A program made the position numbers and the translations under genes. This document shows, piece by piece, positions 1-64,000 of a stretch of 64,000 bases of DNA. The stretch's first letter is position 1, and every line of letters starts with the position of its first letter. Below the pieces are notes generated by a model. It was not told the DNA's origin and did not search any database. It saw nothing but the letters and a program-made list of their open reading frames with translations. Where the stretch lies: positions 124,001-188,000 of the forward strand of contig NZ_PSNW01000005.1 of assembly GCF_002930645.1 (NCBI RefSeq), given 5' to 3'. Origin of the DNA: Solimonas fluminis. Lineage in GTDB: Bacteria > Pseudomonadota > Gammaproteobacteria > Nevskiales > Nevskiaceae.

Positions 1-2
1 TG

Positions 3-911
3 CAGCGGCTGACCCAGGAACATACCCGCGTCTTCTTCTTCTCGCTGGGCAAGCTCGGACGCAATCCCGTGGGCACGCTGCTGACCGCCCTGGTGATCGG
101 CGTGGCCCTGGCGCTGCCGGCCGGCATGCACGTGCTGACGCAGAACCTCAGCAAGATCTCCTACAGCTGGCAGGACTCGCTGCAGCTGTCGCTGTTCCTG
201 AAGGATTCGGTCAGCACCGAGCGTGGGGCCGCACTGGCCCGCGAGATCCGCGGCCGTCCCGGCGTGCAGGCCACGCGCTACATCTCGCGCGAGCAGTCGC
301 TGGCCGAGTTCCGCAGCCAGTCCGGCTTCGGCGATGCCCTGGACGTGCTGCAGGACAACCCCCTGCCGGCGGTGATCGCGGTGACGCCGGAGCGCGGCCG
401 CAACAAGCTGCAGGTGGAGGTGCTGCTGGGCGAACTGACCCGGCTGCCGGAAGTGGACCTGGCCAAGCTCGACCAGAAATGGCTGGAGCGGCTCTACGCC
501 ATCCTCGGCATCATCGACCGGGCGGTGTTCATCGTCGGCCTGCTGCTCGGCATCGCCGTGGTGGTGACCGTGGGCAACACCATCCGCCTGGACATCGAGG
601 CGCGGCGCGAGGAGATCAGCGTGATGAAGCTGATCGGCGCTCCCGACAGCTTCATCCGCCGGCCCTTCCTCTATACCGGCTTCTGGTACGGACTGGCCGG
701 CAGCGTGTTCGCGCTGGTCCTGGTCCTGGCCGGCACCCTGGCCCTGTCCGGGCCCAGCGAGACCCTGGCCTCGCTGTACGACAGCAGCTTCACCCTCAGC
801 GGCCTGTCCTTCGGCTCCAGCCTGCTGCTGCTGCTGACCGGCATCGTGCTGGGCTGGATCGGCGCCTGGATCACCGTCTGGCGGCATCTGGCCGACATCC
901 AACCCCAGTAG
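3..911 (+). CDS. ftsX: Cell division protein FtsX, permease subunit of FtsEX (5' end outside window)
   Basis: Membrane subunit of the FtsEX ABC-type complex, which couples ATP hydrolysis by FtsE to activation of septal peptidoglycan hydrolases. The reading frame is open from the first bases of the window, so the start lies upstream; 302 residues are visible. The N-terminal cytoplasmic stretch is followed by a first membrane helix (LLTALVIGVALALPAG), a periplasmic domain of about 100 residues, then three helices at the C-terminus, the usual FtsX 1+3 layout. A GTG at position 69 is in frame but falls just before the first helix and would remove the cytoplasmic tail, so I do not take it as the start. 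The next gene is rpoH, as in many gammaproteobacteria (ftsY-ftsE-ftsX-rpoH). Identification is secure. Confidence 0.95.
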   Translation, partial: QRLTQEHTRVFFFSLGKLGRNPVGTLLTALVIGVALALPAGMHVLTQNLSKISYSWQDSLQLSLFLKDSVSTERGAALAREIRGRPGVQATRYISREQSLAEFRSQSGFGDALDVLQDNPLPAVIAVTPERGRNKLQVEVLLGELTRLPEVDLAKLDQKWLERLYAILGIIDRAVFIVGLLLGIAVVVTVGNTIRLDIEARREEISVMKLIGAPDSFIRRPFLYTGFWYGLAGSVFALVLVLAGTLALSGPSETLASLYDSSFTLSGLSFGSSLLLLLTGIVLGWIGAWITVWRHLADIQPQ

Positions 912-912
912 C

Positions 913-940
913 CTTGTAAATCATGTACTTAGCCCCACTG
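913..940 (+). promoter_or_regulatory. Candidate heat-shock (sigma-32-like) promoter of rpoH
   Basis: CTTGTAA (consensus CTTGAAA, 6 of 7) is followed after 13 nt by CCCCACT (consensus CCCCATnT). The spacing lies in the normal sigma-32 range. It would start transcription near position 946, about 25 nt before the CIRCE element. The CCCCA half is also part of a short GC-rich dyad (GCCCC..GGGGC) that could instead end ftsX transcription. Pattern match only. Confidence 0.5.
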
Positions 941-969
941 GGGGCGAAATCCGGAACTTCCAGGGGGGC

Positions 970-996
970 TTAGCACTCCAATCCGCCGAGTGCTAA
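970..996. promoter_or_regulatory. Perfect CIRCE operator (HrcA site) in the rpoH leader
   Basis: TTAGCACTC, a 9-nt spacer, then GAGTGCTAA: both arms match the CIRCE consensus exactly. HrcA binds CIRCE in the promoter or leader of groE and dnaK operons and represses them until heat shock. Here the only gene downstream is rpoH, whose ATG is 27 nt further on, so the sequence places the heat-shock sigma factor under HrcA control. Confidence 0.93.
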
Positions 997-1023
997 CATG
1001 GCCTCAACGAAGGGAGTGAACGC

Positions 1024-1905
<882 letters not shown>

Positions 1906-1927
1906 CGCCAGGCCGCGAGCGAATCCG

Positions 1928-1956
1928 GGCCCGCGCCATGCGCGGGCCTTTTCTTT
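1928..1956 (+). terminator. Rho-independent terminator after rpoH
   Basis: A perfect 9-bp stem (GGCCCGCGC/GCGCGGGCC) with a CAT loop is followed by TTTTCTTT. It separates rpoH from the methyltransferase gene. Confidence 0.9.
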
Positions 1957-1973
1957 AGGCGCCAAGGAACCCC

Positions 1974-2639
1974 ATGGCGGACGACAAGGCCACCAGGCTG
2001 CAACAGAGCTGGATCCACAACGCCGCCGGCTGGACCGCCGCCGTGCGCGAGGGCCGCATCGAAAGCCGCCGCCTGGCCACCGACGCCGCGATCCTCGCCG
2101 CCATCCGGCGCCACCGCCCCGCCCGCCTGCTGGACCTCGGCTGCGGCGAAGGCTGGCTGTGCCGCGCCGTGGCCGCCGAGGGCATCGAAGCCATCGGCAT
2201 CGACGCCTCGGCGCCCCTGATCGAAGCCGCGCGCGCGGCCGGCGGCGCGCGCTACGAAGTCATGGGCTACGAGCAGCTCGACCCGGCCACTCTCGGCCGC
2301 CACGACCTGCTGGTCTGCAACTTCGCCCTGCTCGACGACCGCCTGCCGGCGCTGCTGCAACGCCTGCACGCCCTGCGCACGGCGTCCGGCCGGCTGCTGA
2401 TCCAGACCCTCCACCCCGGTGATGCCGGGGGCGAAGGCTGGCGCGAGGAACTCTTCGAGGCCTTCGGCGGCGGTTTTCCCGCGGCCATGCCCTGGTACTT
2501 CCGCTCGCGCGACGCCTGGCTCGCCGCCCTGCGCGAAGCCGGCTGGGGCGATATCGTGATCGCCGAGCCCCTCCACCCCCACAGCGGTACGCCGGCCTCG
2601 CTGCTGCTCGACGCCGGCCCCACGGAACTCCCTGCATGA
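1974..2639 (+). CDS. Class I SAM-dependent methyltransferase
   Basis: 221-residue soluble methyltransferase. Motif I (LLDLGCGEGWLCRAVA) near residue 45 and the acidic end of strand beta-2 (AIGIDAS) define the SAM-binding Rossmann fold; a CNFALL stretch fits the later core motif. The substrate cannot be told from the sequence. It overlaps the next gene by ATGA and so is translationally coupled to a CoA-binding-domain protein, which suggests a shared transcript with its own promoter after the rpoH terminator. Confidence 0.85.
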   Translation: MADDKATRLQQSWIHNAAGWTAAVREGRIESRRLATDAAILAAIRRHRPARLLDLGCGEGWLCRAVAAEGIEAIGIDASAPLIEAARAAGGARYEVMGYEQLDPATLGRHDLLVCNFALLDDRLPALLQRLHALRTASGRLLIQTLHPGDAGGEGWREELFEAFGGGFPAAMPWYFRSRDAWLAALREAGWGDIVIAEPLHPHSGTPASLLLDAGPTELPA

Positions 2640-3079
2640 ACTGGCAAGACCACCTGCTCACCACCCCCGCCCAGATCGAGGCCCTGCTGGGGCGCCTGCG
2701 CCGCGTCGCCGTGCTGGGCATGCGCAGCGAGCGCCTGGCCGACCGCCCTGCGCACTACGTGCCGGCGGCCCTGAAGGACATGGGCCTGAAGATCGTGCCG
2801 GTGGACCTGCACGAACCGGCGCTGCAGACCATCCTCGGCGAACCGGTCTACCGCCGCCTGGCCGACATCCCCGGCGACATCGACCTGGTCGACGTCTTCC
2901 GCCGCCCGGTCGACATCCCCGGCCATCTCGACGACATCCTCGCCAAGCGCCCCGCCGCCGTCTGGCTGCAGACCGGCATCCGGCACGACGCCGTGGCCGA
3001 GCGGCTGGCACGCGAGGGCATCGACGTGGTTCAGGACCACTGCCTGATGGTGGAATACCGGCGCTGGCGGGCGCGGTAG
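2636..3079 (+). CDS. CoA-binding (YccU-like) domain protein
   Basis: 147-residue single-domain protein with the CoA-binding Rossmann fold of the succinyl-CoA synthetase alpha subunit N-terminus. Visible features are the early strand-loop (RRVAVLGMRSERLADRPAHYV), the VDVFRRP segment and the end motif DHCLMVEYRRW typical of YccU-like proteins. It lacks the ligase domain, so it probably binds CoA or a nucleotide without catalysis. The start codon overlaps the methyltransferase stop (ATGA). The biochemical role of these proteins is unknown. Confidence 0.82.
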   Translation: MNWQDHLLTTPAQIEALLGRLRRVAVLGMRSERLADRPAHYVPAALKDMGLKIVPVDLHEPALQTILGEPVYRRLADIPGDIDLVDVFRRPVDIPGHLDDILAKRPAAVWLQTGIRHDAVAERLAREGIDVVQDHCLMVEYRRWRAR

Positions 3080-3163
3080 GTCCGCTGGCTCTGGCGCCAT
3101 CCACAGCGGCCCCGCGGCCGACTACCATCGGCGCATCCGCAAGCCTCCTCTCCGGAGAATCCC

Positions 3164-3979
3164 ATGCAGCAACGCATCTTCATCACCGGCGGCGCCTCCG
3201 GCCTCGGCCGGGCCCTGGCGGAACGCTATGCCCGCGAGGGCTGGCGCGTCTGCGTCGCCGACATCGATCCCGCCAAGGGCGCCGCCACCGTGGCCGCGCT
3301 GGCCCAGTACGGCGGCGGCGGCCACTACCTGAACTGCGACGTGCGCCGCGAGGCCGACCTGCAGGCGGCGGCCGACTGGCTGCAGTACCACTGGGGCGGT
3401 GTCGACGTGGTGGTGAACAATGCCGGCGTCGCCGTGGCCGGCGGCATCGGCGAGCTGCCGATGCGCGACTGGGAGTGGATCACCGACATCAACCTGCTGG
3501 GCGTGGCCCGCGGCTGCAAGGTGTTCACGCCGCTGTTCCGCGCCCAGGGCCACGGCTACTTCATCAACGTCGCCTCCATGGCCGGCCTGATCCACCCGCC
3601 GAAGATGGCCGCCTACTGCGCCACCAAGGCGGCGGTGGTGGCGCTGTCCGAGGTGCTGGCGGTGGAACTGGCCAGCGACCGCATCGGCGTCTCGGTGGTC
3701 TGCCCGGACTTCTTCCGCACCAACCTCGCCGACTCGCTGCGCGCCAGCGACGACCAGGTGGCGGCATTGACCCGCAAGCTGGTGACGCGCGCCCGCGTCA
3801 GCGCCGAGGAGATCGCCGACCAGGTGTTCGCCGGCGTGGCCGAGGGCCGCTTCCGCATCGTCACCCACCGCCGCGGCTACGTCGCCTGGATGGCCAAGCG
3901 CCTGCTGCCCTGGCGCGCCTTCTCGGCGGCGGTCCGCCGTGAAGCCGGGCGCATGATGGCACCGCGCAAGGCCGGCTGA
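3164..3979 (+). CDS. Short-chain dehydrogenase/reductase (SDR family)
   Basis: 271-residue classical SDR. The nucleotide-binding motif TGGASGLG is at residues 8-15, the NNAGVA motif follows in the usual place, and the catalytic Ser, Tyr and Lys are visible as the NVASMAG serine and the YCATK tetrad. The C-terminal 30 residues are basic and hydrophobic (RRGYVAWMAKRLLPWRAF), as in SDRs acting on lipid-like substrates at the membrane. The ATG follows CGGAGAATCCC. A second SDR lies 26 nt downstream on the same strand, so the pair may process one substrate. The substrate is unknown. Confidence 0.88.
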   Translation: MQQRIFITGGASGLGRALAERYAREGWRVCVADIDPAKGAATVAALAQYGGGGHYLNCDVRREADLQAAADWLQYHWGGVDVVVNNAGVAVAGGIGELPMRDWEWITDINLLGVARGCKVFTPLFRAQGHGYFINVASMAGLIHPPKMAAYCATKAAVVALSEVLAVELASDRIGVSVVCPDFFRTNLADSLRASDDQVAALTRKLVTRARVSAEEIADQVFAGVAEGRFRIVTHRRGYVAWMAKRLLPWRAFSAAVRREAGRMMAPRKAG

Positions 3980-4005
3980 GCCGGCAGCACGACAAGGACA
4001 CTCCG

Positions 4006-4752
4006 ATGCGCAAGACCATCCTCATCACCGGCGCCTCCTCGGGCCTGGGCCGCGGCATGGCCCGCGAGTTCGCCAAGGCCGGCCGCAACCTCGCGCTCTG
4101 CGCGCGCCGCACCGAGCGCCTGGCCGAGCTGAAGGCCGAACTGGAAGCCGCGCACCCGGACATCCGCGTGTCGATCCGCGCGCTCGACGTCAACCAGTAC
4201 GAACAGGTGTTCGAGGTCTTCGAGGCCTTCCGCGAGGAATTCGGCGGGCTGGACCGCGTGATCGTCAACGCCGGCATCGGCAAGGGCCAGCCGATCGGCA
4301 CCGGCTACTTCCACGCCAACCGCAAGACGGCGGAGACCAACTTCGTCGCCGCGCTGGCGCAGTGCGAGGCCGCGGTGGAGATCTTCCGCGCGCAGAACGC
4401 CGGCCATCTCGTCATGATCTCGTCGATGAGTGCCGTCCGCGGCATGCCGCGCAACCTCACCACCTACGCCGCCAGCAAGGCCGCCGTCGCCGCCTTGGCC
4501 GAGGGCATCCGCGCCGACCTGCTGCGCACGCCGATCCGGGTCAGCACCATCTTCCCGGGCTACATCCGCTCCGAGATCAACGAGAAGGTGAAGAAGACCC
4601 CGTTCATGGTCGACACCGAGACCGGCTGCCGCGCCCTGGTGGCCGCCATCGAGCGCGAGCCGGCGGACGCCTCGGTGCCGCGCTGGCCCTGGGCAGCGCT
4701 GGGCTTCCTGATGAAGCGGCTGCCGCTGTCGGTCGTCTCCAAGATGGCCTAG
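4006..4752 (+). CDS. Short-chain dehydrogenase/reductase (SDR family)
   Basis: 248-residue classical SDR. Motifs: TGASSGLG at residues 7-14, NAGIG, the catalytic serine in ISSMS and the YAASK tetrad. The C-terminus again has a basic-hydrophobic end (LGFLMKRLPLSVV). It follows another SDR closely but is not its recent duplicate, since only core motifs are shared. The gene ends just before a cluster of dispersed inverted repeats. Substrate unknown; oxidation or reduction of a hydroxyl/keto lipid would fit the pair but is a guess. Confidence 0.88.
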   Translation: MRKTILITGASSGLGRGMAREFAKAGRNLALCARRTERLAELKAELEAAHPDIRVSIRALDVNQYEQVFEVFEAFREEFGGLDRVIVNAGIGKGQPIGTGYFHANRKTAETNFVAALAQCEAAVEIFRAQNAGHLVMISSMSAVRGMPRNLTTYAASKAAVAALAEGIRADLLRTPIRVSTIFPGYIRSEINEKVKKTPFMVDTETGCRALVAAIEREPADASVPRWPWAALGFLMKRLPLSVVSKMA

Positions 4753-4771
4753 TCCACCCCACAAAACTTCC

Positions 4772-4869
4772 GTTCGCACTGAGCCTGTCGAAGTGCGAAC
4801 TTCCCCGAAGCCCGGTGACCTGAACGTTCACGCCTCGATCCCTCGACAAGCTCAGGATCAGCACGAACG
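4772..4869. repeat. Dispersed inverted repeat (family 1), one and a half copies
   Basis: GTTCGCACT..AGTGCGAAC forms a 9-bp perfect inverted repeat around the core GAGCCTGTCGA. About 40 nt later a partial copy in reverse orientation (CTCGACAAGCTCAGGATCAG..) appears. Related copies occur at 21436, 36228 and 37310, always between genes. Confidence 0.8.
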
Positions 4870-4899
4870 ATCCAGCCCACCATTGATGGAATGCGACAT

Positions 4900-5292
4900 A
4901 TGCGTATCCTCCACACCATGCTGCGCGTCGGCGACCTCGACCGCTCCATCGCCTTCTACACCGCCGTGCTCGACATGAAGCTGCTGAGCCGCAGGGACTA
5001 CCCGGAAGGCAAGTTCACCCTGGCCTTCCTCGGCTTCGGCGGCGGCAATGCCGACGGCGGCGCCGAGATCGAGCTGACGCACAACTGGGGCGTGGAGAAG
5101 TACGAGTTGGGCACGGCCTACGGCCACATCGCACTGGAGGTGGACGATGCCTATGCCGCCTGCGAACGGGTCAAGGCCCGCGGCGGCCGCGTCACCCGCG
5201 AGGCCGGCCCGATGAAGCACGGCAGTACCGTGATCGCCTTCGTCGAGGACCCGGATGGCTACAAGGTGGAATTCATCCAGCGCAAGGCCTGA
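4900..5292 (+). CDS. gloA: Lactoylglutathione lyase (glyoxalase I)
   Basis: Converts the hemithioacetal of methylglyoxal and glutathione to S-lactoylglutathione. 130 residues. The four metal ligands of the Ni-type bacterial enzyme are all present: H5, E58, H76 and E124. The N-terminus [16 protein letters not shown] aligns directly with E. coli GloA, which is why I start at the second ATG rather than the in-frame one three codons earlier; GGA lies at a suitable distance before it. A tail-to-tail MAPEG gene, also from a glutathione-related family, follows after 3 nt. Confidence 0.96.
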
Positions 5293-5295
5293 GGC

Positions 5296-5682
5296 TCAGG
5301 CGCGCAGGCAGGCCAGCAGCAGCCACAGCAGGCCCGCCACCTCCGCCAGGTAGGTCAAGCCGGCCGCCGCGCGGCGCAGGTTGAAGGCCGACCGCAGCAT
5401 GCCGGCCGCGTGCATCAGCCGCGCCGCGGTGAAACCCGGCACCAGCGCACCCAGCAGCGCGGCCGGTGCCGCGGCGAACTCCAGCGCCAGCACCACCAGG
5501 CCGAATACGGTGACGTGCTCCACGGCATTGCCGTGGGCGCGGATCGCCGCCTTCATCTCGGTCTTGCCGCCGTCGCCGTTGGCGACGCGGTGCTTCATGC
5601 GGTTGCGCGAGACGTTCAGCGCCAGCAGCGTGACCACCAGGGCATTGAGGGCGACGTACAGGACAAACCAGAAGTGCGGCAT
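5296..5682 (-). CDS. MAPEG family membrane protein
   Basis: 128-residue integral membrane protein with four predicted helices (start, about 60-80, 85-100 and the C-terminal LTYLAEVAGLLWLLL). The family signature R-A-x-x-N-x-x-E (RAHGNAVEHV) lies after the first helix. MAPEG proteins include microsomal glutathione transferases and related bacterial proteins of unknown substrate. It is the last gene of a minus-strand set with dusB and a YheT-like hydrolase, 12 nt after the latter. Confidence 0.85.
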   Translation of the reverse strand: MPHFWFVLYVALNALVVTLLALNVSRNRMKHRVANGDGGKTEMKAAIRAHGNAVEHVTVFGLVVLALEFAAAPAALLGALVPGFTAARLMHAAGMLRSAFNLRRAAAGLTYLAEVAGLLWLLLACLRA

Positions 5683-5694
5683 GCGATGCTCCCC

Positions 5695-6690
5695 TCAGGG
5701 CGGGCCGATCCAGTCCGCGATGCGTGATTCCAGCCAGTACTCCATGCGCCCGCCGGCACCGGCCGCGACGAAACCGACGTGGCCGCCGGTATGCGCCAGC
5801 TCCAGCGTCACCTGGGGGGCCAGCTGCGTCTCGCGCGGCACGATGTCCGGTGTCATGAAGGGATCGTCCAGCGAGTTGATCACCAGCGTCTGGCGGCGGA
5901 TCAGGCCCAGGTACTGGCCGCAGGCGGCGCGCTGGTAGTAGTCCTGGGCGTCGCGGTAGCCGTTGAGCGGCGCGGTGTAGGCGTCGTCGAACTCGCCGAA
6001 GTCACGCGCCCGCATCGTCGCCTCCAGATCCACGCCCGGCGGCACCGGCACCTTCTGGTGCTTGAGGCGTACCGCCTTCTTGAGGTCGCCCAGCATGCGC
6101 TGCTGGTAGATGCGCGAGAAGCCGCGGCGCAGGCGATCGACGCACTCGTGCAGGCGGAACGGCACGCTCGCCGCCACGGCCCGCTCCGGCAGGGCCGCTT
6201 CACCCTCCTCGCTCATCGCCTTGAGCAGCACGTTGCCGCCCAGCGACCAGCCCACCGACACCAGCCGCACTCCGGGCTCGCGCGCATGCAGCTGCTGCCA
6301 CAGCCAGCGCAGGTCGGCGGTGTCGCCGTGGTTGTAGAGCCGCTGCGTGCGGTTGGGCTCGCCAGCCCCGCGCAGCAGCAGGATGGCGATGCGCCAGCCC
6401 TTCGCGGCCAGGCGCTGCGTCAGGCCGCGAAGATATTTGGACTGGAAGCCGCCGGTGAGGCCGTGGATCAGCACGGCGATGGACGCGCCGGCGTTCTGCT
6501 CGCCGCTCCACCCCACGTCGATGAAATCGCCGTCCGGCGTCTCCATGCGTTCCACCCGCAGCGGGATCGCCGGCGGGCTGCGCAGCAGGAAGGGGCTCAG
6601 CGTCTGCAGGTGCGGATTGCGCAGCAGCGGGTGGGGACGGAACTCGCTGCGGATGACGCGGCCGTGGGGGGCGGGGGCGTCGTTGGACAT
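5695..6690 (-). CDS. YheT-like alpha/beta hydrolase
   Basis: 331-residue serine hydrolase of the YheT/ABHD1-3 family. The N-terminal signature FRPHPLLRNPHLQTL is characteristic. The oxyanion region VLIHGLTGG and the nucleophile elbow GWSLGGN are intact, followed by a late acid (SLDDPFMTP) and the catalytic histidine near the end (HTGGHVGF). I start at MSND, whose ATG shares one base with the dusB stop (TGATG); upstream in-frame residues look like non-coding translation. Family members act on acyl esters, but the physiological substrate is not settled. Confidence 0.9.
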   Translation of the reverse strand: MSNDAPAPHGRVIRSEFRPHPLLRNPHLQTLSPFLLRSPPAIPLRVERMETPDGDFIDVGWSGEQNAGASIAVLIHGLTGGFQSKYLRGLTQRLAAKGWRIAILLLRGAGEPNRTQRLYNHGDTADLRWLWQQLHAREPGVRLVSVGWSLGGNVLLKAMSEEGEAALPERAVAASVPFRLHECVDRLRRGFSRIYQQRMLGDLKKAVRLKHQKVPVPPGVDLEATMRARDFGEFDDAYTAPLNGYRDAQDYYQRAACGQYLGLIRRQTLVINSLDDPFMTPDIVPRETQLAPQVTLELAHTGGHVGFVAAGAGGRMEYWLESRIADWIGPP

Positions 6691-7697
6691 CAGGCAACCT
6701 CGGGCAATGCCGGCTGGCTCAGGAATTCGTCGACGCAGCGCCGCTGCTCGCCGACGTCGGTCAGGCGGTTCACCGCCTGCCAGAACGCGGCCGCACCGGG
6801 CTCGGCCTGGCAATACCACTGGATGTGCTTGCGCGCCACGCGCACGCCGCGGCCCTCGCCGTAGAAGGCGTAGAGCGCATCGAGGTGTTCCAGCAGCCAG
6901 CGGCGCTGCTCGAAGCGCGTCGGCGCCGGCAGCTTATCGCCGGTGGCCAGGTAGTGGGCGATCTCGCGGAAGATCCAGGGCCGCCCCTGCGCGGCGCGGC
7001 CGACCATCACCGCGTCGCAACCGGTGTAGTCGAGCACCTGCTTCGCCTTCTCCGGCGAGTCGATGTCGCCGTTGGCGGTGACGGGGATGCGCAGCGCCTG
7101 CTTGATCGCGGCGATGGTGTCGTACTCGGCCAGGCCCTCGTACTGGTCCTCGCGCGTGCGGCCGTGGACCACCAGCGAGCGGATGCCGCTGTCCTCGGCG
7201 ATGCGGGCGATGGCCAGCCCGTTGCGGTGCGCGCGCGCCCAGCCGGTGCGGATCTTCAGCGTCACCGGCACCTCCACCGCGGCCACCACGGCGGCGCAGA
7301 TGCGCGCCACCAGGGCCTCGTCGCGCATCAGCGCCGAGCCGGAGTCGACCTTGCAGACCTTCTTGGCCGGACAGCCCATGTTGATGTCGATGATCTGCGC
7401 GCCCTGCGCCACGTTGACGCGCGCCGCCTCGGCCATCTGTTCCGGATCGTAGCCGGCGATCTGGACGGCGATGGGGCCGGGCTCGCCGGCATGGTCGCGG
7501 CGCAGCCGCGACTTCTCGGTATGCCAGAGGCTGGCGTCGGAGGTCGTCATCTCGGACACGGCCAGGCCCGCGCCGAGCCGCTTGCACAGCTGGCGGAAGG
7601 GCCGGTCGGTGACGCCGGCCATGGGGGCAAGCACGACCGGCGGCTCGATCCGGTAGTCGCCGATCTGCAGGAACGTCGAGTTATCCACAGCCTTCAT
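6690..7697 (-). CDS. dusB: tRNA-dihydrouridine synthase B
   Basis: FMN-dependent reduction of a D-loop uridine in tRNA. 335 residues. The FMN-barrel start LAPMAGVTDRPFR, the catalytic cysteine in INMGCPAKKV, and the distal motifs KIRTGW, HGRTR, ANGDI and MVGRAAQGRPW agree with DusB rather than DusA or DusC. The start at MKAVDN was chosen because residues further upstream are low-quality and run into the region of the divergent gene. In enterics dusB is followed by fis; here fis is absent and a YheT-like hydrolase is coupled through a one-base overlap. Confidence 0.95.
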   Translation of the reverse strand: MKAVDNSTFLQIGDYRIEPPVVLAPMAGVTDRPFRQLCKRLGAGLAVSEMTTSDASLWHTEKSRLRRDHAGEPGPIAVQIAGYDPEQMAEAARVNVAQGAQIIDINMGCPAKKVCKVDSGSALMRDEALVARICAAVVAAVEVPVTLKIRTGWARAHRNGLAIARIAEDSGIRSLVVHGRTREDQYEGLAEYDTIAAIKQALRIPVTANGDIDSPEKAKQVLDYTGCDAVMVGRAAQGRPWIFREIAHYLATGDKLPAPTRFEQRRWLLEHLDALYAFYGEGRGVRVARKHIQWYCQAEPGAAAFWQAVNRLTDVGEQRRCVDEFLSQPALPEVA

Positions 7698-7812
7698 TGT
7701 ACCCGCTGGCCCCGGCTCCACGTCATGGCCCCGGAGCCTCCCGGCGCCGGGGCATGTTGCCGCGGCGGCGCCAGCGTGTAGCATCGGCGCAACCCTGATC
7801 CCCCTGCCGCCG

Positions 7813-8526
7813 ATGGCCCGCCCAGACCCCTCCGAAGTCGCCTCTCCCTCCCTGTTCCTGCTGCTGTCGGAGCTGCGCGTCGGCGCCGAGCTGGCCCAGC
7901 ACTTCCTGCGCGGTCTCGGCGTGCGCGGCTTGCCGCGCGGCCGGGGCGAGCCGGTGATGGTGATCCCCGGCTTCGGCGCCAGCGACATCAATACGGCCGC
8001 GCTGCGCCGTGCGCTGAACCAGCTGGGCTACGAGGCCGTCGGCTGGGGCTGCGGCCGCAACATGGGCATGCGCCCGCAGGTCCGCGACCGCCTGTCGCAG
8101 AGCCTGCGCTCGCTCTGCGAGGAACGCGGCCAGAAGGTGACGCTGATCGGCTGGAGCCTGGGCGGCGTGTTCGCCCGCGAGATGGCGCGCCACCAGCCGC
8201 AGTGCGTGCGCCGCGTGTTCACGCTGGGCAGCCCCTTCAACGGCCACCCCAACGCCAACAACCTGGTCAAGCTGTTCGCCCTGATGAACCCGAAGATGCG
8301 CGGCGCCCCCGACATGGACGGATTCCGCCGCCGCATCCCCGCACCGCCGGTCCCCTGCACCGCGATCCACACCAAGAGCGACGGCATCGTTTCCTGGCAA
8401 TGCTCGGTGGAGACCGAAGGGGCCCAGATCGAGAACGTGGAAGTGCGCGGCACGCACTTCGGCCTGCCGCTGAACCCGCAGGTGCTCAAGGTCATCGCGG
8501 AGCGGATGGCCGCCGACGCCGGCTAG
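7813..8526 (+). CDS. Alpha/beta hydrolase, lipase/esterase-like
   Basis: 237 residues without signal peptide. The order of catalytic elements is clear: oxyanion loop VIPGFGASD, nucleophile GWSLGG, acid in KSDGIVSW and histidine in GTHFGLPL. The strand-loop FTLGSPFNG resembles polyhydroxyalkanoate- or triacylglycerol-lipase-like acyl hydrolases. It is divergent from dusB with about 115 nt between the starts. The substrate cannot be assigned. Confidence 0.83.
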   Translation: MARPDPSEVASPSLFLLLSELRVGAELAQHFLRGLGVRGLPRGRGEPVMVIPGFGASDINTAALRRALNQLGYEAVGWGCGRNMGMRPQVRDRLSQSLRSLCEERGQKVTLIGWSLGGVFAREMARHQPQCVRRVFTLGSPFNGHPNANNLVKLFALMNPKMRGAPDMDGFRRRIPAPPVPCTAIHTKSDGIVSWQCSVETEGAQIENVEVRGTHFGLPLNPQVLKVIAERMAADAG

Positions 8527-8530
8527 GGCT

Positions 8531-8788
8531 TCAGCCCGCAGCGGGCTCCACGAAGTCCGGCGGCACCGCGAAGCAATGCCCGCTGTAGCGGGCCTCGTCG
8601 CCCCGTCCGGTGGTGGCGCCGAAACCCAGCCACAGGTAGCCGTATGCGTCGATCTCCGTGATCGGGGCGCAGCGGCCGACGAAGGACTGCAGCTCGACCT
8701 GCTCATCGGCCGGAAGATCATGGGTGAGCCACGGCGGCAGCCCCAGCAGCCTGACCCGATCTCCGACCCGGAAACCTTGCGCGGCCAT
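8531..8788 (-). CDS. Small SH3-like hypothetical protein
   Basis: 85 residues. The opening FRVGDRVRLLGLPPWL resembles the start of KOW/SH3-type barrels that bind nucleic acid or protein, and the rest alternates short strands (ITEIDAYGYLWLGF). I do not recognise a named family. It is the last gene of a compact minus-strand group (rRNA methyltransferase, membrane protein, this gene) with gaps of 9 and 5 nt, so co-expression is likely. Confidence 0.65.
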   Translation of the reverse strand: MAAQGFRVGDRVRLLGLPPWLTHDLPADEQVELQSFVGRCAPITEIDAYGYLWLGFGATTGRGDEARYSGHCFAVPPDFVEPAAG

Positions 8789-8793
8789 CGGAC

Positions 8794-9351
8794 TCAGGCG
8801 TCTTCGCCGGCCGCGCGCGTGAATGCCTCGTCCACGCTTTCGATCAGCCGGGTCACCAGCTCGCCGAAGAACAGCGACAGCACCAGCCCGCCCACGGTCA
8901 GGCCCCAGAGCAGCCCCGGCTCGCCGCCGGCGGTACCCTGGGCCAGCACGCTCGCCGACATGAAGAAGAAGCCGCCACTCACCGCCAGCGTGCCCAGCAG
9001 CACGCCGACCATGCCGTACAGCGCCCCCCGCAGCGACTGCAGCGCCGGCCCGAAGCGCTCGGCGTGGCGCAGCGAGAAATGCCCGATCAGCAGCACCACG
9101 CGCCCCAGGTAGAGCCCGGCGCAGGCCAGCGCCGCGGCGCCGACCCAGGGCGTCAGCTGGCGCATGAACGCCGGCGGCGCCAGGCTCCAGAGGCTGATGC
9201 TGAGCACCAGCATCACCGGCAGCCAGCGGGTGAAGCGGATCGGCCGCGGCGAACCCCGGCCGTAGCGTTCCAGCACGCGCTGCTCGAACTCCGGCCAGCG
9301 CCGCCGGACGCGGCGGCGCAGCGAAGGGCGGGGCTGGCGGTACGGGCTCAT
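8794..9351 (-). CDS. Small integral membrane protein, unknown
   Basis: 185 residues. A basic, arginine-rich N-terminus of about 35 residues (RQPRPSLRRRVRRRWP) precedes four predicted helices: WLPVMLVLSISLWSL, WVGAAALACAGLYLG, LYGMVGVLLGTLAVSGGFFF and LLWGLTVGGLVLSLFFGEL. The C-terminus is acidic. No family recognised. Tight spacing to the upstream methyltransferase gene suggests a shared transcript, not a shared function. Confidence 0.75.
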   Translation of the reverse strand: MSPYRQPRPSLRRRVRRRWPEFEQRVLERYGRGSPRPIRFTRWLPVMLVLSISLWSLAPPAFMRQLTPWVGAAALACAGLYLGRVVLLIGHFSLRHAERFGPALQSLRGALYGMVGVLLGTLAVSGGFFFMSASVLAQGTAGGEPGLLWGLTVGGLVLSLFFGELVTRLIESVDEAFTRAAGEDA

Positions 9352-9360
9352 GGCCCTACG

Positions 9361-10644
9361 CTACTCCCCCTGCCTGCGGAAGGCGACCGCATAGAAGCCA
9401 TCGGTCCCATGACGCTGCGGCAGCAGGCGCAGTTCCGGCTCCTGCCAGTCCGCACCCGCCGCGCGCAGGATCTCCCCGGCGTCCTCGCGGACATATTCCG
9501 GGTGCTGCTCCAGGAAGGCTCGCACCACCTCGTCGTTCTCCACCGCCATCAGGCTGCAGGTGGCATAGACCAGGCGGCCGCCGGCGCGCGGCAGCCGCGC
9601 CGCATCGCCCAGGATCCGCAGCTGCAGCGCCTGCAGCGCCGCGAAGTCCGGCTCGCGCAGGCGCAGCTCCGGGTTGCGCCGCCAGGTGCCGGTGGCCGAG
9701 CAGGGCGCGTCCACCAGCACCGCGTCGCAGCGCCCGGCGAACTTCGCCAGTGCCGTCTCGTCGGGCAGGGCCAGGCCGACGACGCTGTTCACCCCGGCAC
9801 GCTGCAGGCGCGGCCGCAGCTTCTTCAGCCGCGCCGCGCTGATGTCGCAGGCCAGCAGTTCGCCCCGGTCCTGCATCTGCGCCGCCAGCGCCAGCGTCTT
9901 GCCGCCGGCTCCGGCGCAGTAGTCCACCACCGTGTCGCCCGGCCGCGCGCCCACCAGCAAGGCGATCAGCTGGCTGCCCTCGTCCTGCGGCTCCACCCAG
10001 CCCTCGCGGAAGCTGGCGAGGTTCTGCAGCGGCGCGCGCGCGGACAGGCGCAGGCCCAGCGGCGAGCGCGGCGTCGGCTCCGCCTTGACGCCCTCCTGCG
10101 CCAGCCGCTGCCGGGCCGCCTCGCGCGTGGCCTTCAGCCGGTTGACCCTCAGGTCCACCTGCGCCTGGCCGCGCAAGGCCTGCGCCAGCGCCGCGGTTGC
10201 GTCCTCGCCGTACTGCGCGACCAGCCGCTCATGGCAGGCCTGCGGCAGGTTGTCGCGCTGCGCCGGCGTCAGCGTCGCCGGATCGAAGCCGGCGAGGCGC
10301 CGCGCCAGCGCCGTCGACGCCGTCAGGCCCCAGGCCTCCAGCGTCGCCGCGTCGGCCAGGCCCTGGTCCAGCAGGCGCAGCGCGCAGAGCGCGCCGGCAT
10401 CCGCCTGCACCCCGGCGATCGCCTGCAGGCGGCGCAGGTCGCGCAGCACGCCGTAGACCAGCTCGCTGATGCGCGCGCGGTCGCGCGAGCCGCACTGGCG
10501 GTTGTCGCGGAACAGGTCCTGCAGGATCGCATCCGCCGGCCGCTGCGCCGCGAGGATCGCCTCCAGGGCCTGGCGCGCCAGCAGTAATTGCGCCCGGCGC
10601 AGGCCTGGCGCCGAAGTAACGGCAGAATCCGGTAGCAGGCTCAT
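9361..10644 (-). CDS. RsmB/NOP-type RNA cytosine-C5 methyltransferase
   Basis: 427 residues. An N-terminal NusB-like helical domain (residues about 15-130, with LFRDNRQCGSRDRARISELVYGVLRDLRRL) precedes the catalytic domain. SAM motif I is VVDYCAGAGGKTLALA; the two cysteines of the m5C mechanism are in DAPCSATGT and ATCSLMAVEN, the latter being the nucleophile. E. coli RsmB (429 residues, 16S m5C967) has the same architecture, but detailed orthology is unclear and the fmt neighbour is missing, so I give no symbol. Confidence 0.88.
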   Translation of the reverse strand: MSLLPDSAVTSAPGLRRAQLLLARQALEAILAAQRPADAILQDLFRDNRQCGSRDRARISELVYGVLRDLRRLQAIAGVQADAGALCALRLLDQGLADAATLEAWGLTASTALARRLAGFDPATLTPAQRDNLPQACHERLVAQYGEDATAALAQALRGQAQVDLRVNRLKATREAARQRLAQEGVKAEPTPRSPLGLRLSARAPLQNLASFREGWVEPQDEGSQLIALLVGARPGDTVVDYCAGAGGKTLALAAQMQDRGELLACDISAARLKKLRPRLQRAGVNSVVGLALPDETALAKFAGRCDAVLVDAPCSATGTWRRNPELRLREPDFAALQALQLRILGDAARLPRAGGRLVYATCSLMAVENDEVVRAFLEQHPEYVREDAGEILRAAGADWQEPELRLLPQRHGTDGFYAVAFRRQGE

Positions 10645-10746
10645 GACCAGGGCTTAAGTCCTTGCCGGCACAGGGAGCCGGTCTTCCGTGGAACCAAGAT
10701 ATCGAAATGCGCGCGAACTACCGTTCGTCGGATACTTCCGCACGCC

Positions 10747-10774
10747 TTGACACAAGCTATTGTGTTCGTAAAAA
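10747..10774 (+). promoter_or_regulatory. Candidate sigma-70 promoter of the small Lys/Ala peptide gene
   Basis: TTGACA is a perfect -35 box; after 16 nt TAAAAA matches the -10 consensus at four of six positions. It lies about 85 nt before the ATG at 10861 in a locally AT-rich stretch. Confidence 0.55.
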
Positions 10775-10860
10775 GGTGCTGACACTATCAATACGGGTGG
10801 TGGATCGCAGACGGAGGGTCTGCGTCTCTGGCCACTTTTTCTGGCAATTGGAGGCTTGTC

Positions 10861-10920
10861 ATGGCTGCTAAGAAAGCTGCTAAGAAGGCTGCACCGAAGA
10901 AAGCTGCTAAGAAGAAGTAA
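10861..10920 (+). CDS. 19-residue lysine/alanine-rich histone H1-like peptide
   Basis: The complete product would be MAAKKAAKKAAPKKAAKKK: 9 Lys, 8 Ala, 1 Pro. This is the composition and KKAA/PKKA periodicity of histone H1 tails and of bacterial AlgP/Hc1-like DNA-binding tails, without any other domain. The evidence for a real gene is the setting: a good ribosome-binding site (GGAGG, 6 nt before ATG), a plausible promoter upstream and a strong hairpin terminator 28 nt after the stop, with no other convincing gene between these signals. A nucleoid- or RNA-binding role is an inference from charge. It is too short for normal gene callers. Confidence 0.72.
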   Translation: MAAKKAAKKAAPKKAAKKK

Positions 10921-10948
10921 GCGTCAAACCCACTGCATTGAGATACCT

Positions 10949-10985
10949 GCGCGGCAGTCTTCACGGACTGTCGCGCTTTTCTTTT
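10949..10985 (+). terminator. Rho-independent terminator after the small peptide gene
   Basis: An 11-bp stem (GCGCGGCAGTC/GACTGTCGCGC, one G-U pair), a 6-nt loop, then TTTTCTTTT. Confidence 0.88.
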
Positions 10986-11025
10986 CCGGTGATACATTCC
11001 TCCAGCAGACCGTTCTGGAGGGGAC

Positions 11026-12234
11026 ATGGGGAACAAGACGGCATTGATCGTGGATGATTCGCGCTCGGCGCGCTTCGCGCTGCGGCGTCATCTCGAACAT
11101 CATGCCTACAAGGTGGACACCGCGGAAAGCGCGGAGGAAGCCTACAGCTTCCTGAAGGAACACCAGCCGGAAGTGATCTTCCTGGATCACGTCATGCCCG
11201 GCACCGACGGCTTCACCGCCCTGCAGCACATCAAGGAAGACCCGGCCACGGTCGGCATCCCGGTGGTGATCTGCTCCTCCAACGAAGGCGCCGAGTTCAA
11301 CGCCGAGGCGCGCGCCAAGGGCGCCTCCGACGTGCTGCAGAAGCCGCCCAGCCCCGAGCAGCTGACCCGCGTACTGGAAAACCTGCAGCAGTTCGCCGCC
11401 GACCTGAAGAACGCCCGCCCCGCCGCCGCCGCGCCCGCCGCCGCCGGCAAGGTCACCAGCCTGCGCGAACCCGACGTCACCCTCGGCCAGGCCGTGTTCA
11501 GCGCGCTGCGCAACACCCTGGGACGCAGCGAGGAAGCCGCGCCTTCCGCCGCACCCGTCGCCGCCCCGGTCCCGCCGGCCGCCGCCATACCGGTCCCGCC
11601 GGCCGTGAGCACTCCGCCGCCGGCCGCGCCTGCGCCGTCCTTCGCCGCAGCCGCTCACGCCGTCGCCGATACGCAGGCCCTGCCCGCCGCGCTGCGCGAG
11701 CAGCTGGAATCGCGCCTGAAGAAGCTGACGCAGGACATCTTCCACCAGGTCTCCGAGATCAAGGCCAACCTGGCCGTGGTGGAGTCGCGCCTGCGCGACC
11801 CCGAGGAAGACCGCCAGCTGCTGGAAACCGCCGCCCGCGACGGCATGCGCGACCTGCAGCAGCGCGTGGAATGGCTGGAGACGCGCATCGACGCGCGCTT
11901 CGAGGAACTGCAGGTCCGCGTCGAGACCCTGCTGCAGGAACAGCTCCAGCAGCAGCACCGCCAGATGCAGGAGCAGTTGCTGCAGCACCAGCGCCACGTG
12001 CAGGAGCAACTGCAGCAGCAGATCGCCCAGCAGAACCAGCTCCTGGCCCGCGTCGAGGGCCTGGCCCACTCGCAGCAGACCCAGGCCGCCCGCATCGGCG
12101 AAGTCCTGCAGCAGGCCCGCGCCGCCGCCTCCGAGGAAGCCCACAACGCCAGCGAACGCACCGTGATGTCCGCCGCCGCGCGTATCGCGGACCAGCTGGC
12201 GGATTCGATCGCCAAGGCGCTGGGCAGAAAATAG
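11026..12234 (+). CDS. Response regulator with C-terminal glutamine-rich coiled coil
   Basis: 402 residues. Residues 1-120 form a receiver domain: acidic pair D10/D11, phosphoacceptor D54 in IFLDHVMPG and the conserved lysine K106 in QKPPSP. A Pro/Ala linker (about 125-215) follows, then a long coiled coil (about 220-390) very rich in Gln and Leu (QEQLQQQHRQMQEQLLQHQR and similar). There is no DNA-binding or enzymatic output domain, so output is probably protein-protein interaction or oligomerisation, as in pilus/chemotaxis-type regulators. No histidine kinase is next to it. Confidence 0.88.
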   Translation: MGNKTALIVDDSRSARFALRRHLEHHAYKVDTAESAEEAYSFLKEHQPEVIFLDHVMPGTDGFTALQHIKEDPATVGIPVVICSSNEGAEFNAEARAKGASDVLQKPPSPEQLTRVLENLQQFAADLKNARPAAAAPAAAGKVTSLREPDVTLGQAVFSALRNTLGRSEEAAPSAAPVAAPVPPAAAIPVPPAVSTPPPAAPAPSFAAAAHAVADTQALPAALREQLESRLKKLTQDIFHQVSEIKANLAVVESRLRDPEEDRQLLETAARDGMRDLQQRVEWLETRIDARFEELQVRVETLLQEQLQQQHRQMQEQLLQHQRHVQEQLQQQIAQQNQLLARVEGLAHSQQTQAARIGEVLQQARAAASEEAHNASERTVMSAAARIADQLADSIAKALGRK

Positions 12235-12405
12235 CGCCGGAGTGTTCTTGGGGAGACCAAAGCTTTTTTGGCCTCGCCTGTTGACTGGAATAACGCTGCA
12301 CGCGTCCCCAGCGACGCCAAAGGCTTCAGCCTCCATCATCCGTGGAACAGATGAGAAGAGGGAAGGCCATCCATGGCGAGACTTCTGCTGTCTAAACAGG
12401 CTCCT

Positions 12406-12463
12406 GGGCGGCCATCCATGGCCGCCCGTTCGTTATCGCAGGCGATGACATCTGGTCATCGCC
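12406..12463. terminator. Two adjacent strong hairpins between convergent genes
   Basis: GGGCGGCCAT/ATGGCCGCCC (10 bp, loop CC) and GGCGATGAC/GTCATCGCC (9 bp, loop ATCTG) stand 13 nt apart between the response regulator and the convergent DUF423 gene. Neither has a clear T run, so they are stem-loops that could serve both directions rather than classical terminators. The rest of the 230-nt spacer shows no gene. Confidence 0.5.
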
Positions 12464-12833
12464 TAAGCGCGATAACTCACCCACACCAGGCAAGCCCAAC
12501 CCGCCAGGAACAGCAGCCCGCCGAACGGCGTCACCGCCCCCAGCACCCGCACCCCGCTCAAGGCCAGCGCATACAGACTGCCCGAGAACAGCAGCACCCC
12601 CAGCGCAAAGCACACGCCCGCCGCCGTCAGCGCGCCCGAAGGCTGCAGTTGCCGCGCCAGCAGCCCCACCGCCAGCAGCGCCAGCGCGTGGTAGAAGTGG
12701 TACTCCACCGCCGTGCGCCACACCGCCAGCAGGTCCGGCGTGAGCCGCTCCTTCAGGGCATGCGCGCCGAAGGCGCCCAGCGCCACCGCGAAGAAGCCGT
12801 ATGCGGCGCCCAGCGCCAGCCAGAGTTTCGAGC

Positions 12834-12837
<4 letters not shown>
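12463..12837 (-). CDS. DUF423 (YgdD-type) membrane protein
   Basis: 124 residues, four predicted helices. The opening LALGAAYGFFAVALGAFGAHALKERL and the segment VEYHFYHALALLAVGLL are the conserved DUF423 features. These are small inner-membrane proteins of unknown function found in most proteobacteria. The ATG overlaps the upstream stop by ATGA, so it is coupled to the saccharopine-dehydrogenase-like gene and ends the minus-strand operon. Confidence 0.9.
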
Positions 12838-14015
<1,178 letters not shown>

Positions 14016-14066
14016 GGTCTCCTCCGCCGGCATCCTGGCCTGGCCTGTGTCGTCCGCCGCGGCGCC

Positions 14067-14510
14067 TCAGGGCTGCACGGCGTTGAATTCGGCGCGGATC
14101 TGCTCCACGCGCTCGCGGTTTCCGTCGAAATCGTAGTAGCCGATGCGGCTGGAGGAGCGGACATGGACGATCTGGCCGCGCCGCGGGAACTGCAGCTCCA
14201 GGTCGTCGACGTAGCGCATCACCGGGCTGGTGAACTCGGCGTGGATATAGTCCTCGGTCTGCAGCACGACCTTCACCCCGGGCATGGCCGTGACGATGCG
14301 CAGCAGGGCCAGGCGCGCGGACTCGCGCGAGCCCTCGTAGGCGATCGGCTCGATCCGGTAGTCCGGATCGCGCGACAGCGAGGACACGCAGCGCGAGGCA
14401 TTGCAGGGGGCCAGTTCGCCGTCGGCGCTGGCCAGCTGCGGCTTGCCCATGCCGCAGGCGGACAGCAGGACACAAAGGCTAATCGAAGCCGCGACCGCCG
14501 TTCTCGACAT
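14067..14510 (-). CDS. DUF1499-like lipoprotein
   Basis: 147 residues. A signal peptide with lipobox LLSAC predicts a lipoprotein. The mature part resembles DUF1499 proteins: a Cys-containing start (PCNASRCVSS), a middle ARLALLRIVTAMPGVKVV, and the end motif SRIGYYDFDGNRERVEQIRAEF. Function of the family is not established. Its start lies 32 nt inside the preceding gene, implying coupling to the DUF2845 protein. Confidence 0.78.
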   Translation of the reverse strand: MSRTAVAASISLCVLLSACGMGKPQLASADGELAPCNASRCVSSLSRDPDYRIEPIAYEGSRESARLALLRIVTAMPGVKVVLQTEDYIHAEFTSPVMRYVDDLELQFPRRGQIVHVRSSSRIGYYDFDGNRERVEQIRAEFNAVQP

Positions 14511-15096
14511 TCACGATTCTCCCGTCCTCGATCGTGAGGATCCGCATCAGGTAACGCGAGCCAAAATTGTAAACCCATTCCTCGCGGTAGACGGCCTCGT
14601 AGGCGTTGCGGTGCGAAGGCGGCAGCAGCCGGCCGGCCGGGCCCAGCGGCCGCAGCAGGCCGAAGCTCTTGCGCGTCAGCGGCTCGCCGCAGGCCTGCAG
14701 CAGGCGGAACTTGCTCAGGCCCGCGACCAGGCCGGCGGCCTCGCAGCGCCGGCCGCCGGACTCGTAGAAGCCGTAGCCATCGGAACCGATCTCGACGATG
14801 CGGCCGTTGCGCAGCCGCAGCACCCGCAGCAGCTGGTGCGGGCCGAAGTTGTAGGTCCATTCCTCGGTGTCGGCCAGGATGTTGCCGCCGGGCTGGGGCT
14901 GGCCCCAGGCATCGCGGAACGCCGGCTCGCCGCAGGCGGCCAGCAGGTCGGCGGCCCGGTCGCCCTCGGACACCAGGCGGGAGCCGCAGCGCAGGCTGCC
15001 GGCAGCCCCGGCCGGCATGGCCCAGGCGAACAGGGACACCAGCAACAGGCAGGCTATAGACTTCAGGCCCGAACCTCCTTCCTCCGTGATGGTCAT
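14479..15096 (-). CDS. Secreted protein with two tandem DUF2845-like units
   Basis: About 205 residues with a signal peptide (SIACLLLVSLFAWAMPAGA). The mature protein repeats one unit twice: SLRCGSRLVSEGD..LLAACGEP..EWTYNFG..LRLRNGRIVEIGSDGYGF, then RRCEAAGLVAG..LLQACGEP..EWVYNFG..LTIEDGRIVNVENGGRGF, each with two cysteines, suggesting internal duplication. The coordinate uses the ATG preceded by GGAGG. However, AAGGAGG at 15080-15074 lies 7 nt before an in-frame CTG at 15066 that would begin the protein right at the lysine of a normal signal peptide, so a CTG start is possible. Confidence 0.8.
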   Translation of the reverse strand: MTITEEGGSGLKSIACLLLVSLFAWAMPAGAAGSLRCGSRLVSEGDRAADLLAACGEPAFRDAWGQPQPGGNILADTEEWTYNFGPHQLLRVLRLRNGRIVEIGSDGYGFYESGGRRCEAAGLVAGLSKFRLLQACGEPLTRKSFGLLRPLGPAGRLLPPSHRNAYEAVYREEWVYNFGSRYLMRILTIEDGRIVNVENGGRGFD

Positions 15097-15121
15097 TAGA
15101 CCGCATCCTCCCGGACCCCGC

Positions 15122-17206
15122 ATGAACCTCCGCCGCCTCGCTGCCCTCTGCCTGCTCGCCCTGGGCCCCGCCGCCGCATCCGCCGCGCCGGTGCAGGCCG
15201 ACCATGTGGAGGCCGACCTGGTCGCCGAGCACCGCGGCCTGCTGCCGGGCGGCGCGGTGAACTGGGTCGCCCTGCGCCTGCAGCCGGAGCAAGGCTGGCA
15301 CGTCTACTGGCGGAACCCCGGCGACTCCGGCATTCCCACCAGCCTCCAGTGGACGCTGCCGGCGGGCATCGAGGCCGGTCACATCCAGTGGCCCTATCCG
15401 CATGCCCATACGCTGGGCGACCTCACCAACTACGGCTACGGCGAGGAGACCCTGCACCTGGTGCCGGTCACGCTGGGCCCGGCCTGGAAGGCCGGGCAGT
15501 CGGCGACGCTGCGGGCCGAGGCGAAATGGCTGGTCTGCAAGGACGTCTGCATCCCCGGCAAGGCGGCGCTGAGCCTGGAGTTGCCGGTGGCCGCGCAGGC
15601 CCAGGCCGATCCGGCCTGGACCGCGGCCTTCGCCAAGGCCCGTGCCGAGTTGCCTCGGCCCACCCCTGGCTGGCAGGCACGCTTCGCGGTGGCCGACGGC
15701 AGCTTCACGCTGGGCATCGGCGGCATGCCGGCGCATGCCGACCGCGTCGAGTTCTTCCCCGAGCCCAACGACCTGGTGAACCACGCCGCGCCGCAGCGCA
15801 TCGACGCCGACGGCAACGGCAACCTGCGCCTGAGCCAGGGCCTGTCCAGCTACTTCGTCGAGGCTCCGGCGGAACTGCGCGGCGTGCTGGTATTGCACCA
15901 GGGCGGCAAGGCCAGCGCCTGGCAGGTGCAGGCCGCGCCGGGCACGGTCGCGGCGGTGCCGCAGTCGGCGCAGCCCCCGGCCGCGGTGGCCGCGCCGCCG
16001 TCCGGGGACGCCTCCTCGCCGCCGTCGATGCTGCTGGTGCTGGCTTCCGCCCTGCTCGGCGGCCTGATCCTCAACCTGATGCCCTGCGTGTTCCCGGTGC
16101 TGTCGCTCAAGGCGCTGTCGGTGATGCAGTCGCGAGGGCAGAGCGGGGACGAGGCCCGCCGGCAGGCGCTGGCCTACACCGCCGGCGTGATCGTCTCCTT
16201 CCTGCTGGTGGCGGCGCTGCTGCTGGTGCTGCGCGCCGGCGGCAAGGCGATCGGCTGGGGCTTCCAGCTGCAGTCGCCGGCCTTCATCGGCCTGCTGTCC
16301 TACCTGCTGCTGGCGCTGGGCCTGTCGCTGTCCGGCGCGGTGCATTTCGGCACGCGCTGGATGGGCGTCGGCCAGGGCCTGACGCAAAAATCCGGCAGCG
16401 CCGGCGCCTTCTTCACCGGCGTGCTCGCGGTGGTCGTCGCCAGCCCCTGCACCGTGCCGTTCATGGGCTCGGCCGTGGGCTACGCGATGACCCAGGGCAG
16501 CGCCGTGACGCTGCTGGTGTTCGCCGCGCTGGGCCTGGGCCTGGCGCTGCCCTTCCTGCTGCTGGGCTTCTTCCCGCGGCTGGCCGCCTGGCTGCCGCGC
16601 CCCGGCGCCTGGATGGAAACCTTCAAGCAGGCCATGGCCTTCCCGCTGTACCTGACCGTGGTCTGGCTGCTGTGGGTGCTGGCGCGGCAGGCCGGCGCCA
16701 ATGCCGTGGGCCTGGTGATGCTCGGCCTGGTGCTGGTGTCCTTCGCGGTCTGGCTGTGGTCGCGCCGCGGCTGGGTCGCGGGCACGCTCAAGCTCGGCGC
16801 CCTGGCGCTGGCCGCCTGGCTGCTGTGGCAGCCGGCGCTGGTGCCGGGGCCGGCCACGCAGGCCAGCGTCGCCGCCGCCGAGGTCTGGTCCGAGGACAAG
16901 GTGGCCGAGTTGCGCGCGCAGGGCCAGACCGTCTTCGTGGACTTCACCGCCGACTGGTGCCTGACCTGCAAGGTCAACGAACGCGCCGCGCTGAAGACCG
17001 AGGCGGTGCAGAAGGCCTTCCGCGAACGCGGCGTCGCCTTCCTGGTGGCGGACTGGACCCGCAACGATCCCGCCATCACCCGCGTGCTGGAACGCCACGG
17101 GCGGCCCGGCGTGCCGCTGTACCTGGTCTACGTCAACGGCGGCGAACCCAAGCTGCTGCCGCAGGTGCTGACGCCGCAGATCGTGATCGATTCCCTCACC
17201 CCCTGA
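15122..17206 (+). CDS. DsbD-family protein-disulfide reductase
   Basis: Transfers electrons from cytosolic thioredoxin across the inner membrane to periplasmic thiols. 694 residues: signal peptide (1-21), an N-terminal beta-domain with a redox pair (CKDVC near residue 140), eight predicted helices from about residue 300 with the two conserved cysteine sites (NLMPCVFPVLSLKA and VASPCTVPFMG), and a C-terminal thioredoxin domain with WCLTC near residue 610. All three cysteine pairs are therefore present. The N-terminal domain looks closer to the DsbD/ScsB broad family than to E. coli DsbD itself. It is followed 17 nt later by a redoxin gene, a likely partner. Confidence 0.9.
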   Translation: MNLRRLAALCLLALGPAAASAAPVQADHVEADLVAEHRGLLPGGAVNWVALRLQPEQGWHVYWRNPGDSGIPTSLQWTLPAGIEAGHIQWPYPHAHTLGDLTNYGYGEETLHLVPVTLGPAWKAGQSATLRAEAKWLVCKDVCIPGKAALSLELPVAAQAQADPAWTAAFAKARAELPRPTPGWQARFAVADGSFTLGIGGMPAHADRVEFFPEPNDLVNHAAPQRIDADGNGNLRLSQGLSSYFVEAPAELRGVLVLHQGGKASAWQVQAAPGTVAAVPQSAQPPAAVAAPPSGDASSPPSMLLVLASALLGGLILNLMPCVFPVLSLKALSVMQSRGQSGDEARRQALAYTAGVIVSFLLVAALLLVLRAGGKAIGWGFQLQSPAFIGLLSYLLLALGLSLSGAVHFGTRWMGVGQGLTQKSGSAGAFFTGVLAVVVASPCTVPFMGSAVGYAMTQGSAVTLLVFAALGLGLALPFLLLGFFPRLAAWLPRPGAWMETFKQAMAFPLYLTVVWLLWVLARQAGANAVGLVMLGLVLVSFAVWLWSRRGWVAGTLKLGALALAAWLLWQPALVPGPATQASVAAAEVWSEDKVAELRAQGQTVFVDFTADWCLTCKVNERAALKTEAVQKAFRERGVAFLVADWTRNDPAITRVLERHGRPGVPLYLVYVNGGEPKLLPQVLTPQIVIDSLTP

Positions 17207-17223
17207 GCTTCAGGAGCCCCCCG

Positions 17224-17820
17224 ATGCGCATGATGAAGATGCTGATCCTCGCCGCCGCTCTCGGCGCCACCGCGGCCCAGGCCGTGCCCAAGGTCGGCGA
17301 ACCGGCCCCGGCCTTCTCCGCCACCGACAGCAACGGCAAGACCGTGCAGCTCTCCGACTATCGCGGCAAGTTCGTGGTGCTGGAGTGGAGCAATGCCGAG
17401 TGCCCGTTCGTGAAGAAGCACTATTCCGGCAACATGCAGTCGCTGCAGAAGGAAGAGACCGCCAAGGGCGTGGCCTGGCTGACGGTGATCTCCTCGGCTC
17501 CCGGCAAGCAGGGCAATGTCGACGGCGCGCAGGCCAACCGCCTGACGAAGGAACGCGGTGCCGCGCCCACCGCCGTCCTGCTCGACCCCAGCGGCAAGAT
17601 CGGCCATGCCTACGACGCCAAGACCACGCCGCACCTGTTCGTGGTCGATCCCAAGGGCACGCTGGTCTACATGGGCGGCATCGACAGCATCGCCAGCGCC
17701 GACGCCGAGGACATCCCCGCGGCCAAGCCCTACGTGAAGCTGGCGCTGGCCGAGGCCATGGCGGGCAAGCCGGTCACCGAGGCCGTGACCAAGCCCTACG
17801 GCTGCAGCATCAAGTACTGA
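17224..17820 (+). CDS. Periplasmic redoxin (AhpC/TSA-like thioredoxin fold)
   Basis: 198 residues with a signal peptide (MKMLILAAALGATAAQA). The thioredoxin-fold start VGEPAPAFSATDSNGKTVQLSDYRGKFVVLEW leads to a single active-site cysteine in NAECPFVKKHY; the CxxC second cysteine is absent. The only other cysteine is near the C-terminus (YGCSIKY). One-cysteine redoxins of this ECPFVxKHY type are known but poorly characterised; a peroxidase-like or copper/cytochrome-related role is possible. Position behind the DsbD-type gene suggests it is reduced by that protein. Confidence 0.82.
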   Translation: MRMMKMLILAAALGATAAQAVPKVGEPAPAFSATDSNGKTVQLSDYRGKFVVLEWSNAECPFVKKHYSGNMQSLQKEETAKGVAWLTVISSAPGKQGNVDGAQANRLTKERGAAPTAVLLDPSGKIGHAYDAKTTPHLFVVDPKGTLVYMGGIDSIASADAEDIPAAKPYVKLALAEAMAGKPVTEAVTKPYGCSIKY

Positions 17821-19180
17821 TCGCTGCGTCTTCCCTGGCCGGAACCGTGGGCGGCGCCAGCGCGGGAGGCTCCGCGCTGCGCGCCGCATCCAGCGCCAGG
17901 CTGTAGTTGCGCACCGGCTCGGCGTAGCCCTTCACGGTCATCGGCGCGCGTTCCTTCAGGCCGACCTCGCCCGCCAGCTCCACCGTGCGCTCCGCCACCA
18001 GGATCTCGCCGTGCAGCGCCTGGTCGCAGAGCCGCGCCGCCAGGTTCACGGTGGAACCCACGGCCGTGTATTCCAGGCGCGAATCGGTGCCGATGATGCC
18101 CAGCGTGACCACGCCGCTGGCCACGCTCACGCCGATGCCCAGCGGTGCCGTCTCGGTGCCCCAGGTCGCGGTCAGCGGCACGGTGACGCTGCGGATGCGG
18201 CGCGCCAGCTCAATGCCGCAGCGGGCATGGAACGTGATCGGCAGCGGCGCGCCGACCAGGATCAGGATGCCGTCGCCGGCGTAGTCCTTGATCGTGGCGC
18301 CGAAGTCCGCCACGGCCTTGCCCACGGCCTCGTAGTACTCGCGCAGCACCTGCAGCACGCGCGCCGAAGGCTGCTCGGCGGCGAAGGCGGTGAAGCCGCG
18401 CAGGTCGCAGCACACCACCGTGATCTCCATGTAGCTCTCGCGCATGGCGCGGTCCAGGCCGCGCTCGGCCACCAGCTGCGCCACCTGCGGCGACAGGAAG
18501 CGCGACAGGAACTGGCCGCGGCGGCCCTGGTGAACGTGGTACTGCACCGCGCCGATCAGGAAGATGATCTCGCCCAGCACGGTGGAGATCGCCGCCTGCC
18601 GCAGCGGCAGCAGGAAGCCGGCGAGCAGGAAGGGCACGGCCACCGCCAGCGCCAGCACGCGCACGCGCTCGGCCCGGTCCGGCCGGCGGTTCAGCACCAG
18701 GATGATGCCGATCAATCCGGCCAGGACCGAAACCGCCACCGGCGCGAAGAACAGCCAGAAGCCGCCCGAGAGCAGCGATTCGGGGTGATTGAAGACGCGC
18801 AGGAAGCTGTTGATGCGCACCTGCGGCAGCCAGATCGACAGCAGGCCATAGACCACTGCGGCAGCCTGGCCCAGGCGCAGCACGCGATCGCCGAAGGCCA
18901 CGTTGATTTCCGGCGCGGCGGGTATCGTGCGGCGCACGCGCAGGATCCACTCCAGCATGGCCATGATCGCCAGCGACTCCGGCAGCGCCAGCCAGCCCGA
19001 CCAGGACGGCGCACTGGCGGGATCGCCGATATAGCGCACGTTGAGGTAGATGCTGATGCCGATCAGGCCCAGGCCGGCGCCGAGCGCGCGCGAGGTGGCG
19101 GAGCGGCGGTCGGCGGAGACGAAGGCCAGGCCCATGCCGAGGGCGACGATCGAAACCAGGATGTGGGGGGTGAAGTCCAT
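17810..19180 (-). CDS. Membrane-bound class III adenylate/guanylate cyclase
   Basis: 456 residues. Residues 1-230 hold about seven hydrophobic helices. The C-terminal half is a class III nucleotide cyclase domain: first metal aspartate in VVCCDLRGFTAF, second in IKDYAGDGILILVG, and the later YTAVGSTVNLAARL segment typical of the fold. It would make cAMP (or cGMP) at the inner membrane in response to a signal in the membrane region. Its last 11 nt overlap the convergent redoxin gene. Several cyclic-nucleotide-binding proteins are encoded elsewhere in this window. Confidence 0.9.
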   Translation of the reverse strand: MDFTPHILVSIVALGMGLAFVSADRRSATSRALGAGLGLIGISIYLNVRYIGDPASAPSWSGWLALPESLAIMAMLEWILRVRRTIPAAPEINVAFGDRVLRLGQAAAVVYGLLSIWLPQVRINSFLRVFNHPESLLSGGFWLFFAPVAVSVLAGLIGIILVLNRRPDRAERVRVLALAVAVPFLLAGFLLPLRQAAISTVLGEIIFLIGAVQYHVHQGRRGQFLSRFLSPQVAQLVAERGLDRAMRESYMEITVVCCDLRGFTAFAAEQPSARVLQVLREYYEAVGKAVADFGATIKDYAGDGILILVGAPLPITFHARCGIELARRIRSVTVPLTATWGTETAPLGIGVSVASGVVTLGIIGTDSRLEYTAVGSTVNLAARLCDQALHGEILVAERTVELAGEVGLKERAPMTVKGYAEPVRNYSLALDAARSAEPPALAPPTVPAREDAAIST

Positions 19181-19419
19181 CTGCGGGCGCCATTATGGGG
19201 GCGCCCGCCCTTCCCCTGCGTGCCGCAACGCACGCGGCCGGCTCCGGCTATCGGGGCCGAAACAGGCGGCAAAATGCCCTAAAATGGTGCAAATCCCCCG
19301 GCCCCGCCCCTCCCGCGGCAACCCGCCAGGCCGGAACTCCTTGAAAAGCGCGGAAAAACCTATTGGCCGGCTATTTTTTAGCCACAGAGGCCAGGTGGGA
19401 TTTTTTTATTGTTGGCAGG

Positions 19420-19432
19420 CACTTGACAAGTG
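19420..19432. promoter_or_regulatory. Palindrome over a candidate -35 box
   Basis: CACTTGACAAGTG is a perfect 13-bp dyad containing TTGACA. It could be an operator overlapping the promoter of the AbiEi-like gene. No good -10 box is visible at 17 nt, so the promoter call is weak. Confidence 0.4.
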
Positions 19433-19485
19433 TTGTTGATGTTCAGCGTAAACAATTTTTCGCTTGCAATCCTTTCTCACATGTT

Positions 19486-19507
19486 CTTAAATGTTTACAC
19501 ATTTGAG
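19486..19507. promoter_or_regulatory. Inverted-repeat operator candidate before the AbiEi-like gene
   Basis: CTTAAATGT, 4 nt, ACATTTGAG: eight of nine positions pair. It lies 36 nt before the ATG. AbiEi-type proteins are known to repress their own promoter through inverted repeats, which fits this position. Confidence 0.5.
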
Positions 19508-19542
19508 AAATTCCGCCCGATACTCACGATTCCACCGGATCG

Positions 19543-20151
19543 ATGGACGAGCACAGCAAATCCGAACGCATCATCCAGCTTGCACAGAAGCTCGGTGTGC
19601 TGCGTCCGAAGGATTTGGTTCCGCATGGAATCCAGGCGGAGTACCTGCGTCGTCTCTGCGACAAGGGATTGATCAAGAAGGTCGGACGCGGCAGCTACGT
19701 GCTCGCCGACACCAACGTCGATGCCAGCGTCTCGCTCGCCATCGTCGGACGCGCAGTGCCCAACGGCGTGATCTGCCTGCGCTCCGCGCTCGCCTTCCAC
19801 GGCATCGGCGAGCAGAACCATGACGAGGTCTATGTCGCCATCGAGCGCCGCGCCGCGCGGCCGCGCGTGGACTACCCGGAGATCAAGGTGGCACGCCTCG
19901 GCGGCCCCGCCTTCACCGAGGGCGTGGAAACGCATGTGGTGGAAAACGTGAAGGTTCGCGTCTACAGTCTGGAGAAGACGCTCGCCGACCTCTTCAAGTT
20001 CCGCAACAAGATCGGGCCGCATATCGCGGTCGATGCCCTGCGCTCGGCGATGAACGAGCGCACGCTGAACATGAAGAAGCTCTGGCATTTTGCAAAGCTG
20101 TGCCGCGTCGAGCGCGTGATGAAGCCTTACGTGGATGCCCTGGCCCACTGA
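19543..20151 (+). CDS. AbiEi-type antitoxin/transcriptional regulator, orphan
   Basis: 202 residues. An N-terminal winged helix-turn-helix (KLGVLRPKDLVPHGIQAEYLRRLCDKGLIKKVGRGSYVL) is followed by the C-terminal domain typical of AbiEi-like antitoxins (ICLRSALAFHGI, then VYSLEKTLADLFKFRNKIG). In type IV toxin-antitoxin systems AbiEi represses the operon and counters the nucleotidyltransferase toxin AbiEii. No AbiEii follows: the gene ends at a terminator and pldA comes next. It is therefore an orphan antitoxin or a domesticated regulator. Its leader is AT-rich and carries inverted repeats. Confidence 0.82.
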   Translation: MDEHSKSERIIQLAQKLGVLRPKDLVPHGIQAEYLRRLCDKGLIKKVGRGSYVLADTNVDASVSLAIVGRAVPNGVICLRSALAFHGIGEQNHDEVYVAIERRAARPRVDYPEIKVARLGGPAFTEGVETHVVENVKVRVYSLEKTLADLFKFRNKIGPHIAVDALRSAMNERTLNMKKLWHFAKLCRVERVMKPYVDALAH

Positions 20152-20178
20152 CCCGGTGACGCGCCGCGACCCGTGCAG

Positions 20179-20200
20179 GCCCGCTCGAAGCGGGCTTTTT
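20179..20200 (+). terminator. Rho-independent terminator after the AbiEi-like gene
   Basis: GCCCGCT/AGCGGGC (7 bp, loop CGA) followed by TTTTT, 22 nt before the pldA start. Confidence 0.88.
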
Positions 20201-20221
20201 CGTTGATGGAGACCTGAACCG

Positions 20222-21193
20222 ATGCGCACCGCCTTGCTCGCCCTCGCCCTGCTGCTGCCCGCCGCAGCCCCGGCCGAGGAGAAGAAGCCGATGGAGATCC
20301 CCACGGAAACCCGCCTGCCATCCAGCGACGGCGCCCAGGAGGAACCGAATCTCGACTCGCCTGCACCCGACCTCACCGGCGAGGACCTGCCGGTGATCAC
20401 CGTGGCGAGCAAGGAGACCAAGGAGGAGAACGCCCTGCTGTTCGAGAACCTGCGGCGAGACCCGGTGGTGTTCTCCCTGGTGGCGGAGAAGCCCGGCCTG
20501 TCCTTCCACCGGCCGATGTTCATCCTGCCGGTGAGCTGGGTCGACGGGCTGGCGGGCGGGGAGAAGGAAGCGGAAACCTATTTCCAGATCAGCTTCAAGC
20601 AGCGCATCCTCAGTTCCAACTTCTACTTCGCCTACTCGCAGAAGTCGTTCTGGCAGGTCTTCGACGCCGACCGCTCGCGTCCCTTCCGCGAGACCAACTA
20701 CAACCCGGAAGTGTTCTACCGCTGGAAGCCGAACAACCGCATCAAGACCTGGGGCCTGGACATCGGCGCCGAGCACGAGTCCAACGGCAAGGAGATTCCC
20801 GATTCGCGCAGCTGGAACCGCGTCTACGCCGCGGGCTTCTGGGAAAACCCCAACACGCTGGCCTACCTCAAGCTCTGGTACCGCCTGCCCGAGGACGAGG
20901 ACCGTCCCATCGACGATCCCAAGCGCGACGACAACCCCAACATCGAGAACTACTACGGCTACGGCGAACTGCAGGTGCAGCGCAACCTCTTCGGCGCCCG
21001 CCGCCACCGTATCGGCATGCTCGGCCGCTTCAACCCCGACACCGGCCGCGGCGCGATCAACCTGAGCTACAGCGCGCCGCTGTCCAACTACGCCTTCTGG
21101 AACTTCTACGTCTGGCAGGGCTACGGCGAAAGCCTGATCGACTACAACCGCGAGGTGACGCGGGTGGGTTTGGGGGTGAGCTTCTCGCGCTGA
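20222..21193 (+). CDS. pldA: Outer-membrane phospholipase A1 (OMPLA)
   Basis: Calcium-dependent phospholipase embedded in the outer membrane; degrades phospholipids that reach the outer leaflet. 323 residues with a short signal peptide and an acidic linker of about 60 residues. The catalytic triad is H185, S187 and N199 (HESNG and SRSWNR), with the same H-to-S and H-to-N spacing as E. coli. The substrate-facing segment FAYSQKSFWQVF is conserved. The last residues (VGLGVSFSR) do not end in the usual aromatic residue. Transcribed alone after a terminator. Confidence 0.93.
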   Translation: MRTALLALALLLPAAAPAEEKKPMEIPTETRLPSSDGAQEEPNLDSPAPDLTGEDLPVITVASKETKEENALLFENLRRDPVVFSLVAEKPGLSFHRPMFILPVSWVDGLAGGEKEAETYFQISFKQRILSSNFYFAYSQKSFWQVFDADRSRPFRETNYNPEVFYRWKPNNRIKTWGLDIGAEHESNGKEIPDSRSWNRVYAAGFWENPNTLAYLKLWYRLPEDEDRPIDDPKRDDNPNIENYYGYGELQVQRNLFGARRHRIGMLGRFNPDTGRGAINLSYSAPLSNYAFWNFYVWQGYGESLIDYNREVTRVGLGVSFSR

Positions 21194-21195
21194 AG

Positions 21196-21254
21196 CTCGT
21201 TGCAGCGTGGAGAACCCCATCGCAAGAGCGATGGGAATCCAACGTCGCAACGAG
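21196..21254 (+). repeat. 59-nt near-continuous hairpin directly after pldA
   Basis: Outer arms CTCGTTGC/GCAACGAG and inner arms CCCATCGC/GCGATGGG (loop AAGA) are perfect, and the middle pairs imperfectly. It begins 2 nt after the pldA stop. No T run follows. It could be a 3' stabilising structure, a repeat element or a factor-independent pause. Confidence 0.65.
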
Positions 21255-21318
21255 TGCGCGGAAGTCCGCCTTGCTCGACGTCCCCCCTGCCGGAATGGAA
21301 CCCAAAGGTTGGAGAGCA

Positions 21319-21380
21319 CCCTCTCCGCGCTTGCGGGGAGAGGGCGGGCGAGGGCATGGATGCCCGAGGCAGGACAACGC
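21319..21380. repeat. Dispersed 62-bp repeat (family 3), copy 1
   Basis: Contains CCCTCTCC..GGGGAGAGGG as an inverted repeat, then GGCATGGATGCCCGAGGCAG. A copy with about 56 of 62 identical positions lies at 59513. Confidence 0.85.
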
Positions 21381-21435
21381 AGGAGCAGTTGGCCGGGAGA
21401 GGGTTCCTGCAAGCCGTGAAGCGACAGGCCCCACC

Positions 21436-21464
21436 GTTCGCCCCGAGCCTGTCGAAGGGTGAAT
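21436..21464. repeat. Dispersed inverted repeat (family 1)
   Basis: GTTCGCCCC..GGGTGAATG around GAGCCTGTCGAA. The 308-nt pldA-cytochrome spacer consists largely of this, the family 3 repeat and the 59-nt hairpin; no gene is visible in it. Confidence 0.8.
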
Positions 21465-21500
21465 GCTTCAGTCGGCAATGCGCATATATATGTGCGCCCG

Positions 21501-22796
21501 CTACCTCAGCGCCGCACTCAACCGCCCCAGAGCCTTGCGATACTCCTCCGGCTGGAAGCGGTCGCGGTTCTTCACCGACTCATAGAGCGCGTCCGTCGGC
21601 CCGCGCAGCGCGCCGTTGCTGCCGCCGCGCTCGCCGATCGCCGCCGCCAGCACCTGCGCCGCCATCGCCGTCTGCTGCGCATAGTAGAAGTCGCCGCCCT
21701 GCGCGTTCTCCGCGTTCTGCGCCACGCGCTTGAGCACCTGGCGCAGTTGCCCCGCGTCCGCGGAACCCTGGCGCAGGCGGCCCCAGGCTTCGCGCCGCAG
21801 CCAGCCGCGCAGCTCGCCGGCCTGTTCGCGCAGGCGCGAGGCATCGGTCTCGTACTGCTGGTACAGGCGCTCGCGCTGCACCGCCATCGTGTCGGCCACC
21901 GCCGGGTTCACAGCGGCGGCCCAGGCCTGCACCAGCACCAGCGGCTGGTCCGCCAGCGGCACCTGGCCCGGCGGCAGGCCCGGCGTGCGGTCGGCGCGCC
22001 AGCGGTTGCCGTTCATCGAGTGGTGGCAGGCATCGCAGTCGAACAGCGCCAGCTCCGGGAACAGGCCATGCCCCAGCGCGCCGGTTTCCATCCGTGCCAG
22101 CCAGGCATCGGTCGCCGCTATCTGACCTTCCAGCCAGTTAGTCGCGGTGTCGGTCGCCGGCTTGCGCTGGCGATAGTCGGCATCCACGTCCCAGTGCGGC
22201 GGCATCAGCGCCGTGAAGGTGTCCAGTTCGAACAGCAGCGGCGGATGGCCGGCCGCCATGATCCTGTGGGTCATCGGGTGGGCGGCGTCGCCCAGGTGGC
22301 AGCCGCTGCACATGCCGGCGCGGACCTTGGCATCCCAGGTCGCCGTCATGCCGTGGGCAACGCGCTCCTCCGGGGTCTTCAGCTCGTTGACGTGCGCCGC
22401 GATCCAGCGCTCGGCCGGACCGTGGCAGGCTTCGCAGCCGATGCCGTCCTCCAGCTGGAAGCGCGGACCGCGCGCCTCGGCGGGCGGAGCATGCGCGTGG
22501 CATACCAGGCAGGCCTGCGCCTCGTGCGGCGCGCCCAGGCCAAGCTGGCCCGTGATGCGGCGCGCTCGCTCGGTGAACAGCGTCTTCCAGGCGGAGCCGT
22601 GGGCATCCTTGCGCTGCCAGGTGAAGTATTCGTCCTGGCGGATCTGCCGGTCGGCAAAGGGACGGATGGAGCCGTGGCAGGTGCTGCCGGCACAGTCGGC
22701 GACGCCGAGATTGCGGTCCGGGGCCGGCGCAGCCGCAACGGGCACCAGTGCCGACCACAGCAGTGCAAGGCAGACCGCGAGAAATTGGCGTCGCAT
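21501..22796 (-). CDS. Periplasmic multiheme cytochrome c (cytochrome c554-like)
   Basis: 431 residues with a signal peptide ending near PVAAA. Four canonical haem sites are present: CLVCH, CEACH, CSGCH and CDACH. A fifth possible site, CAGSTCH, has four residues between the cysteines instead of two and lies right after the signal peptide. The C-terminal 170 residues are helical and contain no cysteine. The start at MRRQF was preferred because it begins a normal signal peptide and has GGAG upstream. It is transcribed divergently from the six-gene redox operon, with 227 nt between the starts, and probably exchanges electrons with it in the periplasm. Confidence 0.88.
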   Translation of the reverse strand: MRRQFLAVCLALLWSALVPVAAAPAPDRNLGVADCAGSTCHGSIRPFADRQIRQDEYFTWQRKDAHGSAWKTLFTERARRITGQLGLGAPHEAQACLVCHAHAPPAEARGPRFQLEDGIGCEACHGPAERWIAAHVNELKTPEERVAHGMTATWDAKVRAGMCSGCHLGDAAHPMTHRIMAAGHPPLLFELDTFTALMPPHWDVDADYRQRKPATDTATNWLEGQIAATDAWLARMETGALGHGLFPELALFDCDACHHSMNGNRWRADRTPGLPPGQVPLADQPLVLVQAWAAAVNPAVADTMAVQRERLYQQYETDASRLREQAGELRGWLRREAWGRLRQGSADAGQLRQVLKRVAQNAENAQGGDFYYAQQTAMAAQVLAAAIGERGGSNGALRGPTDALYESVKNRDRFQPEEYRKALGRLSAALR

Positions 22797-23023
22797 GGAT
22801 CGAGCTCCGATCGGCAGCTGGCTGTGGAGCAATATAAACGCAGGCGATCCACCTCACTACTCCCCGCCACCCGTGTTTCTCCGAATCCGACGAATCCGAC
22901 GTGCGGAGCGTCACATTCGTACAAGCGCCATCGCCGGAACTGCGCACTGGAACACTGGCGCCATCCGTCGGATTGCGCCTAAAGTAGGTTCTACGCAGCC
23001 GACCGAGCCAGAAAGAGCCAGGT

Positions 23024-25414
23024 ATGGTCCCAGGGAGCGTCAAGATCGCGATAGTCGGGTCCGGGCCTGCCGGGCTTTCCGCCGCAGCGCGTGCCGCAGA
23101 GCTCGGGCTCTCGCATGTGCTGCTGGAAGCCGAGAGCTGGCTTTCGAACACCATCTATCGGTACCAGAAGGGCAAGCACGTCATGGCCGAGCCGGACGTG
23201 CTGCCGTTGCGTTCGCCGCTGGCGTTCACCGCCGGCAAGCGCGAAGCCATTCTCGAGGCCTGGAACAGCGGCACCGCGAAGCTCGGCGTCAACGTCGCGC
23301 ATCGTGCCCGCGTCAGCGCCATCGGCGGGCAGAAGGGCGCCTTCACCATCACGCTGGACGGCGGCGCCACGCTGCAGGCGGAGGCCGTGGTGCTGGGCAT
23401 CGGCCTGCAGGGCAACCTGCGCAAGCTCGGCTGCCCCGGCGAGGACCTGGACTGGGTGCAGTACCAGCTCGACGACCCCGACGAGTACAAGGGCGAGACC
23501 ATCGTGGTGGTCGGCGCCGGCGACGCGGCGATCGAGAACGCCATCGCCCTGGCCGAGAACAACAAGGTCTACATCCTCAACCGCCGCGACGAGTTCGACC
23601 GCGCCAAGCCCGGCAACCTTTCCGGCATCCTCAAGGCGATCGAGGACGGCAAGCTCACCTGCCTGTACAACACCAAGCCGGTGGCGGCGGAGGACACGCC
23701 CTCCGGCAAGCGCCTGCGCGTCGCCACCAACGACGGCGAGACCGAGCTGGCGGTGGACCGCGTGATCGCGCGCCTCGGCGCCACGCCGCCGCGCGCCTTC
23801 GTCGAGAGCACCGGCATCCAGTTCCCCAGCAAGGACCCCAACAGCGTACCGGCGGTGTCGGCGCAGTACGAGTCCAACGTGCCGGGCCTGTACATCATCG
23901 GCGCACTGGCGGGCTTCCCGCTGATCAAGCAGGCGATGAACCAGGGCTACGAGGTCATCGAGTTCATCGAAGGCCGCACGGTCGAGCCCGCCGACACGCC
24001 GCTGCTGCGCGACAAGTTCGCCGTGCTGCCCGAGATCACCGACATCGAGGAAGCGCTGGCCACCATGCAGCGCCGCGTGCCGATCCTCAAGCCGCTGACG
24101 CCGCTGCAGATGCGCGAGTTCATGATCGACTCCGACATCCGCGCCCCCGCCGACGGCGAGACGATCTTCGAGCTCAACGACTACACCGATACCTTCTACT
24201 CCATCGTCTCCGGCACGGTGGAGATCCAGGTGGACCCCGCCGACCCGTCCAAGAAGTTCACCCTGGGCAAGGGCGAATTCTTCGGCGAGATGAGCCTGAT
24301 CTCGGGCCGCCGGCGTTCGGCCACGGTGCGCGCCGGCGAGAAGTGCGTGCTGATCGAGACGCCGCGCCGCTCGATGAACAAGCTGATCAACTCGGTGGCG
24401 GCGGTCAAGCGCGTCATCGACGAGGTATTCCTGCGCCGCATCATCCAGGGCAAGATCGCGCCGACGCTGCCGCCGGAGGAGATCGCCGACCTGGTGAGCA
24501 GCGCCGAGGTGCGGCAGTTCCGCCCCGGCGAGGTCCTGTTCAACGAGGGCGACGCCGGCGACGCCCTGCACCTGATCCGCAAGGGCTCGGTCACCGTGTC
24601 CCGCGAGATCGGCGGCAAGGACGTGGTGCTGGCCTATGTGCCGGCCGGCCAGTACGTGGGCGAGATGGCCCTGGTCAGCGACCTGCCGCGCTCCGCCACC
24701 GCGCGCGCCGCGGTGGCCACCGAGACCATCCGGCTCGACGGCGTGGCCTTCAAGGACCTGATGATGCGGCGCACCCAGGTGCGCGACCGCGTGCAGGAGG
24801 TCTACCGCTCGCGCGTCGCGCAGAACGCGGTGGCCCAGGCCCGCCCGATGGGCGACGTGCTGGAATTCATGATGTCGCAGGGCCTGGGCGAGGCCACCGA
24901 CGTGCTGCTGATCGACGAGTCGCTGTGCGTGCGCTGCGACCAGTGCGAGAAGGCCTGCTCCGACACCCACGGCAACGTCAGCCGCCTCAAGCGCGAGGCC
25001 GGGCCGACCTTCGACCACCTGCACGTGCCGACCTCCTGCCGCCATTGCGAGCATCCGCACTGCATGAAGGACTGCCCGCCCGACGCGATCAAGCGCGCAC
25101 CGAACGGCGAGGTCCACATCACCGATGCCTGCATCGGCTGCGGCAACTGCGAGCGCAACTGCCCCTACGGCGTGATCCAGATGGGCATCCAGAGCAAGAC
25201 CCGGCCGAGCCTGTGGCGCTGGATGCTGTTCGGCGGCGAGGAGCCCGGCCGCTATCACCCGGCCAAGAAGGACAAGAGCGCCAAGAAGGCGACCAAGTGC
25301 GACATGTGCAAGGACCTGGACGGCGGTCCGGCCTGCGTGCGCGCCTGTCCCACCGGAGCGGCCATGCGCGCCAGCCCCGAGCAGTTCGTGAAGCTGTACC
25401 GGGGAGGCCGCTGA
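23024..25414 (+). CDS. Flavoprotein - two cyclic-nucleotide domains - four-cluster ferredoxin fusion
   Basis: 796 residues, no signal peptide, so cytosolic. Residues 1-320: pyridine-nucleotide-disulfide oxidoreductase fold with FAD motif GSGPAG and NAD(P) motif VVVGAGDAAIENA. About 355-450 and 490-585: two cNMP-binding domains, each with a phosphate-binding cassette (FGEMSLISGRRRSA; VGEMALVSDLPRSA) that keeps the Glu and Arg. About 630-785: DmsB/NrfC-type ferredoxin with cysteine groups CVRCDQCEKAC, CRHCEHPHCMKDC, CIGCGNCERNC and CDMC..CVRAC, enough for four [4Fe-4S] clusters. It could move electrons from NAD(P)H through FAD and Fe-S to the membrane, gated by cAMP/cGMP. The stop shares a base with the next start (TGATG). 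Confidence 0.9.
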   Translation: MVPGSVKIAIVGSGPAGLSAAARAAELGLSHVLLEAESWLSNTIYRYQKGKHVMAEPDVLPLRSPLAFTAGKREAILEAWNSGTAKLGVNVAHRARVSAIGGQKGAFTITLDGGATLQAEAVVLGIGLQGNLRKLGCPGEDLDWVQYQLDDPDEYKGETIVVVGAGDAAIENAIALAENNKVYILNRRDEFDRAKPGNLSGILKAIEDGKLTCLYNTKPVAAEDTPSGKRLRVATNDGETELAVDRVIARLGATPPRAFVESTGIQFPSKDPNSVPAVSAQYESNVPGLYIIGALAGFPLIKQAMNQGYEVIEFIEGRTVEPADTPLLRDKFAVLPEITDIEEALATMQRRVPILKPLTPLQMREFMIDSDIRAPADGETIFELNDYTDTFYSIVSGTVEIQVDPADPSKKFTLGKGEFFGEMSLISGRRRSATVRAGEKCVLIETPRRSMNKLINSVAAVKRVIDEVFLRRIIQGKIAPTLPPEEIADLVSSAEVRQFRPGEVLFNEGDAGDALHLIRKGSVTVSREIGGKDVVLAYVPAGQYVGEMALVSDLPRSATARAAVATETIRLDGVAFKDLMMRRTQVRDRVQEVYRSRVAQNAVAQARPMGDVLEFMMSQGLGEATDVLLIDESLCVRCDQCEKACSDTHGNVSRLKREAGPTFDHLHVPTSCRHCEHPHCMKDCPPDAIKRAPNGEVHITDACIGCGNCERNCPYGVIQMGIQSKTRPSLWRWMLFGGEEPGRYHPAKKDKSAKKATKCDMCKDLDGGPACVRACPTGAAMRASPEQFVKLYRGGR

Positions 25415-26334
25415 TGGCACAGACGCCTCATGGGAGCTTCCTGCGCCACCGGGGCTACCGCTACCTCAAGCTGGCCAGCCTGCTCTGCATCGTCTGCATC
25501 CTCATCTACGGGTGGCACGACCCGCAGGACGGCCCCAACGGCGGCAGCTGGCTGGGCTACACCCTGGGCACCGTCGGTGCCGGCCTGATCGGCTGGCTGG
25601 CCTGGCTGGGCGTGCGCAAGCGCCGCTACAGCTCCACTGCCGGCACGGTCAAGGGCTGGCTTTCCGCCCACGTCTACCTGGGCCTGGCGCTGATCACCGT
25701 CGCCACGCTGCATACCGGATTCCAGTTCGGCTGGAACATCCATACCGCGGCCTACGTGCTGATGCTGATGGTGATCCTCAGCGGCATCTTCGGCATCGGC
25801 GTCTACGTGCGCATGCCCACGCTGATCACCGAGAACATGGGCGCTTCCGACCGCGAGACGCTGATCGACGAGATCCTGGACCTCAACCAGCAGGCCCTGA
25901 AGCTGGCCGACCCGCTCGGCCCCGAGGTCCACCGCATCATCGCCCGCTCCACCGAGCGCATGCGCCTGGGCGGCGGGCTGTGGGCGCAGCTGTTCGGCCC
26001 GCTGCCGCCGGGACGCCGCGCGATCGACGAGCTGCGCAAGATCGTCGTCGACGAGGAACGCGCGGCCAATGCCAAGACCTTCGATCCGCAGAGCTCCACC
26101 GTGATGTTCATGGCCGGCGAACTGGCGCAGGCCAAGAAGCGCGGCGAGATCGCCGAGAAATCGCGCCAGCTGATGGAGCTGATCGGCCGCCGCAACGCGC
26201 TGATCGTGCGCGTCAACCGCGACATCCAGCTGCACGCGCAGATGCAGATCTGGCTGTACTTCCACGTTCCGCTGACCGTGGCGCTGCTGGCGGCGCTGGC
26301 CGCCCACGTCATCTCCGTGTTCCTCTACTGGTAG
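25414..26334 (+). CDS. Di-haem cytochrome b-like membrane protein
   Basis: 306 residues, five predicted helices: about 19-34, 46-66, 84-104, 112-132 and 283-304. H86 and H100 in the third helix and H284 and H298 in the last are both H-x13-H pairs, the spacing of bis-histidine b-haems in cytochrome b bundles, so two haems could be held between these helices. A soluble loop of about 140 residues (LITENMGASDRETL..) separates helices 4 and 5. Position between the cytosolic flavo-Fe-S protein and a periplasmic decaheme protein suggests the transmembrane electron step. I know no named family for this exact architecture. Confidence 0.8.
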   Translation: MAQTPHGSFLRHRGYRYLKLASLLCIVCILIYGWHDPQDGPNGGSWLGYTLGTVGAGLIGWLAWLGVRKRRYSSTAGTVKGWLSAHVYLGLALITVATLHTGFQFGWNIHTAAYVLMLMVILSGIFGIGVYVRMPTLITENMGASDRETLIDEILDLNQQALKLADPLGPEVHRIIARSTERMRLGGGLWAQLFGPLPPGRRAIDELRKIVVDEERAANAKTFDPQSSTVMFMAGELAQAKKRGEIAEKSRQLMELIGRRNALIVRVNRDIQLHAQMQIWLYFHVPLTVALLAALAAHVISVFLYW

Positions 26335-26341
26335 CGCGCCC

Positions 26342-28126
26342 ATGCGTGTCCTGATCCGCAGCTTCCAGCAGCAGGGCGATCAACGCATCGCCACCGAGCG
26401 CGGCCTGATCGGCGAGCGCCTGACCATCGGCCGCGGCACCAACCAGGACGTCTACACGCCCGACCTGCGCGCCGCGCTGGCCCATGCCGAGATCGTGCAC
26501 GACCGCCGCGGCCCGCTGCTGATCGCCAAGTCCGCCAACGGCGTCTGGATCAACGGCGCACCTGTCGAGAGCGCCAAGCTGGAGGCCGGCGACATCATCG
26601 AGGTCGGCCGTTTCCGCCTCGAGGTCCTGGCCGTGGGCGGCGTGCCCGAGCTGGTGCTGGGCTACGAGGAAAAGCTCAGCCAGGCCGCCGACCTGCAGGC
26701 CCGCAAGGCCTCGCTGAAGACGCGGCTGAGCCACACCCGCCTGTCGCTGCGCGGCATGGCCTGGGGGCTGATGCTGCTGATGCTGGCCGTCGGCCTGCTG
26801 CTGCCGCTGGCCCTGCGCTACGGCAGCAGCCCGGCGGGCGAAACGCCGCGCGACCGCTCGCTGGCGCAGTCCGGCATTCCCTTCGACGATTCGGTCTGGC
26901 TGTCGGGCCCGGTCAGCAGCGTGCACCGCTACTTCGTGGAGGACTGCGCCGCCTGCCACGAGAAGCCCTTCCGCCAGGTGCGCGACAGCGCCTGCCTGGC
27001 CTGCCACAAGGACATGGCGCAGCACAGCGACGATCCGGCGATCCTCGACCACCCGGCCTTCTCCGGACAGCAGTGCACCGACTGCCACCGCGAGCACAAC
27101 GGCACGCACGGCGTGAACGCGCAGTCGCCGACCCTATGCACCGACTGCCATGCCAACCCCGACAAGGAGTTCGCCGCGGCCCGGCTGGCGCCGGCCTCCA
27201 GCTTCAGCAAGGCGCACCCGGAGTTCGCGCCGCGCATCGCCGCGTTCGACGCCAAGACCGGCAAGTTCAGCTTTGCCAAGCAGCGCCAGCCGCCGGCGAC
27301 GCTGCGCGAGGCCACCAACCTGATCTATCCGCATGACGTCCACCTCAATCCCAAGGGCATCGACTCGCCCGAGGGCAAGGTGGTGATGCAGTGCGCCGAT
27401 TGCCACCAGCCCGACTCTCGCGGCGTCAGCTTCGAGCCGGTGAACATGGAGAAGCACTGCTCCAGCTGCCACCGCCTGGACTTCGACCCGGACGATCCGG
27501 ACCGCGAGCTGCCGCACGGCCGGCCCGAGCAGATCCAGGGCGTGGTGCGCGACTACTACTACGCCAAGGCACTGCAGGGCGGCGTCATGGACGGCAAGGC
27601 CCCGGCCGTGGTGCGCGAGCGCCGCCGGCCCGGCGAGACGCTGCCGCGCGACGGCGCCCGCGCCGCGCTGGACTGGGCCGACGGCCGCGCGCGCCAGACC
27701 ATGGTCGACGTGTTCGAGCGCCGCACCTGCCACTACTGCCACCAGGTGCAGCGCAGCGACGACCCGTCCAAGCCCTGGACCGTCGCGCCGGTGAACCTGC
27801 AGGAGCACGCGCTCGACGGCTCGCGCTTCGATCACGCCGCGCACCAGGCGCAGCCCTGCAGCGACTGCCACGGCGCGGACCGCTCCAAGACCAGCGCCGA
27901 CGTGCTGCTGCCCGACCTCAACAGCTGCCGCGACTGCCATGGCGACACCGGCAGCGACCGGCAGGTGCCCTCTGCCTGCACGCTCTGCCACGCCTTCCAC
28001 ATCGCCGGTTCGCATCATTTCGGCGGGCCCGCCAAGGGCCCGAAGCCTGACGACGCCGTGCATGGCGCGGGCAGCGCGAAACCGGCCAAGGCGCCTGGGG
28101 CCGCACCGAAGGAATCGCCGAAATGA
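26342..28126 (+). CDS. FHA domain - membrane helix - decaheme cytochrome c fusion
   Basis: 594 residues. Residues 1-100 form an FHA domain (LTIGRGTNQDV, then NGVWINGAPVESAKLEAGDIIEVG); 138-159 is one membrane helix; 200-550 carries ten CxxCH motifs starting at residues 202, 218, 245, 266, 351, 373, 463, 506, 529 and 546. Haem attachment occurs only in the periplasm, so the FHA domain must be cytosolic. FHA domains bind phosphothreonine peptides, and two Ser/Thr kinases are encoded later in this window. The haem region resembles cytochrome c3/c7-like chains. It starts 7 nt after the b-type gene and overlaps the next by ATGA. Confidence 0.9.
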   Translation: MRVLIRSFQQQGDQRIATERGLIGERLTIGRGTNQDVYTPDLRAALAHAEIVHDRRGPLLIAKSANGVWINGAPVESAKLEAGDIIEVGRFRLEVLAVGGVPELVLGYEEKLSQAADLQARKASLKTRLSHTRLSLRGMAWGLMLLMLAVGLLLPLALRYGSSPAGETPRDRSLAQSGIPFDDSVWLSGPVSSVHRYFVEDCAACHEKPFRQVRDSACLACHKDMAQHSDDPAILDHPAFSGQQCTDCHREHNGTHGVNAQSPTLCTDCHANPDKEFAAARLAPASSFSKAHPEFAPRIAAFDAKTGKFSFAKQRQPPATLREATNLIYPHDVHLNPKGIDSPEGKVVMQCADCHQPDSRGVSFEPVNMEKHCSSCHRLDFDPDDPDRELPHGRPEQIQGVVRDYYYAKALQGGVMDGKAPAVVRERRRPGETLPRDGARAALDWADGRARQTMVDVFERRTCHYCHQVQRSDDPSKPWTVAPVNLQEHALDGSRFDHAAHQAQPCSDCHGADRSKTSADVLLPDLNSCRDCHGDTGSDRQVPSACTLCHAFHIAGSHHFGGPAKGPKPDDAVHGAGSAKPAKAPGAAPKESPK

Positions 28127-30126
28127 TCCGCCGGGCTTCGCGCACGCTCGGCAGCCTCGCCGCGCTGGCCTTGCTGGCTGCCTGCGGCGGAGGCGGCGGG
28201 CCCGGTCCGGGCGGGGCCGGCATCGGCAACGGGCCGGCGCCCTGCTCCGGCCGCTGCCAGGACACGCCGACGCGGCTCACCGTGGCCGACATCCAGCAGA
28301 TCATCGCCCAGGGCGTGCAGGAGGCGCAGGCACGCAGCGCTCCCGCCACCATCGTCGTCATCGACCGCGTCGGCAACGTGCTGGCGGCCTACCAGATGAC
28401 CGGGGCGCCGCCCACCATCCGCATCACCTCCGGCACCGGCGCCAGCGGCGGCATCGACGGCGTGGAGATCGTGCCGTCCACGCTCGGCGCCATCGCCAAG
28501 GCCCTGACCGGCGCCTACTTCTCGTCGGAGGGCAATGCCTTCTCGACGCGCACCGCCAACCAGATCATCCAGGAGCACTTCAACCTGGAGGAACGCTTCA
28601 CGCCGGGCGGCCCGCTGTTCGGCGTGCAGATCAGCCAGCTGCCCTGCTCCGACATCTCGCGCCGCTACAACGGCGTGGGCGTGGACCCCGGCCCGCACCG
28701 CTCGCCGATCGGCTTCGCCGCCGACCCCGGCGGCCTGCCGCTGTACAAGGAAGGCACCGTGGTCGGCGCGGTGGCGGTGATCGCCGACGGCGTCTATGGC
28801 CTGGTGAAGGACGATCTCGGCACCGACCGCAACCTCGACGAGCTGATCGCCGTGGCCGCCAGCTTCGGCTTCGGCGCGCCGCGTGACCGCCGCGCCGACG
28901 TCATCACGCTCGACGGCAAGACGCTGCGCTACGCCAACGTCGACTTCGACGACCTCGCGCGGGACCCGGCCACCGCGCCCGCCTTCGCCACGCTGACGCC
29001 CGCGGTCGGCAGCCTGGTCGCGATCCGCGGCTACGCCGACCCGGTGATCCGCGCCGGCACCGCCTTCGGCCAGGCGGACTCGGGCATCCGCCCGGCCAGC
29101 CTCGTCGCCGAGCCGGAGCTCGCCGCCGTCGACGGCTTCGTGCTGGTGGACGAGCTCAACAACCGCCGCTTCCCGCCCGTCAACGGCACCGACGGCCTGC
29201 TGACGCAGCAGGAGGTCAAGGACCTGCTGTCCACCTCCGTCGCGCTGGCCAACCGCACGCGCAGCCAGGTGCGCCGCCCGTTGGGCGCCAGCGCCGGCAT
29301 CCACGTGGTGATCGTCGATACCAATGGCGCGGTGATCGGCGTGGCACGCACGCGCGATGCCCTGGTCGACGCCACCGACGTCACCGTGCAGAAGGCGCGC
29401 ACCTCGATCCTGTTCTCGGCCGCCGGCTCGGGCACCGCGCTGCAGGCCCTGCCCGACGCCGAGTACCTCGCGCCGGGCCCCGCCGTCGCCAGCCTGCGCA
29501 CCGAATCCATCGGCCAGTACGTCACCGCCTTCCGCAGCTTCCTCGGCCAGCCCGCCGGCCTGGACGACGGTGCCTTCGCCTGGTCCACGCGCGCGGTCGG
29601 CAACATCTCCCGCCCCTTCTTCCCCGACGGCATCGACGGCAAGCCGCCGGGTCCGCTGAGCAAGCCGCCGGGCGAGTGGAGCATCTTCTCCACCGGCCTG
29701 GAGCTGGACCTGGTCTACAACGCGGTGATCCGCCACATCGCCTTCGTCGTCGGCCTGGCCGCCACCGATGTCGGCGTCGGCTGCACCGGCTACCAGGGTG
29801 TCTCGGCGGGCTTCGAGCCGGTGGTGAACCCGATCCCGAAGATCGCCAACGGCATCACCCTGTTCGCCGGCGGCTTCCCGATCTACCGCGGCGGCACCCT
29901 GGTGGGCGCCATCGGCCTGTCCGGCGACGGCCTGGAGCAGGACGACTTCCTGCCCTTCCTCGCCAGCGATGCGGTCGGCAAGCTGCCCGGCGGGTCCATC
30001 GGCAATGCGCCCAAGGCGGTCCGTGCCGACCAGATCCGCGTGGGCGACGTGAACCTGCGCTATCTCGTCTGCCCGCCCAAGCCCTTCCTCGACAGCAACG
30101 AGCAGAGCGTCTGCGCCGGCCTATGA
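28123..30126 (+). CDS. Lipoprotein with two GlcG/HbpS-type (DUF336) domains
   Basis: 667 residues. The signal sequence ends in a lipobox (LLAAC) followed by a glycine-rich linker. A GlcG/HbpS-like domain begins near residue 48 (TVADIQQIIAQGVQEA..IVVIDRVGNVLAAYQM) and a second near residue 360 (LLTQQEVKDLLSTSVALANR..VVIVDTNGAVIGVARTRD); a third partial unit (FPIYRGGTLVGAIGLSGDGLEQDD) completes the C-terminus. HbpS from this family binds haem; most members are uncharacterised. No CxxCH motif is present. Its place between cytochrome genes suggests haem delivery or structural support at the envelope. Both ends overlap neighbours by ATGA. Confidence 0.82.
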   Translation: MIRRASRTLGSLAALALLAACGGGGGPGPGGAGIGNGPAPCSGRCQDTPTRLTVADIQQIIAQGVQEAQARSAPATIVVIDRVGNVLAAYQMTGAPPTIRITSGTGASGGIDGVEIVPSTLGAIAKALTGAYFSSEGNAFSTRTANQIIQEHFNLEERFTPGGPLFGVQISQLPCSDISRRYNGVGVDPGPHRSPIGFAADPGGLPLYKEGTVVGAVAVIADGVYGLVKDDLGTDRNLDELIAVAASFGFGAPRDRRADVITLDGKTLRYANVDFDDLARDPATAPAFATLTPAVGSLVAIRGYADPVIRAGTAFGQADSGIRPASLVAEPELAAVDGFVLVDELNNRRFPPVNGTDGLLTQQEVKDLLSTSVALANRTRSQVRRPLGASAGIHVVIVDTNGAVIGVARTRDALVDATDVTVQKARTSILFSAAGSGTALQALPDAEYLAPGPAVASLRTESIGQYVTAFRSFLGQPAGLDDGAFAWSTRAVGNISRPFFPDGIDGKPPGPLSKPPGEWSIFSTGLELDLVYNAVIRHIAFVVGLAATDVGVGCTGYQGVSAGFEPVVNPIPKIANGITLFAGGFPIYRGGTLVGAIGLSGDGLEQDDFLPFLASDAVGKLPGGSIGNAPKAVRADQIRVGDVNLRYLVCPPKPFLDSNEQSVCAGL

Positions 30127-32408
30127 GAATCCCGCCCTTCCGCAAGCTGGCCGTCGCCGCGCTGCTGGGCAGCAGCCTGTCGGTGCAGGCCGCCGCGGAG
30201 CCGTATCTCTATGGTCCGGTCCGCAGCGGCGAGCAGCTCGCGCGCATCGCCTGGGAACTGCGCCCGGACAAGACCCGCATCGGCACCTGGCAGATGACCG
30301 CCGCGCTGTACCGCGCCAATCCCCGCTCCTTCATCGGGGGCGACATGGAGCGGCTGCGCCCGGGCGCGATGCTGGTGGTGCCCGCGGACGAGGACGTCCG
30401 CCGCGTCGATCCGGAACTGGCGCGGCAGCTCGCGCGCGAGCCGCAGAACGCGCAGGCCCTGCTGGGTGCCGCGGCCCTGCCGGCACCCGCTGCTCCGGCG
30501 CCGGCTGCGGAAGCTGCCGCCGCGCCCGCTGCCGCGGTGGGGCTGACGCTGGCGCCCGCCTCGGTCCCTGCGGCCGCGCCCGCCGCGGAGCCGCCCGCTG
30601 CGGCCACGGCCAAGGTGGTTCCGGCCTGGGCGCCCGATCCTTCGCCGGTATCGCCGCCCGCGATCCCGCCGGCCGTGCCCGCCCAGCCCCCGGGGCTCGC
30701 CGCGGCACCCGCGCCGATCGTGCCGCCCGAGCGCCGCCGTCCCGACGCCGATGCGCGCCAGATTCCGCCCGATACCGAGCCGCTGCCCGACCCCAACCGC
30801 CTGAGCCGGCTGGCGCCGGTGGCGATGCCCGAGCCCTGGAAGCAGTACGACAAGATGCCGGTGCCGGACCGCTGGCGCATCCTCAACTCGCTGGGCATCG
30901 TGCCGCAGCGCTGGTGGGACCCGTACAACCAGAACACCTGGAAGGGCGACAAGCCGATCTACAAGAACGAGCACTTCGTCTCGTTCAACGCCACGCTCGA
31001 CAGCGTCTACGAATACCGCGAGCAGCCGACCCCGATCGGCGGCAACGGCACCGGCGAAGGCGGCCTGGTGAACATCTTCGGCCGGCCGCAGCAATACACG
31101 CTGGCCAGCAACCTGATCCTGTCGGCGGCCTACATCAAGGGCGACACGGTCTACCGGCCGCCCGACATCGAGCTGCGCTTCACCCCGGTGCTGAACTACA
31201 ACTACACCGCGGTGCAGGAAGCCGGCGCCATCAACATCAACCCGGCCAAGGGCCTCGACCGCCGCGATTCCTTCGTCGGCATCCAGGAACTGTTCGCCGA
31301 CTTCGACCTGCGCGCCGTCTCCGACCGCTACGACTTCGACAGCATCCGCTTCGGCATCCAGCCCTTCTCCAGCGACTTTCGCGGCTTCCTGTTCCAGGAC
31401 AGCCAGCTCGGCGTGCGCCTGTTCGGCACCCGCGACAACAACCGCTACCAATACAACCTGGGCTGGTTCCGCCGCCTGGAGAAGGACACCAACAGCGGCC
31501 TCAACGACATCGGCGCCGCGCTGCGCGACGACGACCTCTTCGTGTTCAGCCTCTACCGCCAGGACCTGCCGGTCTACGGCTTCACCTCGCAGGGCATCGT
31601 CGCCTACAACCGCAACCGCGACAGCGGCCGCTTCTACGACAAGAACGGCTTCCTGCAGCGGCCCGCGGCCATCGGCACCGAAACCATCCGCGAGTACGAC
31701 GTGGTCTACCTCGGCTACAACGGCGACGGGCACTTCGGCCGCCTCAACCTGACCACCTCGGCCTACGCCGCGCTGGGCCGCCAGGACCGCGGCGTGTTCT
31801 TCGACGACACGCGCGACATCCGCGGCTTCTTCGCCGCGGCGGAAGCCTCCTACGACATGGACTGGATGCGCTTCCGCCTGAGTGCGCTCTACGGCAGCGG
31901 CGACCGCGACCCCTACGACGACACCGCCAGCGGCTACGACGCCATCTTCGAGAACCCGATCTTCGCCGGCGCCGACACCAGCTTCTGGATCCGCCGCCCG
32001 GTGCCCCTGATCGGCGGCGGCGGCGTGGCGCTGTCGCAGGTCAACGGCGTGCTCGCCAACCTGCGTCCGAGCAAGGAGTTCGGCCAGTCCAACTTCGAGA
32101 ACCCGGGCATCGTGCTGGTCGGCGTCGGCGCCGACTTCGACGTGCTGCCCCAGCTGCGCATCTTCGGCAATGCCAACTACCTGCGCTTCGACGACACCGC
32201 CATCCTCGAACTGATGCGCAGCCAGGGCGGCATCGGCCGCGAGATCGGATGGGACCTGTCGGTGGCGGCCATCTGGCGGCCCTTCTTCACCCAGAACATC
32301 ATCGTGCGCGTCTCCGGGGCCGTGCTGCTGCCCGGCGAAGGCTTCCGCGCGCTCTACCCCGACGAGGACGGCTACTCCGTGCTCGCCAACCTGATCTTCT
32401 CCTACTGA
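30123..32408 (+). CDS. FimV-like LysM domain fused to an outer-membrane beta-barrel
   Basis: 761 residues with a signal peptide (1-22). Residues about 25-95 match the FimV N-terminal LysM-like domain (YGPVRSGEQLARIAWELRPD..ALYRANPRSFIGG..LRPGAMLVVP), which binds peptidoglycan. A Pro/Ala linker spans about 115-230. From about 285 to the end alternating aromatic strands and turns with many Arg/Asp/Tyr (YDFDSIRFGIQPFSSDFRGF, LGVRLFGTRDNNRYQYNLGW) and the end YSVLANLIFSY indicate a barrel. It would be the outer-membrane pore of this operon, tied to the cell wall. The barrel family is unknown to me; it is smaller than MtrB-type barrels as I remember them. Confidence 0.8.
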   Translation: MRIPPFRKLAVAALLGSSLSVQAAAEPYLYGPVRSGEQLARIAWELRPDKTRIGTWQMTAALYRANPRSFIGGDMERLRPGAMLVVPADEDVRRVDPELARQLAREPQNAQALLGAAALPAPAAPAPAAEAAAAPAAAVGLTLAPASVPAAAPAAEPPAAATAKVVPAWAPDPSPVSPPAIPPAVPAQPPGLAAAPAPIVPPERRRPDADARQIPPDTEPLPDPNRLSRLAPVAMPEPWKQYDKMPVPDRWRILNSLGIVPQRWWDPYNQNTWKGDKPIYKNEHFVSFNATLDSVYEYREQPTPIGGNGTGEGGLVNIFGRPQQYTLASNLILSAAYIKGDTVYRPPDIELRFTPVLNYNYTAVQEAGAININPAKGLDRRDSFVGIQELFADFDLRAVSDRYDFDSIRFGIQPFSSDFRGFLFQDSQLGVRLFGTRDNNRYQYNLGWFRRLEKDTNSGLNDIGAALRDDDLFVFSLYRQDLPVYGFTSQGIVAYNRNRDSGRFYDKNGFLQRPAAIGTETIREYDVVYLGYNGDGHFGRLNLTTSAYAALGRQDRGVFFDDTRDIRGFFAAAEASYDMDWMRFRLSALYGSGDRDPYDDTASGYDAIFENPIFAGADTSFWIRRPVPLIGGGGVALSQVNGVLANLRPSKEFGQSNFENPGIVLVGVGADFDVLPQLRIFGNANYLRFDDTAILELMRSQGGIGREIGWDLSVAAIWRPFFTQNIIVRVSGAVLLPGEGFRALYPDEDGYSVLANLIFSY

Positions 32409-32409
32409 C

Positions 32410-35400
32410 ATGCGCCTGCTCGCCGCCCTGCTGCTGATCGCACTGACCGGACCGGCAATCGCCTCCGGCGGCGAAAAGCCCGTGGAACGCAGCTACGTCA
32501 TCGCCGACTTCGCGCCGCGCTTCCAGCGCCAGGACCAGGCCGACGCCAAGTCGGCCGGCTGCCAGTCCTGCCATACCGCCAGCGACCAGCACACCATGCA
32601 TGCCAACCCGGCCGTGGTGCTGGGCTGCACCGACTGCCACGGCGGCAACGCGCGGGTCTTCGTGGACCCGGGTCTGGACCGCCAGGCGCCGGCCTATCTC
32701 GACACGCTGGCCAAGGCCCACGTGCTGCCGCGCTACCCCAAGGCCTGGAACTGGCCGTCCAGCCGCAACCCGGAACACAGCTTCGCCCTGCTCAACCAGG
32801 AAGCGCCGGAGTTCATCCGCTTCGTCAACCCGGGCGACTACCGCGTCACGCGCGAGGCCTGCGGCTCCTGCCACCTGCCGATCATCGAGGCCGCCGAGCG
32901 CAGCCTGATGTCCACCGGCGCCATGCTCTGGGGCGGCGCCGCGTACAACAACGGCATCCTGCCGTTCAAGCGCTACGTCACCGGCGAGTCCTACACCCGC
33001 GAAGGCATCCAGGCGCGCCTCGACGCCCCGGTGAAGCCCGACGACAACATGAAGAAGAAGGGCGTGCTGGAAGCGCTCTACCCGATGCCGGCCTGGGAGG
33101 TCGTGCCGCCGTCCGACATCTTCCGCGTGTTCGAGCGCGGCGGCCGCAACATCTTCAGCCTGTTCCCGGAAACCGGCAATCCCGGCACCGGCGGCAACAT
33201 CCAGCGCCTGGAGGAGCCGGGCCGCCCCGACCTCAAGCAGTCCAACCGCGGCCCCGGCACCGGCCTGCGCATCGCCGTGCCCGTGCTGAACATCCACAAG
33301 ACCCGCCTCAACGACCCCTTCTCCTGGTTCCTGGGCACCAACGACCAGCCGGGCGACTACCGGTCCTCCGGCTGCTCCGGCTGCCACGTGGTCTATGCCA
33401 ACGACCGCGACCCTCGGCATTCCGGCGGCTACGCCGCCGCGGGCCACACCGGCAAGACGCAGACCCGCGACCCCACGATCCCCAGGGACGAGGAAGGCCA
33501 CCCGCTCAAGCACGTCTTCACCCGTGCCATCCCCACCAGCCAGTGCATGATCTGCCACATGCACCAGCCGAACATCTTCCTCAACTCGATGCTCGGCTAC
33601 ACCATGTGGGACTACGAGACCGGGGCCGACCAGATGTGGCCCAAGAAGCAGAAGTACCCGGACAGCGCCGAGATCCACAAGATCAACATGCGCAATCCCG
33701 AGGAAGCGGCGATCCGCGGCAACTGGGGCAAGCGCGAATTCCTCGACAAGGTCTCCGAGCTGAACCCGGACATCAAGGACACCCAGTTCGCCGACTACCA
33801 CGGCCACGGCTGGAACTTCCGCGCCATCCACAAGCGCGACCGCAAGGGCAACCTGCTCGACAAGGACGGCAACATCGTCGCCGACGACGACCCCAGGAAG
33901 TTCAGCAAGGCCGTGCACCTGTCGTCGATCCACGTCGACGTCGGCATGCACTGCGTAGACTGCCACTTCTCCCAGGATGCCCACGGCAACGGCCACATCT
34001 ACGGCGAAGTGGCGCAGGCCGTGGAGATCGACTGCCAGGACTGCCACGGCACCGCCGACCGCTATCCCACGCTGAAGACCTCCGGTCCCGCCGCCCCGCC
34101 CGGCGGCAGCGACATGGCGCGCCTGCGCGTGCAGGACGGCCGCAAGCGCTTCGAGTGGCGCGGCAACAAGCTGTTCCAGCGCTCCGCACTGGACCCGAAG
34201 AAGGAATGGGAGGTGTCGCTGGTCAAGGACTCCGTGACCCCCGGCAACGCGCACTACAACGAAAAGGCCGCGCGCGCCAAGCTGATGTCCAAGGATACGG
34301 TCGACCAGCTCTTCGGCCTGGACGTGTCGCGCGAGAACCGCGCCCACAAGGACGACGAGGTGATGTGCATCACCTGCCACACGTCCTGGACCACCTCCTG
34401 CTTCGGCTGCCACCTGCCGATCCAGGCCAACTGGAAGACCCCGCGCAACCACTTCGAAGGCGGCGACAGCCGCAACTACGCCACCTACAACCCGCAGGTG
34501 GTGCGCGACGACTTCTACATGATCGGCAAGCACGGCGAGGCCAAGGGCAACCGCATCGCGCCGATCCGCTCCACCTCGGCCCTGGTGCTGTCGTCCACCA
34601 ACGCCAGCCGCGAGCGCATCTACATCCAGCAGGCGCCGGTGGCCGCCAGCGGCCATTCCTCGCAGGCCTTCGCGCCGCATTACCCGCATACCGAGCGCAA
34701 GACCGAGACCAAGACCTGCGAGGACTGCCATCTGTCGAAGAGCGGCGACAACAACGCCTGGATGACCTCGCTGCTGGGCCTGGGCACCAACTTCGTCAGC
34801 TTCGTCGGCTTCAACGCCTGGCTGGGCCTCGAAGGCGGCGTGGAGGCCGTGCAGGTCACCGAGTGGGACGAGCCGCAGGCCGTGATCGGGTCCTACCTGC
34901 ACCGCTACGCCTACCCCGACTGGTACAAGGCCCACGAGGGCCGCGGCCGCGAACTGACGACCGCCCACGACCATTCCGCCCGCGGCCCGGTGCAGTGCCT
35001 GCAGCTGCGCGGCGAATACCTCTACGTGGCCGAAGGCAAGGGCGGCATGCGCGCCTTCGATGTCGCCAGCATCGCCAACAAGGGCTTCTCGCAGCGCATC
35101 ATCACCGCGCCGTTCTCGCTGCTGGGCCAGGACATCCACATCGGCTCGAAGAACGCCAGCTGCGTCGCCCTGCCCACCAACCAGCCGATCAACCCGCTGC
35201 GCAACCAGGGCGACCTGATGCGCATCGTCAACCAGGAACAGCCCTTCCACCCGATCTACCACTACGCCGTCATCAGCGACACGGTGGAAGGCCTGATCCT
35301 GGTCAACGTCGATACCCTGCAGGACGGCGAGCCGCGCAACAACGACCTCAAGCGCGCCCTCACCTGGGACGGCGGCGGCGCGCTCAAGGGCGCGCGCCAC

Positions 35401-36195
35401 GTGGTGCTGGCCGGCTACCGCGCCTATGTCTCGGCCGACGCCGGCATCGTCGTGGTGAACCTCGACGACCCGATGAAGCCGCAGGTGGAGGCCATCATCC
35501 CGCTGCGCGACGTGCGCAGCGTCGCCGTGCAGTTCCGCTACCTGTTCGCCGTCACCGGCGCCGGCCTGCAGACCATCGACATCACCAGGCCCGCGCAGCC
35601 GCGCGTGATCGAAGGCGCCCTGGTGCCGCTGGCCGACGCCCGCCGCGTGCACCTGGCGCGCACCTACGCCTACGTCGCCGCCGGCAAGGACGGCCTGGCC
35701 ATCGTCGACATCGAGAAGCCCGAGGCCCCGGTGCTGTTCCAGCGCTACGACGCCGACGGCCGCATCAAGGACGCACGCGACGTCACCGTGGGCAGCACCA
35801 ATGCCTCGCTGTTCGCCTACGTCGCCGACGCCAGGACCGGCCTGCACGTGATCCAGCTCACCGCGCCCGACACCCAGCCCAAGTTCTACGGCTTCTCGCC
35901 GGAGCCGCGGCCGGTCTGGATCGCCCATCGCCAGACCACCCGGCCCGCGCTGGCCCTGAGCAAGGGCCTGGAACGCGACCGCGCCGTGGACGAGACCGGT
36001 GGCCAGATCGCCGTCTTCGGCCGCATCGGCTCGCGCCCCTTCAACGTCGAGGAGATGAAGCGCCTCTACCTCGACAAGAACGGCGAGCCCTGGTTCGTGA
36101 GCAACCAGTTCAAGGCGGCCAGGCCGCAGAAGAAGGCGGCGGCCGAAGAGAACAGGAAGTCCTCCGGCCAGAAGAGCGAGAAGCGACGGCCCTGA
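32410..36195 (+). CDS. Secreted decaheme cytochrome c with LVIVD-repeat propeller
   Basis: 1261 residues with a signal peptide (LLAALLLIALTGPAIA). Ten CxxCH motifs between about residues 50 and 775: CQSCH, CTDCH, CGSCH, CSGCH, CMICH, CVDCH, CQDCH, CITCH, CFGCH and CEDCH. From about 865 to 1160 come LVIVD-type repeats (YLYVAEGKGGMRAFDV, AGIVVVNLDDPMKPQ, GLQTIDITRPAQPR, GLAIVDIEKPEAP), expected to fold as a beta-propeller. The C-terminus is very basic (RKSSGQKSEKRRP). It could be the outermost, substrate-facing cytochrome, with the propeller binding a partner or surface. Last gene of the operon, 1 nt after the barrel gene; a family 1 repeat follows. Confidence 0.9.
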   Translation: MRLLAALLLIALTGPAIASGGEKPVERSYVIADFAPRFQRQDQADAKSAGCQSCHTASDQHTMHANPAVVLGCTDCHGGNARVFVDPGLDRQAPAYLDTLAKAHVLPRYPKAWNWPSSRNPEHSFALLNQEAPEFIRFVNPGDYRVTREACGSCHLPIIEAAERSLMSTGAMLWGGAAYNNGILPFKRYVTGESYTREGIQARLDAPVKPDDNMKKKGVLEALYPMPAWEVVPPSDIFRVFERGGRNIFSLFPETGNPGTGGNIQRLEEPGRPDLKQSNRGPGTGLRIAVPVLNIHKTRLNDPFSWFLGTNDQPGDYRSSGCSGCHVVYANDRDPRHSGGYAAAGHTGKTQTRDPTIPRDEEGHPLKHVFTRAIPTSQCMICHMHQPNIFLNSMLGYTMWDYETGADQMWPKKQKYPDSAEIHKINMRNPEEAAIRGNWGKREFLDKVSELNPDIKDTQFADYHGHGWNFRAIHKRDRKGNLLDKDGNIVADDDPRKFSKAVHLSSIHVDVGMHCVDCHFSQDAHGNGHIYGEVAQAVEIDCQDCHGTADRYPTLKTSGPAAPPGGSDMARLRVQDGRKRFEWRGNKLFQRSALDPKKEWEVSLVKDSVTPGNAHYNEKAARAKLMSKDTVDQLFGLDVSRENRAHKDDEVMCITCHTSWTTSCFGCHLPIQANWKTPRNHFEGGDSRNYATYNPQVVRDDFYMIGKHGEAKGNRIAPIRSTSALVLSSTNASRERIYIQQAPVAASGHSSQAFAPHYPHTERKTETKTCEDCHLSKSGDNNAWMTSLLGLGTNFVSFVGFNAWLGLEGGVEAVQVTEWDEPQAVIGSYLHRYAYPDWYKAHEGRGRELTTAHDHSARGPVQCLQLRGEYLYVAEGKGGMRAFDVASIANKGFSQRIITAPFSLLGQDIHIGSKNASCVALPTNQPINPLRNQGDLMRIVNQEQPFHPIYHYAVISDTVEGLILVNVDTLQDGEPRNNDLKRALTWDGGGALKGARHVVLAGYRAYVSADAGIVVVNLDDPMKPQVEAIIPLRDVRSVAVQFRYLFAVTGAGLQTIDITRPAQPRVIEGALVPLADARRVHLARTYAYVAAGKDGLAIVDIEKPEAPVLFQRYDADGRIKDARDVTVGSTNASLFAYVADARTGLHVIQLTAPDTQPKFYGFSPEPRPVWIAHRQTTRPALALSKGLERDRAVDETGGQIAVFGRIGSRPFNVEEMKRLYLDKNGEPWFVSNQFKAARPQKKAAAEENRKSSGQKSEKRRP

Positions 36196-36227
36196 GGTTC
36201 ATCCCCGATGGGCCTATTGGCCCAACC

Positions 36228-36272
36228 GTTCGCCCTGAAGTCCTGAGCCTGTCGAAGGATCGAAGGGTGAAC
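36228..36272. repeat. Dispersed inverted repeat (family 1), interrupted copy
   Basis: GTTCGCCCT..AGGGTGAAC arms with GAGCCTGTCGAAGG inside and extra bases on both sides of the core. It marks the junction between the redox operon and the accessory patch. Confidence 0.75.
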
Positions 36273-36280
36273 GCGATCAG

Positions 36281-37198
36281 TTAACCCGCGTGTCCGCCGG
36301 AGACGACGCCTGCGGGTTCAATGCTTTGCTGGAACGTGACAGTCGCCACATGACGTGTCGCTTCTGGTCGGTCCGGGTTGAACGATACAAAGGATTGGCG
36401 CCATAGAAGGCCTCCCCTATTCAACGAATCTTCCAGGACGTCGTGTAGAAGTGCCTTGCACATGGTTGGCCGGACGATTTCAGGGGCCCGTCCAGAGACT
36501 ACGATAACGTCGCTTTCGAGCGTGGCGATTGAGCAACCCAGCTCCACAGCAAACTCTTGCACTCGATATTTCGCTGATTCGTAGCCCTGTCCACCAAAGT
36601 GGAAGTCGAACAAACGTGTTCCGAGGGGTGTGATGAGTTCGAGGTTCTCCCATCCGAAAGTGACCGCATCCTTGGGCTCAAGCGGAGCCCGATGCATGAA
36701 CGCATCAACTTCCGACGCCGCACTCAGGGATAGTAAAAGGTGGGCTCCCGGTCCAGATCGCACGCGCCTAAGAAACGTCTCGGAGCTGATCTCGACCGTG
36801 ACTAAACCCTTCTTGCTCAGCGGCCGTCGCTTAGGCCGATTCCAGTGAATGGCCTGCCCCGTCTCTGCATCGAAGAACTGCCAGAATCGGCGCTCCTGCA
36901 GCTGTCCACGAGCTTTCGTGGATATCGCTGAGATCACATCGCCATGTTCGATCCCATCCAATGTCACGGCCACATCAATCTGACGAGGCCGAGCAGAAGC
37001 TTCTGGCTTGAAGCGCAGCTCGAAGGTAGGCTGCACCCATAGGATGTCCTCGCCGTCGACGGTCGCGCCTCGAAACGCTTCCAGCAGCACCTTCACGACG
37101 TGCTCTCGACGCCCGAGATCTTCTGCCTTCTGAGAGCACTCTTGAAGAGACCAGCCATGCTGCCCGCGTAATACCAGCCAGTTGGTAGTCGCTTTCAT
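36281..37198 (-). CDS. Hypothetical protein of the accessory patch
   Basis: 305 residues, no signal peptide or membrane helix, no family recognised. The N-terminal part mentions mixed alpha/beta features (FRGATVDGEDILWVQPTFELRFKP, RQIDVAVTLDGIEHGDVISAISTKARG), a pattern loosely similar to restriction-like nuclease cores found in phage and island proteins, but the catalytic set cannot be shown. Base composition is lower in GC than the neighbouring operon, which suggests transfer. It is the leftmost gene of the integron-like patch and is bounded on both sides by dispersed repeats. Confidence 0.68.
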   Translation of the reverse strand: MKATTNWLVLRGQHGWSLQECSQKAEDLGRREHVVKVLLEAFRGATVDGEDILWVQPTFELRFKPEASARPRQIDVAVTLDGIEHGDVISAISTKARGQLQERRFWQFFDAETGQAIHWNRPKRRPLSKKGLVTVEISSETFLRRVRSGPGAHLLLSLSAASEVDAFMHRAPLEPKDAVTFGWENLELITPLGTRLFDFHFGGQGYESAKYRVQEFAVELGCSIATLESDVIVVSGRAPEIVRPTMCKALLHDVLEDSLNRGGLLWRQSFVSFNPDRPEATRHVATVTFQQSIEPAGVVSGGHAG

Positions 37199-37218
37199 GA
37201 GCTTGTATATCTCGTAAA

Positions 37219-37268
37219 GGGAGGGTCTCGGCCCGCCTGCCGCGGAAGGCGGGTCAAGACCCGCCCTA
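37219..37268. repeat. Dispersed inverted repeat (family 2)
   Basis: GGAGGGTCTCGGCCCGCC..GGCGGGTCAAGACCCGCCC: several nested dyads. On the minus strand it reads GTAGGGCGGGTCTTGACCC, close to the element at 38105. Confidence 0.75.
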
Positions 37269-37309
37269 CATGCACTGAGGTTACAGATGGCCGATATGGC
37301 AACCAGGCC

Positions 37310-37338
37310 GTTCGCCCTGAGCCTGTCGAAGGGTGAAC
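37310..37338. repeat. Dispersed inverted repeat (family 1), cleanest copy
   Basis: GTTCGCCCT, GAGCCTGTCGA, AGGGTGAAC: nine-base arms, eight or nine pairing. A further partial family 2-like stretch (GTAGGGCGGAGGCAGAGCC) follows near 37376. Confidence 0.85.
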
Positions 37339-37417
37339 TGATGCAGGTAACCGGCCCGTGCTCCAGGCCCCATCCGTAGGGCGGAGGCAGAGCCGTGGGT
37401 GAGCATGGGGTCCGGCG

Positions 37418-37981
37418 TCAGTAGCATCCATCCTCCCAGCCTGGATCAGCTTCACGAGGCAACCGACCACCGAACGGGCCTACCAATACTGGCGATTTAA
37501 GGCTGCCCTCGAGGAAGGACGCAATGAGAGCCGTTGCGGTCATTGCATGCTTCTCCACCGCACCTCCTCGCGCCTCGATAACCACCGTAGGCCACCAGTT
37601 GGCATAGCCGAGGGTTAGCCAGCAGAGATAGTCGCCGTTGTCTGTTACCGCCCAAGGGAAAAGCCCGCAGGACTCAGGATATACAGGATATGGAATGATT
37701 CCCGGGCACTCGTGCCGTACCTCGTGAATACTGCCGAGGATGCGTAGACCCCGAGCCTCAAGCTCCAGATGCCGATTGGCGTGAGCAGGAGTCAGTGTGT
37801 TTATGAACCCGCCCCAGGCATGAGATCCGAATGTCTCGATGAGTGCTTTGTAGTCGGACGGAAACTCCAACCCGAGACGGGCTTCCGAATCCACCCAACG
37901 ACATGAGCTGACCGCGATGGACTCGACCGGCTTGTATGGTGTGCCAAGCATTGATTCGAGCTGAGCAACCCCGCTATCCAT
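37418..37981 (-). CDS. SMI1/KNR4 (SUKH) family protein
   Basis: 187 residues. The SUKH core is visible: the early segment LGLEFPSDYKALIETFGSHAWGG, the middle GLFPWAVTDNGDYLCWLTLG and the following strand TVVIEARGG. In bacteria SUKH proteins are often immunity proteins against contact-dependent or polymorphic toxins and are frequent integron cassette cargo. No toxin gene is adjacent. GC content is lower than in the core genes. The start was taken as the first ATG of the frame; an inner start is possible. Confidence 0.83.
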   Translation of the reverse strand: MDSGVAQLESMLGTPYKPVESIAVSSCRWVDSEARLGLEFPSDYKALIETFGSHAWGGFINTLTPAHANRHLELEARGLRILGSIHEVRHECPGIIPYPVYPESCGLFPWAVTDNGDYLCWLTLGYANWWPTVVIEARGGAVEKHAMTATALIASFLEGSLKSPVLVGPFGGRLPREADPGWEDGCY

Positions 37982-38104
37982 TCGACGTGCTCTCTCCCTG
38001 ACACCGAATGCCTCTTCTCAGCCACGGCCCCGAGAAGCGGGACCATGGCTGGAGTGCTTGATTGGGCCTATGTGTTGATCCTTTATGCATGAACTTTAGT
38101 CCGT

Positions 38105-38130
38105 GTAGGTCGGGTCTCGACTCGCCCTAC
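38105..38130. repeat. Dispersed inverted repeat (family 2), short copy
   Basis: GTAGGTCGGGT, CTCG, ACTCGCCCTAC: imperfect dyad directly after the stop of the neighbouring minus-strand gene, where an attC site would otherwise be expected. Confidence 0.7.
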
Positions 38131-38133
38131 GTG

Positions 38134-38568
38134 CTATGCATAGTAGCCAGCATCTCCCAACCCGAATGTGGAGAAGTAGGATTCTTCTGGCGCTTCAGGG
38201 TTCGGCCGCCACAGCGCTATGTCAGTCCCGCGACTGATAAAGCTACATCCTGAATCTTCACTTGAAAAGGCGAGTTCCTTTCCTAGTTTTTCAGTTAGCG
38301 ATCCCACTGTGGTGGAAAAGACCGGAACGCCAAAGCAGATAACCTCGACACCGGCACCACCTGTTACCTCAATGAACTCTACTTTCCCTGCAGCCGTGTA
38401 GAAGACCTGAAAGGCGCCGCGGAACCATGCGTCTGTAGGGTGAACCGATGTGGTGGCTTTCTTGAAAGAGCTTTCTGGAACGCCCATTACCCTATGCACC
38501 TCAGAGCGCTCAACCCCGATCCCAACCGGGCCCAGGCTTGTGTGTGGAATAGCTTCAAAGATTTTCAT
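38134..38568 (-). CDS. Hypothetical cassette protein
   Basis: 144 residues, no signal peptide or membrane helix. Begins MKIFEAIPHTSLGPVGIGVERSEVHRVMG and contains GAFQVFYTAAGKVEFIEVTGG and GTDIALWRPNPEAPEESYFSTFGLG. The pattern resembles small immunity or cassette-borne proteins, but I recognise no family. The start codon lies 3 nt from the inner end of the attC site, as expected for a cassette gene read from the core site on the minus strand. Confidence 0.72.
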   Translation of the reverse strand: MKIFEAIPHTSLGPVGIGVERSEVHRVMGVPESSFKKATTSVHPTDAWFRGAFQVFYTAAGKVEFIEVTGGAGVEVICFGVPVFSTTVGSLTEKLGKELAFSSEDSGCSFISRGTDIALWRPNPEAPEESYFSTFGLGDAGYYA

Positions 38569-38570
38569 AG

Positions 38571-38630
38571 GCCTAACGTCTAGATTGAGCCGCGCGACGC
38601 GGCCGCGTCGGCTTGAAGTAATGGTTGGGC
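38571..38630. other. Integron attC recombination site (60 bp)
   Basis: GCCTAAC (consensus RYYYAAC) at one end and GTTGGGC (consensus GTTRRRY) at the other, exactly 60 bp apart. Inner arms TTGAGCCG and CGGCTTGAA pair with one unpaired base, the usual strand-selecting asymmetry, and the centre is a 16-bp palindrome (CGACGCGGCCGCGTCG). It sits directly between two minus-strand genes, after the stop of one and before the start of the next, as in a cassette array. Confidence 0.85.
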
Positions 38631-38634
38631 CTCT

Positions 38635-38979
38635 CTAGAACCGACTCTCTCGAAGCCATGCATCGAAGGACTCCGAAATCTCATGGTAAGTGCCTGATTC
38701 GTGGTCTACGAAAACCACCACCGATGCTGAACCTTGTGCCGCGACCCAGCAATAGAAATCTCCGCAGCCGTTGTCTGCGAATGGCACTAGGCCACGATGA
38801 GAAATAAGGCGCTGAGACTTAATCGCCTCTGATGGTGACAACACTCGATGTTTTATGCGCAACTCACCCAGGCCACCGGAACGGAGAAAAGATACATACC
38901 CTTCCGGGAAAGAAAACGAAAGCCTCTTCTCTGCCGAAGAGATATCAAGCGCACTCGGAATTTCGGTCGAAATCTTCAT
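38635..38979 (-). CDS. SMI1/KNR4 (SUKH) family protein
   Basis: 114 residues. SUKH core: FSFPEGYVSFLRSGGLGEL and the signature VPFADNGCGDFYCWVAAQG..VVVFVDHE. Probably an immunity-type protein; partner unknown. I start at MKIST, three bases after the core site GTTAGGC, rather than at an upstream ATG inside that site. The gene runs from this core site to the attC site, making a cassette of about 412 bp. Composition is lower in GC than flanking chromosome. Confidence 0.83.
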   Translation of the reverse strand: MKISTEIPSALDISSAEKRLSFSFPEGYVSFLRSGGLGELRIKHRVLSPSEAIKSQRLISHRGLVPFADNGCGDFYCWVAAQGSASVVVFVDHESGTYHEISESFDAWLRESRF

Positions 38980-38982
38980 ACT

Positions 38983-38989
38983 GCCTAAC
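38983..38989 (-). other. Integron core site GTTAGGC
   Basis: On the minus strand GTTAGGC stands just before the SUKH gene start. No partner RYYYAAC end was found in the next 200 bases, so it is either the end of a decayed attC or an attI-like site. Confidence 0.6.
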
Positions 38990-39421
38990 GCCAATTAGCT
39001 AAACGAATCCGTCCATACAATCTGCAGCAACGTCCGCGTAACTCGGCACTGCCGATGGCAATATATTGATTCATTTGAATCCGGAAATTCTATGCGGGAC
39101 GGCATGGCGGAAGGCACGGTAGCTCTACAACACAAGCCATAACCACTACAAACGACGGTGCATGGCAAACCTGCCCGTCCCAACGGATCGCATGTTTCCA
39201 CTATGCCGGCTCCCGATCCGGCCACACAAGGCGAAGCCTCGATGCCGCAGAGAACGCGAAACCTGACGGTTGAATCAGGTAGCACGATTTGAATCTCGAT
39301 CTTCTCCCTTGCACGAGCCACGAAAGGCCGTTCAGGACCCGCCCGTTCCTCCCGCACTCAGGTGAGGTCACCCATAGAAAGTCCCGTCACGCTCGGCAAA
39401 ATTTCCAAGCCGGAGCCCGCC
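38990..39421. other. Gene-free low-GC stretch next to the cassette
   Basis: About 430 nt with no convincing coding sequence on either strand and no recognisable integrase fragment. A 120-codon open frame on the minus strand has no plausible protein features. Composition is mixed, rising to the chromosomal GC level after about 39300. Confidence 0.55.
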
Positions 39422-39856
39422 ATGACGCCGCAAGCCCTCGCCGACCGCCAGCACATCCAGGACCTGCTGGTGCGCTACTGTCATGCGCTGGACGAGCGCG
39501 ACTGGCCCGGCTTCCACGCGCTGTTCACGGCCGACGCCAGGCTCGATTTCCGCGCCTTCGGCGGCCCCGCCGGCAGCGCGGCCGAACTCGCGGACTACCT
39601 CGCCGGCGTGCTCGCCTCCATGCGCGGCTGCCAGCACACCATCTCCACCTCCCGGGTGGATCTGGATGGCGACGAGGCCCGCGTGCGCACCGCCGCGCAG
39701 GTGATGATGGTCAGCGCCGGCCCACAGGGCCAGGACCACGTGCTGTTCGCCGGCCTCTGGTACCGCGACCACCTGGTCCGCTCGCCCGGGGGCTGGCGCA
39801 TCCGCCAGCGGACCCAGGAATACGCCTGGACCCATAACCTGCCTCCCTCCGCCTGA
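39422..39856 (+). CDS. SnoaL-like (NTF2-fold) protein
   Basis: 144 residues. The opening ADRQHIQDLLVRYCHALDERDWPGFHALFTADARLDF is the standard SnoaL_4 start, followed by the late GGWRIRQRTQEYAW strand. NTF2-fold proteins of this group include dehydratases, isomerases and ring-hydroxylating dioxygenase beta-like subunits; the substrate is open. The second in-frame ATG was chosen since it follows CCGGAGCCCGCC, the same leader as the SnoaL-like gene at 49034. First core-like gene after the accessory patch. Confidence 0.82.
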   Translation: MTPQALADRQHIQDLLVRYCHALDERDWPGFHALFTADARLDFRAFGGPAGSAAELADYLAGVLASMRGCQHTISTSRVDLDGDEARVRTAAQVMMVSAGPQGQDHVLFAGLWYRDHLVRSPGGWRIRQRTQEYAWTHNLPPSA

Positions 39857-39971
39857 CTCCGCCGGGCGGAAGCATCCCGCCCCGGCGAGGGTGCAACCCG
39901 GCCCACAAACCTTTCCCCCTCAATTACTTGAGAGGTAGTTGCGGACGAACTGGGTTGGATTTACTACATAA

Positions 39972-39986
39972 GTCCAGACACTGGAC
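39972..39986. promoter_or_regulatory. Operator candidate for the TetR regulator
   Basis: GTCCAG, ACA, CTGGAC: perfect 6-bp arms, 42 nt before the chosen regulator start. TetR proteins usually bind short palindromes in their own promoter. Confidence 0.5.
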
Positions 39987-40027
39987 ACGTGTTGAATACC
40001 GGACGGTTTGTAGTTAGGCTGCGCGCC

Positions 40028-40666
40028 ATGACCCTGAGCCAGCAACGCCGACAGGAAGAGAAGGAACGCCGCCGCGAGGAAATCGTGGATGCGGCGGAGC
40101 GGGTGATTGAGGCCAAGGGTTTCGAGGCCGCCAAGATGGAGGAGATCGCCCGCGACGCGCGCGTCTCCCGCGCCCTGGTCTACACCTACTTCAAGGACAA
40201 GACCGATCTCTACCTCGCTATCTGCGAGCGCGCGCTGCGCCTGCTGCGCGAACGCTTCGAGGCCGCGGCGGCGGCGGAAGCGCGCGGCATCGACCAGGTG
40301 ATGGCCATCGGCCGCTCCTACATCTCCTTCGCGCAGGAATCGCCGTTCCGCTTCGCCGCGCTGGCGCGCTTCGAGGGGCATCCGCTGGCGGACACCGCCC
40401 CGGGCTCCACCGAGCATGACGTCCTCTGCGTCGGCCGCCGCGTCCACGAAGTGACGGTGAAGGCGCTGCTCGCCGGCATGGCCGACGGCTCGGTCCGCAA
40501 GGACATCGGAGACCCGATGCTCACCGCGATCACGCTCTGGGGCCTGACCCACGGCGTGATCCAGCTGGCGCAGACCAAGGCCTCGCTGATCACCGATGAG
40601 GGCTTCGGCCTCCAGCAGTTCCTGGATTACAGCATGGAGTTCGGGCTGCGCTCGCTGCGCGCCTGA
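40028..40666 (+). CDS. TetR/AcrR family regulator of the RND efflux operon
   Basis: 212 residues. DNA-binding helix-turn-helix MEEIARDARVSRALVYTYFKDKTDLYLAI in the N-terminal third, then an all-helical ligand domain. It is 29 nt upstream of the TolC-like gene on the same strand and so is co-transcribed with the pump, giving simple autorepression released by a pump substrate. I chose the ATG of MTLSQQ; a GTG 13 codons upstream is in frame but lies within the operator candidate. Confidence 0.9.
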   Translation: MTLSQQRRQEEKERRREEIVDAAERVIEAKGFEAAKMEEIARDARVSRALVYTYFKDKTDLYLAICERALRLLRERFEAAAAAEARGIDQVMAIGRSYISFAQESPFRFAALARFEGHPLADTAPGSTEHDVLCVGRRVHEVTVKALLAGMADGSVRKDIGDPMLTAITLWGLTHGVIQLAQTKASLITDEGFGLQQFLDYSMEFGLRSLRA

Positions 40667-40695
40667 ACCGGAAACGTTTTTGAGGGGGAACCGAC

Positions 40696-42132
40696 ATGCG
40701 TAACGCAAAACCACGCCTGTCCATCGCTGCCGCGGGGGCGCTGCTGACGCTGGGCACCGCGCAGGCCGCCACGGCGGCGCAACTGTCGATGTCGCTGAGC
40801 CTGGGCAGCACCGCCACGGTCACCGCCGCCGCGGTGCAGGACGACCCGCTGGTCGGCTTCATCGCCGAAGCCCTGGCCAGCAACGCCGCGCTCGGCGCCC
40901 AGCGGCAGTCGGTGACGGCGCGCTTCGAGGCCCTGCGCGAAGCCCGCGCCCAGCGCCTGCCGCAGCTCGACTTCAAGGCACGCTACAGCATCGCCGACGG
41001 TGGCCGCACCATCGACATCCCGGTGGGCGACTTGCTCAATCCGGTCTACGCCACGCTCAACCAGCTCACCGGCACGCAGAACTTCCCGCAGATCCAGAAC
41101 CAGAGCATCGCCCTGCTGCGCGAGAAGGAGCAGGACACGCGCCTGTCGCTGACCGCGCCGCTGTTCGCGCCGGCCCTGGACAACGCCATCGACGCGCGCC
41201 AGTCGCTGTACCAGTCCGAGACCGCCGCCCGCGAGGCGCTGGCCCGCACCCTGGTGCGCGACGTCAAGCAGGCCGCCTACACGCTGGCGCAGGCACGCGC
41301 CGGCATCGTCATCCTGGAATCCAGCGAGCGCACACTCTCGGAAAACGTGCGCGTCGCGCAGTCGCTGCTCGACGCCGGCAAGGCCACCCGCGACCGCCGC
41401 CTGCGCGCCGAGGCCGAGCGCCTGGCCGTGGTGCAGCGCCTGGACCAGGCGCGCGCGCAGGCCCAGCAGGCGCAGCGCTATCTCAACTTCCTGCGCGGCC
41501 AGCCGCTGGATACGCCGGTGGAACTGCCCCAGGCCGAGGGCCGCATCGCGGAGGCCGCGGCCGCCGGCCGCGGCCGCCCGGAACTGCGCCAGATCGAGCA
41601 CGCCGTGGATGCCGCCGAGGCCAGGCGCCGCGCCGCCCGCGCCGGCCGCTGGCCGACGCTGGCGCTGGGCGCCGACTACGGCATCGAGGGCGAGCGCTAC
41701 CACTTCGACCGCGACCATGACTTCTCGCTGGCCTCCCTGGTGCTGAACTGGTCGGTGTTCGACTTTGGCCTGCGCCGCGCGCAGCAGGCCCAGGCCGCCG
41801 CCGAGGCCGCCGGCCTGCAGGCGCAGCGCGAAGACCTGCGCCAGAAGCTGGCGCTGGCCGAGCAGGCCGCGCGCGAGGACCTCGCCGTGGCGCTGCGCGC
41901 CGTGGAGAGCGCCTCCGCGCGCCAGGACGCCGCCGACGAAAGCTTCCGCATCTCCTCGCGCAAGCGCGACGCCGGCCAGCTCTCGCAGGTGGAGTTCTTC
42001 GACGCCGAACGCGCCCAGACCGACGCCCGCCTCAACCTCGTCATCGCCCGCCAGGCCGCGCTGTCGCGCGCCGCGGAACTCGAATACGCCACGGCCGCCT
42101 ACCCGCTGCCGGCACAACACCTCGCGGAGTAA
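40696..42132 (+). CDS. TolC-family outer-membrane efflux channel
   Basis: 478 residues with a signal peptide (AAAGALLTLGTAQAATA). Long amphipathic helices with heptad-like Ala/Leu/Gln content (LREARAQRLPQLDFKARYS, ERLAVVQRLDQARAQAQQAQ) and the second-half repeat (KLALAEQAAREDLAVALRAVES) give the two-fold internal repeat of TolC proteins. It provides the outer-membrane exit for the RND pump encoded 3' in the operon; gaps of 5 and 10 nt separate the three pump genes. Confidence 0.92.
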   Translation: MRNAKPRLSIAAAGALLTLGTAQAATAAQLSMSLSLGSTATVTAAAVQDDPLVGFIAEALASNAALGAQRQSVTARFEALREARAQRLPQLDFKARYSIADGGRTIDIPVGDLLNPVYATLNQLTGTQNFPQIQNQSIALLREKEQDTRLSLTAPLFAPALDNAIDARQSLYQSETAAREALARTLVRDVKQAAYTLAQARAGIVILESSERTLSENVRVAQSLLDAGKATRDRRLRAEAERLAVVQRLDQARAQAQQAQRYLNFLRGQPLDTPVELPQAEGRIAEAAAAGRGRPELRQIEHAVDAAEARRRAARAGRWPTLALGADYGIEGERYHFDRDHDFSLASLVLNWSVFDFGLRRAQQAQAAAEAAGLQAQREDLRQKLALAEQAAREDLAVALRAVESASARQDAADESFRISSRKRDAGQLSQVEFFDAERAQTDARLNLVIARQAALSRAAELEYATAAYPLPAQHLAE

Positions 42133-42137
42133 CGCCC

Positions 42138-43190
42138 ATGCGCCCCCTCCTGATCCTGCTGCCCGCCCTGTTCCTCGCCGCCTGCGGCTCCAGCGAGCCC
42201 CAGGCCGCGCCGGAAGCGCCGCCGCGCAGCGTTCACACCGCACTGCCCGAAAACGGGCCCGCCACGCCGCCGGTGGAAACCAGCGGCGTGGTCGCCTATC
42301 GCGACGAAACGCGCCTGTCCTTCATGGTGCCCGGCATCATCCGCGACATCGCCGTGCGCGAGGGCGACACGATCAAGGCCGGCGAGCCGCTGGCCACGCT
42401 GGAGCTGACGCAGGTCGATGCCGGCTCCACCCAGGCCCGCGAGGGCTGGCTCAAGGCCAAGCGTGACCTGGAGCGCGGCGAGAAGCTGTTCCGCGACGAC
42501 GTGCTGACCCGCGAACAGCTCGACGACCTGACCACCGCCGAGCGCGTCGCCCGCGCCGGCCTGTCCAGCGCCGACTTCGCCCGCAACAACGCCCGCATCG
42601 TCGCACCGTCCGGCGGCACCGTGCTGCGCCGCCTGGCCGAATCGCGCGAGATGGTCGCCGCTGGCCAGCCGGTGCTCACCGTCGGCGACGCTGGCAGCGG
42701 CATGGTGCTGCGCCTGGGCCTGGCCGACCGTGAGGTGGTGCGCCTGAAGAATGGCGACGCCGCCGTGCTGCGCTTCGACGCCTTCCCGGGCAAGGAATTC
42801 GCCGGCAAGGTGCAGGAAGTCAGCCGCGCCGCCGACCCGCGCATGGGCACCTACCGCGTCGACATCGCCTTCGACCCCGGCCAGACGCCCTTCGTCAGCG
42901 GCCTGATCGGCCGCGCCGAGATCCGCAGCAGCGCCGGGGGCGAAGCCCTGCAGTACATCCCGCTGTCCGCCCTGGTGGAGGGCGACCAGCGCAACATGCT
43001 GGTCTACCTGCTGCCCAAGGGCGGCAGCCAGGTGAAGGCCCACCGCGTGCCGGTCGCCTTCATCGCCGCCGACCGGGCCGCGCTGGCTCAGCCGCTGCCG
43101 GCCGGGCACGCCGTGGTGACCGAGGGTGCGGTCTACCTGCGCGATGGCGACAAGGTCGTCGTGACCGCGGAAGCTGCCGCCAAGCCCTGA
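42138..43190 (+). CDS. RND periplasmic adaptor (membrane fusion) lipoprotein
   Basis: 350 residues. Lipobox LFLAAC predicts anchoring to the inner membrane. The lipoyl half-motifs (SFMVPGIIRDIAVREGDTIKAGEPLATL and ARIVAPSGGTVLRRLAESREMVAAGQPVLTVGD) flank a short helical hairpin; beta-barrel and membrane-proximal domains follow. Links the inner-membrane pump to the TolC-like channel. Confidence 0.93.
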   Translation: MRPLLILLPALFLAACGSSEPQAAPEAPPRSVHTALPENGPATPPVETSGVVAYRDETRLSFMVPGIIRDIAVREGDTIKAGEPLATLELTQVDAGSTQAREGWLKAKRDLERGEKLFRDDVLTREQLDDLTTAERVARAGLSSADFARNNARIVAPSGGTVLRRLAESREMVAAGQPVLTVGDAGSGMVLRLGLADREVVRLKNGDAAVLRFDAFPGKEFAGKVQEVSRAADPRMGTYRVDIAFDPGQTPFVSGLIGRAEIRSSAGGEALQYIPLSALVEGDQRNMLVYLLPKGGSQVKAHRVPVAFIAADRAALAQPLPAGHAVVTEGAVYLRDGDKVVVTAEAAAKP

Positions 43191-43200
43191 GGAGCCGCCG

Positions 43201-46200
43201 ATGAAGATCTCCGATTTCTCGGTCCGCAACCCTCAGTTCACGGTCCTGATCTTCCTGCTGCTCTGCGCACTGGGCCTCAATGCCTGGCGCGACATGCCCC
43301 GCACCGAGGATCCGCACTTCCCGATCACCGCCTTCCAGATCATCACCATCTACCCGGGCGCCGATCCTTACGAAATCGAGCGCGAGATATCCGAGCCGAT
43401 CGAAGACGCCCTGAACCGCCTGGACGACGTCAAGGACATGATGTCCACGTCCCGCGACAGCGTCGGCGTGGTGTTCATCGAGTTTGACGCGGGCGTTGAC
43501 GTCGACAAGAAATTCGACGACATCAACCGCGAACTCGACAGCGTGCGAGCCGAGTTGCCCGGCGGCATCACCCGCCTGGAGGTCAAGCGCATCAACCCGG
43601 GCTACACCAACATCGTGCAGATGGCGCTGGTCTCCGACACCGTGTCGTGGAAGACCCTGGGCGATCTGGCCGACGACCTGCAGGACCGTATCGAGCGCCT
43701 GCCGGGCGTGCGCGACTCCGAGGTCTGGGCCTTCCCGCAGCGCGAGCTGCGCGTCGAAGCCGACTTCAAGCGCATGGCCAGTCTCAATGTACGACTCGGC
43801 CAGCTGCTCAACGCCGTCAGCGGCCGCAACACCAACATCCCCGGCGGCTCGGTGGAGTACGGCAGCCGCCGCTTCAATGTACAGACCAGCGGCAACTACG
43901 AAACATTGGACGAGGTGCGCAACACCGTGCTGGCCGGCGACGGCAGCCGCCTGCTGCGCGTGCGCGACGTGGCCGACGTGCGGTGGGACTACGGACCCGA
44001 CGAATACACCGCACGCTTCGACGGCCAGCGCGCCGTCTTCGTCACGGCCAACCAGAAGGACGGCCGCAACATCTTCGTGACCCGGGAGGCCATCGGCAAG
44101 GTTCTGGATGAATTCCAGCGCACGCTGCCGGCCGAGGTGAAGCTGGAGCTCGGCTTCGACCAGTCCCGCAATGTCGATCACCGGCTCAAGCGACTGGGTG
44201 CCGACTTCGCCATCGCCATCGTGCTGGTGTTGATCACCCTGCTGCCGCTGGGCCTGCGCGCTGCCGGCATCGTCATGGTATCCATCCCGCTTTCGCTGGC
44301 AACCGGCCTTGCGGCGCTGCACTTCGCCGGATTCTCCCTCAATCAGTTGTCCATCGCCGGCTTCGTCGTCGCCCTGGGCCTGCTGGTGGACGACTCCATC
44401 GTGGTGGTGGAGAACATCGCCCGCTACCTGCGCATGGGTCATCCACGCGAGGAAGCCGCCATGCTCGCCACGCGTCAGATTTCACTGGCTGTTCTGGGCT
44501 GCACCGCGACCCTGCTGTTCGCCTTCCTGCCGCTGATGGCACTGCCCGGCAATGCCGGCAACTTCATCCGCTCGCTGCCGCTCTCGGTGATCTTCACCGT
44601 GCTGGCATCGCTGTTCGTGGCGCTGACGATCATCCCCTTCCTGGCAAGCCGCGTACTGCCGCTGCATGAGCATGCCGAGGGCAACGCCGTGCTCCGCGCA
44701 CTGATGGGCCTGATCCATCGCGTCTACTCCCCCTGGCTGCGCCGTGCCCTGGGCCGTCCGAAGACCACCGTCGCGCTCTCGGCCGTACTGGTGGTGGGCA
44801 GCTTCATGCTGGTCCCGGCCATCGGCTTCAGCGTGTTCCCCAAGGCCAATACGCCGCAGTTCCTGGTGGAAGTGGAGTTGCCCAACGGATCCAGCCTCGC
44901 GAAGACCGAAAGCGTCATGCGCCAGGTCGAGGCCCTGCTGCTCGGCCAGGCGGAAGTCGATCATGTCATGGCCAACCTGGGCCATGGCAATCCCAAGATC
45001 TACTACAACCTCTTCCCGAGGGAGTTCGACTCCAGCTACGCCGAGCTGTTCGTGCAGCTCAAGCGCTACCGCGCCGGGGAGACCAACGCCCTGTTCGACA
45101 GGCTGCGCCATGAGTTCGACAAGATCCCCGGCGCCGAGATCGTCCTGCGCGAGTTCGAGAACGGCCCGCCGATGGATGCCCCCATCGCCATCCGTGTGGT
45201 GGGTGATGACATACCCCAGCTGCGCAAGGTTGCCGCGGATGTCGAGCGGATATTCGCCGAGACCCAGGGAACCCGCGATATCGGCAACCCCCTGCGCCGC
45301 TCGCGCGTCGACATGGATCTCGGCATCGACACCGTCAAGGCTGGCCTTCTGGGCATCTCTCCGCTGGAACTGAACCAGTCCGTCCGCGCCGCATTCGCGG
45401 GTCTTACAGCTGGCGAATTCCGCGAAGAGGACGGCGACACCTACCCCATCGTGGTCCGCGGGCCGCTGCAGGCACGCCCCACTGTCGAGGCCATGCAAGG
45501 CCTCCATGTGGGCACCGCTACCGGGGCGCAGGTGCCGCTGGCGCAGCTCACAAGCCCCAGGCTGATCGATGCGCCCAACGCGATCTACCGGTATCAGCGC
45601 GAGCGCTGCGTGCTGCTCACCGCGCATCCGCAGAAGGGCTACAACACCGAGAAGCTGACGCGCGAGATCCTGAAGAAACTCGACGCCTACGATTGGCCCG
45701 AAGGCTACCGCTATGTCGTCGCGGGAGAGGTCAAGGCGCGCGGCGAGAGCTTCGCCGGCTTCGGCACCGCGATCCTGGTGACCGTGTTCGGCATCATGGC
45801 GATCCTGGTCCTGGAATTCGGCGGCTTCAAGTCCACCCTGATCGTCGCCACCGTGGTGCCGCTGGGTATCATGGGAGGGCTTCTGGCGTTGTTCCTCACC
45901 GGATACAACCTGAGCTTCACCGCCATGGTCGGCTTCATCGCGCTCACCGGCATCGAGATCAAGAACTCGATCCTGCTGGTCGACTTCACCAACCAGTTGC
46001 GCGAGGAAGGCGTCCCCCTCGACGAAGCCATCGCCCAGGCCGGCGAGATCCGCTTCCTGCCGATCCTGCTGACCTCCGTCACCGCCATCGGCGGCCTCAG
46101 TCCGCTGGCCTTCCAGCAGTCGGCCCTGTACTCGCCGATGGCCTGGGTGCTGATCGGCGGCCTGATCACCTCGACCATGATCGGCCGGCTGGTGACCCCG

Positions 46201-46263
46201 GTGATGTACAAGCTGCTGCCGCCGGAGCTGCGGCACCGCCGCGTGGAAGTGGGGAGCCTCTAG
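43201..46263 (+). CDS. RND efflux pump, inner-membrane permease
   Basis: 1020 residues, proton-driven exporter. Twelve helices in the 1+5+1+5 layout with two large periplasmic loops; the proton-relay aspartates are in GLLVDDSIVVVEN of the fourth helix. The porter-domain start MKISDFSVRNPQFTVLIFLLLCALG and the C-terminal half GFIALTGIEIKNSILLVDFTNQL fit the hydrophobic/amphiphilic efflux branch; the short central hairpin and the absence of typical heavy-metal motifs argue against CzcA. Drug or solvent specificity is not readable. A 12-bp stem-loop follows the stop. Confidence 0.93.
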   Translation: MKISDFSVRNPQFTVLIFLLLCALGLNAWRDMPRTEDPHFPITAFQIITIYPGADPYEIEREISEPIEDALNRLDDVKDMMSTSRDSVGVVFIEFDAGVDVDKKFDDINRELDSVRAELPGGITRLEVKRINPGYTNIVQMALVSDTVSWKTLGDLADDLQDRIERLPGVRDSEVWAFPQRELRVEADFKRMASLNVRLGQLLNAVSGRNTNIPGGSVEYGSRRFNVQTSGNYETLDEVRNTVLAGDGSRLLRVRDVADVRWDYGPDEYTARFDGQRAVFVTANQKDGRNIFVTREAIGKVLDEFQRTLPAEVKLELGFDQSRNVDHRLKRLGADFAIAIVLVLITLLPLGLRAAGIVMVSIPLSLATGLAALHFAGFSLNQLSIAGFVVALGLLVDDSIVVVENIARYLRMGHPREEAAMLATRQISLAVLGCTATLLFAFLPLMALPGNAGNFIRSLPLSVIFTVLASLFVALTIIPFLASRVLPLHEHAEGNAVLRALMGLIHRVYSPWLRRALGRPKTTVALSAVLVVGSFMLVPAIGFSVFPKANTPQFLVEVELPNGSSLAKTESVMRQVEALLLGQAEVDHVMANLGHGNPKIYYNLFPREFDSSYAELFVQLKRYRAGETNALFDRLRHEFDKIPGAEIVLREFENGPPMDAPIAIRVVGDDIPQLRKVAADVERIFAETQGTRDIGNPLRRSRVDMDLGIDTVKAGLLGISPLELNQSVRAAFAGLTAGEFREEDGDTYPIVVRGPLQARPTVEAMQGLHVGTATGAQVPLAQLTSPRLIDAPNAIYRYQRERCVLLTAHPQKGYNTEKLTREILKKLDAYDWPEGYRYVVAGEVKARGESFAGFGTAILVTVFGIMAILVLEFGGFKSTLIVATVVPLGIMGGLLALFLTGYNLSFTAMVGFIALTGIEIKNSILLVDFTNQLREEGVPLDEAIAQAGEIRFLPILLTSVTAIGGLSPLAFQQSALYSPMAWVLIGGLITSTMIGRLVTPVMYKLLPPELRHRRVEVGSL

Positions 46264-46281
46264 GCGGGAAGCCTGGCGGCC

Positions 46282-46310
46282 AGGCCGGCTCAGGCATGCT
46301 GAGCCGGCCT
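46282..46310 (+). terminator. Stem-loop after the RND operon
   Basis: AGGCCGGCTCAG/CTGAGCCGGCCT, a perfect 12-bp stem with a 5-nt loop, but followed by TTCGGAAGG rather than a T run. Probable terminator or processing site. Confidence 0.65.
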
Positions 46311-46357
46311 TCGGAAGGCTTCAGCGGACAGTCAGCTTTCTTCCCCGATAAAGCGGC

Positions 46358-47191
46358 ATGGAGAGCATCCCCCGCCTGCTGGTCCTTGCCTTCGGCCTGT
46401 GCGCCGGCGCGGCGCAGGCCCGCGAGGCCGGGGACCACCACCTCCAGTTGGGACTGGTCCACGTCAATACGCTGGACAGCAGCACGCCGCTGCGCACGCA
46501 GCTGCGGCCGAGCCTGCTCGGCGGCGTGCTCGGCATCGACAGCGACTTCGTTTCCGAGGGCACCGCCGCCAGGGTGGGCAGTTCGGAAACCCTGCTGTTC
46601 ATCTATTCCTACTATTTCACCGACCGCTGGTCGCTGAAGCTGGAGGGCGGCATCCCCGCGCGCTTCGACATCGCCGGCGAGGGCGTGGTGCGCCCCACCG
46701 GCATCGCCGGCTCCGTCATCAGCGTCGACCTCGGCGCGCCGGTCAACAATCCCCTGGCCAGTGCCACGCAGTGGAGTCCGGTGGCGATGCTGCAATACAG
46801 CTTCGGCCGCCCCCGCGATGCGGTGCGCCCATACGTCGGCGTCGGCCTTACCTATACCTGGTTCACCGATGTGGAGCTGGACGAGGACTTCGATGCCGCG
46901 CTGAACGACCAGTTCGGCCGCGCGCTGGCGCTGGCCGCCGGCAAGCCCGGAGCCACGAGGGCCAGGGCCGATGCCTCGCCTTCCTTCGCGCCCGCCTTCA
47001 ATGCCGGCATCGCCATGTCGCTCAGCGAGCGCTGGAACGTCTCGGCCTCGGTGTCCTACCTGATGCTGTCCACCGAATCGACCATCGACATCCTCGCCGC
47101 CGACGGCGCGCGGCTGGCGCGCAGCCGCACCGCCCTGGACCTGAATCCGCTGGCGATGTCGGTACTGGTCGGCTACCGCTTCAGGCTCTGA
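46358..47191 (+). CDS. OmpW-family outer-membrane protein
   Basis: 277 residues with signal peptide (LLVLAFGLCAGAAQA). Eight-stranded small barrel of the OmpW type: HHLQLGLVHVNTLDSS, LLFIYSYYFTDRWSLKLEGGIP, RPYVGVGLTYTWFTD and the final NPLAMSVLVGYRFRL. It is longer than E. coli OmpW (about 210 residues) because of an insert around residues 70-90 and a loop around 190-210. OmpW proteins pass small hydrophobic compounds; the position behind an RND pump fits handling of such compounds, though transcription looks separate. Confidence 0.87.
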   Translation: MESIPRLLVLAFGLCAGAAQAREAGDHHLQLGLVHVNTLDSSTPLRTQLRPSLLGGVLGIDSDFVSEGTAARVGSSETLLFIYSYYFTDRWSLKLEGGIPARFDIAGEGVVRPTGIAGSVISVDLGAPVNNPLASATQWSPVAMLQYSFGRPRDAVRPYVGVGLTYTWFTDVELDEDFDAALNDQFGRALALAAGKPGATRARADASPSFAPAFNAGIAMSLSERWNVSASVSYLMLSTESTIDILAADGARLARSRTALDLNPLAMSVLVGYRFRL

Positions 47192-47282
47192 GGGGCCTGC
47201 AAGCTGGAGGGCGGCGCGGGTCAGTCATGCAAGCCGCAGGACAGACGCGGGGCACTGCTCCGGTAAAACAGGGACTTATCGC

Positions 47283-47297
47283 TGGCACGCCGCTTGT
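47283..47297 (+). promoter_or_regulatory. Candidate sigma-54 promoter
   Basis: TGGCACG, 4 nt, TTGT against the consensus TGGCACG-N4-TTGC; only the last C is missing. It lies about 50 nt before the DUF2505-like gene start. The missing -12 C weakens it. Confidence 0.35.
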
Positions 47298-47345
47298 GTG
47301 GCAGAAGCCGATGGCCACCCTGCCTAGAGGAAGGATTCCCGCGCC

Positions 47346-47861
47346 ATGCGCAGCTTCAAGCACCAGCAGCGCTTTCCCCACAGCGCAGACCATGTCCTGA
47401 AGCAGTACTGCGATCCCCGCTTCCTGGCCTCCAGGCACGGGGCTCTCGGCCATCAGGATGTCGCCGTTCTCGAACACTCCGCCGAGGGAGCGCGGCTGCG
47501 TGTCCGGCTGAGCTTCATGCAGGTCACCCAGGCCGGCCTGCCGGCCTTTGCGCGGCGCCTCGTCAAGAAGCGCACGCAGATCCTGCAAAGCCTGGAATGG
47601 AACCACCGCCAGCGCAGGGGACGCATCGTGATCGACGCCCGGGGCGTGCCCATGAAGGTCGAGGGCGAACTGCGCCTTTCCGACTGCGCCGGGGGATGCG
47701 TCGCCTCGGTCGCCTGGGAAGTGCATTGCCCTCTGCCCCTCGTGGGGCCCCGGATCGAATCGCTCGCCCAGGAAATGATGCTGCGCATGGCGGAGCAGGA
47801 CCAGGCCGTGACGGCGCGGCTTCTGGCGCAAGGAGCCGAAGCGGCACCGCGCCCCGCCTGA
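47346..47861 (+). CDS. DUF2505 (START-like) family protein
   Basis: 171 residues, soluble. The opening FPHSADHVLKQYCDPRFLASRHGALGHQDVAVLEH and the closing LPLVGPRIESLAQEMMLRMAEQDQAV match DUF2505, a helix-grip (START/SRPBCC-like) fold expected to bind a hydrophobic ligand. Function unknown. A possible sigma-54 promoter stands upstream. Confidence 0.82.
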   Translation: MRSFKHQQRFPHSADHVLKQYCDPRFLASRHGALGHQDVAVLEHSAEGARLRVRLSFMQVTQAGLPAFARRLVKKRTQILQSLEWNHRQRRGRIVIDARGVPMKVEGELRLSDCAGGCVASVAWEVHCPLPLVGPRIESLAQEMMLRMAEQDQAVTARLLAQGAEAAPRPA

Positions 47862-48010
47862 GCGGCGGCAGGCACCGGAGTTGACGCTCCCGGCAAGCTG
47901 GCCAAGTATGTAAAGACCTCTTCCCCCCACGACGGCGCTGGAGCGCCGGCGCCATCCGCCATGCCGAACCGCCATAGCGGCCACGACGGGCGCCACCCCG
48001 CGGGCCTCCG

Positions 48011-48916
48011 ATGATCGTCCGTCCCCGCCTGCACTGGCTGCGCATGCTGTTCGTCTGGCGCGGCTCCGTGCTCGGCCGCATCCTTCCCCAGCTCGCGCTC
48101 ACCACCGGCCTGGCCGCCGCGGTCACGGCCGTGGACGGCGTCGTCTTCGGCTTCCGGATCAACCTGACGGTCGCCCCGTTCACCCTGCTGGGCATCGCCC
48201 TGGCCATCTTCCTGGGCTTCCGCAACAGCGTCAGCTACGACCGCTGGTGGGAAGCCCGCAAGCTCTGGGGCGCCGTGCTCAACGATGCCCGCAGCCTGGC
48301 GCGGCAGGTCCAGAGCCTGGCCGACACCGACGAGGCCACGCGGCGGCGCTTTGCCCTCGGCGTCATCGCCTTCGTCCATGCGCTGAAGCACCAGCTGCGC
48401 GAAACCCCGGCCGAGACCGACCTCGCCCGCCTGCTGCCGCCGGAATGGCTGCCCCGGGTGGCGGCCGCGCGCTACAAGCCGGCGGTGATCCTGGTGATGC
48501 TCGGCGGGCTGCTGCGCGGGCTGCGCTTCGAGGAGCCGGTGCGCATCCTCGCCATGGACGGCCACCTGGGGCGGCTCAATGAATCGCTGGGCGGCTGCGA
48601 GCGCATCGCCTCCACGCCCATTCCCTTCGCCTACTCGGTGATCCTGCATCGCACCGCCTACCTGTACAGCTTCCTGCTGCCCTTCGGCCTGGTCGGCACG
48701 GTCGGCGCTCCCACCCCGCTGATCGTCGCCTTCGTGTCCTACACCTTCTTCGCGCTGGAAGCGCTGGCCGAGGAAATCCAGGACCCCTTCGGCATGGAGC
48801 ACAACGACCTGGCGCTGGACGCCATGTCGGTGATGATCGAGACCACGGTGCTCGAGATGCTCGGCGAAACCCGGCTGCCCGATCCGGTCGCCGCGGACCA
48901 CTTCCTCCTGCGCTGA
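48011..48916 (+). CDS. Bestrophin-family (UPF0187) ion channel
   Basis: 301 residues. Conserved bestrophin features: the N-terminal helix region, FTLLGIALAIFLGFRNSVSYDRWWEARKLWG, and the C-terminal EIQDPFGMEHNDLALDAMSVMIE. Bacterial homologues form pentameric channels in the inner membrane, selective for cations or anions depending on pore residues. Stands alone between a DUF2505 gene and a SnoaL-like gene. Confidence 0.93.
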   Translation: MIVRPRLHWLRMLFVWRGSVLGRILPQLALTTGLAAAVTAVDGVVFGFRINLTVAPFTLLGIALAIFLGFRNSVSYDRWWEARKLWGAVLNDARSLARQVQSLADTDEATRRRFALGVIAFVHALKHQLRETPAETDLARLLPPEWLPRVAAARYKPAVILVMLGGLLRGLRFEEPVRILAMDGHLGRLNESLGGCERIASTPIPFAYSVILHRTAYLYSFLLPFGLVGTVGAPTPLIVAFVSYTFFALEALAEEIQDPFGMEHNDLALDAMSVMIETTVLEMLGETRLPDPVAADHFLLR

Positions 48917-49033
48917 ATGGCGGCACCCGGATTCCCGGACCGCTCACCGAGAGATCCGTCTCCTTCATCCGGCGGAGGCGCACCCGCTCCGCCTGCCCCA
49001 GGCTTCCCGCATCACCGCCGTCCGGAGCCCGCC

Positions 49034-49525
49034 ATGAACGCGACCGAGAAACTGCTGGCCATCGAGGAGATCCGCAACGTCTTCGCCCGCCGCCTGCGCT
49101 ACATGGATCTCAAGCAGTGGGACCTGTACGGCAGCGTGCACACCGATGACGCCTGGTCGGAAACCTACGGCGACCTGCCCGCCGCACTGCAGCCGCAGTC
49201 CGGCGGCGTGCGCAACAAGGTCGTGGGCCCGCAGGCGCTGGCGGATGCGATCCGGCACTTCATGGAGCACCGCACGCCGATCACCTCCGTGCACCATGCG
49301 CACACGCCGGAGATCGACATCACCTCCGACACCACCGCCTCCGGCATCTGGCCGATGGAGGATCACCTCTGGTGGGAAGAAGGAGAACGCCGGGAATTCC
49401 TGCACGGCTACGGCCATTACCACGAGCACTACCGCAAGGTCGAAGGCCGCTGGCTGATCTGCTACCGCAAGCTCACCCGCCTGCGCGTGGACCGCACGCC
49501 GGGGTTTTACGACCGGCTCCTCTGA
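49034..49525 (+). CDS. SnoaL-like (NTF2-fold) protein
   Basis: 163 residues. The start TEKLLAIEEIRNVFARRLRYMDLKQWDLYGSVHTDDAWSE and the strands TSVHHAHTPEIDITSDTTASGIWPMEDHLWW and EGRWLICYRKLTRLRVDRTP are typical of the SnoaL_4 group. This type often appears near steroid or aromatic degradation genes; the nearby TetR gene and other NTF2-fold genes fit that, but no ring-cleavage gene is present. Start fixed by GGAG eight nucleotides upstream. Confidence 0.83.
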   Translation: MNATEKLLAIEEIRNVFARRLRYMDLKQWDLYGSVHTDDAWSETYGDLPAALQPQSGGVRNKVVGPQALADAIRHFMEHRTPITSVHHAHTPEIDITSDTTASGIWPMEDHLWWEEGERREFLHGYGHYHEHYRKVEGRWLICYRKLTRLRVDRTPGFYDRLL

Positions 49526-49541
49526 GCCCGCCGGAATCCAC

Positions 49542-50186
49542 TCAGGAGCGCCCCTGCCGGAGCAGGAGTCCCTGCGGATCCTCCAAGCCCTGCATCAGCG
49601 TGCGCACCATCGGCGGCACCAGTTCGTCCAGCGAGCGCCCCATCACGAGCTGGCCAGCCACCTCCAGCGACACCAGGCCGTGGGCGCCCGCCCAGAACAG
49701 GTGGCTGGCGGTCAGGGGATCCACCGCCAGCTTCAGCTCTCCGGCCGCCTGAGCCGCCTCCACCGTGCGCGTGCAGACATCCAGCGCGTCGCGCTTCGCC
49801 GCGGCGAGTTCCAGCGAGCGCGGGCCGCCGGCACCTTCCGTCAGCCCGAAGAACATCAGCGCGTAGCGCTGCGGCCGCCCGACACCCGCGCGGATGAAGG
49901 CCTCGGCCAGCGAACGCAGACGCTGCCGCGGCGGGTCCTGGGGCCGGATCGCCGCCAGCATCTCCCGCTCCATCCAGCGGAAGGCCTGCGCCCGCATCGC
50001 CACCAGCAGCGCGTCCTTGCCCGGAAAGTAGCGGTACGGCGCCGCGTAGCTGCAGCCCAGCACCGCCGCCACCTTGCGGAAGCTCACCGCCTCCAGCCCC
50101 CCGGACTCGAACAGCGTCATCGCCGCCTCCAGGATCCCGGCGCGCCGTTGCTCCACCTCGTGTTCGCTGAAGGATTGTCTTGCCAT
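49542..50186 (-). CDS. TetR/AcrR family regulator
   Basis: 214 residues. Helix-turn-helix AVSFRKVAAVLGCSYAAPYRYFPGKDALLVAM, followed by a WHG-type ligand domain (THLFWAGAHGLVSLEVAGQL pattern). Divergent from the following membrane-protein gene; a long palindrome fills the 85-nt space between them, so it very likely represses both directions. The start at MARQSF is chosen because everything upstream in frame lies in that operator region. Confidence 0.92.
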   Translation of the reverse strand: MARQSFSEHEVEQRRAGILEAAMTLFESGGLEAVSFRKVAAVLGCSYAAPYRYFPGKDALLVAMRAQAFRWMEREMLAAIRPQDPPRQRLRSLAEAFIRAGVGRPQRYALMFFGLTEGAGGPRSLELAAAKRDALDVCTRTVEAAQAAGELKLAVDPLTASHLFWAGAHGLVSLEVAGQLVMGRSLDELVPPMVRTLMQGLEDPQGLLLRQGRS

Positions 50187-50193
50187 GGATAAA

Positions 50194-50222
50194 GTTGACA
50201 GTATTAATTTAATAGTGTCAAC
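50194..50222. promoter_or_regulatory. 29-bp near-perfect palindromic operator
   Basis: GTTGACAGTATTAA, T, TTAATAGTGTCAAC: 13 of 14 arm positions pair. Both ends contain TTGACA, so it carries -35 boxes for both directions. A strong candidate for the TetR regulator binding site. Confidence 0.8.
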
Positions 50223-50270
50223 CTTTCGGCGACAGGCGTATGGATCGCCTGCGCATCGGGAGGGAGACCC

Positions 50271-50756
50271 ATGACAAGAGACAGCCTGAGCGCCCCGGAG
50301 CGGGCCCGCATCCTGGCGCCCGCCGCCGCCCTGTTCGCCTTCGGCCTGGTGATCGGCCTGGTCTTCACCTTCGAGGCCATCGGCCACGTCGCCGCCTGGC
50401 CGCTGTTGCCGGCGCTGGACTTCCAGATGCCCGGCACCGAGGCCGCCTGGCGGCGCGCCCACCTGGGCGCGCTCATCAATGCCCTGGCGATGATCGCCTT
50501 CGCCGTGGCCGGCGGCAGCATCCTGCTCGGCGCCAGGGCCCGCGGCCTCTACATCCTCAGTGTCTGCATCACCGGCTGGGCCAACACGCTCGGCTTCCTC
50601 GTCGGCGCGCTGTTCGGGGTGCGCGGCCTGGAATTCGGCGCGCCCTGGGCCAATGCGCTCAACTACCTGCTGTTCCTGGCCGCCGTACCCACCGCCTTCG
50701 CCCAGTCCTGGCTGCTCTGGCAGGGCGCCCGCGCCCGGCGGGAATCCGCCGCATGA
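50271..50756 (+). CDS. Four-helix membrane protein resembling hydroxylaminobenzene mutase/styrene-oxide isomerase
   Basis: 161 residues, four predicted helices. The first helix region AAALFAFGLVIGLVFTFEAIG, then RRAHLGALINALAMIAFAV with a membrane-embedded histidine-asparagine pair, and ITGWANTLGFLVGALFGVRG echo the AH-x-x-x-x-x-N and WxxxxNxxG features I recall for HabA and StyC, small membrane isomerases. The similarity is by eye and could be wrong. The stop overlaps the next start by ATGA, so it is coupled to a SnoaL/ABM protein. Confidence 0.6.
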   Translation: MTRDSLSAPERARILAPAAALFAFGLVIGLVFTFEAIGHVAAWPLLPALDFQMPGTEAAWRRAHLGALINALAMIAFAVAGGSILLGARARGLYILSVCITGWANTLGFLVGALFGVRGLEFGAPWANALNYLLFLAAVPTAFAQSWLLWQGARARRESAA

Positions 50757-51721
50757 ACGCCCTGGCGGTGATCTCCGGCCTGCTGCGCGGGCTGCTGCAG
50801 GCCCCGCGGCACCTGGGCTTCGCGCAACGCTTCCTCGGCCAGTGGAACGCGCATGACGTCGCCGGCATCTGCACTTCCATGCGCGGAGGCCGCTACCGCG
50901 ATCCGCTGACGCAGACCCATCTCGCCGGCGAGGCCCTGCAGCGCCACGTGCAGGCGCTGTTCACCGCCTTCCCCGACCTGCAGCTCGGCCTCACCGGCCC
51001 GGTCATGACCGGGCGCAACGCCGTCTCCGCGCGCTACCGGCTGTCCGGCCACCACACCGGCCCGCTGCCCGGCGACATGGGCATCGACACCGTCACGCCC
51101 ACCGGCCGCGCGCTGTCGCTGGAGGCAACGCTGTTCATCGCCTTCGACGGGGACGGAACCGTACGGGTGGAAAACCACTTCGACCTGCAGGAGCTCGCCG
51201 GCCAGCTCGACTTCCTCGCGCTGCTGATGCCGCGCCAGCAGGGCGACTACCAGTTCGGCGCCTACTACCGTCTGCACAAGGGCAACCCCACCCCGCCGGA
51301 AGCCATCGGCATCACCTGGCTGCAGGTGCGCGGCGGCCGGGCGCCGTTCGACCAGGCCGCGCAGGTCACCAACGCCGTGCTGGAAAGCTTCGCCGGCAAG
51401 CCCGGCTTCGTCACCGGCATCATCGGCGCCCGCCCGCCCGACGCGGACGGCCGTTCCTCCGGCTTCACCCTGTCCGCCTGGGAATCACTGGAGGCGCTGG
51501 AAGCCAACCTGCTGCCCAATCCCGATCACCAGCAGGTGGTCCAGCAATTCATGAAGGAAGGCCTGGCCTACGGCACGCATTCCCGCGTGTACCAGCTGGT
51601 GCGGGCCAAGCCGGTGATGATCGCCTGCCCCGCCTGCGGCAAGAAGAACAACGCGCACAAGAAGGTCCATGCCTGCTCGGCCTGCGGCGCCGCGCTGGAA
51701 CCGGCTCCAGCCTACTGGTGA
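50753..51721 (+). CDS. SnoaL-like - ABM-like - zinc-ribbon fusion protein
   Basis: 322 residues in three parts. About 15-155: NTF2/SnoaL-like polyketide-cyclase fold (AQRFLGQWNAHDVAGICTSMRGGRYRDPLTQ..). About 160-285: ferredoxin-like dimeric alpha/beta-barrel resembling antibiotic-biosynthesis monooxygenases (ITWLQVRGGRAPFDQAAQ..FTLSAWESLEALEAN). C-terminal 30 residues: a zinc ribbon CPACGKKN..CSACG. I know no named protein with this order. It is coupled to the membrane isomerase-like gene and under the divergent TetR gene, so it may act on the same compound. Confidence 0.8.
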   Translation: MNALAVISGLLRGLLQAPRHLGFAQRFLGQWNAHDVAGICTSMRGGRYRDPLTQTHLAGEALQRHVQALFTAFPDLQLGLTGPVMTGRNAVSARYRLSGHHTGPLPGDMGIDTVTPTGRALSLEATLFIAFDGDGTVRVENHFDLQELAGQLDFLALLMPRQQGDYQFGAYYRLHKGNPTPPEAIGITWLQVRGGRAPFDQAAQVTNAVLESFAGKPGFVTGIIGARPPDADGRSSGFTLSAWESLEALEANLLPNPDHQQVVQQFMKEGLAYGTHSRVYQLVRAKPVMIACPACGKKNNAHKKVHACSACGAALEPAPAYW

Positions 51722-51892
51722 GCAGGCGCGGGCCATGGACGGCCGCGGTACCCCAGTTCAGCGGCAGGTACACGTCCGTGATCATCCCGTCCTCCCGCAC
51801 ATCCGGTCCGACGTTGACGTAGTGGAAGAAGACCGGAAATGCCCCGGCGCCCCGCCGCTGCGCGACAGCCATTCCCGGTACAGGTAGACCAC
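51711..51892 (-). pseudogene. Possible frameshifted gene remnant
   Basis: Two adjacent minus-strand frames give protein-like sequence: VVYLYREWLSRSGGA in one, then FPVFFHYVNVGPDVREDGMITDVYLPLNWGTAAVHGPRLL in another, joined by a single-base shift near 51842. The second part has a low-GC-bias residue mix (many F, Y, N, V) unlike the shadow translations around it. It would follow the 112-residue gene on the same strand. It may be a decayed gene or a real frameshifted one; no family recognised. Confidence 0.4.
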
Positions 51893-51911
51893 CCGATCCG
51901 CACGTCCATCG

Positions 51912-52250
51912 CTACTCCCCCTCATCGCCGAGAGGCGACCACGCCGGCACCGCTTGGGCAAGCCTGCCGTTCTCCGCAAAGCGCAGGCCCAGGCTCCCCA
52001 CCCAGACATAGCCCTCCTTCTCGAAGGGATGGGCGCCGGGCGCCGCGGCGGCGGCCGCCGCCAGCACCGACTCGCGCGTCGCCTCCGGCGGCACCGCCGC
52101 GCGGATGATGGCCAGCGACTGCCGCAGTGCTTCGGTCGTCTGCTGCAGCGAATCGCCCCGGTAGGCATACGAAATGCCCGCATCCAGCAGCCGTGCGGCC
52201 CACCAGGCATTGGACCCCAGCAGCAGGATGATGATGGTCGGTCGTCTCAC
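51912..52250 (-). CDS. Small secreted or membrane-anchored hypothetical protein
   Basis: 112 residues. The N-terminus MRRPTIIILLLGSNAWWAARLLDAGISYAY is hydrophobic after two arginines, consistent with a signal anchor. The rest (LQQTTEALRQSLAIIRAAVPPEA..PFEKEGYVWVGSLGLRFAENGRL) has helical then strand character. No family recognised. Ends where the possible frameshifted remnant begins. Confidence 0.6.
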   Translation of the reverse strand: MRRPTIIILLLGSNAWWAARLLDAGISYAYRGDSLQQTTEALRQSLAIIRAAVPPEATRESVLAAAAAAAPGAHPFEKEGYVWVGSLGLRFAENGRLAQAVPAWSPLGDEGE

Positions 52251-52359
52251 GTGTCTCTCCGGCTCAGGCCGGCGATGGTGCCTGCGATCCGGCCCGGAAG
52301 CGACCTGACGCCGCCCTCACATCCTTGTCGCTCCGGAGCGCTGCGCTCACACTACCGCC

Positions 52360-53265
52360 ATGACCCTCCGCACCTGGAAAGAAGCCGGCTCGCAGTTCCG
52401 CTTTGGCGGGCACGACATCTTCTACCGTGCCGAAGGCCGCGGCCGCGAGGCCCTGCTGTGCATCCACGGCTTCCCCACCGCATCCTGGGACTGGGAGCCG
52501 GTCTGGCCCTCGCTGCGCCAGCGCTTCGGCCACGTCGTGGCGCCCGACCTGCTGGGCTTCGGCTGGTCCGCCAAGCCGCGCCGCCACCATTACTCGCTGA
52601 TCGAACAGGCCGACCTCTGCGATGCCCTGCTGGCCGAGCGCGGCATCGAGCGCGTCCACGTGCTGGCCCACGACTACGGCGTCAGCGTGGCGCAGGAGCT
52701 GCTGGCGCGCGAGATCAGCCAGCCGCAGCGCCGCGCGCAACTGCTCTCGGTGGTGTTCCTCAACGGCGGGCTGTTCCCGGAAACACACCGCGCCATCTGG
52801 CAGCAGCGCTGGCTCAACGGCCCCCTGGGGCCGCTGCTGGCGCAGCTGATGAACGAAAAGCGCTTCGGCGAAACCTTCGGCCGCGTCTTCGGCCCGGAAA
52901 CCCGCCCCGGCATGATCGAGCTGCACGACTTCTGGCAGCTGATCTCGCACCAGGACGGCCACCGTCTCTCGCACCGCCTGATCCGCTACATCCGCGAGCG
53001 ACGCATGAACCGCGAGCGCTGGGTCGCCGCGCTGCAGCGCTCGCCGGTGCCGCTGCGCCTGATCAACGGCCCGGAAGACCCGGTTTCCGGAGCCCACCTG
53101 CTGGAGCGCTACCGTGAGCTGGTCCCCGAACCGGACACGGTCAGCATTCCCGGCATCGGCCACTATCCCCAGGTCGAGGCGCCCGACCGCGTCCTGCGCG
53201 CCTTCCACGAGTTCCACGACCGCCTGTCCGGGCCTAGTGGAAACCGCCCCCGCTCGCTATCCTGA
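52360..53265 (+). CDS. Alpha/beta hydrolase, haloalkane dehalogenase/epoxide hydrolase-like
   Basis: 301 residues. HGFPTASWDW oxyanion region, PDLLGFGWSAKP, nucleophile elbow HDYGVSVAQ with aspartate as the nucleophile, and the late acid and base in INGPEDPVSG and GIGHYPQVE. An Asp nucleophile points to dehalogenase or epoxide hydrolase chemistry rather than an esterase. The cap domain (about 135-220) is helical. The substrate is open. Confidence 0.87.
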   Translation: MTLRTWKEAGSQFRFGGHDIFYRAEGRGREALLCIHGFPTASWDWEPVWPSLRQRFGHVVAPDLLGFGWSAKPRRHHYSLIEQADLCDALLAERGIERVHVLAHDYGVSVAQELLAREISQPQRRAQLLSVVFLNGGLFPETHRAIWQQRWLNGPLGPLLAQLMNEKRFGETFGRVFGPETRPGMIELHDFWQLISHQDGHRLSHRLIRYIRERRMNRERWVAALQRSPVPLRLINGPEDPVSGAHLLERYRELVPEPDTVSIPGIGHYPQVEAPDRVLRAFHEFHDRLSGPSGNRPRSLS

Positions 53266-53340
53266 CCCCAGCCGCGATTTGCGGACGGGGGAAGCAGTTT
53301 TGCGGACAGATCACAACAGGTCGCGGGGTTCGCCAGGGAC

Positions 53341-54669
53341 ATGAGCGACACCCAGGTCACCGAAGGCCAGGAGCGCCGCCTTCCGGAAGGGATACCGGAG
53401 CAGATCGGCAAGTACGAGGTTCGCGGCGAAATCGGCCGCGGTGCCTGCGGCGTCGTCTACAAGGGTTTCGATCCCTTCGTGCAGCGCGACGTCGCCATCA
53501 AGGTCGCCCTGCACGATGCCGAGTTCAAGTCCGACGCGGCCCACGAGCGCGCCTTCTTCGCCGAGGCCCGCGCCGCCGGCATGCTGGCCCACCCGCACAT
53601 CGTCTCGCTGCACGACGCCGGCGTGGAGGGCGACCTCAGCTACCTGGTGATGGAGTACATCGACGGCGAGACCCTGCAGCCGCTGTGCCGCGCCAAGGGC
53701 GCGCGCGCGCCGCTGGACCAGGTCATCGACATCGTCTTCAAGTGCGCCAAGGCCCTGGACTATGCCCACGGCAAGGGCGTGCTCCACCGCGACATCAAGC
53801 CCAGCAACATCATGCTGACGCGCGAGGGCATCCCCAAGCTGATGGACTTCTCCATCGCCGAGATCAACTCCGGCGAGGCGAAGGAAGCCGAGCAGCAGGG
53901 CGTGCAGGGCTCGCCGCTGTACATGGCCCCCGAGCAGATCCGCCGCGAGCCGCTGACGCCGGCCACCGACCTCTACGCCCTGGGCGCGGTGATGTACCAG
54001 CTGCTCACCGGCCTGCCGCCGTTCCCGATCCCCGAGATTCCGCGCCTGTTCACCGCCATCAAGACCCAGCCGGCGCCGCGCGTGCGCGAGCTGCGGCCGG
54101 ACGTGCCGGAAGCGGTGTCGGAGGTGGTCTCGCGCCTGCTGCTGAAGACCCCGGGGGAGCGCTTCCAGAGCGGCGGCGAGCTGGCTGTCACGCTGACGCG
54201 CCTGTTCGACCAGCTGCGCCAGCAGGGCCTGGTGATCAGCCGCCGCGAATCGCGCGACTCCCTGCGCCGCCTGCATTTCTTCGACGGCTTCTCCGACGAG
54301 GAGATCGACGAGATCCTCAACGCCAGCAGCATGGCCACCTACCAGGCCGGCGAGACCATCATCGCCGAGGGCGACATCGACGACTCCTTCTACATCCTCG
54401 CCCTGGGCAGCGCCGAGGTGCGCAAGGGCGGCAAGGCGATCTACCGCCTGGAGAAGGGCGACTGCGTCGGCGAGATCGGCTTCCTCTCCGCCACCAAGCG
54501 CACCGCCACGGTGGTGGCGCTGAACAAGGTCCTGGCCCTGAAGATCAACGCCACCCTGATGGAAAAGGTATCGCGCGACTGCCAGCTCAGATTTTACAAG
54601 GTTTTCACACAAACCCTGATCTATCGCCTGTCGGTCACCAGCGCGCGGCTGTCGGCCCTGACCAGTTAG
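53341..54669 (+). CDS. Ser/Thr protein kinase fused to a cyclic-nucleotide-binding domain (first copy)
   Basis: 442 residues. Kinase domain 24-290: glycine loop GEIGRGACGVVY, K54, E75, HRD at 149-151 with N156, and APE at 196-198. The DFG position reads DFS (169-171), so the metal aspartate is kept while the glycine is replaced. A cNMP-binding domain follows (about 310-435) with GDCVGEIGFLSATKRTATV as phosphate cassette. There is no membrane helix, so it is a soluble kinase probably switched by cAMP or cGMP, like a one-chain version of PKA logic. A close paralogue lies 147 nt downstream. Confidence 0.92.
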   Translation: MSDTQVTEGQERRLPEGIPEQIGKYEVRGEIGRGACGVVYKGFDPFVQRDVAIKVALHDAEFKSDAAHERAFFAEARAAGMLAHPHIVSLHDAGVEGDLSYLVMEYIDGETLQPLCRAKGARAPLDQVIDIVFKCAKALDYAHGKGVLHRDIKPSNIMLTREGIPKLMDFSIAEINSGEAKEAEQQGVQGSPLYMAPEQIRREPLTPATDLYALGAVMYQLLTGLPPFPIPEIPRLFTAIKTQPAPRVRELRPDVPEAVSEVVSRLLLKTPGERFQSGGELAVTLTRLFDQLRQQGLVISRRESRDSLRRLHFFDGFSDEEIDEILNASSMATYQAGETIIAEGDIDDSFYILALGSAEVRKGGKAIYRLEKGDCVGEIGFLSATKRTATVVALNKVLALKINATLMEKVSRDCQLRFYKVFTQTLIYRLSVTSARLSALTS

Positions 54670-54816
54670 GCTGATGTTCCCAGTCCAGGCAAATCAAGGG
54701 TTTGCATGGATTCCGGGCGACCTGCACGGGCCGCCTTCGTGGCAAGCTGAGCGTCACGTCAGGTATCCTGCGGGACATATAGGAGCCGCGGGATTCCACG
54801 CGGCCGTGGGGATCAC

Positions 54817-56205
54817 GTGCAGTTAGACAAGAGCAACCCGGCGACCAAGTCGCGCCGGCGCGCGGGAGACACGGAGGTCAGCGCCATCCGGCGCCCGGCC
54901 GACCTGCCCGACTCGCCGCCGCAGACCATCGCCAAGTACGAGATCCGCGGCGAGATCGGCCGCGGCGCCTGCGGCGTCGTCTACAAGGCCTTCGATCCCT
55001 TCGTGCAGCGCGACGTCGCCATCAAGGTCGCCCTGCAGGACCCCGAGTTCAAGGCCGACGTCGCACACGAGCGCACCTTCTTCGCCGAGGCCCGCGCCGC
55101 CGGCATGCTGTCGCACAAGCACATCGTCTCGCTCTACGACGCCGGCGTGGAGGGCGACCTCAGCTACCTGGTGATGGAGTACATCGACGGCGAGACCCTG
55201 CAGCCGTTCTGCCGCCCCGGCGGCCAGCGCTTGCCGCTGGACCAGGTCATCGACATCGTCTTCAAGTGCGCCAAGGCGCTGGACTATGCCCATCACAAGG
55301 GCATCCTCCACCGCGACATCAAGCCCAGCAACATCATGCTGACGCGCGACGGCGTGCCCAAGCTCATGGACTTCTCCATCGCCGAGATCGGCCATGAGGT
55401 GAGCAGCACGCGCCACACCGGCGGCGGCACCGGCCTGCTGGGCTCGCCGCTGTACATGTCGCCGGAGCAGTCGCGCAACGAACAGCTCGACGGCACCAGC
55501 GACCTCTACTCGCTGGGCGCCGTGATGTTCCAGCTGCTCACCGGCCGGCCGCCGTTCCCGATGAAGGACATGAAGGAGCTGCTGCAGGCCATCGCCACCG
55601 AGCCGGCGCCGCGCGTCCGCGACCTGCGCCCCGACGTGCCGGCCGAGATCTCCAACCTGGTCTCGCGCCTGCTGCTGAAGACCCCGGAAGAGCGCTACCA
55701 GAAGGGCGGCGACCTCGCCGGCGCCCTGGCCCGCCTCTACGACCAGTTCAAGCTCGCCGGCCACACGGTGGGCCGCCGCGAATCGCGCGACTCGCTGCGC
55801 CGCCTGCACTTCTTCGACGGCTTCTCCGACGAGGACATCAACGAGATCCTCAACGTCAGCTCCATGGCCACCTACCAGCCGGGCGAGGCGCTGATCACCG
55901 AGAACGGCATCGACGCAGCCTTCTTCATCATCGCCCTGGGCACCGCCGAGGTGCAGAAGGGCGGGCGCGCGATCTACCGCCTGGAAAAGGGCGACTGCAT
56001 GGGCGAGATCGGTTTCGTCTCCGGCGCCAAGCGTACCGGCAACGTCGTCGCGCTCAACCAGGTGCTGGCCCTCAAGCTCAACGCCAGCGCCATCGGCCGC
56101 ATCTCCGAACGCTGCCAGCTGCGCTTCTACAAGGTCTTCACCGAAACCCTGATCTACCGCCTGTCCATGGCCAGCGCGCGCATCTCGGCGATGAACAACA
56201 GCTAG
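54817..56205 (+). CDS. Ser/Thr protein kinase fused to a cyclic-nucleotide-binding domain (second copy)
   Basis: 462 residues beginning at GTG. Same layout as the upstream gene: a basic N-terminal tail of about 37 residues, glycine loop GEIGRGACGVVY, K70, HRD..N, DFS in place of DFG, APE replaced by SPE (LYMSPEQ), and a C-terminal cNMP domain with GDCMGEIGFVSGAKRTGNV, where the alanine of the cassette is glycine. A glycine/threonine insert (VSSTRHTGGGTG) lengthens the activation loop. Clearly a tandem duplicate that has diverged in tail, loop and cassette, suggesting different targets or ligands. Confidence 0.9.
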   Translation: MQLDKSNPATKSRRRAGDTEVSAIRRPADLPDSPPQTIAKYEIRGEIGRGACGVVYKAFDPFVQRDVAIKVALQDPEFKADVAHERTFFAEARAAGMLSHKHIVSLYDAGVEGDLSYLVMEYIDGETLQPFCRPGGQRLPLDQVIDIVFKCAKALDYAHHKGILHRDIKPSNIMLTRDGVPKLMDFSIAEIGHEVSSTRHTGGGTGLLGSPLYMSPEQSRNEQLDGTSDLYSLGAVMFQLLTGRPPFPMKDMKELLQAIATEPAPRVRDLRPDVPAEISNLVSRLLLKTPEERYQKGGDLAGALARLYDQFKLAGHTVGRRESRDSLRRLHFFDGFSDEDINEILNVSSMATYQPGEALITENGIDAAFFIIALGTAEVQKGGRAIYRLEKGDCMGEIGFVSGAKRTGNVVALNQVLALKLNASAIGRISERCQLRFYKVFTETLIYRLSMASARISAMNNS

Positions 56206-56291
56206 TGTCAATCAATACGCAAAAGCTGTTTTTGTAAATAAAAAAACAACAAGTCCGGCCAGCGCCGGCTCTCAAGGATGAGAACGCGGCC

Positions 56292-56969
56292 ATGAGTCCC
56301 TCCACGCGCGACGCCCTCTGGTTCCATATCCTGTTCCTGGCGGCCGCCCTGCCGCTGGTGGCGCTGTCCGAGGGCACCGCCCGCGGCGAGCACCTGCTCT
56401 GGCTCACCCTCGGCTACCACTGCGCCCTGCCCCTGGTCAGCCTGGTCCGCCGCCACCACGAATGGCTGTTCCTGTGGCTGTTCCTGCTGCCCCTGGCGGC
56501 CGGGCAGGTGCTGCCGGACTGGGCCCTGGTGCGGGTGGCCGGCGTGCTGGTCTTCCCGGACCTGGGCCAGCCGCGCATCGGCGGCGACGTGCCCATCTAC
56601 TTCCTCGGCCTGTGGATGATGCTGCTGTTCCCGGTGCTGCTGATCGGCCACTCCAGCCGCAGTCCCTACCTGGTGACCGGCCTGCTGGCCCTGGCCCTGT
56701 TCGCCTTCTGGGAGTGGGCCGCCCGTCCGCTGCAGATCTGGTACAACCGCGACGTGCTCGCCATCGACGGCATGGCGCTCTACCCCCTGGTCCCGGAAAT
56801 GCTGCTGGCGCTCACGGCGCTATGGGCCTATCGTCACTTCGGCCGCGGCAGCATCGCCGGACGCCTGTTTGCCGCGCTGGGCGTCAACGTGTTCTATACC
56901 GGGGCCTGCTTCCTGTCGCTGCTGGGCATCGAGTACATCTACCGTTCAGCTTTGCTGGGTATTCTGTAG
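56292..56969 (+). CDS. Polytopic membrane protein, unknown
   Basis: 225 residues with about six or seven helices (ILFLAAALPLVALS, WLFLWLFLLPLAAG, YFLGLWMMLLFPVLLIG, LVTGLLALALFAFWEW, LVPEMLLALTALWAY, LFAALGVNVFYTGACFLSLLG). A charged cluster RPLQIWYNRDVLAIDG sits between helices. No family recognised. Separated from the kinase genes by an AT-rich spacer with a TGTTTTT/AAAAACA dyad. Confidence 0.72.
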   Translation: MSPSTRDALWFHILFLAAALPLVALSEGTARGEHLLWLTLGYHCALPLVSLVRRHHEWLFLWLFLLPLAAGQVLPDWALVRVAGVLVFPDLGQPRIGGDVPIYFLGLWMMLLFPVLLIGHSSRSPYLVTGLLALALFAFWEWAARPLQIWYNRDVLAIDGMALYPLVPEMLLALTALWAYRHFGRGSIAGRLFAALGVNVFYTGACFLSLLGIEYIYRSALLGIL

Positions 56970-57014
56970 CCAGACCGTCCCGCAAGGACGGCAAGACAAA
57001 TGGAGAATCAGCCA

Positions 57015-57617
57015 ATGAACCAATCCCGCCTCACCACCCTCGGCGCCGCTCTGCTGGCGTCCGCGGTCCTGCTGGCAGGCTGCAACAAGCCTGCGGACCC
57101 GGCCCAGACCCCGCCGCCGCCGTCCACCGTGCCCACCACCGAGGTCCCGGCCGAGCCGGCGCCGCCCCCGGCCGAGCCCGTGGCGGAACCCGAACCCGCC
57201 CCGGCTCCGGCCCCCAAGCCGAAGCCCAAGCCCAAGCCCACTCCGAAGCCGGCCGAGCCGGTGAGCCCGCCGCCGCCCCAGGTCTGCTACGACTGCGGCA
57301 CGGTCAGCTCCATCACCCCGGTGACGCAGAAGGGTGAGGCCGGCGCGCTCGGCACGCTTGGCGGCGCCGCCGCCGGCGGCGTGGCCGGTCACCAGTTCGG
57401 TGGCGGCCGCGGCAAGGACGTGGCCACCGTAGCCGGTGCCGTGCTCGGCGCCATGGCCGGCCGCGAGATCGAGAAGCGTGCCCGCAGCACCACGGTCTAC
57501 CAGATCGGCGTGTCGATGGAGGACGGCAGCTCCCGCACCGTCACCGTCAACGACCCTGCCGGCCTGCAGGTGGGTTCGCGGGTCCGCGTCGACGGCAACA
57601 ACCTGATGCCGCGCTAA
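57015..57617 (+). CDS. Glycine-zipper (SlyB/OmpA-2TM-like) outer-membrane lipoprotein
   Basis: 200 residues. Lipobox LLAGC; a Pro/Ala/Lys linker (PEPAPAPAPKPKPKPKPTPK) that can span to the cell wall; then CYDCGTVSSITPV and a glycine zipper (GALGTLGGAAAGGVAGHQFGGGRGKDVATVAGAVLGAMAG). Proteins of this kind stabilise the outer membrane. GGAG nine nucleotides before MNQSR decides for this start over an ATG five codons earlier. A strong terminator follows. Confidence 0.88.
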   Translation: MNQSRLTTLGAALLASAVLLAGCNKPADPAQTPPPPSTVPTTEVPAEPAPPPAEPVAEPEPAPAPAPKPKPKPKPTPKPAEPVSPPPPQVCYDCGTVSSITPVTQKGEAGALGTLGGAAAGGVAGHQFGGGRGKDVATVAGAVLGAMAGREIEKRARSTTVYQIGVSMEDGSSRTVTVNDPAGLQVGSRVRVDGNNLMPR

Positions 57618-57640
57618 GCCGGGCAAAGGGTAAAATAGAG

Positions 57641-57669
57641 AGGCCAGGCCGCAAGGCCTGGCCTTTTTT
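57641..57669 (+). terminator. Rho-independent terminator after the lipoprotein gene
   Basis: AGGCCAGGCC/GGCCTGGCCT, loop GCAA, then TTTTTT. Confidence 0.93.
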
Positions 57670-57694
57670 ATTTCCGAAGCGAGAAGAGGCAGTC

Positions 57695-58990
57695 ATGACG
57701 CAGGCGATGAAGGTACTGGTGATCGGTTCCGGCGGGCGCGAGCACGCGCTGGCCTGGAAGCTGGCGCAATCGCCGCGGGTGAGCGAGGTGATCGTGGCGC
57801 CGGGCAACGCCGGCACCGCCACGGAAGGCCGCTGCCGCAATGCCGCCGTGGCCGTGGACGACATCCCCGGGCTGCTGAAGCTGGCCCAGGCCGAGGGCGT
57901 GGGCTTCACCGTCGTCGGGCCCGAGGCGCCGCTGTCGCTGGGCGTGGTCGATGCCTTCCAGGCCGCCGGCCTGCGCATCTTCGGGCCCAGCAAGGCTGCC
58001 GCGCAGCTGGAGGCCTCCAAGGCCTTCACCAAGGACTTCCTCGAGCGCCACGCCATCCCCACCGCGCAGTACCGCGTCTTCACCGAGATCGACCCCGCCG
58101 TGGCCTACATCGCCCAGCGCGGCGCGCCCATCGTCGTGAAGGCCGACGGCCTGGCCGCCGGCAAGGGCGTGGTCGTGGCCACCACGGTGGAAGAGGCCCA
58201 GACCGCCGCGCGCGACATGCTCGGCGGCGAAATGCTGGGCCAGGCCGGCGCCCGCATCGTCGTCGAGGATTTCCTCGATGGCGAAGAGGCCAGCTTCATC
58301 GTCGTGGCCAGCGGCACGAGCTACGTCGCCATGGCCACCAGCCAGGACCACAAGCGCATCGGCGACGCCGACACCGGCCCCAATACCGGCGGCATGGGCG
58401 CCTACTCCCCCGCCCCGGTCGTGACCCAGGAAGTGCACGCCCGCGCCTGCCGCGAGGTGATCGAGCCCACCCTGCGCGGCATGGCCGCCGAGGGCGCGCC
58501 CTTCACCGGCTTCCTCTACGCCGGCCTGATGATCAACAGCCAGGGCGCACCGCGCGTGCTGGAGTTCAACGTGCGCATGGGCGACCCGGAAACCCAGCCC
58601 ATCCTGTTTCGCCTCGACTCCGACCTGCTGGACCTGCTCGAAGCCGCCGTCGACAGCCAGCTCGAAGCCGCCCAGCCCCGCTGGAGCCCGCAGCCCGCCC
58701 TGGGCGTGGTGATGGCCGCCGCCGGCTACCCCGGCCCCATCGCCAAGGGCGACGCCATCGTCGGCCTGGACGCCGCGCTGGGCACCGCCAAGGTCTTCCA
58801 CGCCGGCACCACGCTGCAAGGCGGCCAGGTCGTCACCAGCGGCGGCCGCGTGCTCTGCGTCGTCGCCCGCGGCGACACCGTGGGCGAGGCCCAGGCGCAG
58901 GCCTATGCCGCCGTGCGCAAGATCGGCTGGAAGGGCGTGCAGTTCCGCAACGACATCGGCTACCGCGCCATCGCGCGCGAACGCTCCTGA
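57695..58990 (+). CDS. purD: Phosphoribosylamine-glycine ligase
   Basis: Second step of purine synthesis: ATP-dependent joining of glycine to phosphoribosylamine. 431 residues, normal length. Motifs: KVLVIGSGGREHALAWKLAQ at the start, GPEAPLSLGVVD, the ATP-grasp signature GVVVATTVEEAQ and the metal-binding RVLEFNVRMGDPETQ. No purH is upstream, unlike in enterics. Coupled to a protease-like gene by a TGATG overlap. Confidence 0.97.
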   Translation: MTQAMKVLVIGSGGREHALAWKLAQSPRVSEVIVAPGNAGTATEGRCRNAAVAVDDIPGLLKLAQAEGVGFTVVGPEAPLSLGVVDAFQAAGLRIFGPSKAAAQLEASKAFTKDFLERHAIPTAQYRVFTEIDPAVAYIAQRGAPIVVKADGLAAGKGVVVATTVEEAQTAARDMLGGEMLGQAGARIVVEDFLDGEEASFIVVASGTSYVAMATSQDHKRIGDADTGPNTGGMGAYSPAPVVTQEVHARACREVIEPTLRGMAAEGAPFTGFLYAGLMINSQGAPRVLEFNVRMGDPETQPILFRLDSDLLDLLEAAVDSQLEAAQPRWSPQPALGVVMAAAGYPGPIAKGDAIVGLDAALGTAKVFHAGTTLQGGQVVTSGGRVLCVVARGDTVGEAQAQAYAAVRKIGWKGVQFRNDIGYRAIARERS

Positions 58991-59502
58991 TGCGCGCCGC
59001 CGCGGGTCTGATGCTCGCGGCATGGCTGCCGCTGACCGCCCTGGCGCAGGAAGCCGATCCCTGGGAACTCGTCGAGGCTCCGTCCGCGACCTACGGCTGG
59101 ACCGAGCGCGTGCGCGTCGAGACACTGACGCGCTACTTCGAGCTGGAAGCCAAGCTCGACACCGGCGCCGCCTCGTCCTCGCTGCATGCCACGGACATCG
59201 AGCTGTTCGAGCGCGAGGGCCAGAACTGGGTGCGCTTCACCGTCGAGGGCCAGCCGCTGGAGCAGCCGGTGGCGCGCCGCGTGCGCATCAAGCAGAAGAA
59301 CGGCGAGCCCGCGCAGGAGCGCTGGGTCGTGCGCCTGGACCTCTGCGTCGGCCGGGTCTTCATGCCCGCCGACTTCAGCCTGGTGGACCGCGGCAACTTC
59401 AGCACCCCCGCCCTGCTGGGCCGCGACGTGCTGCAGCACCTGGGGCCGGTGGATACGGAGAAGACGTTCACCGCGGAGCCGAGGTGTGCGGCACCGCCGT
59501 GA
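58990..59502 (+). CDS. Periplasmic retropepsin-like aspartic protease family protein
   Basis: 170 residues with signal peptide (LMLAAWLPLTALA). The core AKLDTGAASSSLHATDIELF carries the retropepsin active-site pattern DTGAxS; the later LLGRDVL provides the second conserved strand. Same family as the so-called ATP-dependent zinc proteases adjacent to RimK-like genes, now considered retropepsin-like. Dimerisation would be needed for activity. The start overlaps purD by one base, so translation is coupled although functions differ. Confidence 0.83.
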   Translation: MRAAAGLMLAAWLPLTALAQEADPWELVEAPSATYGWTERVRVETLTRYFELEAKLDTGAASSSLHATDIELFEREGQNWVRFTVEGQPLEQPVARRVRIKQKNGEPAQERWVVRLDLCVGRVFMPADFSLVDRGNFSTPALLGRDVLQHLGPVDTEKTFTAEPRCAAPP

Positions 59503-59512
59503 CTTCTTGCCT

Positions 59513-59574
59513 CCCTCTCACCGCTTGCGGGGAGAGGGTTGGCGAGGGCACGGATGCCCGAGGCAGGGCAACGC
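59513..59574. repeat. Dispersed 62-bp repeat (family 3), copy 2
   Basis: About 56 of 62 positions equal the element at 21319, including the CCCTCTC/GAGAGGG dyad and GGATGCCCGAGGCAG. It opens a 540-nt spacer without genes between the protease-like gene and rho. Confidence 0.85.
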
Positions 59575-59604
59575 TTGGAGCCGTTGCCGGGAAGCCATAC
59601 ACCG

Positions 59605-59654
59605 CACCGCCCGTTCACACCGAGTAGCCCGCGAAGCAGGCGTATCGAGGTGCC
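59605..59654. repeat. 50-bp direct repeat, copy A
   Basis: CACCGCCCGTTCACACCGAG..CGTATCGAGGTGCC; copy B at 59813 differs at one position (T to A). The core contains the dyad GCCCGCGAAGCAGGC. Confidence 0.88.
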
Positions 59655-59720
59655 CCACCGGCGGCGCACCCTTGATACACCGCTATGCAGTACTCGGCGG
59701 CACGGGTGGGTGGTTGGCTC

Positions 59721-59753
59721 AACAAACAAAAGGGCCGCAATCTCTCGCGGCCC
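59721..59753 (-). terminator. Second terminator-like hairpin downstream of rho
   Basis: Read on the minus strand: GGGCCGC, 8-nt loop, GCGGCCC, then TTTTGTTTGTT. Confidence 0.7.
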
Positions 59754-59812
59754 CTGCGCTTGCAGCATCGCAGCCCGGCTTCGCGCCGCGAAGCCGCGAA
59801 ACTATCACGCCC

Positions 59813-59862
59813 CACCGCCCGTTCACACCGAGTAGCCCGCGAAGCAGGCGTAACGAGGTGCC
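59813..59862. repeat. 50-bp direct repeat, copy B
   Basis: Matches copy A at 49 of 50 positions, 208 bp further along in the same orientation. The two copies flank the hairpin at 59721. Confidence 0.88.
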
Positions 59863-59884
59863 CTACCACGCTTCGCAAACGAAC

Positions 59885-59917
59885 AAAAGAAAAAGGGCCA
59901 CTGCTTCCAGTGGCCCT
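59885..59917 (-). terminator. Rho-independent terminator of the trxA-rho transcript
   Basis: Read on the minus strand: GGGCCACTG/CAGTGGCCC (9 bp, loop GAAG) followed by TTTTTCTTTTG. It lies about 125 nt after the rho stop. Confidence 0.88.
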
Positions 59918-59969
59918 TCATGGGTTTCATACGCTCACTGGCGAGGCCAGGATCCCCGACTTCGTTGGG

Positions 59970-60023
59970 TGTGATGGCTTATCGCGGACTGACATTGAGT
60001 CAGTCCGCGACCGGGCCATCACA
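59970..60023 (-). other. Stable bulged hairpin in the rho 3' untranslated region
   Basis: Inner stem CGCGGACTGAC/GTCAGTCCGCG (11 bp, loop of 5) inside outer arms TGTGATGGC/GCCATCACA (9 bp), with internal-loop bases between. It begins 19 nt after the rho stop and has no T run, so it is not the terminator. Confidence 0.75.
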
Positions 60024-60041
60024 TCCACGCTGCTCGGAGCT

Positions 60042-61584
<1,543 letters not shown>

Positions 61585-61595
<11 letters not shown>

Positions 61596-61920
61596 TTACG
61601 TGGGGAGTGACAAAAGCGGCCAACTGGGCCTTGTGGACGGCGCCAACCTGGGTCGCGGCCGCCTGGCCGTTCTTGAACAGGATCAGCGTCGGGATGCCGC
61701 GGATGCCGAACTTCGGGGGGGTCCCCGGATTCTCATCCACGTTGAGTTTCACGACCTTGAGCTTGCCGGCGTTTTCCTGGGCAACCTGCTCCAGGATCGG
61801 GGCGATCATCCGGCAGGGGCCGCACCATTCCGCCCAGAAATCAACCAGGACGGGCAGGTCCGACTTGAGCACGTCCTGCTCGAACGTGGCGTCGGTGACG
61901 GCGGAGATGTGTTCGCTCAT
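61585..61920 (-). CDS. trxA: Thioredoxin 1
   Basis: General cytosolic disulfide reductase. 111 residues. Active site [13 protein letters not shown], the buried acid in VLVDFWAEW, the cis-proline in [13 protein letters not shown]. It is the likely cytosolic electron donor of the DsbD-type protein at 15122. Forms an operon with rho and is divergent from rhlB. Confidence 0.97.
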
Positions 61921-62176
61921 GGGATACCTCGGTTAGTGGGCCAATGCGGGGGTGACAGGCCCCGCATACCAGTAAATGGGGGGTACAGCCAAAGCGCACA
62001 AGACGCGCAAAAAAACAGTCAGATCGTTATGATTAATTTTTGAAACGGGGAAATAGCGGGCTGTTTAGGTCGCGGCCGGTGATCCAAAAGACGCCGCGCA
62101 GCCTGTGTGATGGCTCTATTTCATCCCATCCGACCGCCGCTTGCAAGAGCGCTGGTCCCGACAATAGATACCATTC

Positions 62177-63478
62177 ATGCAGCCCCAGCACCTCAGCGAA
62201 GTCAGTTTCGAGTCCCTGCCCCTGCACCCCCTGCTGAAAGCGGGGCTGGCCAAGTTGGGCTTTACGCACTGCACCCCCATCCAGGCGCAGACCCTGCCCC
62301 TGGCCCTGGAGGGCGGCGACCTGGCCGGCCAGGCCCAGACCGGCACCGGCAAGTCCGCGGCCTTCCTGCTGGCGGCCATGCACCGGCTGCTGACCCGCCC
62401 CCGCCGGGAGGGGGCCGACCCCCGGCAGCCGCGCGCGCTGATGATGGCGCCCACCCGCGAGCTGGCCATCCAGATCCTCAAGGATGCCGAGCAGCTGGGC
62501 GCCGAGACCGGCCTGCGCATGGTGGTCTGCTACGGCGGCGCCGGCTACGAGACCCAGCGCGCGGCGATCGAGGCCGGCATCGACATCCTGATCGGCACCC
62601 CGGGCCGCCTGATCGACTACTACAAGCAGGGCACCTACAAGCTCGACCAGATCGAGGTCCTGGTCCTGGACGAGGCCGACCGCATGTTCGACCTCGGCTT
62701 CATCGCCGACATCCGCTACATGCTGCGCAAGCTGCCGCCGGCCGACCAGCGCAGCAACTACCTGTTCTCGGCCACCTTGTCCCAGCGCGTACTCGAGCTT
62801 GCCTACGAGCACATGAACTCGCCGAAGAAGGTCGAGATCGAGCCCGAGCAGGTCACGGCCGAGCGCGTGCGCCAGGGCCTGATCCATGTCGCCAACGACG
62901 AGAAGCTGGCCATGCTGGTCGGCCTGCTGCGCCACCACGACCCCTTCCGCACCCTGGTGTTCCTCAACACCAAGCGCGGCGCCGAGGAGGTGGAGGCCGC
63001 CCTCAAGCTCAACGGCTTCGAGGCCGCGACCCTGTCCGGCGACGTCGCCCAGACCAAGCGCATCAAGCTGCTGGACGACTTCAAGGAAGGCCGCCTGCCG
63101 ATCCTGGTCGCCACCGACGTGGCGGCCCGCGGCCTGCACATCCCCGGCGTGTCGCACGTGATCAACTACGACCTGCCGCAGGACCCGGAGGACTACGTCC
63201 ACCGCATCGGCCGCACCGCGCGCGCCGGCGCCACCGGCGACGCCATCTCCTTCTGCTGCGAGACCTGGGTCTACTCCCTGCCGCCGATCGAGAAGTACAT
63301 CGGCGCCAAGATCCCGCTGATGCCGGAAGCGCACGACTGGCTGGCCACCGATTTCGTCGCCCCGCCGCGCCAGCCGCGGCGCCATTTCGGCGGACGCGGC
63401 GGCGGACGCTCCGGCGGAGGCCGTCCTGGGGGCGGTCGTCCGGGCGGCGGACGCGGCGGCCCCGGTCGGCGCCGCTGA
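62177..63478 (+). CDS. rhlB: ATP-dependent RNA helicase RhlB
   Basis: DEAD-box helicase that unwinds RNA for the degradosome in E. coli. 433 residues. Motifs: Q motif LGFTHCTPIQ, AQTGTGKS, PTRELA, TPGRLID, DEADRMFDLGF, SAT, DVAARGLHIP and HRIGRTARAG. The N-terminus and the order beside trxA-rho match RhlB rather than RhlE. The C-terminal tail (about 390-433) is Gly/Arg-rich, an RNA-binding or RNase E-contact tail. Confidence 0.95.
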   Translation: MQPQHLSEVSFESLPLHPLLKAGLAKLGFTHCTPIQAQTLPLALEGGDLAGQAQTGTGKSAAFLLAAMHRLLTRPRREGADPRQPRALMMAPTRELAIQILKDAEQLGAETGLRMVVCYGGAGYETQRAAIEAGIDILIGTPGRLIDYYKQGTYKLDQIEVLVLDEADRMFDLGFIADIRYMLRKLPPADQRSNYLFSATLSQRVLELAYEHMNSPKKVEIEPEQVTAERVRQGLIHVANDEKLAMLVGLLRHHDPFRTLVFLNTKRGAEEVEAALKLNGFEAATLSGDVAQTKRIKLLDDFKEGRLPILVATDVAARGLHIPGVSHVINYDLPQDPEDYVHRIGRTARAGATGDAISFCCETWVYSLPPIEKYIGAKIPLMPEAHDWLATDFVAPPRQPRRHFGGRGGGRSGGGRPGGGRPGGGRGGPGRRR

Positions 63479-63536
63479 ACCGCCTGTCAGGTTTGCATTA
63501 AAACTTCTTCACAAGTCGTTGCCGTTGATATATTTT

Positions 63537-63554
63537 CCGTCCTTGTACGGACGG
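63537..63554 (+). other. Short hairpin between rhlB and the endopeptidase gene
   Basis: CCGTCC, TTGTAC, GGACGG. No T run; a TATATT stretch just upstream could be a -10 box of the following gene. Role uncertain. Confidence 0.4.
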
Positions 63555-63580
63555 ATGCCGCCAACGGCTACGGGGCAGGA

Positions 63581-64000
63581 ATGAAGAAAACCAAGACAGG
63601 CGGAATGCTTGCCGGCTGGCGCCAGCTGCTGCTGGCCCTCGCCTTGGCCGGCCTGACCGCCGGCACCACCCCGGCCCTGGCCGCCACGCCGGCCAAGGAC
63701 AAGGCCGCCAAGGCCAGCAGCGCCGGCGCCAAGAAGGACGCCGCCGGCACCAAGTCCACGACCAAGCGCAAGAGCACGGTCAGCAAGAAGAAGAGCACGG
63801 CCAAGTCCAAGGGCAAGGCCTCCAGCAAGAAGCGCGTCTCGCGCAAGACCACCAAGCGCTCGGTGCGCCGCGTCGTCGCGGTGGCCCCGGCCGTTCCCAC
63901 CATGGGCCAGGCCCTGGGCCTGCACCACACGCGCGACGAACTCAACCTGGGCTCCAGCGTGGCGATGGTGGTGGACCAGCGCACCCACGAGGTGCTGTTC
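63581..64000 (+). CDS. D-alanyl-D-alanine endopeptidase (PBP7/PbpG-like), 3' end outside window
   Basis: The first 140 residues are visible. A signal peptide (LLLALALAGLTAGTTPALA) is followed by about 65 residues extremely rich in Lys, Ser, Ala and Arg (STTKRKSTVSKKKSTAKSKG), then MGQALGLHHTRDELNLGSSVAMVVDQRTHEVLF, the typical beginning of the PBP7/VanY-like SxxK transpeptidase fold; the catalytic SxxK lies beyond the window edge. Such enzymes cleave peptide cross-links in the periplasm. The lysine-rich insert is unusual and could bind the anionic cell wall or lipopolysaccharide. Confidence 0.82.
   Translation, partial: MKKTKTGGMLAGWRQLLLALALAGLTAGTTPALAATPAKDKAAKASSAGAKKDAAGTKSTTKRKSTVSKKKSTAKSKGKASSKKRVSRKTTKRSVRRVVAVAPAVPTMGQALGLHHTRDELNLGSSVAMVVDQRTHEVLF

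Follow-up and report, generated by a model that had tools for sequence, protein, structure and literature searches.

What does a bacterium do with a set of genes that places a cytosolic NAD(P)H oxidoreductase, multihaem cytochromes, and an outer-membrane barrel side by side? Such a seven-gene locus appeared in an open reading frame (ORF) listing at positions 21501–36195 of a 64,000-nt window, the whole stretch of Solimonas fluminis DNA that we analyzed (GCF_002930645.1, contig NZ_PSNW01000005.1, 124,001–188,000). A sequence-only reading of the window had proposed that the set spans every compartment from NAD(P)H to the cell surface, that it carries built-in signalling domains, and that none of its parts resembles an Mtr, Pio, or Omb subunit. 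Our analysis makes it fairly probable that the set is a relative of the proposed PCC4 conduits that exports electrons from cytosolic NAD(P)H to a terminal decahaem cytochrome at the outer membrane, under possible control by cyclic nucleotides.

Gene content and conservation of the locus

Domain scans with Pfam and NCBIfam bore out the gene identities as first read. The first gene of the operon, fadFeS (23024–25414, + strand), encodes a cytosolic FAD/NAD(P)H oxidoreductase with two cNMP-binding domains and four [4Fe-4S] sites, recognized by matches to Pyr_redox_3, two cNMP_binding stretches, and Fer4 families and by its invariant residues. Downstream on the same strand lie a b-type cytochrome-like inner-membrane protein (25414–26334), identified by hhalign and by its two WX3HX13H motifs and SGXXG, and a protein that joins a cytosolic FHA domain through one transmembrane helix to a periplasmic decahaem cytochrome of the c7/c3 type (26342–28126). 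The outer half, also on the + strand, comprises a multidomain protein with three HbpS-like (GlcG family) stretches and a lipobox that marks it as a lipoprotein (28123–30126); a protein with a FimV-type (LysM-like) N-terminal core, a Pro/Ala linker, and a predicted 18-stranded AlgE-type outer-membrane β-barrel at about residues 284–761 (30123–32408); and a secreted decahaem cytochrome with a C-terminal LVIVD β-propeller at about residues 800–1190, found by Pfam and in the predicted model (32410–36195). Divergent from the operon is a c554-like cytochrome (21501–22832, − strand; PF13435), predicted to be secreted. Its listed TTG start may be too early: an ATG lies 12 codons further on, followed by what looks like a signal peptide.

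The six operon genes are as tightly spaced as first described, with gaps or overlaps of at most 7 nt: a 1-nt overlap between fadFeS and the membrane protein gene, a 7-nt gap before the FHA-decahaem gene, 4-nt overlaps on either side of the GlcG gene, and a 1-nt gap between the barrel and LVIVD genes. Ten CXXCH motifs in each decahaem protein and four in the c554-like protein give the 24 c-type haem sites originally claimed as a minimum, or 25 with one CX4CH in the latter. These motifs are not chance occurrences, because their numbers hardly vary when complete homologues from the 80 loci that we kept are compared: ten in 73/73 LVIVD proteins and in 59/60 FHA-type decahaem proteins (one has nine), and four CXXCH plus one CX4CH in 48/48 c554-type proteins.

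We looked for relatives of the set across genomes, as had been suggested. A scan of 84,980 species, each represented by a single genome, found the LVIVD decahaem encoded in at least 594 stretches (counted as stretches, not as genomes). The set is a widespread module carried by many soil and water bacteria; isolates among the hosts listed include Duganella, Stagnimonas, Haliea, Limnobacter, and Steroidobacter, as well as Sphingobium. All six operon genes were present in 54 of the 80 loci and all seven genes in 40. Of the 26 loci without all six, 24 run into a cut within 10 kb on one side or both, and in both full-flank exceptions the FAD/cNMP/Fe-S gene is present elsewhere in the genome. A full-length LVIVD protein also turned up in 19 more genomes of the same order; 17 of these carried all six genes, and in the other two the set is cut at a contig end. 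A genome-wide search for an inner-module gene in seven LVIVD-bearing genomes found it in every one, and the barrel gene precedes the LVIVD gene in 77 of the 80 loci, the remaining three being cut on that side.

Separate occurrence of the genes in relatives had been named as grounds for doubting a single system, and it was found in part. In some relatives the inner half sits away from the outer half, three genomes carry the inner half with no LVIVD match, and a full GlcG homologue is absent from the genomes of two relatives. Still, the idea that these are separate redox genes that became neighbours by chance is disfavoured to the point of being highly improbable: the six genes stay together in 54/80 loci while their order changes across Alpha-, Beta-, and Gammaproteobacteria, and even the two full-flank exceptions retain the entry enzyme. 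We do not count genome G214 as a counterexample to linkage; it has the other five operon genes and no full LVIVD gene on another contig, but its contig stops directly after the barrel gene, which makes it uninformative.

Recent horizontal transfer as the main mode of spread found no support. A FastTree phylogeny of the LVIVD protein, built from the window and 73 of the 80 loci and with classes taken from submitters' titles, requires 8 class changes, compared with 31.2 for shuffled labels and a minimum of 4, and one of its branches separates 14 Alphaproteobacteria from the rest. No LVIVD relatives were found in phages.

The inner module and its putative signalling domains

The flavin domain of fadFeS is thioredoxin-reductase-like, with no CXXC seen. 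All 16 Fe-S cysteines are invariant in 28/28 chosen sequences, as are the FAD and NAD(P) glycines. In the membrane protein, both WX3HX13H motifs occur in 59/59 complete homologues and SGXXG is missing from one; a crude hydropathy count gave five transmembrane helices in 19, four in 24, three in 14, and two in 2 of them. NCBIfam returned scattered weak matches only for this protein.

These features recall PCC4 which, together with PCC3, was proposed as a putative porin-cytochrome conduit by He et al., 2017 (PMC5566968). The inner-membrane protein (IMP) of PCC4 has two WX3HX13H, SGXXG, and five transmembrane helices, and in PCC4 subgroup II a gene for an Fe-S protein (pfam13247) lies upstream of the IMP gene (PMC5566968). 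The window fadFeS, directly upstream of its IMP gene, matches PF13247 above the cut-off (E 1.5e-11). By hhalign, four of the proteins align with PCC4-type counterparts: the IMP with PCC4-like IMPs (99.3%, E 4e-20), the FHA-decahaem with the PCC4-type decahaem (99.5%, E 2e-22), fadFeS with the PCC4-type cNMP-FeS protein (100%, E 3.7e-55), and the c554-like protein with the PCC4-type tetrahaem (99.3%, E 2e-20). The single control, FHA-decahaem against LVIVD decahaem, gave 36% and E 4e-4. Homology was not detected between the barrel and PCC4-cluster porins (hhalign 0.2%, with a profile of two sequences only), nor was a PCC4 counterpart detected for the GlcG or LVIVD protein. On these comparisons, the inner half looks like a cousin of PCC4 and the outer half looks different. 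The earlier statement that no such combination had been described thus needs qualifying for the inner parts and stands for the GlcG, barrel, and LVIVD proteins. Among the papers listed by our literature searches, we found no description of the full seven-gene set and no experiment on it; the portions seen of papers on Methylobacter and Nitrosomonas EET describe other systems.

The two kinds of signalling domain fared differently. With the Glu and Arg of the phosphate-binding cassette as the ligand motif, both cNMP domains largely keep their ligand residues (Glu 27/28 and Arg 28/28 in domain 1; 22/28 and 27/28 in domain 2). The FHA domain is inconstant: Pfam recognizes it in 13/26 FHA-type decahaem proteins, and in 8/60 homologues the sequence ahead of the transmembrane helix is too short to hold it. 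Judged by what we take to be the Arg/Ser binding-loop motif, it does not look like a constant reader of phosphothreonine, as the loop alignment is gapped in 5–6 of 26 sequences, Arg is present in 17/26, and the column presumed to hold the phosphothreonine-binding Ser has Ser in 2/26 and Ala in 9/26.

A calcineurin-like phosphoesterase is encoded beside the inner module in genome G274 and on two Sphingobium plasmids, and one record annotates it as cpdA. Cyclase-like matches of at least 60 bits occurred in 7, and the Sphingobium phosphoesterase in 2, of 121 stretches (several stretches per genome). We rejected a cyclase or phosphodiesterase as a regular neighbour and claim no general link from these counts. 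Because such neighbours are rare, it is the domains themselves that suggest control by cyclic nucleotides.

The outer half and the direction of electron flow

We considered whether the barrel could be a solute porin, which would weaken the reading as an electron conduit; this is partly the case. The barrel model has 18 strands, and its best PDB matches are AlgE and Occ/OprD porins (against 3rbh_D, AlgE: VIA Z 28.9, 2.8 Å over 360 residues, 13% identity). Pfam Alginate_exp (PF13372) matched 7/42 barrels at E ≤ 1 (best 1.4e-6) and did not match the window protein. The barrel of the MtrB type has 26 strands, and a cytochrome wire threaded through the predicted barrel is doubtful because an 18-strand barrel of AlgE/Occ size is much smaller. 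Conservation was equal in outer loops and strands (0.67 each), higher in periplasmic turns (0.78), and 0.80 in a 71-residue outer loop. Outer loops as conserved as strands would fit a constant partner or plug on the outer side.

We place the LVIVD protein at the barrel, with about even odds that it sits on or reaches through the outer face. Its predicted model has a mean pLDDT of 66.7 and is weak in the haem part, and the propeller dominates its fold-match lists; its profile gave two weak matches only (E 0.56) against solved structures. ExtM, a Geobacter protein reported in the outer and cytoplasmic membranes and in the periplasm (PMC5877670), is its NCBIfam neighbour, matched weakly by 14/14 LVIVD members. 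A search of the host's own genome with an NrfB-like Pfam model found no match. The LVIVD protein lacks a lipobox pattern in 69/73 cases, and we identified no export route for it beyond Sec; both points count against export of electrons to the surface, as does the fact that many of the named hosts are aerobic heterotrophs.

A possible, though less than likely, alternative is a periplasmic reductase with its own porin, in which the barrel passes a small substrate or product, the inner module feeds a soluble LVIVD decahaem, and no electrons cross the outer membrane. Barrels of this fold are solute or polymer channels, as the Alginate_exp matches also suggest. Identity to the window protein is 64–74% for the LVIVD decahaem and 25–47% for the FHA-type, and the far stronger conservation of the former would suit an enzyme better than a wire. 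Haem-core relatives of 762–854 aa with no propeller match occur in five genomes in which motif counts over the 19-kb stretch showed no such gene set, and the Geobacter cluster of ExtM includes a porin and is implicated in selenite and tellurite reduction (PMC5877670). However, the ExtM likeness covers one short stretch of the haem part (67.9 bits against a cut-off of 800), and the conserved long outer loops together with the lipoprotein (a simple lipobox pattern in 40/60 GlcG homologues) suggest that the proteins assemble at the outer membrane.

We consider cyclic-nucleotide-controlled export of NAD(P)H electrons to an outer-membrane-associated terminal cytochrome the most likely function. NAD(P)H would reduce the FAD domain of fadFeS, and electrons would pass through its four [4Fe-4S] clusters to two putative b haems in the membrane protein and across the inner membrane to the anchored FHA-type decahaem. 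From there they would reach an assembly at the outer membrane, perhaps by way of the c554-like protein. This assembly would consist of the peptidoglycan-anchored AlgE-type barrel, the GlcG lipoprotein, and the LVIVD decahaem-propeller as terminal redox subunit; cAMP or cGMP could control the entry enzyme through its two cyclic-nucleotide-binding domains. As a conserved set, the parts plausibly connect NAD(P)H in the cytosol with the outer membrane, which agrees in part with the span to the cell surface first proposed. A stronger version, in which a widespread branch of the PCC4 lineage uses cAMP or cGMP to switch NAD(P)H electrons onto a decahaem-propeller at the outer surface, carried on the AlgE-type barrel, is one that we offer tentatively and would not expect to hold in full.

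In the opposite direction, the chain could take up electrons from outside the cell, for example from Fe(II) or Mn(II), and deliver them to quinone or NAD(P)+. PCC3 and PCC4, whose inner-membrane module is homologous, were drawn this way with electron donors hypothesized outside the cell (PMC5566968). Electron uptake is nonetheless improbable here, as the entry enzyme is fused to an NAD(P)H domain of the thioredoxin-reductase type. Nor are most named hosts known to be lithotrophs.

If the stronger, nucleotide-switched version is correct, a second messenger would directly control how electrons cross the envelope, and PCC4 may share this feature, to judge by the cNMP domains on the Fe-S subunits of PCC4-like clusters. 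The set ties the proposed PCC4 class to a larger family, and in both the enzyme at which electrons would enter carries cyclic-nucleotide-binding domains; culturable hosts are on offer for testing such systems. The spread of the set also points to multihaem trans-envelope chains as a common feature of bacteria that are not known for metal respiration.

Comparison with known systems

The set shares with PCC4 the IMP signature, the adjacent upstream Fe-S gene, a periplasmic decahaem, a c554-type cytochrome, and a barrel gene, and in L188, a PCC4-like cluster that we scanned with Pfam, the Fe-S protein likewise has two cNMP stretches. The flavin domain here is fused and of the thioredoxin-reductase type, whereas L188 has a separate FAD/NAD/2Fe-2S protein, and the decahaem N-terminus is FHA or absent here but Cys-rich in the PCC4 type. 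PCC4 has a porin and three multihaem cytochromes, whose haem sites number 4, 5, and 10, and it has no extracellular multihaem cytochrome (PMC5566968). Our set has 10, 10, and 4(+1), with no pentahaem of the L188 kind seen, and because it departs from the PCC4 haem set we call it a sister type. PCC3 has the same IMP signature, and periplasmic and putative extracellular multihaem cytochromes with a porin, but its cytochromes contain low-complexity repeats and more haem sites, with medians of 34 and 21 (PMC5566968) against 10 and 10 here.

Mtr, Mto, and Pio are likewise trans-envelope multihaem chains with an outer-membrane barrel, but theirs is of MtrB size, whereas the 18 strands predicted here form a different fold. 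The claim that no part resembles an Mtr or Pio subunit holds for the curated MtrA/DmsE and OmcA/MtrC models, whose cut-offs were not reached (FHA-decahaem, TIGR03508, 20.9 bits against 192.2; c554-like, TIGR03507, 17 against 209.3; neither listed for the LVIVD decahaem), and is weakened by PF22113 (MtrC/MtrF-like domains), which matches 6/26 FHA-type decahaem proteins (best 4.5e-7) and scores 17.2 against a cut-off of 30 with the window c554-like protein. The ext cluster of Geobacter (extHIJKLMNOPQS) also combines a porin, several multihaem cytochromes, a b cytochrome, and an Fe-S protein, with ExtO described as a Rieske protein (PMC5877670). Part of ExtM is matched by the LVIVD protein, albeit far below the cut-off, and the cluster lists no FAD/cNMP enzyme. 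Finally, AlgE and Alginate_exp proteins share the predicted 18-strand barrel fold, to which the protein here adds an N-terminal LysM- or SH3-like domain and a multihaem gene context.

Gene content and distribution

The seven open reading frames lie where the sequence-only reading had placed them, with a divergent c554-like gene followed by a six-gene run whose members overlap by 1 and 4 nt or are separated by gaps of 1 and 7 nt, and the domain assignments of that reading were borne out by Pfam and NCBIfam. CXXCH motifs number 10 in the FHA-type decahaem protein, 10 in the LVIVD protein and 4 in the c554-like product, which has one CX4CH in addition. For the membrane protein, the sole match in these two libraries was a sub-threshold one to Ni_hydr_CYTB. 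The barrel protein had no match in the Pfam search; its N-terminal core is of the FimV type, and its porin match is weak (25.9 bits against a cut-off of 250).

We used the LVIVD protein to follow the gene set across genomes. Among 61 genomes from its order or from closer relatives, its own included, 21 gave a match (E <= 0.001), and 20 of these 21 matches span most of its length, the one in G039 covering only a 113-residue propeller stretch. Across a phylum-wide sample of 299 genomes, the LVIVD profile matched 15, full-length in 5 (own included); the other 10 matches are short, to haem or propeller stretches. Sixteen plasmid records also match, 13 of them with a query coverage of 80% or more, at 55-61% identity (twelve Sphingobium and one Sphingopyxis). 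A scan of species genomes matched at least 595 stretches, at least 594 of which encode a relative.

Inner and outer modules

To the best 80 of these at least 595 stretches we added 10-kb flanks. All six operon genes are present in 54 of these loci, and the c554-like gene also lies somewhere within the flanks in 40; this is a lower bound, because where c554 precedes the FAD gene it can fall beyond 10 kb. Of the 26 loci without all six, 24 are truncated on at least one flank. Two loci (L075 and L138) are intact where GlcG is expected yet lack it, each being cut on another flank, and a GlcG profile run across both genomes found nothing beyond matches of 37 and 78 positions. Two others with complete flanks (L114 and L127) hold GlcG, barrel and LVIVD genes alone, with a full FAD/cNMP/Fe-S homologue elsewhere in both genomes. 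Another 19 genomes of the order encode a full LVIVD protein. The fetched stretches of 17 contain all six genes, in 16 cases with the c554-like gene, and those of the other two end at contig edges.

Gene order is not constant among loci. Several Betaproteobacteria, Duganella among them, have the FAD gene at the far end, after c554. Two Sphingobium plasmids carry an inner operon (FAD, membrane protein, FHA-decahaem and a phosphoesterase) and a separate outer one (c554, GlcG, barrel and LVIVD), and in one genome (G274) a distance of ~670 kb separates these two groups. The Sphingopyxis plasmid bears the outer set, with no match to the FAD/cNMP/Fe-S enzyme on the plasmid itself. Conversely, three genomes (G061, G094 and G213, the last 76% complete) have the inner set and no match in the LVIVD search. 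Since the groups lie apart in some hosts and the inner set occurs without an LVIVD match in these three genomes, the gene set consists of two modules, inner and outer, of which the inner can stand alone. An inner-module gene was present in 7 of 7 LVIVD-bearing genomes where it was sought genome-wide. The FHA domain is dispensable.

In genomes without an LVIVD match (L183:7262-10618 and L184:3052-6423), a single ORF of ~1120 aa fuses the FAD/cNMP/Fe-S enzyme to the b-type membrane protein, and an FHA-type cytochrome that has 9 CXXCH comes next.

The outer module and its surroundings

A barrel model built from 42 sequences (mean pLDDT 71.9, the N-terminal 220 residues mostly below 50) predicts 18 long strands with short periplasmic loops and mostly longer outer loops. 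Its best match is AlgE (Foldseek 1.2e-16; VIA Z 28.9), followed by Occ/OprD porins. Conservation is 0.67 in both outer loops and strands and higher, at 0.78, in periplasmic turns. The N-terminus is LysM-like in the window, and 7 of 42 relatives have an SH3-like one; this suggests that the barrel protein is anchored to peptidoglycan. The LVIVD protein ends in a predicted C-terminal propeller, with seven-bladed propellers among the best matches, and its haem part has a short stretch in common with ExtM, a cytochrome of the Geobacter ext cluster, in 14 of 14 members. Simple patterns detect a lipobox in GlcG (40/60), c554-type (26/48) and LVIVD proteins (4/73). The gene set could serve either surface electron export or a reductase in the periplasm that has a channel of its own.

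In five other genomes, the LVIVD haem part has stretches in common with cytochromes that are 762-854 aa long and contain 10 or 12 CXXCH (L214:8039-10327, L215:8044-10425, L216:8177-10741, L217:8209-10560 and L218:7902-10349); the last of these adjoins a gene with 5 CXXCH, NapC-like by eye.

Near the operon, 2.3 kb from the c554-like gene, lies a membrane-attached class III adenylate/guanylate cyclase gene (17810-19180, minus strand; PF00211), adjoined by an AbiEi-type antitoxin/regulator gene (19543-20151, plus strand). The cyclase is kept in the fetched stretches of 2 of 3 genus relatives and is rare elsewhere (7 of 121 stretches). Directly downstream of the operon is a low-G+C stretch with small orphan genes (36281-39357, minus strand), G+C being 0.58-0.59 in the two 2-kb bins of 36001-40000 versus ~0.69. 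This may be an immunity-gene island, because the product of 37418-37981 resembles a SUKH/SMI1-type immunity protein by eye.

Relation of the inner module to PCC4

Among the papers listed for searches of an open library, none joins these parts by its listing, though print beyond that library may differ; there, the sole match to PCC4 and IMP terms was He et al. 2017 (PMC5566968). In its main text, this putative porin-cytochrome conduit type comprises a porin and three cytochromes with 4, 5 and 10 haem sites, and its inner-membrane protein (IMP) bears two WX3HX13H motifs and SGXXG, subgroup II adding an upstream pfam13247 Fe-S gene. The present membrane protein shares this signature (two WX3HX13H in 59/59 sequences, SGXXG in 58/59). 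Its profile matches 26 of 299 genomes, nine strongly (own included) and 17 weakly.

We compared 17 neighbourhoods of membrane-protein matches with that main-text description of PCC4. One (L188) fits in full, with a pentahaem protein, a barrel, an FAD/NAD/2Fe-2S flavoprotein, a c554-type tetrahaem protein, a two-cNMP Fe-S protein, an IMP and a decahaem protein. Six fit in part (L185, L186, L189, L190, L194 and L198), the c554 type having 3 or 4 CXXCH where seen. Three (L182-L184) hold an inner set of the present type, and L187:9794-12491, where an IMP with two WX3HX13H adjoins an ORF with 24 CXXCH, looks more like PCC3, another such conduit type. In the remaining fetched IMP neighbourhoods, motif counts showed no complete cluster.

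The Glu and Arg typical of ligand-binding domains are largely retained in both cNMP domains of the present enzyme. PCC4-like Fe-S subunits likewise bear cNMP-binding domains, by Pfam in L188:7903-9603 and by alignment in L185, L186, L189, L190 and L198; across the six aligned, the first domain has Arg in 6/6 and Glu as the majority residue. These domains may have gone unremarked before, because the term 'cyclic nucleotide' is absent from the main text of PMC5566968.

Profile comparisons of present with PCC4-like families gave 99.3% for the IMP (E 4e-20), 99.5% over 195 columns for the decahaem proteins (E 2e-22), 100% for the cNMP-Fe-S proteins (E 4e-55) and 99.3% over 157 columns for the c554 type (E 2e-20); a single control pair, FHA-decahaem against LVIVD decahaem, gave 36% (E 4e-4). 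The barrel and PCC4-cluster porin profiles gave 0.2%, the latter built from two sequences only. In the reverse search, the sole match of the PCC4-type IMP profile in this genome was the present membrane protein. We regard the electron-entry half as a cousin of PCC4 and the outer half as distinct.
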